DNA from: Dysidea avara
Taxonomy: Eukaryota; Porifera; Demospongiae; Dictyoceratida; Dysideidae
Length of the DNA: 64,000 bases
NCBI RefSeq assembly: GCF_963678975.1
Contig: NC_089275.1
Span: 14,043,682-14,107,681 of the forward strand
Reading direction: 5' to 3'
Both the position numbers and the translations under genes were made by a program. The notes below the pieces were generated by a model. The model was not told where the DNA came from and ran no database searches. It saw only the letters and a program-made list of their open reading frames with translations. Below are positions 1 to 64,000 of the stretch, one piece after another. Each line of letters opens with the position of its first letter. Position 1 is the stretch's first letter.

Positions 1-934
1 TCTGGCATGTGTGTGTGCTGATGTGTCCTACCTGGCATGTGTGTGTGTTGATGTGTCCTATCTGGCATGTGTGTGTGCTGATGTGTCCTACCTGGCATGC
101 GTGTGTGCTGATGTGTCCTACCTGGCATGTGTGTGTGTTGATGTGTCCTATCTGGCATGTGTGTGTGCTGATGTGTCCTACCTGGCATGTGTGTGTGCTG
201 ATGTGTCCTACCTGGCATGTGTGTGTGTTGATGTGTCCTATCTGGCATGTGTGTGTGCTGATGTGTCCTACCTGGCATGTGTGTGTGCTGATGTGTCCTA
301 TCTGGCATGTGTGTGTGTTGATGTGTCCTATCTGGCATGTGTGTGTGTTGATGTGTCCTATCTGGCATGTGTGTGTGTTGATGTGTCCTATCTGGCGTGT
401 GTGTGTGTTGATGTGTCCTATCTGGCATGTGTGTGTGCTGATGTGTCCTATCTGGCATGTGTGTGTGTTGATGTGTCCTATCTGGCATGTGTGTGTTTTG
501 ATGTGTCCTATCTGGCATGTGTGTGTGATGATGTGTCCTATCTGGCATGTGTGTGTGTTGATGTGTCCTATCTGGCATGTGTGTGTGTTGATGTGTCCTA
601 TCTGGCATGTGTGTGTGTTGATGTGTCCTATCTGGCATGTGTGTGTGCTGATGTGTCCTATCTGGCATGTGTGTGTGTTGATGTGTCCTATCTGGCGTGT
701 GTGTGTGTTGATGTGTCCTATCTGGCATGTGTGTGTGCTGATGTGTCCTATCTGGCATGTGTGTGTGTTGATGTGTCCTATCTGGCATGTGTGTGTTTTG
801 ATGTGTCCTATCTGGCATGTGTGTGTGTTGATGTGTCCTATCTGGCATGTGTGTGTGTTGATGCGTCCTACCTGGCATGTGTGTGTACTGATGTGTCCTA
901 TCCAGCACGTGTGCGTGCTGATGCGTCTTGTCCA

Positions 935-970
<36 letters not shown>

Positions 971-1010
971 ATGTGTCCTATCCAACATGTGTCTGTGCCG
1001 ATGTGTCCTC
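1..1010. repeat. 30-bp GT-rich minisatellite array
   Basis: About 32 tandem copies of a 30-bp unit (core tctggcatgtgtgtgtgttg followed by atgtgtccta) run in exact register to about 930, then decay into a GT run and a degenerate tail. Units differ mainly by T/C at the first base and T/C/A at the base before the second 'tgatgtg'. The array is cut by the left edge of the window. Both long plus-strand open frames here exist only because 30 is divisible by 3 and the unit lacks stops, so I do not call a protein. Confidence 0.97.
938..968. repeat. (GT)n microsatellite at the end of the minisatellite
   Basis: An uninterrupted GT run sits where the 30-bp units decay. It looks like an expansion of the GTGTGTGT core of the unit. 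Confidence 0.9.
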
Positions 1011-1264
1011 CTTAGTTGAACCATTTGCAAAAATACTGAGTCACAGTGTGATGGTTGGGTGGCTGAGAGCCTCACATAGTGAGGACATCATGCAGGTATG
1101 CATGGAGAAGATCTAAGTGCATGTGTGCAACATGTAATATTAGTGTATGTATGCTCATATAAGTTGGCTGATTATTAGCATGTTGCAAGTGAATGCACAC
1201 CATTTATATGTCTTCAGTCAGTTGTAGCTTGAGACTAGCATTCAAGCATAATTAGTTATGCTCC
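1011..1264. other. Unassigned intergenic sequence
   Basis: No coding potential, recognised repeat or RNA gene seen. Only short chance open frames are present. Confidence 0.5.
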
Positions 1265-3424
1265 AATAGAGCAGTCAAGGGCACTATTCAGTGGACTGAA
1301 ACATGCACTGGACTCAGGTGACCGGACTGGACTAGACTACTGGACTGACATATATATTTTTGATTTTTACACATTCTGTGATTGGATTTACTGAGTCTCA
1401 CTAGTTAGGGAACATACTAAATGCTGAATACAAGCACTGGAATATCTGAAAACTGTCTTAATAGCTACTTGTGTTTTCTATGTACTGTATGTTGTGCAAT
1501 GATGGTGATAATTAACTAGCACTTATCTGCTGCAGGAAATTAATGTGATTGCCTTAGTTAGCTAGCAATTACAAAATAATTTTCAAGTTGATCATGTTCT
1601 TATAGAATCCTTTTAGAGCAAAGCGAGGTAGTCTTGTGTGGCCAGACCTGTATTTCAATGCAGGAGCATACTAATCAATCACTGCCTCGTTGAAAAAATC
1701 TCTAATTGGTAAGCTCCCATGCTGAAGTAGAAGTCAGGCACCTCTTGCTACTAAAGCTCACATCTCAAAGGAGTGTCATCACTTATTAACTACTGTTGTT
1801 ACATTCCCTTTAACATTACTATACACCATGATTAGGAGTAAGTGCTGTATAGTGATGTATAACAAACAGTAGAAAAAATCTGATTGACTATATGAGACAG
1901 TTTTCACATAATCCACTGCTCATATTCAGTGTTTAGTAGTGCATTGCAGCTTCCCTGAGTGCCCTTAACTATCAAGACTCAGTAAATCCAACCCAGGAGC
2001 AGATTTAGGATTTTTTGAAGGGGGGGGGGGGGCTAAGCTGGACAGGGACATAGGTAACTAGGGGGGTTTGGGGGCATGCCCCCCCCCCCCCCCCCCAGGA
2101 AAATTTTGGAAATGAGGCCCTCTAAAGGTGAATCTGAGAGTATTTTTAGTAGTCTTTCGGTGGAAAATAATGGAATTTCAGTTTATCATATATCATTCAA
2201 ATTTTACTTTTCCATTAAATCAAGACTGTTTGCAATATGCACTGAGTATAGCTATCATGCATGCTGATAATATTTTCAGTTATAGCTACCAAGCATTTAG
2301 GTATAGCTAGCTCAGGGGCAGATTTAGGGGGGGCTGTAGTCCCCCCTTTCCTTTCTAAGTTAGTACTTGGCCAATAAAACCCTAAATCTTCTGTGTATCA
2401 AAAGCAGACTTATTTCAGGAACTATGCATCACTACCAACACAAATAATGTCTATGTAACTATACCTATTGTTCAACTCTGTTCCAGGAGAGTATAGCTTC
2501 CTTTTCCTCAAGAGTTCTTCAAGAAAAGGTTTCGATTGTGGGTTGCATCTTTAGTTACAAAAGTTTTAATTGTGGGTTTTGTTTTATTCAGATAATTAGC
2601 AGTGTTTTCCACTATGGCTATAAGAGGTGATTAGTTTTTTTATATATTATTCAAAAAGTGTTACTTGAATTGGTTTAATTGGTTAGAGTTATCAGCTTCA
2701 GTATAACATGTATGTAGTTACCAACTCAGCCATTTAGCAAACAGTAGTCTTTTGGTATTTTACAAGTTTATAAGGCAGCTATAGCACTTTTGTCTATGAA
2801 TGTTAAATTTGTATCAGTTACCTTTTGATATGATCCCATGCTGTGGGTTTTGGCGCTGGTATTTGTAGCTAGCTATAGATCAGTCTTCATAACCCAGCAG
2901 ATCTAGAAATAAGTTGACTATCACAACAGCAAATTCAGAAACCCCATAAATGCAAATATAGTTGCACTTTGCTAAGGATTTCCAGTGGACTAGCTAATAG
3001 CTACTAGTACCCTTCACTGCATTCTGCTTTTCAGTACACTTTATTATTGGTGTTAAGGCTAACAAAATGTGGCTAGACTAGGAAGCATGCATATTAATAA
3101 TTGTGATGTTCAACACCACTACTACTTAGCTATACAATCATGCAGACTGCAAAATCATCACAGTCAAACTTGTGTAGTTTGTAGTCATAGTCACCCAATG
3201 TTGATGAATCCCAGATGGTCTTTAGAAGATGATGGCCTAGCATTCCATAAAGAGAGTCTGCCTTGAATTTGATGCTGAGGCTGGGGTAAGCATATTCCAC
3301 AATTCTTCCAACTTCATGATGTGTGAAATAATTTACTCCTTCCAGTGGGATACAGCATTATTTTTATCAGTAAGTTAGACATTTGAGGCTGTTGAAGAGG
3401 AGCTGATGCTTTATGATATATACT
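1265..3424. repeat. Left arm of a large interrupted inverted repeat
   Basis: Three blocks match the reverse complement of 6957-8055: block X at 1265-1383 (near 7965-8055), block A at about 1996-2305 (near 6957-7378) and block B at 2306-3424 (near 7380-7960). The order differs: the left arm reads X-A-B, while the reverse complement of the right arm reads X-B-A. So block A was probably inserted or moved independently. The left arm also carries extra sequence at 1382-1991 and roughly 2640-2960 that the right arm lacks. Poly-G and poly-C runs (2020-2032, 2078-2096) mark transposon-like ends. Confidence 0.8.
1382..1991. mobile_element. Non-autonomous TIR element (about 610 bp)
   Basis: The ends are perfect 17-bp inverted repeats: ttggatttactgagtct at 1382-1398 and its complement at 1975-1991. 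The matching place in the other arm of the large inverted repeat (near 7965) lacks this block, which supports a discrete insertion. No transposase frame is present. The superfamily is not assigned. Confidence 0.7.
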
Positions 3425-3426
3425 AT

Positions 3427-3741
3427 CTAATCCAAAACAGCCAAGCTGTAAAAAAGTGTGCGGCCCTCAGAAAGGCTATGGTGAAAAAAGATGTGAAATC
3501 CAAGGTGGCGGCCAAGAAATGGCTGTGATGGTAGGTTAATGGTAAAAATTTTAATAACGACAATTCAGGTGAATTTTTGTGCCGCTTCACAAAATTTACC
3601 TGAATTGTCATTATTAAAATTTTTACCATTAACCTACCATCACAGCCATTTCTTGGCCGCCACCTTGGATTTCACATCTTTTTTCACCATAGCCTTTCTG
3701 AGGGCCGCACACTTTTTTACAGCTTGGCTGTTTTGGATTAG
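3427..3741. repeat. Near-perfect foldback, arms about 150 bp
   Basis: The sequence from 3427 to about 3575 is repeated as its reverse complement ending at 3741, with only two or three differences, around a loop of a few bases near 3584. The right arm continues into a tail (3742-3806) holding a small GGCC hairpin. A diverged relative with the same layout lies at 62704-62975. Small open frames on both strands simply encode the same translated arm. Confidence 0.9.
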
Positions 3742-3806
3742 ATTTCATTTCTTTTTGTATTTGTATACCCCAAAGCCGGCCCATAGGCCAGCTTTGGGAC
3801 TTTTTT
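3742..3806. repeat. 3' tail of the foldback element with a GC-rich hairpin
   Basis: Contains ccaaagccggcc, then about five bases, then gccagctttgg, an 11-bp stem. Similar sequence follows the related element at 62915-62975, so the tail belongs to the element family and not to local sequence. Confidence 0.6.
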
Positions 3807-3914
3807 AACCTATATTTTTTTTCTTTACTACAGGAAGAAGAAAAGATGAAGTAAATGTCCTTTAAATATTTTATCAGTAAATGTACAAATTATATATATA
3901 TATATAATACATAT

Positions 3915-4019
3915 GTGACCGGATTTGCGAAAAGGGGCCTTCCACACACATCCAATTTGCCAACTTTGACAATTGATAACTTCAGATTGGAAAGAGCTAT
4001 TGCCTTGAAATTTGGGCAG
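3915..4019. mobile_element. GTGACCGG-ended terminal sequence of a composite element
   Basis: Starts gtgaccggatttgcgaaa and continues with ccacacacatccaa. These are the terminal sequences of the family also seen at 30723-30959, 31446-31679, 38472-38495 and 52384-53016. Here it forms the left end of a roughly 3 kb composite block whose interior is a tandem array. Confidence 0.6.
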
Positions 4020-6060
4020 TGGTGATTTCTTTGCAGCTGAACTCTCTACATGATGGTTTCTTTGTAGCTGAACTCTCTACAAGGTAATTTCTTCTAGCTG
4101 ATCTCTCTACAGGGTGATTTGTTTGTAGCTGAATTCTGTACAGGTGATTTGTTTGCAGCTGAGCTCTTTAAAGAATGGTTTCTTTGTAGCTGAACTCTCT
4201 ACAAGATAACTTTTCTAGCTGATGTCTCTACAAGGTGACTAGTTTGTAGCTGAATTCTCTACATGGTGGTTTCTTTGTAACTGAACTTTCTACAAGGTGA
4301 CTTCTTCTAGCTGATCTTTCAATAGGGTGATTTGTTTGTAGCTTCACTCTCTACAAGGTAACTTCTTCTAACTGATCTCTCTACAGGGAGATTTGTTTGT
4401 AGCTGAACTCTCTACAGGTGATTTGTTTGAAGCTGAACTTTCTAAATGATGGTTTCTTTGTAGCTGAACTCTCTACAAGTTAACTTCTTCTAGCTGATCT
4501 CTCTACAGGGTGATTTGTTTGTAGCTGAATTCTGTACAGGTGGTTTGTTTGCAGCTGAGCTCTTTACAGAATGGTTTCTTTGTAGCTGAACTCTCTAAAA
4601 GGTAACTTCTTCTAACTGATCTTTCTACAGGGCAATTTGTTTGTGGCTGAATTTTCTACAGGGTGATTTCTTTGCAGCTGAACTCTCTACTTGGTGGTTT
4701 CTTTGTAGCTGAACTATGTACAAGGTAATTTCTTCTAGCTGACCTCTCTACAGGGTGATTTGTTTGTAACTGAATTCTGTACAGGTGATTTGTTTGCAGC
4801 TGAGCTCTAAACAGAATGGTTTCTTTGTAGCTGAACTCTCTACAAGGTAACTTTTCTAGCTGATGTCTCTACAAGGTGACTAGTTTGTAGCTGAACTCTC
4901 TACATGGTGGTTTCTTTGTAACTGAACTTTCTACAAGGTGACTTCTTCTAGCTGATCTTTCTACAGGGTGATTTGTTTGTAGTGAACTCTCTACAAGGTA
5001 ACTTCTTCTAGCTGATCTCTCTACAGGGCAATTTGTTTGAAGCTGAACTCTCTAAATGATGGTTTCTTTGTAGCTGAACTCTCTACAAGTTAACTTCTTC
5101 TAGCTGATCTCTCTACAGGGTGATTTGTTTGTAGCTGAATTCTGTATAGGTGATTTGTTTGCAGCTGAGCTCTTTAAATAATGGTTTCTTTGTAGCTGAA
5201 CTATCTACAAGATAGCTTCTTCTAGCTGATCTCTCTACATGGTGATTTGTTTGTAGCTGAATTCTGTATAGGTGATTTGTTTGCAGCTGAGTTCTTTAAA
5301 TAATGGTTTCTTTGTAGCTGAACTCGCTCAAGGTAACTTCTTCTAGCTGATGTCTTTACAGGGTCACTAGTTTGTAGCTGAATTCTCTACATGGTGGTTT
5401 CTTTGTAACTTAACTCTCTACAAGGTAACTTTTTCTAGCTCATCTTTCTACAGGGTGATTTATTTGTATCTGAATTCTGTACAGGTGATTTGTTTGCAGC
5501 TGAGCTCTTTAAAAAATGGTTTCTTTGTAGCTGAACTCTCTACAAGGTAACTTCTTCTAGCTGATGTCTCTACAAGGTCACTAGTTTGTAGCTGAGCTCT
5601 CTACATGGTGGTTTCTTTGTAACTGAACTCTCTACAAGGTGACCTCTTCTAGCTGATCTTTCTACAGGGTTATTTGTGTGAAGCTGAACTCTCTACAAGG
5701 TAGCTGATCTCTCTACAGGGAGATTTGTTTGTAGCTGAACTCTCTACATGATGGTTTCTTTGTAGCTGAACTCTCTACAAGGTAATTTCTTCTAGCTAAT
5801 CTCTCTACAGGTAGATTTGTTTGTAGCTGAACTCTCTACATGATGGTTTCTTTGTAGCTGAACTCTCTGCAAGGTAACTTCTTCTATTGATCTCTTCACA
5901 GGGCGATTTGTTTGTAGCTGAACTCTCTACATGGTGGTTTCTTTGTAGCTGAACTCTACAAGGTGATTTTTTCTAGCTGAACTATCTCTTTCCATAGTTG
6001 CATGAACTCCCTACAAGGTAACTTCTTCTAGCTGATCTCTCTACAGGGTGACTTGTGTGT
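4020..6060. repeat. Tandem array of about 31-bp units (about 2 kb)
   Basis: Degenerate units share the core tagctgaactctctaca. Successive units alternate between the flavours gtgatttgtttgtagctga, gtaacttcttctagctgat and atggtttctttgtagctga, giving a higher-order period of several units (about 125-155 bp). No unit is coding. The array grades into unique-looking sequence near 6060. Confidence 0.92.
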
Positions 6061-6956
6061 AGCTGATCTCTATACAGGTTTCTTATTTCTAGCTGATCTC
6101 TTGAATTCTCTTCAGGGTGACTGCTCTATTAGGATGACTGCTCTATTAGAGTATCTCGATCTCGCACTTGCTGCACCAAGTTGGATTTCGTGTTATAACT
6201 CCGTGGCTTTAAGTCTGATTCTTCTACACCATTGATGAGCCTTTCTAAGATGATTACTCCATCTGTATAACGATTTTCAAAGCATTACCCCAAGCGGTTT
6301 ATCTGGTAGGCGTGGCAAGCAGTCGTTTTTTTATTAGCTAATCTCGATTGCGTAATTGTTACACACTGTTGGTTTTTTCGTTGTATCTTCCTGTTTTTTA
6401 ACTCGATTTCTTTCAAACCACAAAAGGTTTGAGGTTCAATAGTTAACCTATTCACCCACCGATTTTCAGCTTCTTCCCATACGCGGTTTACCCTGTAGGC
6501 GTGACAACATATTGGTGTTATTTTTCGTGAATAATCGCTCATAACTCTTTGGCTGTTTATCGTATTCCAGCCAAAGTTGGTACCGAGATGCGCCTTTATA
6601 TCCCCCTTCTGTGTGCCAAATTTCAAGGCAATCGGATATGGCGTTCGAGTTTTATAGCAGTTTTTGTAAGTGTGCGACAAGAAAAGAAAAATAAGAAGAA
6701 AAAAAAACCGAAGAAACTGAGCCAATTTTTGAAGTCGCATATCTCGGGAACGCGCTAAGCGATTTCGCTCAAATTTGGAATGTGGAGTGCTGCAGTTGGG
6801 GGGCATGTCCACAGCAAAAATCGTCTTGTTTCATCAAGGAAGCACAGAGCTACGGAGGTGCGAAAATTGCGTTTTCTTTCTTCCTGTCAATATACTCACG
6901 GGTGTTACGCGCCGGCTTCTTGGGCCGCACGACACACTACCGTGTGTCTTGATATA
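6061..6956. mobile_element. Right part of the composite element (unclassified)
   Basis: A less AT-rich block follows the array. It holds two related sub-blocks, near 6291-6325 and 6481-6510 (gcggtttatctggtaggcgt versus gcggtttaccctgtaggcgt), and ends in ccgcacgacacactaccgtg followed by tgtcttgatat. A diverged copy of this ending lies at 63260-63405, so it is a repeat family. Open frames here (for example 6285-6812 minus) show no recognisable domain and I do not call them genes. Confidence 0.6.
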
Positions 6957-8055
6957 GCTAACTATATCTAAATGCTTGGTAGCTACAAATGAAAAAATTA
7001 TCATGTATGCATGATAGATATACTCATCAATGCATATTGCAATCAGTCCTGATTAAATGGAAGTGTTTTGATAAACTGAAATTCCACTGAAAAACTGTTT
7101 AAAACACTCTCAGACTCACCTTTAGAGGACTTAATTTTCAAAAGTATCCCGGGGGGGTGCCCTCAGACCCCCCTAGGTTGTCATGCTTCACATGCTAGTG
7201 TGCTTTGCACACTAATGTAGTCACTATTCCAAATAGCTAATTTGACCATGGATACTGCATGAATCTTACCACTAGGGCCTTGTGAGAAGGATTGGTATCT
7301 TCTAATGTCTGGCTAGTTACCTATGTCCCTGTCCAGCTTAGCCCCCCCCTTTCAAAAATTCCTAGATCCGCCTCTGTAGCTATATGCCATAATGCATCAG
7401 CTCCTCTTAGCCATGCTCTAATCAGCTAAATCTGTCTGGCAGAAACATGTATAGCGAAGTAGTAGTGGTGTTGAACATCACAATTATTAGTATGCATGCT
7501 CCTAATTAGCCTCGTGACACTTTGTTAGCCATAACACCAATAAAGTGAACTGAAAAGCAGAATGAAGTAGTAGCTATTAGCTAGTCCACTGAAATCATTT
7601 TAAATCACACTAATCACCTCTTATAGCCATAGTGGAAAGCACTGCTAATCATCTGAATAAAACAAAACCCACAATTACAACTTTTGTAACTGGAGATGCA
7701 ACCCACAATCGAACTTGTTTTGAAGAACTCTTGTGGAAAAGGAAGCTATATTCCCCTACAACAGAATTGAACAATAGGTATAGTTACATAGACATTATTT
7801 GTGTTGGTAGTGATGCATAGTTCCTGAAATAAGTCTGCTTTTGATACACATAGGAGATTTAGGGTTTTATAGGCCAAGTACTAACTTAGAAAGGAAAGGG
7901 ACGGGGAGGGGGGGGCTATAGCTCCCTTAGCGCCCCCCCCCCCCTAACTCCGCCCCTGCAACCATAGAATGTGTCAAACTAAAAAGATGTGTCAGTCCAA
8001 TAGTCCATTCCAGTCCAGTCCCCACTGAATAGTAATGCCCGCAGTCAATAGAACA
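6957..8055. repeat. Right arm of the large inverted repeat
   Basis: Reverse-complement match to parts of 1265-3424. Block A' is at 6957-7378, B' at 7380-7960 and X' at 7965-8055. Poly-G/C tracts at 7150-7165, 7343-7350 and 7908-7946 lie next to cagatccgcctc- or ccgcccctg-type ends, as in other CAGGGG-ended elements of this window. Confidence 0.8.
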
Positions 8056-9689
8056 TTGTTATAGTATTTATTTTGCTGAAACGTATTGGATTTCAGGGGT
8101 TTTCATCAGAAATTTGTATCTGTGTGATATACTTTGTGTAATCTTTACAGCTTTTTTCCTGGATTCTGTGTGATATAATTACATTATTGAGCTACATGTA
8201 GCTACTTTATGATAGCAATCTGTTGAGTATTGAACCATGAAGTTCTCCAAATGGTTGAATGCTGCACACTCATACCCCACATCTGGTGGAAACACAGTGG
8301 TCAAGCTACCATGTGAATCTTATGGTGAAGACATGCATCAGTAACTGAAGGTCTTGAATAGACCCATGCACCTTTTTAATGCCAGATTGTAGTAAACTAA
8401 CGTTTAGGCTGAATGTTCTGGTAAGTGTTTGATCTGTTAGAGTATCTCATGATCAATCTCATGCATTTTCAATGATCGATACAAAACTTGTTACAAAAAA
8501 TTCTACTGTTCACAACAAGATGTATGGATTGGTTAATGAGTACAATTGCTGCCTTTTAGCTTCATCTTAGTTTGGGATAAATGATGGAGCACTGCATCGA
8601 TCTCCACTTAATATATTTCTCTACTTCTGGAAATTTGATCCATATAGTTAAGCACAGTATATATGTAGTACAGTGCATATTATAAAGGATTTCAAATAGT
8701 CCATGCAAGTGAAATGTAGATAGTACACTACAACCTACTGTATCAACGAAAAATGAGGTTTCATAAGGAGATAATGACTTTAAAAGCCTAGTCCTTTTAG
8801 GTGACCTAGCTGTTTTGATAAAGTCATGGAACAGATGTTTGGAACCTAGCTATTATTACAATGTGAACAGATGGTCTTTGTGAAGAGGGTGGTCTATATA
8901 AAAGGTGACCATAAAGTGGTCTTATAAGGTCTGTATGCCTTAAGCAATCTTAGAAATCTTATTATTACAATGTGGTCTTTGTATGAAAGTGGTCTTTATA
9001 AGAAGGTGGTCTTAAAGAGGTGGCCAATAATCAAGGGTTTTACTCTAGGGTACATTTATATGATTTGACCATTTGGCCATTTCCACTTTCCGTTTCCATT
9101 TCCACTGTTTCCAATAGCCCATTTATACGTAGCAGCTTATTAGCTATGTCAAATTTTTAAATTATCTAACTCAATGGTTCATTAGAATTACTGATAAGGC
9201 TACACACCACTGCTTTATAATTATTTTTGTGTGTGAAGAGAATGTACAGAAAAGCACACAAGGCTACAAATAGAATAGCTAAGTATGTGAATCTTTTCCA
9301 CTGATAACAATTTACAGTATGGCAAAAATCTACCCAATTTTCCCATCATACTGTGAAGTATGAACTGTAATTTCTTTATTTATGTTTTTCATGATAAAAA
9401 TTTTTGTGTAACAATATTTTTGTATGATTTATGCGAATGACTGCTCTATTAGAGTAGCTAGTTCGATTTTACATAAAAATTTTCATGTAATACAAGTTTT
9501 GCAATTGCGCACAAAAAAAAAAACAATGAAAAAATACAGTAATTTTGAATCTCAGTTTTCTTTAAAATGCTCATTTTTGCCTTCCCTATAATATTTTTCT
9601 ATGAAATATGAATCCCATTTTTCTTTTCAGACTCATTATATTCTTTTAGTTACTACTGAATTGATCAATTTACTCATAAATACATAAAA
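8056..9689. other. Flank downstream of gene A, no gene seen
   Basis: AT-rich sequence with no coding potential. Short repeats of the type ggtggtcttt occur at 8865-9040, and one copy of the dispersed CTCTATTAGAG motif lies at 9439-9456. Poly-A at about 9513-9525. Confidence 0.6.
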
Positions 9690-9695
9690 TTTAAT
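9690..9695 (-). terminator. Possible variant polyadenylation signal of gene A
   Basis: ATTAAA on the minus strand, about 215 bases past the gene A stop codon. No canonical AATAAA occurs closer. A weak call; the next AATAAA (plus tttatt near 9375) would give a 3' UTR of about 530 bases. Confidence 0.25.
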
Positions 9696-9910
9696 GTTTG
9701 TCAACACAACAATTGTTCAGCAAAATAATCATAATAAATTATGATTAAATAAATAAATTTATATTTGCATCAGCAGTGCAAGATACAGAAGGGTATTTGC
9801 AAACAAAGTATCAAATAATAATAAATAAGATATTTAAGCAAAACTGTGTGTATAGTAAAGTTGTGTGTAATATTTCTGTGACATCAGATATCCACACATT
9901 TCTCAGTGAT

Positions 9911-12900
9911 TCAGTTTTCATTATAATATTCTATCTCAGCTTTATCGTTGAAATTCACAGTGGAAGGCCTAACAACAAATTCATTCTCTTCAACATAACA
10001 CTGTGATGCTCCTTGCCAATAAAGTTCTTGGATTTCGTACTTCTTGGTGTTGTCATGGTGATCATTACTAGCTGCAACATGGATCCTCCATACTCTAGAA
10101 TTAACCTTCTTGTAACGTTGATAGCTGACAAATGCCAGTAGAAAAGCAAATAGTAGCAGAATTACACCTCCAACGACAGTAAAAGTAATGATCAGTTTCC
10201 TATGTTCATCATTATCATCATCACCTGATTCACTAGTTGGGTTTATAAATTGGGATGTCTTATTGTTAGCCACATAGATCTGTCCACCATATTCAATTTC
10301 AATATCTGTATCGGTAAATGTGCTTATAGCATCTGTTACATCTTCTTCACTGTCAGATTGAACAAAAAACACAACCACAATACTGCCGCTGGCTATTGAA
10401 ATATTATAGATTGTGACATCTGGGAGGATATCAGTGAGTTGACTCTCAACAGAAGTAATAAATGATGCTTCATCACTACCAACTACAGTGTCAAAGTCAG
10501 CATCCAATACAAAGCCCATCTTGGCTGAAGAATATACAGTGATTGTTATACTGTAATCTGCTCCAGTGACAGTAATGTCAGAGTCTGGATTAGTAAATGC
10601 AGTGAAATACATCACATAACTCCCAGCAGAACTTATCAACACATCACTAAATGAAGCAGTAGCATCAGTACTGTCAAATTCAGCAGTCCATTCAAGTCCA
10701 GTTGATGATCCACTGGTAGTCTTTAGCTCTAATTTAGCAAACCATCTTCTACCTCTCCATCCGAGATTAGCAACCCTTTCTAAAATTCCTGTGTCTAGCA
10801 GCTCAACTATGGGATATGGTGAAATTTCTATTGTAGTGCTGCCAGATTGAGAGCCCTGAACAATGCTTATTATCAATTCTCTTTCTGAAACATCAAATGG
10901 AGCAGTGTCCACAGTAAATCCAACTGGTGGATCAGTAATTGTGAAAGTAAGAACATAACCAAACCCAGGATGAGTAATTGAAATGTCAGTAAGATTAGCA
11001 TACCCTCCAATGAAGGTGACCTCTGTATCAGGCATCACTTGAACACTGTTCTGACCAGTGCTGGTTAGATTTATAGATGCCACCCATGGATCACCTACTC
11101 CAAGATTAGTAACTACTTCTCCATAATTATCATACACAACAAGGATTGGAGTAGGAGTCAGTGACAATCCCTCAATGCCACCTACTGGCTGAGAGAGTAA
11201 CTGTAACTCATTTGGAATGGTTAGTGTAAAGGAGCCACTGTCTTCAGTTTCTTCAGCGCTTTGCATTTCTGAAAACGTCAGTGTACCATTCTCAACTTCT
11301 CCTGGTTGTGGACCACCTGTATCTGGTGTTGCTCGTACACCACCAGTAGGATCTACTGGTGGTTCCACTGGCTGCTGCATATCAGCAGATAATATAGATA
11401 CATTGAGTAGTACTTCCAATAAACCGGTTTGAATAGCCTCAGCGATCATAGTAGTGGCATTAACAAGAATTTCAAACTCTACAAAATTTTGGTCAGTAGT
11501 GATGGTTTCATTTGTTGTATCATTTTCATTATTGATAGAAGTTTCAGGTGGATTTCCAATCTCTATTTCCACAGAAACACTCGCTGTCTGTCGTTTTCGG
11601 TTGCTAGCTTCAGATATGACATTCACCACTTTAATTCTGCTCTCGTCAATACCAAGCAGTGTTGCAAGATTAAAAACCAAATTCTCTTCGAAAAATTCGT
11701 CAACTGTTACAGGAGCAAGGTTAATTGCCAGCTGGATTACAGGAGAAGTTCTTACAGTGATGGGTGTATTGCCACGAAGGATGAAGTACAATCTTTTATC
11801 AGATCTCTCATAAAAGTTAGACCCTGCTGGATCATCAAGTGTGGGAAGAAACTGATCATCTGGTAAACTGGGATCTTTTGAATTATACAAAAGCTCTCCA
11901 TTGCTATCTACTTCAACATTGGTTGGATTAACATAAGTGTCTCCATAGTACACATCCAATCTTTGTGGATTGGTATACACAAAGGCAATTCTGATGGCGT
12001 CACTCTCTTCGGCATACAATAAATGAAATCTCATGTTTTGTGGGTTTGTACTGGATAGAGCTATTTCATAATTCAATCCTGGAGCAATGATGCCATAAAA
12101 TGTTGAGATCCTTTCTTGACAAGTGTAGCCACCACACCATCCATGATCTTGTGGTCCATTTAGTAAGTCAATAAATCCATTAGCAGCCAGAGCAAATGGT
12201 GACAACCTTCGCACTTCTGTGTCTTCATCTAAACTTTCAAAAATAAACATTAGATGATCTAGACCACTACATGAATATGCATTCCACTGGGACATCCATG
12301 TGCAGTTGGACTCAGATCTGTTACCACCTCTCACAATTCCTTTCAGAGGAAACAGATCATCTACTTCAATTGGTAAACCAATGCTTGGATCAGCAATTAA
12401 TACTCTGGGTATACGGTAATCTCCTAGACCTCTTCTGGGATCTCCATCCCATTCAAACTCTGCTTGTGATATAATTGTCCCATCAGGACCAGAGTTCAAC
12501 AGTGATCCATCCATATCCTTTATAAGAATATGTTTCTGTGCATCACAGTCTAGGTCAACACAGTCAGAAGGATTTACACTACCAAGATTGGGCATATGAT
12601 TATAGTACAAACAGTTGTCATCAACATTAAACAGCTTGGTGTTGGATGCATAAGTAGGATGCTGGCAGTCTTCACTGTTGGGATTGCTCACAATTGCAAT
12701 ATCGCATACAGAGCCACGTGTACCAAAATTAGCGAAAGTCACTCCATCTAAGGTAGTCAAACCACTAATGGCGGGATATGAAGCAACTGAAGCCCAAGAA
12801 GATAAAGAGAAGTGTCCTGGACCAGACAAGAAGCTAGAAAGTATCAGTCCAATATGGCCACCACCTGGTGCTACCATGGGAGAAAATGATATAGGGTGAG

Positions 12901-15900
12901 ATGCTACTTCAGGAATAATATTATCATCATCTGTTAAGAAATATGAACTAGCACCAATAATTACATTGTTTACAATTTTCACTTGCTTTGTGGATGTTTG
13001 ATGCGTTAAAGCACTTGGAGAATACACATTTATTAATATGGCTGCCTTGTTATCAACTAAGATATTGTGCTGCATGAAAACCCCTGATTGACTGTATGTG
13101 AATATTCCATAGTGATAACAGCTGTAGATTATGAAGTGACTGATCTGTAAGCATTGAGGGAGCCCATCATCATAAACAACATGTACTCCATGTAATGTGG
13201 AATGGGCCACATTTCCTTCCCATCGAGGTGTACCATTAACTACTGGAGAATCACATGGCTCACCATCAACATGGAAACCAACTTTTCCACCACCTGCAGC
13301 TGCATTTCCAATTAGCACTAAGTTAGTAGTACCAATGAGCTCAAAATTAGGAGTCCACTCAATATTCTGAGGATCATCAATGCCACGATAAGTTCCAGGA
13401 AATATAGCTACAGTTGCCATTGTCTTTTCCAGTGTGTGATCTGATCCTTGTAAAATTACTGAAGGACCAACTGTACTATGAATGACATTATCAGAGATCA
13501 ATACATTGTCTGATCCAAATACACCAATACCAGAGTTGTAACCATCATGAATACTGCTTCTTCTAATGTATGTGATTTCAGAATCAGCTGCAATCATTCT
13601 TGTGTTGAGTACAGCAAATGAATAACGTGGGTCAAATGAATCTGAGTGTCCTTCTTGTCCACAATTGCTGATTTCCACTCCATCCAACTGAGCATTTCCA
13701 ACAAGTCTTACTGAATAGGCATTTGTATATGAGCCAACAAGTATTCTGCATCCAAAAGCTTGGTCATCTGTTGCAACAAAATCTCCACTTTGTATTTTGA
13801 TATTTCTTGTTAAGAGACCTACTTCAGCTCTCTGTATGACTGTGTGGCCATCTATACTAGTCTCTTCACCCAGGTGTTTATAACTTATAGTGCCATTTAA
13901 TGTGATGTTGTTGCCTGATATAGCAAGAATCTGAAACTTTTCTGTATGTAACATTTCATAAGAAGTTGATGCTATCACTATCTCTTCGCCTATGTTCCAG
14001 TCTGTAGTGTCAACCACTTCTATTGTGTCAGATCCTGGAAACACTGTTTGGTTTAAATGTGTCCAAATGACCAACCTTTCCTGGCCATGGAGAGAAAGTT
14101 GACCAAATACTCCAATTGCTTTTGCTCCTAGGATGGGACCAAAGGGTGGTAGAATGTATTCTGGTGAAGATTGAGTTCCGTATAAAATGAAAGTGGCCAC
14201 GTTTTGAAAGGGATTTGTCTGTGAACCTACCACCAATCTTCCCCCGTCTATCAATATGTTATCTACTTCAATTGTGTGATTGAGAGCATCTAAGAGTTCT
14301 AGACCACCACATATTGTAATGTTTTTCAGTCTTGGGATTGGTATGTCAATAATGACATACATTGTACAGTTAATGTAAACACTGTCACCTTCTTGAGGGA
14401 GCTGTTCTCCTTCCCAGATTGCAGCGTCCGACCAATTTTGTGTAACATTTGGAGTACCAGGAGGAAGAGTGGGTGGTGGAGTTGGTGGAATGCAGTTTTG
14501 ATAGAAGCAGCGGAATGATATAAAGATAATAGAAAACTGAGCTCCACCAGGTTGACCTTTAACCAGAAACGTTAGAAAATAAGATTCATCAATGTACCAG
14601 TCACCAGTACTATGAATAACAGGATCTGGCCTTGTGCTGGTTGCATTCTGTATTCTCCCATTAATATTAATCCCATCTACTCTTTGTGAAAAATTATAGC
14701 TGATCCAAAAGTACTCATTTTCTTCTAAACCAGAAACGATCATAGTATAAGATATGTTTGTTAAGTGCCCACCATCATCCCATCTTATGACATACTCAAG
14801 TCCCTTAGGAATTATAGCCATGTAACCAGATGGGCCTGTAAGCCTTGTTAAGGCATAATCTAAATCAGTTGTTCCATATTCATTAGTCAGAAATATTGTC
14901 CTGGTTGATATAGATGATGGTGTCACACTGTTTATGGCTATCCTTACAAAATCAACTGTGGCATCACATACACTGCTGTTGATTTCTGAGTTGCTGCTGG
15001 CCTCATTTAGAGTACAACTATCATGTGGGAGTACACCACTATAAGGGACTAGTGAACCATTAACAATACCAAGCAGAGAACCATCTAAATCTCTATGTAC
15101 ATGTTCATAGTTCCATTGCCATTCTGAAAGATTTGGAGAATCAATGTATGTAATTTTTTCATATCTTGTTAGGTAGCCACCTTGAAAGTCTCTACAGTGT
15201 GAACATGCTAGTATGGCTGAACAACCTGCTCTATCGAAATTTACAAAAGTTACATTTGAGACTGTTAGGTGATATGAATGTGGTGCTGTAAATCCAGATA
15301 CAGAACAGAAATCAGGATCATCTGAGTTTAGGTCACTGTGGCCAACAATGAGTACGTCTTTAACTAGTGGTCCTCGCTCACCCCATTTTCCAACATTTTC
15401 TGTTATCTCAACACCAGCAAGTTGGTTGTCTAACATTGTAGAATTTATTACTTGCAGTGCCCCAACTGTTTCATGAAATTCTACACCTCGATCATTCTTC
15501 CATGCTAAAAATCTGTTAAAGACAGCAGGTTCATCATCTCCACCATCACATGCACCATTAACTTTAGGGAAGTACGTTTGAAACACCCACAAACCATACC
15601 AACCCATTGAGTGTGCACTGTTATCATCAAATTCTCCTAGAGGGACATTTTGTGGGCATATTGCAGTTGTGAATGATGGACCACTGGGATGCCTCTCCAA
15701 TCGATACCAAAAGCCAAAATGGCTACCACCAGCAGCTGCATTTCTTCTTACTGTATTGTTTGGGTTGACGACCCAGAAAGTAGCAGGTGTTACATCAACA
15801 TTTAGTAAACTACTGGAACCTCTCACAAACACACCAAGGTTATCTTGAATGATCGTACCAACCTCTACTCCATCTTCTAAAAAGTAAGCATGTCCCATTA

Positions 15901-18900
15901 TATTATAAGCAACATTCCTCTCAACTAACAAATTGTTAACAGCATGTACGGTGACAGCTCTGTTGAAAGTGTGGTGGATACCACATCCCCTCACGTATGA
16001 TCCAGTAACATCTCCATTGAGATGGAAATGTATTGGATATCGACCAAGTCTGAATGCTTGTCCAGCATGAGTTACCTCAACATATTCAATTCTTCCAGTT
16101 ACTAAATGTTTATCTATCACTGGTGCATGCAACATGATTTGGCCTCCAAATTGATCACTTCCTGTTTCTTCTCCAAACCGTCCCTGGAAACAAGTCTGCA
16201 CATCAAATTGGCCAGGCCTGAACTCTTCTGGACATGCTGGTATTGTAGTCACCCATTCTTCAATCCTGTTACCTCTGAATATCACATTTCTGGTCAAGTA
16301 ACCTACTTCAGCACTAGTGTCAATGTATTGTTCAGCTATTGTCTGTTTAACTGACAAATGTTGGTACTGCAGTGGAGGACTAATGGTTAACACAGTCCTT
16401 GACCCATCAATAGCAGCGATTTCCACTTCTTCATTTTCCCTTTGACTATAGCTAGTTGATGCTATGACAATTTTTCCACCAACTTCCCATGGTACAGCTT
16501 CTTGTAAAGTAATCATGGTATCTCCAGGATCTGCAGTAACATCAAGTTTAGTCCATGTTACGTTGAGTGGAATGCCATGCAGATCCAGTGTGCCATGACG
16601 AACAGCCAATGTCTTAGCACCATACAAAGGTAATTCAGTAGACAGAACATGGCCATAAAGGACTATTTCTGCTTTATGAGTGAAGGGCTCATCTTCAGTT
16701 CCCACTTGTAAAGATCCATTATCTGTGATCAGTACAAACTGAGTATGCAAGCTGACATCTTGAGTATCAAGGAACATCACAGTCCCTCCTTGAATGAGAA
16801 GAAATGACAAGATGGGAGTATGTATATCAAGTGCTAAAGTCTGTCCTTTTGGTACAACTACAAAATCACCTTCCACTGGTGGTGATTCTCCTCCCCAAGT
16901 GTACGTAGAACTCCACAAATCTACGTAGAAAAATGTTAGCCCACCAGTCACAGCAAAGTTTCCTTCAACTTCAACCAATACTTCAGCCTTGACAGTTCTG
17001 CCAATGGCACCAGTTTGGCAGGTAATTGTTGAATCATTCAGCGAGATGACAGAACACACTACTTCACTGATAGTTACATTAGCACTTGGTGAAAATCCAC
17101 TACCTGTTATTGTTAATGTAGTTCCTCCAGCTGTTCCTCCCATTAGTGGATAAATACTGGTCACTTGTGGTGTTAGGCTGTCCATGTAGGTGTACCCATC
17201 TTGTATTACAGTATTAGTACTGATGTCAGTCACAGTAACATCACAGACTACATCTGATCCAGGGTAGGTATAACTTGGTACTTCACAATTTAACATGGTT
17301 AAACTAGGAGGATCATTAGTAGGAATACAGGATTGATTGCAGATTATTACAAAGGTGGAAGCTGGATCAAATCCCACACCATAGACAGTAAAAATATTTA
17401 TGCCAGCAAAACTTCCTTGCATTGGTGACACTGTGGAGATTGTTAGCACATACATAAAGTCAACATCTCCTACAGCAAATCCTACACCAGATACTAAGAC
17501 ATTAACCTTATAAGATCCAGCAAGTGCCGGTGCCAAGGTGCAACTAATCTCTGTTATTGATGCATCATAGATAACACATTCAGCACCTCCAATAGTGACC
17601 ACATTATCTGAAGAAATAGCAGCAAACAAATCTCCAGTAATAGTTACATTGTCTCCACCTTGACCTGATGTGGGAGTTATGGATATTATCTGTGGAGAAT
17701 TTTCTACTGTGCTATAATTGTATGTAGCAGTAGGGAAGACCACATCATTGACTGTAACTGTTACTGTGTTGTACATATCAGTTTGTGGAGGCACAATACA
17801 CTGAACCACAGAGTAATTGCTATACAAAACTTGGCACTCTTGCTCACCAATGAGCACACTAATGTTAGTAGTCTCATTAGAAAATCCGCTACCCATGATT
17901 ACTATGGTGTTGCCACCCTCAATACTGCCAGTGGATGGATCAAGTGATGTCAGTTGAACCACACTTGTTACTATAAGAGATGCAGTGAACATAGCCTCAC
18001 CAGAAGATGTGGTAACTCTCAAAGTGTAATTTCCTGCTGGAATAGGATGAAGTGTACAAATGATAGACAAGTTAGATATATCTATGACATCACAAGAGTA
18101 GTATCCAACCATCACATTATATGGTGAAAGAGGTAGGAAGTTATCAAATGTAAGTGTTAAATTGATGGGAGTGTCACCATAAAAGCTGTTAGGGTCTACT
18201 GAGGAGATTGTCGGTGTGGATGACAAGGAGTAATTGAAGTAACATGAGGATAGCCCACACCTAGCTTCTAGTCCATTAGTGGTTACCACTACTGCAGCCT
18301 GGAATTCTTCTGCCGATCCAGAATACACTGGAATATTGCAAACGATATTGGTGTAGTTGAAAAACTGTATCCCACATATATTTCCATCAATGTCCACTGT
18401 TGTGGTATCAAGAAATCCTGATCCTGTGATTGAAAGTTCTTGGTTTCCATGGATAGAACCAAATTGTGGAGTGTAATCATCAATAATTGAATGGAAAAGG
18501 ATTTTTCTATTAACTTCATCATTTATAGCAACTAGAGCATATCCGATGCCAGATACTGATACCTCCACTGGCAGTGGTTCATTTATTGGCATGGTAGTAT
18601 TTTCTGTAATACAGTCAATCCAGGAAACATTAAAGTCAATAACAGTGCAATCATAGTCTCCTATTTTCACTGTGTTTTCCTCATATGAATTAGAAAATCC
18701 TTCACCAATAATATTGATTGTATCTTGAATGGTAGCATTCAGAGGGTTGATAGCAGTTACTATTGGAGTAGCACAGGTTAGGTATGCAAAAGTAACAAAA
18801 TCAGGAAATGATGCACCCTCACAAGATGGTGATCCTGATCCTGACCCATATAATACTGACCTTTCATCTCTCTCATCCGCAATGTAATGCTCTGCACAGT

Positions 18901-20401
18901 AATCTCCAATCATTATTGTTACTGGGAATGTAAGTTCAATTTCTTCTTCAACAATAACTTTCCCTTTAAGTTGAGTAAAAATATCAAAATCACTGGCAAA
19001 ATAGTATATGCCAGGCTCTGAAAAGGTGTATTTGAAACTTCCATCTTCCACACGGCTAGTTCTAAATCCCTGACCATCATAGACACTGCTGGAGCCACTA
19101 GCAACCTGGAATAGATCAAGTGTAATTCCACCACGCCATGTCCACTCAACAGTATCTCCTGCTTGTAGTACAACAACTGATGGGTCCCAGACTAAAGTGG
19201 AATTTATCACTGCAACTTGTACAGCAACAGTCTTGGAAGTGCTGCCAGTAATACACTCTATACTAGTTGTGTTAGCAGCAGTAACATTACATGGAATGTC
19301 ACCAATTGTGACATTAATTTCATATAATTCTGTGGTAAAACCATCTCCTAAAATGGTAATCAACGTTCCTCCAAGAAGTGAGCCAATTGCTGGGCTTACT
19401 GAATGAACTTGAAGCTGATAAGATACAGGAGGATATAAGAATTCTGAACTATTAGTGATGGAAGATTCTTGAACTCCAAACCCAACTCCATTGACAAGCA
19501 CAAAGACTGGATAAGTGCTCTTCTCTTGTGGTGGAGCTATACAATTGATAGTGATGTTGCTGTATGTCACCACTTCACAATCCAATCCATTTATTGTGAT
19601 ACTAACATTGGATTCATTCACTGATGCAAATCGATTACCAGATATAAAACCAGCAAATCCTGACCCACTTATAGTGATGTTGGTCTCTGTATGTACAAAT
19701 AGTTGATAAGGTGAAATATCGGTTATTACAGGGGTGGATGCAGTTGAATACTGAAAACCATTTTCAATAACTGTTGTAATGCCATTAACATAGATAGTAA
19801 TATTAACCAAACCTTCTGGATGAGGACCACTCAGGCAAGCAACATGTGTGTTATTTGACTTGATAATGGTACAGATTACACCATCAAGCCAGATGGCAAG
19901 ACCTTCAGCAAAAGTATCCAATATATCTGACTCGTTAAAAAAATGTGTATTAGCAAACTTTCTGATGATGTAGGAAATGTCTTGTTCATCAACATCGGGA
20001 AAGCCCTCACCTTGTATGGTGACTAGTGTGCCCCCTCCTATACTACCATCACTGTATTCATATACACCATCAATAGTCAGTGTATATTCAAATGTAGTAT
20101 TGCCAATTGCAAATCCTTTAGATTCAATTAGGGCATATACATCATATGTACCAGCTGCATTTGTACCAGCCATACATGAAATAAAACTGTCATTGTACTC
20201 CAGTATGTAACAAGGAGCATCACCTATTGTCACACTTGTGACATTTGGAGTAAAATCACTACCAGTAATATTAACGATAGTTCCAGCTTGACCAGATTTT
20301 GGAGAAATGAAATCTACAGTTGGAGTCATATTCACTGAGAAAAAGAAACTACAGTTGTCATTTTTGCATGATGATGGGTTTTTATTGATTATCACCTCAA
20401 C
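9911..20401 (-). CDS. Gene A exon 21: giant terminal exon, IPT cluster, G8, beta-helix, membrane anchor
   Basis: A single 10,491-nt exon of 3,496 codons plus TGA. It starts at the acceptor TCACAG with VEVIINKNPSSC. Eleven IPT domains run from about 20310 to 16950; the fourth carries a cupredoxin-like insertion at about 19200-18945. G8 domains begin near 16930 (WSSTYTWGGESPP) and 14435 (NWSDAAIWEGEQLP). Each is followed by right-handed beta-helix (PbH1) sequence; the GxxxDNxxHxxxGxxxxL-like patterns lie at 16100-15500 and 13750-13050. An RKRQ basic site lies near 11600. The membrane helix is at about 10195-10123 and the tail ends EIEYYNEN. Many N-glycosylation sequons suit an extracellular coat protein. 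Confidence 0.97.
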   Translation of the reverse strand, partial: VEVIINKNPSSCKNDNCSFFFSVNMTPTVDFISPKSGQAGTIVNITGSDFTPNVTSVTIGDAPCYILEYNDSFISCMAGTNAAGTYDVYALIESKGFAIGNTTFEYTLTIDGVYEYSDGSIGGGTLVTIQGEGFPDVDEQDISYIIRKFANTHFFNESDILDTFAEGLAIWLDGVICTIIKSNNTHVACLSGPHPEGLVNITIYVNGITTVIENGFQYSTASTPVITDISPYQLFVHTETNITISGSGFAGFISGNRFASVNESNVSITINGLDCEVVTYSNITINCIAPPQEKSTYPVFVLVNGVGFGVQESSITNSSEFLYPPVSYQLQVHSVSPAIGSLLGGTLITILGDGFTTELYEINVTIGDIPCNVTAANTTSIECITGSTSKTVAVQVAVINSTLVWDPSVVVLQAGDTVEWTWRGGITLDLFQVASGSSSVYDGQGFRTSRVEDGSFKYTFSEPGIYYFASDFDIFTQLKGKVIVEEEIELTFPVTIMIGDYCAEHYIADERDERSVLYGSGSGSPSCEGASFPDFVTFAYLTCATPIVTAINPLNATIQDTINIIGEGFSNSYEENTVKIGDYDCTVIDFNVSWIDCITENTTMPINEPLPVEVSVSGIGYALVAINDEVNRKILFHSIIDDYTPQFGSIHGNQELSITGSGFLDTTTVDIDGNICGIQFFNYTNIVCNIPVYSGSAEEFQAAVVVTTNGLEARCGLSSCYFNYSLSSTPTISSVDPNSFYGDTPINLTLTFDNFLPLSPYNVMVGYYSCDVIDISNLSIICTLHPIPAGNYTLRVTTSSGEAMFTASLIVTSVVQLTSLDPSTGSIEGGNTIVIMGSGFSNETTNISVLIGEQECQVLYSNYSVVQCIVPPQTDMYNTVTVTVNDVVFPTATYNYSTVENSPQIISITPTSGQGGDNVTITGDLFAAISSDNVVTIGGAECVIYDASITEISCTLAPALAGSYKVNVLVSGVGFAVGDVDFMYVLTISTVSPMQGSFAGINIFTVYGVGFDPASTFVIICNQSCIPTNDPPSLTMLNCEVPSYTYPGSDVVCDVTVTDISTNTVIQDGYTYMDSLTPQVTSIYPLMGGTAGGTTLTITGSGFSPSANVTISEVVCSVISLNDSTITCQTGAIGRTVKAEVLVEVEGNFAVTGGLTFFYVDLWSSTYTWGGESPPVEGDFVVVPKGQTLALDIHTPILSFLLIQGGTVMFLDTQDVSLHTQFVLITDNGSLQVGTEDEPFTHKAEIVLYGHVLSTELPLYGAKTLAVRHGTLDLHGIPLNVTWTKLDVTADPGDTMITLQEAVPWEVGGKIVIASTSYSQRENEEVEIAAIDGSRTVLTISPPLQYQHLSVKQTIAEQYIDTSAEVGYLTRNVIFRGNRIEEWVTTIPACPEEFRPGQFDVQTCFQGRFGEETGSDQFGGQIMLHAPVIDKHLVTGRIEYVEVTHAGQAFRLGRYPIHFHLNGDVTGSYVRGCGIHHTFNRAVTVHAVNNLLVERNVAYNIMGHAYFLEDGVEVGTIIQDNLGVFVRGSSSLLNVDVTPATFWVVNPNNTVRRNAAAGGSHFGFWYRLERHPSGPSFTTAICPQNVPLGEFDDNSAHSMGWYGLWVFQTYFPKVNGACDGGDDEPAVFNRFLAWKNDRGVEFHETVGALQVINSTMLDNQLAGVEITENVGKWGERGPLVKDVLIVGHSDLNSDDPDFCSVSGFTAPHSYHLTVSNVTFVNFDRAGCSAILACSHCRDFQGGYLTRYEKITYIDSPNLSEWQWNYEHVHRDLDGSLLGIVNGSLVPYSGVLPHDSCTLNEASSNSEINSSVCDATVDFVRIAINSVTPSSISTRTIFLTNEYGTTDLDYALTRLTGPSGYMAIIPKGLEYVIRWDDGGHLTNISYTMIVSGLEENEYFWISYNFSQRVDGININGRIQNATSTRPDPVIHSTGDWYIDESYFLTFLVKGQPGGAQFSIIFISFRCFYQNCIPPTPPPTLPPGTPNVTQNWSDAAIWEGEQLPQEGDSVYINCTMYVIIDIPIPRLKNITICGGLELLDALNHTIEVDNILIDGGRLVVGSQTNPFQNVATFILYGTQSSPEYILPPFGPILGAKAIGVFGQLSLHGQERLVIWTHLNQTVFPGSDTIEVVDTTDWNIGEEIVIASTSYEMLHTEKFQILAISGNNITLNGTISYKHLGEETSIDGHTVIQRAEVGLLTRNIKIQSGDFVATDDQAFGCRILVGSYTNAYSVRLVGNAQLDGVEISNCGQEGHSDSFDPRYSFAVLNTRMIAADSEITYIRRSSIHDGYNSGIGVFGSDNVLISDNVIHSTVGPSVILQGSDHTLEKTMATVAIFPGTYRGIDDPQNIEWTPNFELIGTTNLVLIGNAAAGGGKVGFHVDGEPCDSPVVNGTPRWEGNVAHSTLHGVHVVYDDGLPQCLQISHFIIYSCYHYGIFTYSQSGVFMQHNILVDNKAAILINVYSPSALTHQTSTKQVKIVNNVIIGASSYFLTDDDNIIPEVASHPISFSPMVAPGGGHIGLILSSFLSGPGHFSLSSWASVASYPAISGLTTLDGVTFANFGTRGSVCDIAIVSNPNSEDCQHPTYASNTKLFNVDDNCLYYNHMPNLGSVNPSDCVDLDCDAQKHILIKDMDGSLLNSGPDGTIISQAEFEWDGDPRRGLGDYRIPRVLIADPSIGLPIEVDDLFPLKGIVRGGNRSESNCTWMSQWNAYSCSGLDHLMFIFESLDEDTEVRRLSPFALAANGFIDLLNGPQDHGWCGGYTCQERISTFYGIIAPGLNYEIALSSTNPQNMRFHLLYAEESDAIRIAFVYTNPQRLDVYYGDTYVNPTNVEVDSNGELLYNSKDPSLPDDQFLPTLDDPAGSNFYERSDKRLYFILRGNTPITVRTSPVIQLAINLAPVTVDEFFEENLVFNLATLLGIDESRIKVVNVISEASNRKRQTASVSVEIEIGNPPETSINNENDTTNETITTDQNFVEFEILVNATTMIAEAIQTGLLEVLLNVSILSADMQQPVEPPVDPTGGVRATPDTGGPQPGEVENGTLTFSEMQSAEETEDSGSFTLTIPNELQLLSQPVGGIEGLSLTPTPILVVYDNYGEVVTNLGVGDPWVASINLTSTGQNSVQVMPDTEVTFIGGYANLTDISITHPGFGYVLTFTITDPPVGFTVDTAPFDVSERELIISIVQGSQSGSTTIEISPYPIVELLDTGILERVANLGWRGRRWFAKLELKTTSGSSTGLEWTAEFDSTDATASFSDVLISSAGSYVMYFTAFTNPDSDITVTGADYSITITVYSSAKMGFVLDADFDTVVGSDEASFITSVESQLTDILPDVTIYNISIASGSIVVVFFVQSDSEEDVTDAISTFTDTDIEIEYGGQIYVANNKTSQFINPTSESGDDDNDEHRKLIITFTVVGGVILLLFAFLLAFVSYQRYKKVNSRVWRIHVAASNDHHDNTKKYEIQELYWQGASQCYVEENEFVVRPSTVNFNDKAEIEYYNEN

Positions 20402-23400
20402 CTGTGAAACATAATTGAAACATGTATAAATATTAGAAATCTATTTCACATACTTTCTAAAAATGTATCGTTTTAGACATTGCACTGTTTGCATTAATGT
20501 AAACAGCAATAGCTTGGCATTTATAACTAGAGTTTGGAAAATTTAGTGTATCAAGAAAATTTGCTGAATTTTATTTGTAAATTGGCTATATTGCTCAATG
20601 TTGGCTGCATAATTATAAAAATCACCCATTTTTATCTGCCACCCTGCTTCATGTGCTAATATACCAAACTTAAGTCACACCAAAACTTTTGTTGTTAACA
20701 GTATTTATTTACCTGAGGGTCTTTCTTGGGAAGTCGCAGCATGTCACCTTTGAGTGGTATCAAAAATACTCCACCATCAGTGATGGTCTCTACTGTTGCA
20801 CACGTGTTATTTCCAATCTCTTGTGTCAAGCCACTACCATCAACCACCAGCAGTTCTTGGTCGCCACCCCTCTCCAACCATCGGATATTATGTGTCACTT
20901 CTTCACAAGTACCGCCTTCTATGACTTCCACATCACCAGTATCAAGTGTTTCTTCCAGCCATGCTTCCAGGTTAGAATTGTCAACATTATATGGAAAAGC
21001 TTGAGTGCCAATGGTAGTGTACTGTGGTGAAGAGATTGTAAATTCACCTGCTACCCCAGATGTAGCACCAACAGTTCTTTGGACACTTATCAAGTCATCA
21101 TTACTAGCAGTGTAACTCAACAGTGGTATACCAACAGCACAGTAATGTACAGTGTATTCAACAGTATAGGTAAGATATCTTGTGACATAAGTGGATGAGT
21201 TGGAGATACTAAGTCCCTCATATACAATTAGATCTCTTTGTACCTCTACGTCATCGATATATATTCCATTGGGTCTAGCTGGAAGTTCTTTTACAATTAC
21301 TGTATAATTGTTTTACAATAAATAGACACTGTGATTATTTTTATGGTATAATCTTACTTTGATTAGTTCCCTGCTGAATTGAAACTTCATCCATCCACAA
21401 ATCACCAGGTGTAGCATCAAAAAATATTTGGTAAATAGTAAACTCAATCCCTACATTTGCAAAGTATCCACTGTCTTCTGTAAAGTACTCATAGAGATTG
21501 ATACAGTGATATCTCCAACTGTTGGGTGATGGTGGAAAATAATCCTCTGGTAGTGGCACATTTATACGATACAGTGGCCTTCTTCCATCTTGTAGCAAAG
21601 TGTATGTGTAGGTACTTAGACTTGAAGGTAGAGTTCCACGATAAGAAAAGCAAAACTAGAGTCACAGAAAAGTATGTGGTAATATTATGCAAGCACCAAT
21701 TATTTTATACAGCAGTTGGACTGTGTATGTGGATATGACATCGTACTATATTTTTGCTTGATATGGTATATACGTGTATGATCACCATCCATTTTTCACC
21801 TTTTGGTTTGCTTTGAATGCTAAGCAGCACCAACTGTTTATGCTAATAACCACATAGTGATTTTGTTTGCCATACATATTAACAGTGGCACGTCTAGACT
21901 CACTGGCTTGGTAGAACATTGAAGAACAAAAAAGGTAATGATCATCTGAAAATGGCTGCCCTCCACCAAAAAGTATTGATGAAGTACCTATAAATCCTTA
22001 TTTACAACTATGTAGTTTGCTACATTGTTTTTGTGCATACTGTGACTGGTTTATTAGAGTGATTGATTGCTCTATTAGAGCATTTCGATCTCACTTTTGG
22101 TGGGGCACCATAACTCTTTGGTAGGGCAAAGGCCCCACTAGACCCACCCATAGATATGCCACTGGAGTGGAATTAATACCAAATCACATGGTTTTAGGCA
22201 CCGGCCTATTATGCCCAAAATTTTACCTATTATGCTTTTGAGCATTGCTAAAAAATTAAGCCTATTATGCTCAAAATAATGCTATCAAAATCAAGATTAT
22301 GCTCTAGAACTGACTGTTTTATTAGAGTATATCAGCCTTTCCTGACTGCTCTATTAGAGTAAGTGACTGCTTTATTAGAGTATCTTGATCTTATTTCTGC
22401 AAAGTGTGAATAACCAACAAAGAAACGATTTAATAAGTTATATTACATGTTTTTAAATATGAAATGCACTAATAATACTATTGGCAGTGAATATTTGCTT
22501 TCTTTCAGACGCATGTATTGCGCATTTAATTAATTTTTCTAACATCGTCCCTATTTAATATGCTCAGGGGTGGATCCAGAGTTTGGAAAGAGGGGGGGGG
22601 GGGGGGCACCTTGCTGAAAAAAGTTGAAGAGCAAAAAAAAAAAAAAAAAAAAGGTCACAACAATAATAGCTAGTTATCCTTTACCAAATATATTCTATCA
22701 CGTATGTTATGTAAAATAAAATCCTTATTTATAGCTTCATACGTAGGTAAGCTACACTGCCTCATGAACATTGTGACTGCTTTATTAGAGTATCTTGATC
22801 TTGTATGCAATTTCTTGAGGGGAGGGGGGGGGGGGCATTTGCCCCAAATTCCCCATCCTGGATCCGCCATTGATGCTGGCATTATGCTTGATGCTTTTGG
22901 TCACCTATTATGCTTTAAATTATGCTGGCATAATCGGCCGGTGCCTACATGGTTTGTTCTGTTATTGCACAGTAAAGTTGCCAATTTAAAAACAAAATCA
23001 CAGAAGCTTTTCAAGTGCAAGAAAAGTGATATAATATATAGGCAATCAAATATACTGACAATAGAAACCTTTCAAGTGTAATGTTGATATTTTGAGTAGT
23101 CAATCAGATATTACTAAAGCCTTTTAAGTACAAAACAAATGATATATCAATTATTTAATCAGACCGAGAAGCCTTTTAAGTACTGGAAGATTTGATACAA
23201 TCACCTGTTAGAAGTTATGAGCCACACAGAACTGGATAGATGGGTACTACAAACCATGAAGGGTGATCACTTTGTGGTTAGTAGGCAATCACAGACACTT
23301 TCATGCAGTTAAGAAATAATTGTACTCATAACAGCCAAAATTGCACTCTGTGATGAATCCAAGTGAAATTTTGGCGCTGCTATGAGGCTCGGCAATGAAG

Positions 23401-26400
23401 CTGATAATATTATGTCTATACAGGAATTAGTATTGGTAATTACATTCATTTTGAAATAATTGTACTCCTAGCTGCCAAAATTTCACTATACTTTAAGCAA
23501 ACAATGGCAAAGATGTTTTTTCTGATAAGTGTGGAAGAACCTTTGCTAACCTGAGTAAGTGACCTTCCAAAATTCCCTTTAATAACAGTGCTGTTTTTAT
23601 TGCAAAACTTAGAAATTAGCTTGATGTACCCTCACTGCTTCATGCAATGTTGTAGGGTGGTGGAATATCTGCACACTTATTTCACTATGCTTACCCTCTG
23701 GAATATCTCCACAGGAACATCACCCACAGTTGTTCCTGTAATATCATTTACACTTGCATATCTTCTAAATATAAGAAAAGGGTCCTTTAATGCATATCGT
23801 CCACACTGTGGATCTATTGAATTATCAAGGGTACCCCAAATGGGACCAGTACTGCCATCATAACTGTGTGTCCAGTATATCTGACCAGCTGGAGATTTAG
23901 TACAAGTCACTGAGATTATATCATGGAGTTGGTCCTGTATAAAGTCATTGTCACTGTCTGGCAGTGAGATAGTCTCTGTATCTCTATGTGGTAAACCTAA
24001 TACTAAGTCGTCAGGGAAACGACCCATTTGGATTATGTTGATGGCAACAGTGATAAGTGATGAATCATAATCTCCAACTTCCAAGGTAGCAGTTCTCTGT
24101 ATTGACTCAAAGAACACAATTTGAAATGTAGTTTGATCATCAACAACACTCTTGGTCACTACAATGCTTGATATGTCAGCTCCATCAATGATAGCAGTAA
24201 CAGCTAAATCAAACAGACTTTCTGATGTGCTGGCAGTTAAGCTAGTTGATTCTGATGAACCATAACGTAGTGTAAATGATGAAGATGCAGATCCAGTGAT
24301 TGTAACATTCAGTATCATCGGTTCAATATACATGGTGACCACCTAACAAAAGAGATACAATTACTCTTATTGTTACCCACTGTCATGCTTAGATAGTTTA
24401 CATAATATGACTATGGTCCCTGGATGATCACATATTGTATGAAAGACATGTATTAACTGTACATAATTTTATGATTACAGCTATAATAGCTACATTGATG
24501 TAGTGCCACATGCCTTAGTATATAATTACCCCTCTAGGCCAGAAATCAAACATAAATATTATTGATGTCGCTCATAGATCATAATTTATGTCAATAAATT
24601 GTGTAACATTTCAGATGATGACTAACAATTGCTTAGCTTAAGTTTCTTGTGTACTCTTCAAGTAAAGTACTTCATACACAAGTTGCTTTTAGCAGTACAT
24701 TTTCACAGTAGACAAAATTGACTGGTTTTTTCTTACAGCTACATTTGATATTCAATTGCTCAAAGGTCGGATGGAATTCCATATCGATTTGTATATATAC
24801 AGTAAGCTAATGTTTTGGTATGCACCCGCATTAATCACTTTTTACAATCTACTGTACTAACAACAATGAACATCATTAGCTGTACATACTTCATGGTGAA
24901 TGAAAAGTGTCCACTATATACTGCCTGTATGCTTCAGCCACTTTACTGTATGTACGTGATGTGTTCTCACTTGTGTTTCTTTCTTAATCTCTGCTGATAA
25001 CACTATCCTTTGTTCTTCATGTTCTCCATACGCTTGACTGGAAGTCAGATTAGTATTGTGGTATTTAGCACCAAATCCAAGATCCCATGGGCCACCACCT
25101 TGAGTGTGTAAAACTTCCACATAGTATGGTTTACCGCCTTCTAGTTCAATTGGATCAGATATTTGAGTAGGAAAAAAATCGTAAAGACCCCTAGTATGTT
25201 GTCCTGCATGGACATTTAACTGAGCATGTTCAGCTGACATGTTAGAGCTGAGATAGAGTCTGCACAAGTCATCACATTTGATATAAATTGTGTAATTGCC
25301 ACTCCATGGAAATACAATAAATCCCACATATTTGGTGTTGAAATATGTGTCCTCCCCGAATTCTAGTGGCCGTTCGGAAGTTGCAAATGCAATCTCAGTG
25401 TTGCTCTCGTTCTTGGGTGAATTGTCCCTTGCAAATTCCCTAAATCTATCAAGGTTCCAATCGTGGTCATATAGTTGACGAAGTAGCCCTCGACCTCCTG
25501 CACAGAATAGTAATTTGGTAAATATAACACATTATCCCATAAAACTAACTTTTCACATTACCTGGATAATATGTATATTCTCCTAAGCTTGCACCAGTAA
25601 CACAAGTAATTTCTGTTGTGGTGATATTGTGAATATCACAAGGGACACCTAATTAAATAATATTGAGTGTGTAATAACTATAAGAAGTGATGTACATGTA
25701 TACAAGTTTTATACAGTGTGCTATGCATGGATATCAAAGAATAATGATTGAGGCACACTTGAGGAAGTCATACACTAGTAAAATGTTCTGAGTTAATGTA
25801 TACAGTGGAACCTCAGTTATCTGAATCCCACTAATCCGGATTCTCAGTTAACTGAACTACAGAAACAACTGCTCTATTAAAGTATTGACTGTTCTATTAG
25901 GGTAGTTGATAATACTGATTTTAAAAAATTCTTTAGCTACTTTAAGGTTGTTTATACACAGTTTCAGGGAAATGAACGTTTCAGCCTTGGTCCTAAAGGG
26001 TTTGGACAACTGAGGTTCCACTGTATTCATTCATAAAAATAATAGCAACCTTTCAAGTACAATCATTCATGCCATGGTATAGAATACAGTACTGCTACTA
26101 ACACGTAATCAACAGGTAAACAATTACAACTATTATGACATAACACTCAAGCTTGTCTTGTAATGCTGCTAACATCTGTCTGAATCGTAGCAAGATGAAA
26201 ATGTGCATGCAAATACTTAGCTATAGTTACGTAAATATAAATAAATGGAAAAACATTGAACACATAGAAAATTATCTCACCTCCTACCAACACTTCAATG
26301 TCAGTGGCATTAGGATCAAAGTACTCTCCAAAAATTGTGATGGTAGTTCCTCCATTGATACTACCCATATTGGGACTGACTCCTGTTATGTCTGCAAATA

Positions 26401-29400
26401 AACAAGAATTTGCAAATGATGTATAATTATAAAACTATTTCTTCTTAACCGTCCAATATTTACTTACCAGCATGTGTCTGATAAAGATACAGCCTCATAT
26501 TGGTGTCCAGAGAAAAATCCTCCAATTGAGTAATAGCACTACACAATATAGTGAATAGTAACATCAGTATTAACCATATATTACAGTTTGATAAAAGGAA
26601 GTTTAGAGGATAATTAAAATGTGGCTGGGGCTACACAAACTCAACATGTGGACACATAAAATTTGTTAATTCTTTCAAGACTCATAATTTATCATAGTTA
26701 CATGTATAGTAACATGACTAAAAAATTGTAATGCCTATGTAGCCTGGATAATCAAATTTAATATTGACTTTGTATTACAAACTACAGAATGAAGTTGTTC
26801 TATTCCAGTTTTTGAGATATACCTGTTGTGTGATGGAGTGAATTTTGTGTCCACATACCCAGTCATATTATATTTTGAATCAAGTGGAAGGTTTTTATGT
26901 ACAGTAGTTGTCAAATGTGTAGAATTTTAATTTCTAGGATATGTTATAAGCAATATAAAATTAATGTTCTGGAAAAAGGTTTGCACACTAACATACTTTT
27001 ATAAAATTAATACAACCTTTAGCTAATTAGGCTTTTGGGCATATGTGCATATAGCCAATAGTTAAAAAAAATTCTATAAAAACTTATTCATAAATCAACT
27101 ACCTTGTGTATATTACATACAGTACATTTATTTAGGTTGAGTATAAAGTGTAACTATTTTCTGTAACATGCTAAATAAGATATAAGGTAACTTGTTGAAT
27201 CCAGTCAATTGTGTACTATAAAAGTTTAATATTGTACTAGGGTAAGTGATGTTGACTAGGCCCAGTAACACGGAAATGGTGAACAGTCTAGACAAAGTTT
27301 TACTGCACGATATATGCCAGCATACAGAACATACCTCCCATAGCTTGGAACAATCAAAGTAGCATTCATGGAATCTATAATATAACAGGTGTATAAAGAA
27401 ATGTAATCAAGATCGGAATTGTCTACAGTTTTACAACTTATTATATTTTAAGTCACTGACCACCATATGATTGCACATAAGCAATATTATATATTACTGA
27501 ATGCTCTATTAGAGTTTAAATTTCACTGCTGTTCAAGAGTACATACTGCTAAGAGATGGCTATTTTATTAAAGTTCTTTGTTTTATTAGAATATGCTGAT
27601 ATTGGTGAGGTGATCATTCTGTGGGTCACTGAATAATTTTTGCTGCAAGCTTTATTTGTGCTTATTATTTTGCAGCAGCCATCCAAGATAAATAGCCCCA
27701 GAGAATCTCTATCATGTGTAATTTATAACTTCATTAATCTATCCAATTTGGGTAAACTATAATCTATTTGTGTGCTAGTCTATTTTACTATATAGTAGAT
27801 GATATTATTGGCTATTTGGAATTCCTCAAGAGTAGTACAATGAGCCAAGTACTTTTCTACTCAATTATGTGTTTTTCTAGTTTCATTTGCTACAGGCTGC
27901 TGCACGTACAGTTGATGTCACATCATAAAAGATATCTAAATAATCTTTGTGGTCTTCTTAACCCTTAGTATGTGCATGGTGCTGCTTCACTTTACTCATA
28001 TTCCACAAGTTTGGGTCTTGGCATTGCTTAGTGTTGGTGACAGTACAATAATGCTGTGGTGTTCCGGTTCCCAGAATCTTGCTGCAATAAGATACCTTTC
28101 TTTTTTGTCAATGTATTATTTAGTCTCATTGGCATACATATGTACTGTATCCTTTTTGATGGGAAAGGAGAAAGACTACATGAAATAGGAATATATAGGC
28201 CTGAGTCAATCATGCTCAAAATTTTGCCCAAAATGCTTTCAGGAATTTCTCCACTTATAATGCTCTTCGGTGCTCCCATTATGCTCCTAGGCTAGCAACA
28301 TTTCTAACAATTATGTTGTAACATTCAATCAGTGAATACTCTATTAGAGTATTTCACTACAAAGTGACTGTTCTATTAGAGAGTGTAGATCTAAGGAGCT
28401 ATGAACAATGCATTTGAGTGCTCCATTGCAGTTTGCAGTTTCCACTGACTGCTCTAATAGGAACCATCTATCTATTTCAGGGAATTAAGTTCCATGGTTT
28501 AAAATATTCACCCTACAGTATATGCTAACATTATGTTGGCATATTTGACATAGGCCTAGTAGGACTATACCACACCTCCATAGGACAACTACAATAACCA
28601 ATAATTTATAGCATTGGCCTTGATCATTTCAACTTATATGGACTGGTTTAATTCAAACTAGTACAACTCACCTTTAGTCTGAATTATTACATGTCCTCTA
28701 GTCAATTACTATAGGGCTACTCTACAGAACATTATTGCCTAAGTTAAAATTTTAGCTTAATGAAAGAGCATAAATCCATGTACATTTTTAGTAGATAGAT
28801 GGAATTTTAAACATGCTATTTAAATCACCAAAGTACATGATCCATTTTATACTGCACACTAATAATATCAGAACCAATGAACTAACCAATTCTATTTCCA
28901 GTCATTGGTACACAGCCAACCATACCAGTGGTACCAGAAAGGCTATTTTCATACCTGCAAAATCAAAACAGACTTTAGCAAACAACAAAATTTAATTATT
29001 TCCATAATATGTTATAGTAAGGCTAATAATTCTGTATGTTCTATTAGAGTACTTTATGTGTACTCAGTTTGTAACACTGGGTTTTTGCTATTTTCAAATT
29101 CAGAAGAGATTTTTATTAAATATCGTTTTTAAATCACTGCAAGGTTGTAACTAGAGTATTTACTAAGAGAGTAACAACTTACGATTCTCCAGTGTCAGGA
29201 TCAATTGGATCACATACTTGATCTCCAATAAACATCCTATAATAATTATAATATAAAAGGTGGTCATATGTACAATTTTATGACCAGATTACAGCACATA
29301 TGTGCCACAGTACCAGGTTTAGGCCCAAGTAAAATGTGCTCAAAATTTTGCCTAAAATGCTTTCAGGAAAAATTCCCAAATTTTTCACCTATTGTGCTTT

Positions 29401-32400
29401 TGAGGTGCTCCCATTCTGCTTGCATTAAGCTATATAGGTTGGCCAACATTTCTTACAATTGTCTTGGAACACTTTGCTTTCTATTACAATATTCTACCAC
29501 AAGGTGACTGTTCTATTAGAGATTATCAATCTAGTAAATGTAGTTTGCTGCTGGCATAGCACTCCAGCCTATTACGCTATCTATTATGCTGGCATATTTG
29601 ACACAGGCCTAACCAGATTATTAGGTGATGAAATCCTATACTTTCATGTTTTTTTTTATAAAATACAGGGGTGTAGTTGCTCACAAAAGATAGTTTATTT
29701 TGACGACCCTAACTGAGCAAGATTAGTAGGATATTATGATAAGTTTTCCAGGAGTAAGCTAAAGAGTTAAGAGGTTGAGCTATGTGAAGTTTGAAGCATA
29801 CAGTACCATTCTACAGGTCTGGGGGCATGAAAAAGTTTCAGATCTTTAACACCCTGAGATATGATTTTTACTGTGTTGGACCAGGTAAACTAAGTAAGGG
29901 TCAAAAACAACAAAATGTCACTGTACTATTACTATTAGAGTGTTTCGATCTTGTTCTAAGACTGTGGTTGAATATTATCTGAGAAAATTTTGATAGCTAT
30001 TTACCTTACAAAGTGCATCCTTTGTAAAGCATACAAAAAATTAGCCTATCCAAAGCCTATTTGATGGTAAAGTGCATTAGGGTAATACTGTTATCAGAAG
30101 AATTGTGACTGTTCTATTAGAGTATATTGATCTTAGCACAAAAATTCAGACTCATTTGCCTCACAATGTAGTTTATAACTATAAGCATTTTCTTCTGGCT
30201 TTCTGTACTTCTAAATACAGAATGAATGCATGATTCCTAATTCTGGTGTCAATATAATCTGTAAGTATGGGGGGCAAGACAAGAGCCAGGGACTTTGGCC
30301 CCACTTGGCCGTCACACAGATCCACCTATGCCACATAGAGTAATATTATGTATAATAAACGCATCCAACTTATATGTTATCAGAACAATAATAGCAGTTT
30401 AGGGCATCAGACTTTATTATGCAGTCTTTAATAATTATAAGTATATTAGCAATTCAACTTTGCTGCTATTATATTAAGTAACATGTAAATTCACCTGGTA
30501 ATAAGGTCCTCCTCATCAGGATCATCAACATTATCTGTGTATGTCCTTCCAGTGAGATATACCAGTGATCCTGTATAGCAAAATGTCAACATAATGTGTC
30601 GATAAAGCATGAACAGTAATAGAAAACAAACATCAATATACTTTAGTACAGCAAAATTCACCAAAAAGTGTGACTACAAAAAGTGCATAAATTTTCTCCA
30701 GTGTAGCTAGCTATGCACATATGTGACCGGATTTGACAAAACCAGGCTTCCACACACATCCAATTCTTCGACTTTAATCACTTGTAACGTTCCCAGTCAG
30801 CAAGCTATTGACCTAACATTTTCACACAATTCTCTCATCGCAATGTGCAATAACAGGTCAAAAGTTGAAAGTGATAGCTTATTCTTACATTGAGTTATAG
30901 TTCTTTGGAGTCACAAAGCTGGATGTGTGTGGAAGCCTGGTTTTGTCAAATCCGGTCACATATATATATATACTCGGTTGTTCACTAGAGTTTATATTAT
31001 GTCATCATGGATTCTACAGTTATACATGTATAGATTTTTACCAGAGTAACCCATGTTTTCAAACCATCACCGTCTCACCCTCCCATAAGTTAAAAGTGCG
31101 CTTAAACATGTGGTACTGCATAGGATATACTGCACTGCATTTATAAACAGATATAAATGGACAGCAGGGACGCATAGAATAATTTCCAGAAAATTGAGGT
31201 TGTAAGAACAATTCTTGAATAATAGGACGATTTTCAGAAATATGTAATTAAAGCTCAAAAGTTACTATCCTGTTTGCAGTATGCTATATGAATTCCCTTA
31301 GAGATTCCCCCAAAACACTGCTAGCATAAAAGCAGTATAAAAGATCTAATAGAGCATTCACTTACCCTAATAAAGTAGTCACAAAAATATTGGTAGTAAA
31401 CTGACTACTCTATTAGAGTATCACAATCTTTTAAGATATAATTTGCAACCGGATTTGTGAAAAGGGGTCTTTCACACACATCCAATTCACCAACTTTGAC
31501 AATTCATAACATTGTATTAGAAAAGGCTATTGACCTAAAATGTGGTCTGTATAGTGAGCACTAACTTACCTTAACTGATGGTCATGCTTATGTATGCCCT
31601 GAACTAACACTAAGTTATGGTTATCCAATTTCATAAATTGGAAGTGTGTGAGAGACCCATTATTGCAAATCTGGTGCTTACTATGCTAGTAATTGCCTCT
31701 ACAGTCATAGAATTAAACAAATGTATTTAACTGCATTTCAGGAATCATTATTAGGGAATAACTGCAGGAATAATATGGGTAAAGGAAAAAAATTAATAGA
31801 AAACACAACAGGAAGATTTAAAAGCCTATTTCACAGTAACTTCCTCCTAGTTCACAGTATACATATGTTTTCCACATGAGTTATACACTGCATTTTGTAC
31901 CATGTACTGTATATCATATTGATGGTATATAATTACACAATAGTGAACTCCTCACATGCAAAGTCACACATACCTGGGGTGCCAGCATGAGGAAAGACAT
32001 ATTCGATCATTGGGGTTCTGTCATCACGATACTATAAGACAATAATAATATTATTATTATTATAACAAGCAAATGTGAATTAGCTCTTAGATGTACACAG
32101 TGCATTCATGGCAGGGGCAGATCCAGGAGCTAGCAAGGGGAGGGGCACAAACAGGCTAAGTTGTAGGTGGTTGGGGAGAGCCAGATTCTCTTGTTAGTTC
32201 CTACATTGCAGCAAATAATCACCTCATAGTAGTATCTCACTGTTGATTATTTTAGCCATTTTGGCTTTTGTAGATGGTTGTGAAGTCTTAAAAGCTGTTT
32301 AGCTAAAAGGCTGTGAATGTCTTAAATAGCAACAACACAATTATTTTAGAGACGCTTAGTTTGAATGAAGGTGCTGGGTGACAGTTTAACAGCTAGTTTG

Positions 32401-35400
32401 ACTTTGATTCGCTTTAGTTTCAGGTGAATTTGTAATAATGCTAGTACAATGTGCTTATTTTCATGATGAGTTTTATAAACTGATCTTGGCCTGATAAAGT
32501 TTAGTATTTTAATCAGAAGTATGGCTGGCTCCTCCACAAGGGATGGAGGGGGGGGGGGGGGGGGGGGCATTTGCCCCAAATGCCCCATCCTGGATCCGCC
32601 ATTGCATGGTTTACATAAAATGGGTTTTAAAATAATTATAATTAATCTGTAGTGTGTGTTATTACTCACATCAAAGAAGCAACCACCACAGTAACTTCCT
32701 CCAAGTTCAGTAACAGTTTTACCATCAATAATTATAGTGAGTGTGTAACGTTCTCGGTCTACATCAGTAGGGGATGGACTACATAGCAAAATAACAGTGA
32801 CTTAGAAAGGAAATCAGATTGAGTCACTACAATGTACATTAATAGTATACATTGATGGAAACTCTGCCTAATAAGTGTCGGAACATAACAAAAGTTATCT
32901 ATAATGATCCTTGAATACAGATTTCTCTAGTAACCCTATAAAAATGCAGCCTTCCATTTATAGTAAACAACAAATGCATGGATTAACTACAAATGCATGG
33001 ATTAACTACAAATGCATGGATTTGATCACAAAATGTAATGATCATGGCATAACCCATTTTAACAGCACCGTAAAAGGCAAGTCCTACAAAAAACCATAAT
33101 AGTTAGTTAGAGAGACACAATATGTGCTATCTTAATGTAGATTGTGTATATAAATTTAAGAACATACATATATATACACCACATACCCAGTATCACACAC
33201 TATTTGTTCAGTGGTAGTGTAGTAGGTATACACTAGACATTCTACTCTGTTGTCACCATTAGTAAAGTAGACACGATTACCCTTGGTAGGATCATCATAA
33301 CTGTATTGGTCAGGACTAAATCCTATTGTTGGAAGGACACATAGCTAAAATTTTAAACATAACAATAGTAGTAGTAGTAGTATAGACATAATAGTACAAG
33401 AAACAAAGGAGGAACAGGGTCTAAATTGATGAAAGTTACATTGCCAGGATAAGATGGTGTAGTAGTACTAAAACTGAGACATGCTTAATGCACTCGTATA
33501 TAGTATATAGGGCACAGAAGCACAAAGCATACAGAATTATTATATTGTGGGAATATAAGTATTGTACAGTATTATGCTACACAAAGTATAGGACTGGTAT
33601 GTATTTTTAAATACAGTTTTAAGCTGCATAATAATTTTAAATGTTGTTAAGTTATGCTGACTTGTCAGACTTAATTTGTGCCCGGGTCTGCAAAAATAGG
33701 GCATGTGGGCACATGATTTTAGCCTACTTTTTCAAAGTCTTGTCACTCATATCTTTTTGTACCATTATGCTATGGCACTGCAATTTTGAGCTCTTAGTCA
33801 GCATTTAATTGGCATCATGATGCAGGTTACAAAATGAAAATATACTTATTATCATTATTACTGTGTAAACCTCATGCAGAGTATACAACACAGATAATCA
33901 TACAAATGAGTGCCATAACAAATAGTGTGCTAGTTTATCTTTAAATTCATCTAAATTGTTGATCATTGCCAGTGACTCGGGGAGATTATTCCACATCTTG
34001 GTAGTTGAGGGTAGGTATGAACGTGCAAAGGTTTCAGTTCTGATGGAAGGGATGGTATAGCAGCAGGAATGACCTCGTGTGACTGAATCCAATGGTGTCA
34101 AGCTTATAGTGGTTTTGACAAGAGCCTTCTCACTTTTGTAAAACAAGACATAAAGCACTAGCATGCTTTTTATCATTTATTGCCAGTTGTTTTATAAGAG
34201 TCATTCATTCATTATCTGAAAACTGCAAGAGCAAATTCAGTAAACACACCTATTATCACCATTTTTCATGGATAAATGTGATCGAGCTTGCAAAAACAGA
34301 GCATGTGGGCAAACACTACACCCTGTCACTCTACAGGTGATATTTGAGTACTCACAATTACTAAACAACTAGGTACCTCTTCCAGTGATAGTTATTCTTG
34401 TTCCACCTCCAAAACCACCAGTCCGAGGACTAACTGAGTACACTCCTGTACAGTAAATAATTATTTAATATTATATACGTAACTATTAGACATAGCTTAG
34501 CATGTGTACTACAATTAACTGCATGGATATATGTGTACAGTAAATACTCCATGTACAATACAACATCACAAGTTCTGATTTATTTGATTAGTCACTATCT
34601 CACTAGGGATCTGCATGAAGGCTATCAAATGGGCTTGCACCAAATATGCTGGCATACTTTCAAGCATGATAGGCTTGCAAAGGCATCAAGTATCAATACA
34701 CTAGTGCATTTTATATCAAGAAAATTTGCAATGTTATTATTTTATTGTTTTATTTACTCTTTGTTAAGATATACTTTAATAGATCAGCCACTTACTCTAA
34801 TACAGCAGTCAGGAAAGCTGATATACTCTAATAAAACAACCAACTCTAGAGTATAATTTTGATTTTGGAAGCATAATTTTAAGCATAAAAGGCTGGATTT
34901 TTTAGCCTCAAAAGCATAATTGGCTATTTTCAAAGCATGATTGATACTACTAAAAGCCTGTGTAGCAAGGAGCCAGAAATATGTTATTAATGAACGCAGA
35001 AAAATCCCAGACCAGGTGGTGACTTGATCCACAGACAGCTTGCAGTCTAGGCAAGTGCCTGAGGAGCCACATAACATGGGATCCAGTATTCCATCTGCAT
35101 TCAACCATTATACTTAAAGGACATTGAATTATGTGCCAAGTACACGCCATTGTCAAAAAAGTTATTATTAAATATCTCACTAGGTGGTTCTGTTCCTTCA
35201 GTATTATCATCTTGATCTGGTACCACAGATGGTGAGCTCAGTGCAGCTACATACATAAATAAGAGTCATATGTTTTGTCTGATACTATATGGGAAAGATG
35301 ATCAGGTAAAGATGATCAGACAGTGAATTAGTATAGCAAACTTTTAGAGGGCTATGATTATGCCAAAAGTATTTTTGATGAAAAACAAAATGCAAACCAA

Positions 35401-42700: not shown

Positions 42701-45700
42701 GAAAGTATTAGTCCTATATGACCTCCACCAGGTGCTAGCATGGGAGAGAATGATTTAGGATGAGACATTACTTCTGGAATAATGTTATCATCTTCCATTG
42801 TTAAGTATGGACTAGCACCAACAATGATGGTGTTATTAATTCTCACTTGCTTAGTTGATTCCTGATGTGTTAGAGAACTTGGAGAATACACATTTAAGAA
42901 AATGGCAGCCTTATTATCAATTAAGACATTGTTTTGCATGTAAACTCCTGATCGGCTGTATGTGAATATTCCATAGTGATAACAACTGTAAATGGTGAAG
43001 TGACTTAGCTGTAAGCATTGGGGCAGCCCATCAGAATATGGAACATGTATTCCATGTAATGTGGAATGGGCAACATTTCCTTCCCATCGAGGAGTACCAT
43101 TAGCTACAGGAGAATCACATGGCTCACCATCAACATGGAAACCAACTTTCCCACCACCTGCAGCTGCATTTCCAATTAGGACTAAGTTAGTAGTACCAAT
43201 GAGCTCAAAATTAGGAGTCCATTCAATATTCTGAGAATCATCAATGCCACGATATGTTCCAGGAAATAAGGCTACAGTTGCCATTGTCTTTTCCAGTGTA
43301 TGGCCTGATCCTTGTAAAATCACTGAAGGACCAACAGTACTATGAATGACATTATCAGAGATCAATACATTGTCTGATCCAAACACACCAATGCCAGAGT
43401 TGTAGCCATCATGAACACTGCTTCTTCTAATGTATGTGATTTCAGCATCAGCTGCACTAGTTCTAGTGTTGAGTATGGCAAATGAATAACGTGGATCAGA
43501 TGAGTCTGAGTGTCCTTCCTGTCCACAATTAATGATCTCTACACCATCTATCTGAGCACTTCCAACATTTCTTACTGAGAAAGCATTTGTATAGGAACCA
43601 ATGAGTATTCTGCATCCAAATGCTTGGTTATCAGTTGTGACAAAATCTCCACTTCGTATTTTGATATTTCTTGTCAAGAGACCTACTTCAGCTCTCTGTA
43701 TGAACGTGTGATCATCTATTGTTGTCTCTTCACCAAGATGTTTATACTGTAGGCTACTACTGAGTGTTATAGTGTTGCCCGATATAGCAAGAATTTGAAA
43801 TTTTTCTGTGTGTAACATTTCATAAGAAGTTGATGCTATTACTATCTCTTCTCCTACTCTCCAGTCTGGAGTGTCAACTACTTCTATAGTGTTAGAGCCT
43901 GGAAGTACTGTCTGTGCTAAATGTGTCCAAATGACAAGTCTTTCTTGACCATGGAGAATCAATTGGCCAAACACTCCAATAGCCTTTGCTCCAAGGATGG
44001 GCCCAGTGGATGGTAGAATGAATTCTAATGAGGTTTGAGTTCCATGTAAAATAAAAGTGGCCATATTTTGGAATGGACGTGTTGGCCAGCCAGCAACTAA
44101 TCTTCCTCCATCAATCAGTATATTATCTGCTTCAATTGTATGATTGAGTGAGTCTAGCAGTTCCAGTCCACCACATATTGTAATATTTTTGAGCCTCGGA
44201 ATTATTATGTCAACTATAACATACAGTGTACAGTTAATGTGAACACTATCACCTTCTTGAGGGAGCTGTCCTCCTTCCCAGATTGAAACATTTGACCAGT
44301 TATGTGTAACAGCGGGAACACCAGGAGGAAGAGTTGGTGGTGGAGTTGGTGGAATGCAATTTTCGTAAAAGCAGCGGAATGTTCTGAAGGTAATAGTAAA
44401 CTGAGCTCTACCAGGTCGACCTTTTACCAAATAAGTCAGAACATTAGATTCATCAATGTACCAATCTCCTGTACTGTGCATAGAAGGATCTGGCTTTGCA
44501 TCAGTTGCGTTTTGTTCAACTCCATTAAAGACAACCCCATCCACTTGCTGTGAGTAATTGCGGCTAATCCAAAAGTACTCATTTTCTTCTAATCCAGAAA
44601 TGATCATGTTGTAGGAAATATTTGCCAATTGTCCACCATCATCCCATTTTATAACATACTCATGTCCCTTAGGAATTATAGCCATGTAACCAGATGGACC
44701 TGTAAGCCTTGTTATCACATAGTCTAAATCAGTAGTTCCATATTCATTAGTCAGAAATATTGTCCTGGTTGATATAGATGATGGTGTCACACTGTTTAAG
44801 GCTATTCTTACAAAATCAACTGTGGCATCACAAACACTGCTGTTGATTTCTGAGTTGCTGCTGGCCTCATTTAGAGTACAACTATCATGTGGAAGTACAC
44901 CACTATAAGGGACTAGTGAACCATTAATAATACCAAGCAAAGAGCCATCTAAATCTCTATGTACATGTTCATAGTTCCACTGCCATCCTGAAAGATTTGG
45001 AGAATCTATGTATGTAATTTTTTCATATCTTGTTAGATAACCACCTTGAAAGACTCTACAGTGTGAACATGCCAGAATAGCTGAACAGCCTTGTCTATCA
45101 AAATTGACAAAAGTTACATTTGAGACTGTTAAATAGTATGAACGTGGTGCCCTGAAACCGGACACAGTACAGAAATCAGGATCATCTGAGTTTAGGTCAC
45201 TGTGGCCAACAATGAGTACATCTTTAACTAGTGGTCCTCTCTCACCCCATTCTCCGGTATTGTCTGTTATTTCCACACCAGCAAGTTCATTGTCTAACAT
45301 TGTGGAATTGCGCACTTGTAATGCTCCGACTTTCTCATGGAATTCAACTCCTCGGTTGTTCTTCCATGCTAACAATCTGTTAAAGATGGCAGGTTGGTCT
45401 GCCCCACCATTGCATGCACCATTTACTTTAGGGAAGTACGTTTGAAACACCCACAAACCATACCAGCCCATTGAGTGTGCACTGTTATCATCAAATTCCC
45501 CTAGAGGGACATTTTGTGGGCATATTGTATCAGTGAATGATGGACCACTAGGATGCCTCTCTAATCGATACCAGAAACCGAAATGGCTACCACCAGCAGC
45601 TGCATTTCTTCTTACAGTATTGTTTGGGTTGACAACCCAGAAAGTAGCAGGTGTTACATCAACATTAAGTAAACTACTGGAACCTCTCACAAACACACCA

Positions 45701-48700
45701 AGGTTATCTTGAATGATCGTACCAACCTCTACTCCATCTTCTAAAAAGTAAGCATGTCCCATTACATTGTAAGCAACATTCTTTTCAACCAACAAATTGT
45801 TGACAGCATGGATGGTAACAGCTCTGTTGAAAGTGTGGTGGATACCACATCCCCTCACGTATGATCCAGTAACATCTCCATTGAGATGGAAATGTATTGG
45901 ATATCGACCAAGTCTGAATGCTTGTCCAGCATGAGTTACCTCAACATATTCAATTCTTCCAGTTATTAAATGTTGATCCATCACTGGTGCATGTAACATG
46001 ATTTGGCCTCCAAACTGGTCACTTCCTGTTTCTTCTCCAAACCGTCCTTGGAAACAGGTCTGCACATCAAATTGACCAGGCCTGAACTCTTCTGGACATG
46101 CTGGTATTGTAGTTACCCATTCTTCAATCCTGTTACCTCTGAAAACGACATTTCTGGTCAAGTAACCTACTTCAGCACTAGTGTCAATGTACTGTCCAGC
46201 TATTGTTTGTTTAACTGACAAGTGTTGGTATTTCAATGGAGGATCAATACTTAACATAGTCCTTGACCCATCAATAGCAGTGATTTTCACTTCTTCATTT
46301 TCTCTTTGACTATAGCTAGTTGATGCTATGACAATCTTTCCACCAACTTCCCATGGTACAGCTTCTTGTAAAGTAATCATCGTATCTCCAGGATTTGCAG
46401 TAACGTCAAGTTTAGTCCATGTTACATCAAGTGGAATTCCATGCAGGTCCAGTGTTCCATGACGAACAGCTAATGTCTTAGCACCATATATTGGTAACTC
46501 AGTGGACAAAACATGACCATAAAGGACTATTTCTGCTTTATGGGTAAAAGGTTCATCTTCTGTTCCCACTTGTAAAGCTCCATTGTCTGTGATTAGAACA
46601 AACTGAGTATGCAAACTGACATCTTGAGTATCAAGGAACATCACAGTTCCTCCTTGAATGAGAAGAAATGACAAGACAGGAGTATGTACATCAAGTGCTA
46701 AAGTCTGTCCTCTCGGCACAACTACAAAATCACCTTCCACTGGAGGTGATTCCCCTCCCCAAGTGTATGTAGAACTCCACAAATCCACATAGAAAAATGT
46801 TAGTCCTCCAGATTCAGCAAAGTTTCCTTCAATATCAACTAGTACTTCAGCCTTGACAGTTCTGCCAATGGCACCAGTTTGGCAGGTAATGGTTGTGTCA
46901 TTCATGGAAATTAAGGAACATTCTACCCCACTAATAGTGACTTTACAGCTAGATGAAAATCCACTGCCTGTTATTGTTAAAGTAGTTCCTCCAGCTGTTC
47001 CTCCCATTAGTGGATAGATGCTGGTCACTTGTGGTGTCAAGTTGTTCATGTAGGTATACCCATCTTGTATTACATAACTAGTTCCCATAGTGGTCACGAT
47101 AACATCACAGACTATATCTGATCCAGGGTAGGTATAACTTGGTACTTCACAATTTAACATGGTTAAACTAGGAGGATCATTAGTAGGAGTACAGGATTGA
47201 TTGCAGATGGTGACAAAAGTGGAAGCTGGTTCAAATCCCACACCGAAAATAGTAAGAGTATTTTTGCCAGCAAAACTTCCTTGCATTGGTGACACTGTGG
47301 AGACCCTTAGCATATACACAAAGTCAACATCTCCCACAGCAAATCCTATGTCAGTTACCAAGACATTAACCTTATAAGATCCAGTAAGTGCTGGTCCCAA
47401 GGTGCAATTAATCTCTGTTGTAGATGCATCAAAGATAGCACATTCAGCACCTCCAATAGTGACCACATTATCTGAAGAAATAGTAGCAAACAAATCTCCA
47501 GTAATAGTTACATTGTCTCCATCTTGACCTGATGTAGGACTGATGGAAGTGATTTGTGGAGAGTTACCCTGTGTACTGTAATTGTATGTAGCAGTAGGAA
47601 AGACCACATCATTGACAGTAATTGTTACAGTGTTATATCTGTCTCGTCTTGAAGGAGCAATACAGTAAACCACAGAGTAATTACTATACACAACTCGACA
47701 ATCTCGTTCACCAATGAACACAGTAACATTTGATGGCTCACTGGAAAATCCACTACCCATGATTACTATGGTATTACCACCCTCAACACTACCAGTGGAT
47801 GGATCAAGTGATGTCAGTTGAGCCACACTTGTTACTCTAGGAGATGTAGTGAACATGGCTTCACCAGAAGACGTGGTAACTCTTAAAGTGTAAACTCCAG
47901 CTGGAATAGGATAAAGTGTACAAATGATAGACAAGTTAGATATTTCTATCATATCACAAGGGTAGTATCCAACTGTCACATTATATGGTGAAAGAGGCAA
48001 GAAATTATCAAATGTTAGTGTTAAATTGATGGGAGTATCACCATAAAATCTTGCTGGGTCTACTGAGGAGATAGTTGGTGTGGCTGACAAGTTGTAACTG
48101 AAGTAACACGAGGATAGTCTACACTTAGCTTCTAACCCATTAGTAGTTGCCACTAACTCAGCCTGAAATTCATCTTGTGAACCTGAAAATGCTGGAATTG
48201 TGCAGATAATGTTGTTGTAGTCAAATGACAGTATATCACATTCATTGTCATTTATGTCCACTGTTGTGGTATTGAGAAATCCTGAGCCTGTGATTGAAAG
48301 TTTTTGGCCACCTTGAATAGATCCAGCTTTGGGAGTGTAGTCATCAATGAATGCACAAAAAGTGATTGTCTTATCAGTTTCATTATTTATTGCAATAAGA
48401 GCATACCCACAACCGAACACTGAGACCTCAACTGACAGTGGTTCATTGATAGGCACAGTAGCAGCATCTTCTATAATACAGTTGATTGAGAAGAATGTCA
48501 CATCAACTATAGTACAGTCATAATCTCCTATCTTCACTGTGTTGAGTTCTGGAACATCTGAAAATCCTTTCCCAGTGATGGTGATTGTATCTTGTATGGT
48601 AGCATATAGAGGGGCTATGGCAGTAACTATTGGAGTGGCACAAGTAAGGTATGCAAATGTAACAACTTCAGGAAATGATGCTCCTTCACAAGGTGGTGAT

Positions 48701-50277
48701 CCTGATCCTGACGATACTGACCTTTCATCTCGATCATCCATGATGTAATGTTCTGCATAATAATCTCCGATCATTACTGTTACTGGGAAGGTAAGCTCAG
48801 TTACTTCTTCAACAATGATTTCACCTCTAAGTTGTGTGAAACCATCAAAATTGCTGGCATAGAAATATACACCAGACTTTGAAAAAGTATATGCAAAACT
48901 TCCATCTTTCATACGACTAGTTCTGAATCCTTGACCATCATAGACACTGGAGCCACTGGCAACCTGGAATAGGTCAAGAGAAATTCCACCACTCCATGTC
49001 CACTCGACAGTATCTCCTGCTTGTAGTACAACAACTGATGGGTCCCAGACTAAAGTGGAATTTATCACTGCAACTTGTACAGTAACAGTCTTGGAAGTAC
49101 TGCCAGTAATACACTCTATGCTAGTTGTGTTAGCAGCAGTAACATTACATGGAATGTCACCGATTGTGACATTAATTTCAGATAATTCGGTAGTAAAACC
49201 ATCTCCATTTATGGCGATTAATGTGCATCCAAGAAGTGAGCCAACTGCAGGGTATACTGCATAAACTTGAAGCTGATAAGATACAGGAGGATATAAGAAT
49301 TCTGAACCATTAGCAACAGCAGCTTCTTGAACTGCAAAACCGATTCCATGAACAAGCGCAAAAACTGGATAAGTATTTGGTTCATGTGGTGGTGCTATGC
49401 AATTAATAGCAAGATTGCTGTATGCCACTACCTCACAATCCATTCCATTTATTACGACACTAACATCTGATTCATTCACCCATTCAGATCCGGCACCAGA
49501 TTCCAAACCAGCAAATCCTGATCCACTTATAGTGATGGTAGTCTCTGTATGTACAGGTAGTTGATAAGGTGTAATACCAGTTATTACAGGAGTAGCTGTA
49601 GTTGAATACTCAAAGCCATTTTCAATGACAGCTATTGTGCCATTCACATTAATAGTAATATTAACCAAACCTTCTGGATGAGGACCACTCATGCAAGTAA
49701 CATGTGTATTATTTGACTTGACAATGACACAGATGATGTCATCAAGCCAGATAGCAAAGTCATAATAGTGATGATGATGATGATAATAATAAAAGCAAGG
49801 TGCATCTGAATCATTGAAATGGCTGATAGTAAATTCACAAAATAGTTCAGTAAAATTTCGTTCATCCACATCAGGAAATCCCTCACCTTGTATAGTGACT
49901 AGTGTACCTCCTCCTATACTACCACTATCATAGTCATACACACCATCAATAGTTAAGGTGTACTCAAATGTAACATTACTCATTGCAAGACCTTTAGACT
50001 CAATCATGACATATACATCATATGTACCAACTGTGTTTGCACCAGCCATGCATGAAATAAAACTATCATCAGCTTCCAGTATGTAACAAGGAGCATCACC
50101 TATTGTCACACTTGTGACATTTGGAGTAAAATCACTACCAGTAATATTAACAATAGTTCCAGATTGACCAATGGTTGGAACAATGAAATCTACAGTTGGG
50201 GTCATGTTGGCAGAGAAAATGAAACTACAGTTATCATTTTTACAAGATGATGGGATTCTGTTGATTATCACCTCAAC
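39742..50277 (-). CDS. Gene B terminal exon (10.5 kb): IPT cluster, two G8, beta-helix, membrane anchor
   Basis: 10,536 nt, 3,511 codons plus TAG. Same domain order as gene A exon 21; G8 domains begin near 46800 and 44300. Differences include a tyrosine/histidine tract (YYYHHHHHYY) coded near 49766-49795, and a C-terminal tail 15 residues longer (YYNE followed by ALVDDKLGPLANEDD). The membrane helix (ELIIIIAAAGGVILLLLVCL) lies at about 40065-39985. The RKRQ site lies near 41455. Close to gene A, most strongly around the first G8/beta-helix region. Confidence 0.97.
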   Translation of the reverse strand, partial: VEVIINRIPSSCKNDNCSFIFSANMTPTVDFIVPTIGQSGTIVNITGSDFTPNVTSVTIGDAPCYILEADDSFISCMAGANTVGTYDVYVMIESKGLAMSNVTFEYTLTIDGVYDYDSGSIGGGTLVTIQGEGFPDVDERNFTELFCEFTISHFNDSDAPCFYYYHHHHHYYDFAIWLDDIICVIVKSNNTHVTCMSGPHPEGLVNITINVNGTIAVIENGFEYSTTATPVITGITPYQLPVHTETTITISGSGFAGLESGAGSEWVNESDVSVVINGMDCEVVAYSNLAINCIAPPHEPNTYPVFALVHGIGFAVQEAAVANGSEFLYPPVSYQLQVYAVYPAVGSLLGCTLIAINGDGFTTELSEINVTIGDIPCNVTAANTTSIECITGSTSKTVTVQVAVINSTLVWDPSVVVLQAGDTVEWTWSGGISLDLFQVASGSSVYDGQGFRTSRMKDGSFAYTFSKSGVYFYASNFDGFTQLRGEIIVEEVTELTFPVTVMIGDYYAEHYIMDDRDERSVSSGSGSPPCEGASFPEVVTFAYLTCATPIVTAIAPLYATIQDTITITGKGFSDVPELNTVKIGDYDCTIVDVTFFSINCIIEDAATVPINEPLSVEVSVFGCGYALIAINNETDKTITFCAFIDDYTPKAGSIQGGQKLSITGSGFLNTTTVDINDNECDILSFDYNNIICTIPAFSGSQDEFQAELVATTNGLEAKCRLSSCYFSYNLSATPTISSVDPARFYGDTPINLTLTFDNFLPLSPYNVTVGYYPCDMIEISNLSIICTLYPIPAGVYTLRVTTSSGEAMFTTSPRVTSVAQLTSLDPSTGSVEGGNTIVIMGSGFSSEPSNVTVFIGERDCRVVYSNYSVVYCIAPSRRDRYNTVTITVNDVVFPTATYNYSTQGNSPQITSISPTSGQDGDNVTITGDLFATISSDNVVTIGGAECAIFDASTTEINCTLGPALTGSYKVNVLVTDIGFAVGDVDFVYMLRVSTVSPMQGSFAGKNTLTIFGVGFEPASTFVTICNQSCTPTNDPPSLTMLNCEVPSYTYPGSDIVCDVIVTTMGTSYVIQDGYTYMNNLTPQVTSIYPLMGGTAGGTTLTITGSGFSSSCKVTISGVECSLISMNDTTITCQTGAIGRTVKAEVLVDIEGNFAESGGLTFFYVDLWSSTYTWGGESPPVEGDFVVVPRGQTLALDVHTPVLSFLLIQGGTVMFLDTQDVSLHTQFVLITDNGALQVGTEDEPFTHKAEIVLYGHVLSTELPIYGAKTLAVRHGTLDLHGIPLDVTWTKLDVTANPGDTMITLQEAVPWEVGGKIVIASTSYSQRENEEVKITAIDGSRTMLSIDPPLKYQHLSVKQTIAGQYIDTSAEVGYLTRNVVFRGNRIEEWVTTIPACPEEFRPGQFDVQTCFQGRFGEETGSDQFGGQIMLHAPVMDQHLITGRIEYVEVTHAGQAFRLGRYPIHFHLNGDVTGSYVRGCGIHHTFNRAVTIHAVNNLLVEKNVAYNVMGHAYFLEDGVEVGTIIQDNLGVFVRGSSSLLNVDVTPATFWVVNPNNTVRRNAAAGGSHFGFWYRLERHPSGPSFTDTICPQNVPLGEFDDNSAHSMGWYGLWVFQTYFPKVNGACNGGADQPAIFNRLLAWKNNRGVEFHEKVGALQVRNSTMLDNELAGVEITDNTGEWGERGPLVKDVLIVGHSDLNSDDPDFCTVSGFRAPRSYYLTVSNVTFVNFDRQGCSAILACSHCRVFQGGYLTRYEKITYIDSPNLSGWQWNYEHVHRDLDGSLLGIINGSLVPYSGVLPHDSCTLNEASSNSEINSSVCDATVDFVRIALNSVTPSSISTRTIFLTNEYGTTDLDYVITRLTGPSGYMAIIPKGHEYVIKWDDGGQLANISYNMIISGLEENEYFWISRNYSQQVDGVVFNGVEQNATDAKPDPSMHSTGDWYIDESNVLTYLVKGRPGRAQFTITFRTFRCFYENCIPPTPPPTLPPGVPAVTHNWSNVSIWEGGQLPQEGDSVHINCTLYVIVDIIIPRLKNITICGGLELLDSLNHTIEADNILIDGGRLVAGWPTRPFQNMATFILHGTQTSLEFILPSTGPILGAKAIGVFGQLILHGQERLVIWTHLAQTVLPGSNTIEVVDTPDWRVGEEIVIASTSYEMLHTEKFQILAISGNTITLSSSLQYKHLGEETTIDDHTFIQRAEVGLLTRNIKIRSGDFVTTDNQAFGCRILIGSYTNAFSVRNVGSAQIDGVEIINCGQEGHSDSSDPRYSFAILNTRTSAADAEITYIRRSSVHDGYNSGIGVFGSDNVLISDNVIHSTVGPSVILQGSGHTLEKTMATVALFPGTYRGIDDSQNIEWTPNFELIGTTNLVLIGNAAAGGGKVGFHVDGEPCDSPVANGTPRWEGNVAHSTLHGIHVPYSDGLPQCLQLSHFTIYSCYHYGIFTYSRSGVYMQNNVLIDNKAAIFLNVYSPSSLTHQESTKQVRINNTIIVGASPYLTMEDDNIIPEVMSHPKSFSPMLAPGGGHIGLILSSFLSGPGHFPKSSWPSITSYPAISGLTTLDGVSFINFGVRGSVRDTAFVSNPISEDCQHPTYVCNTKLINVDSDSLYRNHIPNLGSVNPSDCVDLDCDAQKHILIKDMDGSLLNSGPDGTIISQAEFEWDGDSRRGLGNYRIPRVLTADPSNGLPIQPDDLFPLKGIVRGNRSESSCTWMSQWNAYSCSGLDHLMFIFESLDEDTEVRRLSPFALAANGYIDLLNGPQDHGWCGGYTCQERISTFYGLIAPGLDYEIALSSTNPQNMRFHLLYAEENDTIRIAFLYTNPQRLDVYYGDTYVNPTNVEVDGNGELIYKSRDPSLPFDQFLPTLDDLAGSNFYERSVKRLYFILRGNTPITVRTAPVIQLAINLPPVTVDEFFEMNLISNLATLLGIDESRIRVVNVISEASNRKRQVEGTSVEIEIGNPPETSIDNENGTATNETTTTDPNALDFDSLENVTSMVAEVIQTGQLEKMLNVSILSADVQPPVAPPVDPTGGVRATPDTGGPQPGEVENGTLTFGDRQNASESDDTGPITLAIPSELRLLSQPVNGIEGLSLTPTPILAVYDNNGEVVTNLGIGDPWVASISVTSTGQSSVQLVPSMQVIFTGGYADLTYVSISHPGFGYVLAFTITDPPVGFMAQTVPFDVSEREMVINIFQGSQTGSTALELSPYPIVELLDKGILEKVTNLGWRGRRWFAKLELKTASGSSTGLEWTAEFNSNDATASFSDVLIRNPGKYIMEFTAFTNPDSDISVSGAEYSIKITVFPSARMGFVLDADFDTVVGNDATLFITSVESDLSNILSDVTIYNISVARGSIVVNFYVQSENRQDVTNAISTFTSADIEIEYNGQTYIAINKTAQFVSETDGSDDDGLSTELIIIIAAAGGVILLLLVCLLIFICYRCYKRQNSKVSKIHVTASKEPHDNTNKYEIRQINWQASSGHTEENEYITRSSMMSFNERPEQEYYNEALVDDKLGPLANEDD

Positions 50278-53200
50278 CTGTGGAATAAACCACAGAGAAT
50301 AATTATACACCACAACATGGCGTATTCATTAACTACTAACTTTTAGGATTTCATAGACTAAAAGCCTATAAATATGTGTACATAACTATATGTTGGAAAG
50401 TTCTCTTTGGCTTTTATATAGTTACAGCAAGTACACAAAAAAATGGAATTTTCAACTAGAGTATGGACCATAGCACATCGATAAAAAGTACGGAAACAAG
50501 TTGGAGTAGTCCATGATGTTAAATCACAGTCAAACAATAAGAAGTGTTATATTCCTACTATGTGCCATAACGGAAATGCACAGTAGGAATACAACACTTT
50601 TTATTGATTTAATATAATGTGGACTACTCCAGCTTGTTTCCGTACTTTTTATCAATGTGCTATAGTCCCTACTCTAGTTGAAAATTCCAAATTTTTTGTG
50701 TACTTGTTTGCTAACTTTTTGTAAATAATAAATTATTATGACTGGTGAACCCAAGCATACCGCATCTGAAATGGCGCCGCGCTCCAGCTATATCAACTAT
50801 TGTCAAGTATCCATTATGCTTCATTGTTGGCTATGTTCAACCTGTTACACAGAATTTCGAATCAAGAACTGTTTGAAAGGCACCTTTTCAATCCCCGCAT
50901 ACTGAAAGAAAGCAATGGTGCTGCGCACACCAGTTATATCAATTATTGTCTGATAAGTGAAGTATACATTTCGCTTCGTTGTCGGTTATGTTCAACCCGT
51001 TACACAGCAGTACAAATCTAGAACTGTTCGAAAAGCACCTCTGCAATCAAAATAGTCACTATGATAAATATGAACGATTTCTGTTATGAAAGGAAGCCAT
51101 CACATGCTACTGCCAAATTGACACTTTTCACTGTCAGCAAAGATGTATGGGACGCAAAGGATGACACTGGTAAGTCCATGAAGAATGCATTGTATGTACT
51201 GCGGTATGCCAAAAGGTACCTCTCGGGCCAATGCAATGTAAAACAGTGAAAAAATCAAGCCTGTACAATTAGCCATTATCGAGTTACACTTGTCTGAAGA
51301 CATCAGTCAATCAGTTACTCAGTCAGTTAGTAGAAAATTCTGTTAAATATATATATTTTTTAAATTCTGTAGCAACTTGTTGAAAGCATTTTGGGCTGAT
51401 CTGAAAGTTTGTTTAGGCTTCGTTTTACCTAACCAATACTGCCTCATCATCATCAGGGAAAATCGAGGCTGGATTTTGGGGTGCTATTTCGTGGACCACG
51501 CCTACTCCTTTGTGGTCCCTACTATACAGTACTATTGTATTGTATGATTTGATCAATGCAAAAGTACTAAAAAAATCATGTCACTTGTGTCATTATTGTC
51601 ACCAAAAGTAAATTAGCAAGTTTTAATACTTGAGTATTTCTTTTACTTTCTGTTGTAGCTAGAATAATAGCTTAATATGTTCAAGTGGTGACTGTTCTAT
51701 CATAATATCATAACAACCTGAGGGTTACTGCTTTATTAAGGTATTTCAATCTTAATGTTTTTAGCATACCGGATCTCTTATATATACAGTATATAAAGTT
51801 ACCCTGCACAAAAAAAATTCTGAAGGTGTGGTCATGATGTTATGGTTATGAATAGTAAAACTGGTGCTGTTAGTGATACAATCTACTCTCATGCAAAGAG
51901 CCATATTACGTGTGCGCTTCAAATAAATCTTTGCCATCTACAGCTATCACATAAAATATTATGTGTGACTGTAAGGAAAGTTCCAATACGAAATCCATTC
52001 ATGTGTCAAATTAGTTCCTTACATGAAGAATATGACAATAAAAAGATGTGGAAATGAAAGGTTAAAGGCAAGACACAGGGAAAGCAAAATCATTGGAACT
52101 TCAAAGGGTATATGGTATGAGTAAGTGTACTATAGTTGTGTAAGGCGGAAGTTCTGCCATCTGTCATTTACCTTCTATATAGCTTTTTGACCGTTATCAC
52201 AGGCAGGCAGACTGAACACCTAATTTCCATTATTAGTGCCTCTTTGAATTTACTAGATTAGATGTTAGCTACTTTAACAGTATTTTGGGAATGCCATTTT
52301 ATTTTTGTGAGATCCTTACTATACAGTATTACTGTGCTGTATGATACACAAAACAGCAGACAATATAATAAAATCCTATATATGTGACTGAATTTGACAA
52401 AACCCGGCTTTGGCGCACAAAGCTTCGTTAGGAGATATGGCGATTTTAAGTAATCGTTGTGTAATAACTTCCCAGTGCCTACAGCTGTGCAAACAAAATT
52501 TGCACCAAGTATGCATCTATTTACTAACTATCACTGAGTGGGTGTATACATTTCTGATACCCAAAATTAGCCCTGTTTTGGGCAGCTTTTCTCGAGTGGG
52601 TGATAATATCACAGGTGGTAGTAATAGGGTGGGAGGGTGGGGGGTGGTGGGTGAGCTTAATATAGGGGTATAAAATGAAGCAAGAAGCTGATTGGAATCC
52701 AGAGGCCAAGTTTGGGCTCTCCATGGCCCTCCATGGCCCTCAAATCACTCCAAATTGACTGAGAACACTATTAGCGAGCTCTCTGTGAAGTCCCAGCTCA
52801 CTACACACCATTATCACAAAGCCATGGCCATTCAATGGCACCAATCTCATGGCTTTGACAGGGTCGGAAGAAAGTTGCCATAGAAACCAGACTTGCCAGT
52901 CCTGAAGGAAGTACAGTGTGGAATATGATAGTGTATTAGGCCAGCAATCCATTTCTGGTAAAAATGTAAGTTTGATTTTGTGTGTGTGGAAGCTTTGTTA
53001 TGTGAAATCCGGTCACATATGATATATACATCAGATATACTGTAATACATATTAGAGCTCAAGCATATTCCTTGCTGCAAAATTTTATCAAATAAGCACT
53101 ACTTTTACTAGGCCAACACCATTAAACTGGTGAATCTACTCACTATAGAATATGCAAAAAATCACCATACATTATGGAGTATTGGCATGTTCACGTAGGT

Positions 53201-56200
53201 ATAGCAACAGGGGAAGTTCTCTCCACAAGAATGAATTAGCCCCACCACTACAATTAATAGAACATTCAGCTACTCTAATAGAGCAATCATGCACTGAAAC
53301 AAAACATTCAGATGCCAAAATTGTTACTAAATCCAATTTCAGAAGACTACAGTTGCAAAAAAAAGTGCTACTACTGAAGTCCCCACTATGCATGCATATT
53401 GATTAATCATATTACTAATTTACTATGTAAGTTAGAAATAATGTATCATTTATTTACCTGTGGGTCCTTCTTAGGAAGTCGCAGCATGTCACCTCTGAAT
53501 GGTCTCAAAAACACTCCACCATCAGTGATTGTCTCTACGTCTGAAGAAGTGTTATTTCCAATTTCTTGTATTAAGCTACTACCATCAACCACCAGTGGTT
53601 CTTGGTCACCACCTTTCTCCAACCATTGGATATCGTATGTCACTTCATGACAGGTACCACCTCCTATGACTTGTATATCACCAATATCAAATGTTTCTTC
53701 AAGCCATGTTTCAAGTGTAGAATCATCAACATTATATGGAAATGTTTGCCATGTTTGAACTCCTGTGGCAGCGAACTGTGGTGCAAAAACTGTAAATTCA
53801 CCTGTCACCCCAGATGTGGCACCAACAGTTTTTTGGATAGTTATTAAGTCATCATTAGTAGCAGTGTAACTCAACAGTGGTATACCAACAGCACAGTAGT
53901 GTACAGTGTATTCAACAGTATAGGTGAGATATCTTGTAAAATACTTTAATGAATCAGAGACACTAAGACCCTCATATGCAATTAGATCACTTTGTACATC
54001 TACTTCATCAATGTATATTCCATTGGGCCTAGCTGGGAGTTCTTCTACAAATACTGTAAAAAATGCAGCATGCAACTGCTGTGTGTGCAGAGTACAGTGT
54101 AATCTTACTTTGATTATTATTATCCTGCTGAATGGAAACTTCATCAATCCACAAATCACCAGGGGCAACATTGAAGAATATTTGATAGGTGGTAAACTCA
54201 AGCCCTCTATCTGCAAAATAGCCACTATCTTGTGTGAAATACTCATAGAGATTGATGCAGCGATAACTCCAACTATTGGGTGATGGTGGATATTCTTCTT
54301 CTGGTAGTGGGACATGTATGCCATACAGTGGTCTTCTTCCATCTTCTAACAATGTGTATGTGTAAGTATTCAGTGTTGAAGGTAGTGTACCACGATAAGC
54401 AAAGCAAAACTACAGAAAAAGAAAGAATAAATTTATGTAAAATTAAACACTATGTAAATATGTGGGACTTACACTCCACTCTATACAAGTATGTATGTCA
54501 GCATGTTTAATAATGTTTATGCATCTGCATGTATGGCGTGTGTGTGTATGTGTGTGTGTGTGTGTGTGTGTACATGCATGCATGCGAGCATGTGTGTGGT
54601 ACAATTAAGTCTTTTCACACACATAATTTCATAATGTGACCAGGTTTGGTCTTATTGAACATGACACCAGGTTTACCACAAGTACAAACCTATCATTGTG
54701 AATACACTATTAAATTTCTAAGTTTCTTTACCTCCAGAAATTAATTTTAGAAAACTGATTCTAACCTATGTAGCTTCAAGTACCATTTTTTAATACTGGT
54801 ATTATTTCTGAAAGCAGGGATTATAGATTTGAGATGATTCTCTTTGTTTAATGCTTTTATTGTAATGATCATTAAAATTCCTAAGGTTTGTTTACATGTG
54901 TATTGTGAGGCAAATAGTAGTCGAGTAATTGTGTTTTGCACTTGAAATGTGTCAAGTTTAGCTATGCTGCCACTATTGTTTCTCCTTGAGCAATCACTGC
55001 CTACTTAATTATATTAATTCATTTAGGCATGAGTCAAATACACTGTATGCTCAAAATTTTGCCTAAAATGCTTTTAGGAATTTTTCAAAAATTTCACCTA
55101 TCATGCTGTTCAGTGTTCTCAACATGCTTGGATTATGCTTGCATTATGCTCCTAGGTTAGCAACATTTCTAACTGTAATCTTTACAACTTCTATTCACTG
55201 ATTGCTCTATTAGAGTACTTCACTACAAAGTGACTGTTCTATTAGAGAGTATCAATCTAAGGAGCTATGTACAATGTTTTTGATTGTGACATTTTGCTAC
55301 TTTCACGATTGTAGGATGCAACATATCACGATTATGATAACTATCACGATGTTATAACTTAATACGTAGTATCAACTTTGTACAAACTGTTCATTTTAAC
55401 AATACACAGTGAAATTGTGTACAACTGTTCAAAACAATTAAGGTGATAGGCAGTTAGAGTTTAAAAACAGTATAGTATCCTTATAAATTACAATAGGTAA
55501 GCATTTTAACTATGTGGTAGGATATATTCATGCAATGAACTCTCAGTAGTCTAGGATTGTTTTCTAGATTATGTTCTTCCACAACAGTATGTACCACTAT
55601 TTTGAATTCACATTAAAATTTGCATGTGATGTCACAACATCACAATTATTTGTAATACGTACATATCAACATTATGATGTTCAGAGACAATCTTGATTAA
55701 TCCCACAATCGACATATAATCTCCCAGCCCTATGGAATTAAATTCAACCCATAAGCACTTTGACTCCCAAAATTTGCATCAAAACACTATGATGCAATAA
55801 TCCACAGTACGCCTCATGTTACATTGTAGATACACTTCAATATTTGATAATTGTATAACACTACACTGTACCTCTTATAGTAAGTATTTACAAGTGTGCA
55901 TTGTGGTACTACATGATCATGCTGTAAAATTACAATTATTCATACAGTAAGGTAGTAACTATAATTATATTAGGGATAGTAGAGGTTTAAAATATAACCA
56001 GATACCAGCCTTACAATACATTCATGGCACCTTGGCAAAATTGGTTACATAGGGTAAAAGTACCTTTAGAGTGGCCAAATACTTCCGATAAGTTACAGTA
56101 ATACAGAATCTAAAATAATGCCTTTAACAGAATTTTCTACAGCCTGCCGGCCTTGCCTACCTTGTCTTCCTGCCTACCTTTTCTGCCTGCCTACCTTATC

Positions 56201-59200
56201 AGCCAGCCAGCCAGCTTGACACATGCTTTTTGGCATACCACAGTACATACAATACGCACATCATGAGCTTACCTCCTTTGTGTTTTCATTGACAACTCAA
56301 GGTGTCGGGCTACCCTGTCACAGTGGCTGACTATACACGATAATTGTCCATGCGTATTTCTGTAGTATCTGCAGAGCCTCTTCTCGTATTGTTCTTCAAA
56401 TTAATGCACTGCTGTGCAACTGGTGGAACATGGGTTAAAATTGCTGCTCCGATCACTTTTGTTAATTAATAGTCAGGATGCATGATCACATGCAAAAAGG
56501 TATTAATCTTAGGTAGCCAGTCTTTCTTTTGGTGTAGTATGTGTGAACTCACTTGTCACAAATACGTATTAGTTAAGACACTGTAGCGACTGCTGTATGG
56601 GAAATATAGCACAAAAAGAGTGGGCTATATTTTGTCTTGAGACCACTCTTTGAGTGCTATATTTCCCATACAGCACGAGCATGGCTGTACTTTAACTGAT
56701 TTAAAGAACTTCCTAGTTTGAGCTGGAGTATATGTGCGAAACCATTCAAAACTCACCAAGGAGTCTTCAAACAATTGACGTCGCTCTGGATAACGATCGG
56801 ACATACTCTGTAGTGCTTTTTCCTCTGGTTCTGGGGTGCTTCTCCATTTAATTGTCCTTGTCGTCTCAATTTTTGGATCGAGCACCGCATAAAAAAATTT
56901 TTTCTGCCCATGCACAGTGTTATAATTACGTGCAATATAGCATGTGGTGGTTGTATGTAGCACTGCGGTTGTGTATATAGCGCTGTGCTCTCCTATTTAG
57001 CACTGTGGTCACGTACAACCATTCTGTATGATGAATATTTGCTTTCATCTTTCACTCAAAGTTCTTTAAAGTATGTTACAAAAAGTTAACAAATAAATGC
57101 AGGAAAAATTATGAATTTAAAATTGATTTGATGAAACAAGTTAAGTGAGGTCATCTACAACCTGAAGATACCATACAGTATGATAGTAATAGGTCATGAA
57201 GGTTTGCCTCACAATATATATATATATATATATATATATGTGTACCTTCATGGTGCCTATAGTATTGATTGGTATAGCCAAGCCCATAGGTGCCATCAGT
57301 ATGACTCCAATAGGGTGCTACAAAATATTCTCTGACTGCCTGGCTGATTCCTTCAGACAAGCGTAACTCAACAACAACAGCAAAGGAAATGGGCTTGATT
57401 TTTCACTGTTCAACATTGCTTCAACTCAACAAGTCTCTTTTGGCATATTGCATTACATACAGTCATGCTCCATGGACTCATCTGTGTCCTATATGCTTCA
57501 TCTGTCTTTGCTGACATGCAAGATGTCAATTTATGGTATATACGTAGCTCTGCACAATGGCCCCAAAGTTTTTGTTATGACTGGATTGATTGCAGAGGTC
57601 CTCTTTGTAGTGTTTTGTTTGTAATGTACACTACTGTATGTTGTTTACACCCTCCAAACTACTGAGTTGTGAAGGTGTGGAAAATAGCATATTCCTGGTT
57701 TTTGTAAAGTACACACTTGTCTGTTGCATCCCAAAACACATTGGCTTTTCTTGGCCAAATGACATACTATTGTGCTGTGTGTCCTGATTTGGCACATGTT
57801 ATTTATTATTATAATTTATGTCTTCTGGATAACTTATTTGAATGTGAAGCACATTGTGATGGATCTTGGCAATTGACTAGTTAATCATATGACTGTCACA
57901 GCACAAATCCAAAATTTCCTAGGGCTCTACCATAAAAGCATTTTGAATGTTATACTGTGTAGCATGTGTACATATTATAGTGCATGTATTTGTTGTGCTT
58001 ACCCATTGGTATATAACCACAGGAATATTTCCCATGGTAGTACTCGTGATATCATCTACACTTCTATATGCTCTATATATAATATAAGGGTCCTTCAATG
58101 AGAATCGACCACATTGTGGATCAATCGAATTATCAAGGGTACCCCAAATGGTACCAGTACTGCCATCATAACTGTGTGTCCAGTATATCTGACCAGCTGG
58201 AGATTTAGTACAAGTGACTGAGATTATATCATGGAGTTGGTCCTGTATAAAGTCATTGTCTCTGTCTGATAGTGAGATGATATCTGTCATTCGATTTGGT
58301 AAGCCCAACACCAAGTCATTAGGGAAACGACATAATTGAACTACAGTAATATCGATACCAATAAGTGAGGCATTATATTCCCCAACTTCTAAGGCAGTAG
58401 TTCTCTGTATTGTCTCAAAAAACACTACTTGAAAAGTTGTTTGATCATCAGTAGCAGTCTTGGTCACTCTGATGTCTGATCCACTAGCCCCATCAATAAT
58501 TGCTGTCACAGCTGAGTCAAACTGATTTGCTGATCTGCTGGCAGTTAAGTTAGTTGATTCTGATGAGCCATATTGTAGTGTGAATGGTGAAGATGTGGAT
58601 CCATTGATTGTAACATTTAGTATCATTGGTTCAATGTACATGGTGATCTCCTACAAAAGAACATACTAGCATTAAGCCAGCTATAGTACAATTGTGAGGA
58701 TAGCTACTTGTCAACATGCATGTAAAATGTGGTAGAAGGTCTACACGTAGATACTCTAAGGTGATAACTATGCTAGTGGGAAATGGCTAATAAACATCAC
58801 AATGGCTAATGTGGCAACGACCATCAGTGCCAATAACAAACTACTGACACTGGCTAAGCAACTCAAGTAACTAACACAATAGTTATGAGAAATTTGAGAC
58901 TGCTTTATTAGAGAGTTTTGACGATATTTAAGAATATTTTTCCTGTTGTCTTAAAAGTAATTCAGCATGAAACCATGTACTTGTAATTCCCTCACAGGTG
59001 GTCAGCTAGTAGCAAATATATTCATAAGAGGCCTTGTGAAGGCACATTGCATTTCTTCACAAGGCATATTGTTAATGTGATTCATTATTACAATGAATAA
59101 TATTATCTATATGTCAGCTTACATTACACTATAAGAGGACTATAATAGCAGAAATCAAAGACGCTTTCTTTGTTCTGGTGCAGGTTGAAATAGTTTTAAA

Positions 59201-62200
59201 ACTCTCTAATAGAGCATTCAATAATGACCTCCACTTCTTGTAATGGGAATGGAAGGGCGCAAGGAATACCCTAAGTCATCTCAAACTCACCATCATACAA
59301 ACAATGAAAATGTTATTACAGCTGTATGCTCTCAGTTAGCATTAGGGTCAGTTTGGTTAATTTTTTACTGGGTGTATATACACTGTAAGTTCTTCTTTCA
59401 TAATGTATAACACCCTTACCGATTTGGTAGAAAGCACAGAAGGGTAGTTGTAACTTAGTTGTTACATACAGTACCTGTACTATAGGTCTGGAAGTAAGGG
59501 AATGCTAATCTTTTGTTGAGCAGCGTCAGTAGTGCCAGCCAATTAACATACTGCAGATTAATGAATTCTAAAATACATAAAGTTTGAGCAAATTATCAAG
59601 CATAATACTGTTGGTGGGAAATAAAAGAATCTGTGGAAAGAAAAATAGGCTAGGTATGAAATAGCATATTCCTAGCTACAGGTATTATACTGTATAGCAA
59701 ATAAATCGATCATAATGGTTAATGAAAATCAGATAATAATTCAGAACTCTTTGTTTGGCGGCAACATAAAACTTGTACATCATTAGCTATTATTTGTAAA
59801 TTTATCAGAAGTTATTACTTGATGCACATATTTCATTACTGTTGAGATAGCTATGAAAGCATAACTCATTAACAATCTGTTTCAAACCACCAATGTTAAT
59901 GTGCAAAAGTACCTTCTCGATTTTTTTGTGACACAGACAAAATTGCTCTACTTTTGTATGCATACAATATGAACATGTACCCTTTCAACTTAAAAGAATT
60001 ATGTTAATATTAAACCTGCTCTGTAGTTTTCAGTTATTAAAGCAATATGGTATTTGTACTAACTGAGTAGAAGACGTTCAAAAATCTACACTGTTCTTAA
60101 CCAGCACAAACTAACTAACTCGGAGCAAAGCTTGGCTGTCTAGAAAGTCATACTATAGCAACCCTGGTAATTGTTTGCTCTTGTGCAACTGGACAGACAT
60201 AGACATTCACACACTGACAATAATACAGGTAACCAGGAGCTGGCTTCTGACTGGCTGCAGGGTGCATATAAACTTTGTTAGCAATAAAAATACAAAACTA
60301 CATCGCGATGAAATAAATAGTAATAGTTATCTTACATGTGTTTCCTTTATTATCTCTGCTGATAACACTATTTGCTGTTCTTCATGTTCTCCATATGCCT
60401 CACTAGATGTGAGATTAGTATTGTGGTATTTAGCACCAAATCCAAGATCCCAACCCCCAGGACCTTGGCTATGTAAAACTTCCAAGTAGTAAGGTTTACC
60501 ACCTTCTAGTTCAATAGGTACAGACTTCTGAGTAGAAAAATGATTCCATCGGCCTCTAGTATGTTCGTTAGCATATGCTACCAGTTCAGTATGTTCAGCT
60601 AACATGTTGGAGCTAAGATAAAACCTGCTTGAGTCATCAGATCGGATATAAAACGTGTACCAGCCACTAAATGGAGGGACATAAAACCCAGTGTATTTGG
60701 AGTTGAAATAAAACTCTTCTCCAAACTGCGAAGGTCGTTGAGAAGTTGCATATGCAATCTCAACATAGCCCTCAACATTGGGAGGATTATCATTAGCATT
60801 TGTTCTAAATCTATCAAGGTTCCCATCACGATTATATAGTTGCCGAAGCAGCCCTCGACCTCCTAGAGTAGTGAAGAAGAAAAATGGTATATAGAATAAC
60901 AAACATATTGGCAAAAGATAATTACCTGGATAATAAGTGGAATCACCTTGACTGGCACCAGTGATACAAGTAATTTCTGTTGTGGTGATATCTTGAATAT
61001 CACAAGGGACACCTACGTGAGCAAGTGACATAGCAACCTTCATCAAGTGTATTGCTTCTTTAAAGTAAAAAATAGTATACTATTTTTAAATCTACTGTAT
61101 GTACGTATAGTGTATATGTATATCAATTACAAATAAACTGAATATGAATTGATACACAGAAAAAAAAGAACATTACAGGACACACATTCATCTCACCTCC
61201 TACCAACGCTTCAATATCAGTAGCATTAGGATCAAAGTACTCTCCAAAAATTGTTATGGTAGTTCCTCCATTGATACTACCCATATTGGGACTGACTCCC
61301 GTTATGTCTGTAAAGTGTGTAGAAAATTAATATTTTGCACATAGAAATTTAGTGCTATTTGTATGCTAGCAATCCTGAGTAATAAGTTAACAAGTATTCT
61401 TTGTAAACACTTAAATGAATTTATTTTGCACTAAATTCATATTGATAGGGTCTCCAAATGAAAAAATCTATATCTTCGAATGATCAGCAATCTACATGTA
61501 CTGTCATGTTAAGGGTCAAGGAGACACAGGTGTAGCAGCAGTCTGTCTGTTTCCTAGCATGAAATATTCTAAAGTATATTTAATATGTGGTGTACATTCT
61601 TCTTTTATGCCAACATGCACTCTCCCCCAAGCTTTATGAGGTTGTCCACTCCTGTAAAGTTTATACTTGGAGAGTTTTGGTAGTGACGTTGTGTCACCAA
61701 TCAGCACAATTCAATGCTACCTACACAGCTTGTAGCTGCAGGAACTGCTCAAGCAATGAGCTTGTATGAACAATATGGAGATTGCTGAAGAATTTATTTG
61801 GAGTAGCGGTTGTATGTACATATGATACTACACATGTAAGTCTACTGTATTACTGTTATGCACAAGTCAATCTAAATGATGCAGTCACTAAGACTGGAAT
61901 TTGTAGAGACAATAACTATGCATTTCTATTATCAAGAACGTGTCCCATCCCACTTATAAATCTGAAATTTTCATCTGATAAAACATTGTAGTCAATAAAA
62001 TGTCATTACCAGCATGTGTCTGATAGATGTACTGCCTCAAATTGTTATCCAGTGAATAGTCCTCCAGTGAAGTGACACCACTACACAATTAGCAATAAAC
62101 TACCTCTGTCATGAACTGTTAATATGTATTGTCAATAATACATGTACATAAGTGATATCTTCCAGTATGATAGTACTGTAGGGATAGTACTGTAGGTATC

Positions 62201-63769
62201 TTTTATCTTTACTGACAGTGCAAGGTGTCGATTCACGGTAGCACCATGTAATGGCTTTCCTACGGGAATCTTTTAAGTACTTTTTGTTGCAGTGATCCTT
62301 ACTATCATCTAATTTTATTACACTTGTTAGTCAACTTTTTGAAACAGGTAATACAACTCAACATCTGCTCTTATTTTAATTTATCCTGCCCATTACATAT
62401 GGATTACAATAAGTGGAGTTAGTCTTGAACTATTCTGCTTACTTTGACTATTAGAACTGTAGTGGACGAGTTTTCTGACACACTTGAAGCATTTATATGC
62501 TATAACAAATCGACATCTTGTTCTGTCACTAAAAGGAAATGGGGCACAAAGAAGGACAAGGTAAGTCTCACGATGTGTGCATTGTGCATACTGCAGTAAG
62601 CCAAAAGGCACTTGTCTGGTTGAAGCAATATCAAGCAAGGAAAACGTCATACCTGTAGCCATAGCCATTATTGATTTACACTCATTACCTGAAGGGATAA
62701 GCTGTATAAAAAAAGGCCGGGTGCGGCCTTCAAAAGTCTGGATGAAAAAGTTATGGTGGTGGCCATGCAATGATCTAATGATAATGAAATTTACTAATGG
62801 CTTTGTGCATTATAAAAATGTATTACATCAGCTGTTACCTTTAATATCACAACTTTTTTCATCCAGGTTTTTAAAGGCCACACTTTTATACAGCTTGGCT
62901 CTTTTTGTATAAATTTCACTTCTTTTGTGTTTTAAGTATCCCAAGACAGCCTTAAACTGGCTTTGAGGCTTGTTTTTACACAAAATCATTGTTCTTCTTA
63001 TCTACAGATACAATGATGATGACATAAGACAAACTAGTGTTCTACCAATACAGAAAAATGTCTACCAATCTGATACCAAAGTCAAAGCATCTAGCATGAA
63101 ATAATCAATTAGCTATGATTAGTTGCATTTTATAATATAACGGTGTTTGTGAAAAGAATAATCTAAACCCCCCAAGCCCCTTAAACAAAGAAATTACACT
63201 GAATTTTGAGGGCTTGTATTTCACAATAGCATTGCTACATATGTGGGGAGCTGAAGGTGGAGGGTGTTTGCAGTACAAAAATGATTCCAATTCAAGAAGG
63301 GAACACAGAGCTATGTACGCATGAATATTGTGTTTCTTCTACTCACAGTGTGGCGTACCGACTTTCTTGGCTGCACAACACACTACCATGCGTCTTGATA
63401 TCATTTTTTGAGGGGAGGTACAAAATTTCATAATCCCTACTATACAGTAAACCTGCCAACTCAAAATGCATACTATATTGTTCCACAGTGATCTATAGTA
63501 GCTACGTATATGCTAATTAAAAATGAAGCAAAACAATATCATCATTGATTAATGTCGTAGAATACTATTAAACATAATTGCTTTGCCATGCTTTACAAAT
63601 GTTCATTCTCTGCATTTTTGTAGTGAGAAAGCAACTATGTATAACTGTGAATATAAATACATAATAATTTACGTTGGTTAAAGTGTTTTATCTTACATGT
63701 ATCTACTTATGAACACTGTTTGAACATACCTCCCATAGCTTGGTACAATTAAAGTAGCATTCATGGAAT
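39742..63769 (-). CDS. Gene B: fibrocystin-L (PKHD1L1)-like membrane protein, 3' nine exons, 5' end off window
   Basis: Tandem paralogue of gene A. Exons in the window (high to low): 63769-63730, 62080-62010, 61307-61197, 61012-60926, 60862-60336, 58650-58003, 54409-54109, 54053-53458, 50277-39742. Phases match throughout and give at least 4,304 residues. Domain order equals gene A exons 13-21: IPT, PA14, conserved middle, eleven IPT with the cupredoxin-like insertion, two G8 plus beta-helix regions, basic RKRQ site, membrane helix, tail. All introns sit at the same codon positions as in gene A while their lengths and repeat content differ. The first visible exon enters in phase 1, so the gene must continue beyond 64000; whether it too has a CAP domain cannot be seen. 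The role is likely a large glycosylated surface-coat protein, by family. Confidence 0.93.
49766..49796. repeat. Trinucleotide repeat inside gene B coding sequence
   Basis: Plus-strand (atg)n followed by (ata)n codes on the minus strand for a Tyr-His-Tyr tract (YYYHHHHHYY). Gene A has an unrelated short acidic sequence (DILDTFAEG) at this place, so the tract is a gene B expansion in a loop of the second IPT domain of the exon. Confidence 0.85.
50428..50706. mobile_element. MITE with about 85-bp terminal inverted repeats
   Basis: Starts caagtacacaaaaaaatgga and ends with its complement ...ttttttgtgtacttg. The arms (about 50428-50515 and 50620-50706) match with few differences, including ggaaacaagttggagtagtc. 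The 100-bp centre also contains inverted segments (attcctactatgtgc / gcacagtaggaat). No coding capacity. Confidence 0.88.
50740..51320. repeat. Unclassified dispersed repeat with internal duplication
   Basis: Two similar segments follow each other (50785-50895 and 50930-51050), each with tatatcaa, ttattgtc, ggttatgttcaacc and gttacacag. The last third (51100-51320) is similar to 62515-62700 in another gene B intron, showing a dispersed family. No convincing protein. Confidence 0.65.
52384..53016. mobile_element. GTGACCGG-family element, long copy (about 630 bp)
   Basis: Left end gtgactgaatttgacaaaac, right end gtgaaatccggtcac, with ggcgcacaaagctt matching gaagctttgt at the other end. The centre differs from the short 237-bp copy, so it is either a longer member or contains inserted DNA. 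Confidence 0.7.
53458..54053 (-). CDS. Gene B exon equivalent to gene A exon 20
   Basis: 198 codons, three more than in gene A because of an insertion (VQTWQT). Contains RPNGIYIDEVDV, GTCHEVTYDIQWLEKGGDQ and MLRLPKKDPQ. Donor GTAAAT, acceptor TTACAG. Confidence 0.95.
54109..54409 (-). CDS. Gene B exon equivalent to gene A exon 19
   Basis: 100 codons plus one base. Begins FCFAYRGTLPS and ends QQDNNNQ. Short intron (55 bases) to the next exon, matching gene A's 58-base intron. Acceptor CTGTAG, donor GTAAGA. Confidence 0.95.
54539..54572. repeat. (GT)n microsatellite
   Basis: Interrupted GT run followed by catgcatgcatgcg. Confidence 0.85.
55027..55260. repeat. Copy of the AGCAT-rich dispersed repeat
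   Basis: Same family as 28195-28400, with caaaattttgcctaaaatgc and the intact motif pair at 55201 and 55232 separated by the same spacer (cactacaaagtgactg). Confidence 0.7.
56591..56675. repeat. Hairpin with 22-bp perfect arms
   Basis: tgctgtatgggaaatatagc with its exact complement about 40 bases away. Probably the end of an unclassified foldback or MITE. Confidence 0.7.
57211..57240. repeat. (AT)n microsatellite
   Basis: About 15 AT repeats. Confidence 0.9.
58003..58650 (-). CDS. Gene B exon equivalent to gene A exon 18
   Basis: 216 codons, same length as in gene A. Begins EITMYIEPMILNVTING and contains CGRFSLKDPYIIY. Acceptor TTGTAG, donor GTAAGC, phase 0 both ends. Confidence 0.95.
58651..60335. 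other. Gene B intron, 1.7 kb
   Basis: AT-rich. Two CTCTATTAGAG-type motifs in opposite orientation (58900 and 59205). No gene or clear element recognised. Confidence 0.55.
60336..60862 (-). CDS. Gene B PA14 exon
   Basis: 175 codons with the same frame borders as gene A exon 17. PA14 landmarks: YTGFYVPPFSGWYTFYI, FYLSSNMLAEHTE, LEGGKPYYLEVLHSQG and WDLGFGAKY. Acceptor CTCTAG, donor GTAAGA. Confidence 0.96.
60926..61012 (-). CDS. Gene B exon equivalent to gene A exon 16
   Basis: Encodes GVPCDIQDITTTEITCITGA, ending YYPG. The following intron is 63 bases, divisible by three and free of stops in frame. Confidence 0.93.
61197..61307 (-). CDS. Gene B exon equivalent to gene A exon 15 (IPT)
   Basis: 111 nt, nearly identical protein to gene A (ITGVSPNMGSINGGTTITIF). 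Donor GTGAGA, acceptor TTACAG. Confidence 0.94.
62010..62080 (-). CDS. Gene B exon equivalent to gene A exon 14
   Basis: 71 nt encoding GVTSLEDYSLDNNLRQYIYQ then THA. Acceptor GTGTAG, donor GTAATG. Confidence 0.9.
62704..62975. repeat. Diverged relative of the 3427-3806 foldback element
   Basis: Left part ggtgcggccttcaaaagtct then gatgaaaaagtt; right part aacttttttcatccagg then aaaggccacac and cagcttggctctttttgta. The tail resembles 3742-3806. Same inverted layout, but heavily decayed. Confidence 0.6.
63260..63405. mobile_element. Copy of the composite element's right end
   Basis: Resembles 6820-6956 in order: a gggaacacagagctatg segment, tactcacagtgtggcgta, cttggctgcacaacacacta and gcgtcttgatat. 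Truncated at its left. Confidence 0.6.
63730..63769 (-). CDS. Gene B exon equivalent to gene A exon 13 (40 nt)
   Basis: Encodes DSMNATLIVPSYG, identical to gene A. The first gene B exon visible; it enters in phase 1, so more 5' exons lie beyond the window. Confidence 0.92.
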
Positions 63770-64000
63770 CTGTAGGTAATTAAAATATAGACACAGACAC
63801 ATATGTATTATTTTATACAATAGTAAGTAGTAGGGATCACCAGATTTAACATTTTCTACTATAACATCCAACTGCAAATATTAAATATTCTTTAAGTGAA
63901 GCCTGCTCTCTCTCAAAGTAACAATATGCATGGTCACTTTGAATTTCAACAGGTCCATGTATAGATGTTGAGTTCCAATTTACATAATAAATTAATTTGC

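What the first reader, a model, noticed from the sequence alone, without database searches (positions are those of the whole stretch)
34377..38712. Predicted CAP (SCP/TAPS) domain fused to the N-terminus of a fibrocystin-L-like membrane protein
Seen: a signal peptide, a full CAP domain (tetrad His70, Glu88, Glu112, His131; both CAP signatures), a CRISP-type cysteine hinge and an acidic linker, in five exons that splice in matching phase into the first IPT exon of the PKHD1L1-like body. The joined frame is 14,097 nt with no stop. Known: vertebrate PKHD1L1 begins with its own signal peptide followed directly by IPT, with no CAP. No other signal-peptide exon is visible between 34446 and 35180. 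Inference: a secreted-type CAP module, known from sterol-binding and extracellular signalling proteins, is displayed at the tip of a huge surface-coat protein, which I do not recall being described.
Basis: partly seen in the sequence, partly recalled or inferred. Interest (0 to 1): 0.88.

Follow-up and report, generated by a model that had tools for sequence, protein, structure and literature searches.

The report
CAP head on giant surface-coat protein
A small secreted-type domain called CAP appears to sit at the outer tip of a giant animal cell-surface protein related to the coat protein of our hearing hair cells; gene models of two worms show the same join, so it looks real and either very old or made more than once.

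Summary
On the minus strand, 21 exons (38712 to 9911) join into one 14,097-nt frame: signal peptide, complete CAP domain with His70/Glu88/Glu112/His131, four-cysteine hinge, acidic linker, then a fibrocystin-L body and a transmembrane segment.

The strongest new evidence is comparative. Of 85 proteins found with the first 560 residues, two annelid models, Owenia fusiformis and Dimorphilus gyrociliatus, have signal peptide, CAP and first IPT domain in the same order; in 51 the first IPT lies within 60 residues of the start. The junction intron shows no usable signal-peptide exon, and the only CpG-rich patch between 34 and 40 kb lies at CAP exon 1. One fused gene is far likelier than two neighbours, but no transcript was available.

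The combination is thus not unique to this genome; it was not found in print. One origin or several is unresolved. What the CAP head binds is inference. A tandem copy upstream runs off the window, so whether it has a CAP is unknown.

The parts
38566..38712 (-). exon 1: signal peptide and start of CAP domain (ends in phase 0)
   Evidence: hydropathy; a like exon-1 ORF on another contig (P0164, 43 of 57 aligned columns identical, 8 of the 57 being gaps)
36258..36512 (-). exon 2: CAP core with His70, Glu88, Glu112, His131 and start of first CAP signature
36013..36122 (-). exon 3: CAP core, rest of first signature and start of second
35640..35728 (-). exon 4: end of CAP and four-cysteine hinge
35181..35246 (-). 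exon 5: acidic linker; donor CTA|GTGAGA
34446..35180 (-). junction intron 5; holds a repeat (34702-34923) that recurs at 22226-22471 inside intron 18 of the same gene
34377..34445 (-). exon 6: start of the first IPT domain of the fibrocystin-L body
9911..33322 (-). exons 7-21: remainder of the fibrocystin-L-like protein (IPT repeats, PA14, two G8, CEMIP beta-helix, transmembrane run from residue 4605); exon 21 alone is 10,491 nt
38101..39200 (.). CpG-rich patch at the 5' end of CAP exon 1, likely promoter (inference)
39745..63774 (-). tandem upstream paralogue (gene A), 81% identical over the big exon; 5' end lies beyond the window

Best explanation
One gene encodes a CAP-headed fibrocystin-L. 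Transcription starts at about 38.7-39.2 kb; a 21-exon mRNA gives a single-pass membrane protein whose only signal peptide is that of the CAP exon. The mature protein would expose a CAP domain, joined by a short cysteine hinge and acidic linker, at the end farthest from the membrane, on top of IPT, PA14, G8 and beta-helix modules. Shown by sequence: joint open frame, splice signals, domain order, same order in two annelid models. Inferred: expression, start site, location on cell-surface projections (from mouse PKHD1L1), and the role of the CAP head as a ligand-, lipid- or matrix-contacting tip.
For: Joint 14,097-nt frame, all 20 introns GT-AG. CAP profile complete, E 2.2e-19. Owenia P0003: CAP 26-152 in Pfam, first IPT from about 174; Dimorphilus P0007: CAP 35-158, first IPT from about 208; both also hold TIG, G8, CEMIP beta-helix and PA14. 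In both, the stretch between CAP and IPT shows no second signal-peptide-like run, judged by eye (sequences). With site models trained on the body introns only, the exon 6 acceptor scores in the top 0.45% of 1,121 AGs and the exon 5 donor in the top 5.2% of 1,151 GTs of the region. No one-exon signal peptide in intron 5. Of 636 overlapping 400-base windows, 14 reach CpG o/e 0.8; the five of these between 34 and 40 kb lie at 38201-39200. Annelid annotations used RNA-seq (passages).
Against: No transcript, read coverage or close-relative genome could be checked. If exon 5 is read through, a stop follows at about 35103, and AATAAA lies at 34754, 34746 and 34584, so a separate CAP end is not excluded; the first two lie in a repeat. 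Some CAP splice sites are weak: the exon 4 acceptor is matched or beaten by 37% of AGs, though body exons 7, 19 and 20 are weaker still. One CpG patch (50601-51100) lies inside gene A, between exons, so such a patch need not mark a gene start. Only 2 of 85 hits carry CAP, and a search with the Owenia N-terminus among proteins of like length returned only Owenia of 142 candidates, so the architecture is rare or the search insensitive.
Confidence: 0.91

Rival explanations
1. Two neighbouring genes: a small secreted CAP protein (exons 1-5, ending within 35180-34700) and a fibrocystin-L whose own signal-peptide exon was missed.
For: CAP proteins of small size are common: 84 hits of 122-381 aa, and 8 of the 8 stand-alone rows aligned have the cysteine hinge. 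Read-through of exon 5 meets a stop after a short tail and AATAAA motifs follow.
Against: No phase-compatible one-exon signal peptide between 34446 and 35180; no CpG patch near exon 6; two of the three AATAAA motifs lie in a repeat also found inside intron 18; same fused order in two annelid models.
Confidence: 0.06
2. Both products are made: a full-length CAP-fibrocystin-L and a short secreted CAP through polyadenylation inside intron 5. (This overlaps with the best explanation and does not compete with the fusion.)
For: Stop at about 35103 and AATAAA motifs in intron 5.
Against: AATAAA occurs 47 times on this strand of the 64-kb window, about 0.5 expected in 735 bases against 3 seen, and two of the three lie in a repeat. 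No transcript data.
Confidence: 0.1
3. The fusion is real but arose independently here and in annelids, by repeated capture of a CAP module in front of the first IPT domain. (A question of history, given the fusion.)
For: Patchy spread: 2 of 85 hits have CAP, while 51 start directly with IPT. Rotifer homologues carry fibronectin type II (precomputed Pfam; P0054 scanned), with an N-terminal copy seen by eye, so this position accepts modules. Dimorphilus CAP does not group with the others in the free tree, and one origin appears in 0% of 200 bootstrap trees. Owenia lacks the hinge.
Against: Window and Owenia CAP are sisters at 90/72. The tree with all three held together had a log-likelihood 3.09 higher than the free one; p-AU 0.552. 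Long branches and an unsettled bootstrap (correlation 0.944) make all of this weak.
Confidence: 0.5

Closest known systems
PKHD1L1 / fibrocystin-L (vertebrate hair-cell stereocilia coat protein)
   Same: IPT repeats, PA14, two G8, beta-helix, one transmembrane run near the C-terminus; the first IPT aligns with the first IPT of vertebrate fibrocystin-L models
   Different: Extra CAP domain, hinge and linker between signal peptide and first IPT; the tail after the transmembrane run is about 70 residues, against 8 in mouse (PMC6707252, one section read)
Owenia fusiformis 4,925-aa protein (P0003) and Dimorphilus gyrociliatus DgyrCDS5681 (P0007)
   Same: Signal peptide, CAP, then fibrocystin-L body
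   Different: Owenia lacks the cysteine hinge and does not match the second recalled CAP signature; Dimorphilus has the hinge but matches neither signature
GLIPR1 / GLIPR1-like / PI16 secreted CAP proteins
   Same: CAP core and hinge; best solved relative is Glioma pathogenesis-related protein 1 (3q2r, E 6.9e-40); Haliotis GLIPR1-like protein 49% identical over 80%
   Different: The named ones are small proteins, 232-298 aa where length is listed under these names, not part of a giant membrane protein
Perisilins of glass sponges (CAP-related silica proteins)
   Same: CAP domain; perisilin-6 41% identical over 93%
   Different: Stand-alone proteins associated with silica (PMC10772126, abstract start and passages seen)

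Membership tests
CAP superfamily (PF00188) | complete CAP profile above the curated cut-off | tested here: met
   70.9 bits against 21.1, positions 1-117 of 117
CAP superfamily (PF00188) | His/Glu/Glu/His tetrad and two signature motifs | tested here: met
   H70, E88, E112, H131; both recalled patterns match
CRISP proper | C-terminal Crisp domain (PF08562) after the hinge | tested here: not met
   Only CAP, TIG and PA14 found in the first 1,202 residues at E up to 0.01; hinge cysteines only
Fibrocystin-L / PKHD1L1 | IPT repeats, G8 pair, CEMIP-type beta-helix, PA14 | tested here: met
   In one search the best TIG stretch is at 451-508; that exon 6 starts the first IPT rests on alignment to relatives
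Fibrocystin-L / PKHD1L1 | single transmembrane segment near the C-terminus | tested here: met
   hydrophobic run from residue 4605 of 4698, seen by eye; no predictor was run
Fibrocystin-L / PKHD1L1 | signal peptide followed directly by first IPT | tested here: not met
   222 residues precede the first IPT. This is the variant feature; 51 of 85 relatives have it, 2 of 85 have CAP instead, so I do not treat it as required for membership
Fibrocystin-L / PKHD1L1 | presence in a surface coat of cell projections | not testable with these tools
   needs localisation in the animal
Sterol-binding CAP proteins (Pry1/CRISP2 type) | binds sterol | not testable with these tools
   needs a binding assay

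The most novel reading that the evidence does not exclude
The fibrocystin-L of early animals already bore a CAP head, which this lineage and some annelids keep and most others, vertebrates included, have lost; the hearing coat protein would then be a stripped-down form of an older CAP-tipped surface protein.
Probability: 0.3. Interest if true: 0.68.

Novelty: new variant of a known kind. Interest (0 to 1): 0.56.

Why it matters
[quoted passage not shown] A natural form with a compact, assayable domain at that end gives a handle: what the CAP head binds may say what the tip of the protein family meets. It would also be a case of a domain gained or lost at one fixed spot in a giant surface protein across distant animals.

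Tried and rejected
Gene-merge artefact: tested by phase, splice scores, signal-peptide scan, CpG profile and homologues; judged unlikely.

Identification of the organism: not achieved. A sponge is my guess from the look of the sequence and from sponge CAP proteins among the hits (perisilin-6 and Dysidea avara); no call names it. The whole genome could not be read.

CAP in the upstream paralogue: could not be tested, since its 5' exons lie beyond 64000. P0164, a 122-aa ORF on a 466,709-base ENA contig that matches CAP exon 1 (43 of 57 columns, 8 gaps), could be that exon or a relative's; undecided. P0158 and P0099 match exon 2 (39 of 59 and 61 of 89 identical); their context is unknown.

Single origin by tree: inconclusive. 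Of 87 possible rows (84 hits plus the three fused CAPs) 76 went in. Left out: five fragments or single-exon ORFs (P0099, P0158, P0160, P0164, P0165), five isoforms or copies from a species already present (P0091, P0122, P0124, P0125, P0148), and P0169, under 150 aa. The CAP rows were found with the window's own CAP, so close stand-alone relatives of the annelid CAPs may be missing.

Fibrocystin body (gene A main exon) in genome contigs and viral contigs: 11 and 2 pattern matches, none a relative. Structure prediction was not tried: the spliced protein is not readable in one frame of the window, and the annelid proteins exceed the length limit.

Literature: PKHD1L1 with CAP domain 0 papers; fibrocystin with CAP domain 0; fibrocystin with SCP domain 0; fibrocystin-L with sponge 2, listing only; further listings, of which I saw titles and abstract starts for those shown. 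The library lacks most subscription journals.

Full report
Observation. I rebuilt the gene from the minus strand by homology and splice sites, choosing exons by eye and joining them in a script. Twenty-one exons from 38712 to 9911 join into 14,097 nt, 4,698 aa and a final stop, with GT-AG at all 20 introns. The first five exons hold a signal peptide, a CAP domain, a hinge with cysteines 186, 189, 195 and 200, and an acidic linker; exon 6 begins the first IPT domain. Pfam finds CAP at residues 31-168 over the full profile, E 2.2e-19, then TIG and PA14; the large last exon adds 11 TIG, two G8 and two CEMIP beta-helix stretches. Pfam's best TIG stretch in the first 1,202 residues is 451-508, so the start of the first IPT at residue 223 rests on alignment to relatives. 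The tetrad is H70, E88, E112, H131. Among solved structures the nearest by sequence is Glioma pathogenesis-related protein 1, 3q2r, E 6.9e-40.

Is it one gene? Four lines say so, of unequal weight. First, exon 6 joins only to a phase-1 donor: exons 6 and 7 read together are open in that phase and carry stops in the other two. Exon 5 supplies it, which by itself would happen by chance about once in three. With site models trained on the body introns, the donor of exon 5 scores among the top 5.2% of 1,151 GTs in the region, the acceptor of exon 6 among the top 0.45% of 1,121 AGs; the exon 4 acceptor is weak (37%), as are some body acceptors. Second, the 735-base intron between them holds 21 ATG-to-GT segments of the right phase, none with a strong hydrophobic core (best 1.78, against 3.27 for exon 1). 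A signal split over two exons was not scanned. Over 39740-34446, 2 of 80 segments passed, both from one ATG at 36587 and both running through CAP exon 2. Third, CpG is depleted across the window (median o/e 0.19), and 14 of 636 overlapping 400-base windows reach 0.8, in three places: 6.1-7.1 kb, 38.2-39.2 kb and 50.6-51.1 kb. The middle one sits at CAP exon 1; there is none near exon 6. The third lies inside gene A, between exons, so such patches are not sure marks of a gene start. That a CpG patch marks a promoter is inference from other methylated animal genomes (recalled). Fourth, relatives.

Relatives. A search with residues 1-560 of the full protein, which admits only proteins of like length, returned 85 proteins. 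Two carry CAP before the first IPT: Owenia fusiformis P0003 (CAP aligned 22-166, IPT from about 174) and Dimorphilus gyrociliatus P0007 (CAP 38-192, IPT from about 208); Pfam confirms CAP plus TIG, G8, CEMIP beta-helix and PA14 in both. In 51 of 85 the first IPT begins within 60 residues of the N-terminus; two of these start at the IPT itself (P0039, P0058), and some are not animal, such as the green alga P0074. In 11 of 85 the extension is 61-300 residues: the two annelids, five rotifer or rotifer-like models with a fibronectin type II domain in their precomputed Pfam lists, and four others (P0017, P0046, P0072, P0073) without a CAP match. The remaining 23 gave no usable N-terminal alignment. 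Both annelid annotations were built with RNA-seq, and the Owenia paper reports RNA support for 31,678 of 31,903 transcripts (PMC9977687 and PMC7854359, passages seen). I did not see the reads for these two genes. A further search with the Owenia N-terminus found only Owenia among 142 candidates. A recent review states that putative fibrocystin-L orthologues reach from green algae to vertebrates and takes PKHD1L1 as the ancestral member of its family (PMC13424714, abstract and section 4 read).

Against. No transcript of this gene was available. Reading through exon 5 gives a stop at about 35103, and AATAAA occurs at 34754, 34746 and 34584. The first two lie in a repeat, 34702-34923, which has a 77% identical copy at 22226-22471 inside intron 18 of the same gene, so they are poor evidence for a gene end. 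The third does not.

One origin or several? The tree with the three held together had a higher likelihood than the free one, p-AU 0.552. So neither view is shown. Convergence is helped by the rotifer case, where another module stands at the same end. I give convergence about even odds.

How it may work. The CAP exon's signal peptide is the only one found, so the CAP head would be the outermost part of a single-pass protein with its transmembrane run from residue 4605. In mice PKHD1L1 is a stereocilia coat protein needed for hearing (PMC6707252; abstract and one results section read). By analogy the head would face the environment or a neighbouring surface. The intact tetrad allows metal binding here; Dimorphilus matches neither recalled signature and by eye keeps only one of the four tetrad residues, the second Glu. 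A role as a contact or ligand-binding tip is thus more general than a metal-dependent one. All of this paragraph beyond sequence is inference. CAP-related proteins are reported from silica of glass sponges and from spicules of a calcareous sponge (PMC10772126 and PMC12419799, passages seen), which makes a matrix-contact role thinkable.

Known or new? The parts are well known; the join is present in public protein sets but was not found in print. I therefore call it a new variant of a known kind.

Noticed in passing
39745-50325 and 9911-20440, minus strand: Two tandem fibrocystin-L genes, 81% identical over the main exon. In both, some 10.5 kb is one open frame while the 5' part is split by many introns, as if introns were lost before the duplication (inference).
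   Followed up: partly
P0047, P0054, P0055, P0057, P0060: Rotifer or rotifer-like fibrocystin-L models list fibronectin type II (PF00040); by eye a copy stands before the first IPT: a second kind of module at the same end.
   Followed up: partly
window, 24 places: Short dispersed motif CTCTAATAGAGCAGTCA, 24 matches with up to 2 mismatches against 0.01 expected, 19 of 24 on the minus strand; by position 20 of 24 lie between exons of the two genes.
   Followed up: partly
1-956 and 4021-6078: Minisatellites: a 30-base unit (31.9 copies) and a 31-base unit with higher-order 61- and 122-base periods.
   Followed up: no
6101-7100: Strongest CpG-rich patch of the window (o/e up to 1.22); the ORF at 6288-6830 under it has no Pfam match at E 0.01. 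Possibly the promoter of a next gene.
   Followed up: partly
50601-51100: A smaller CpG-rich patch (o/e up to 0.91) inside gene A, between exons; unexplained.
   Followed up: no
P0164, P0158, P0099: ORFs on unnamed contigs 66-75% identical to single CAP exons of this gene; they may be orthologues or the upstream paralogue's own CAP exons.
   Followed up: partly
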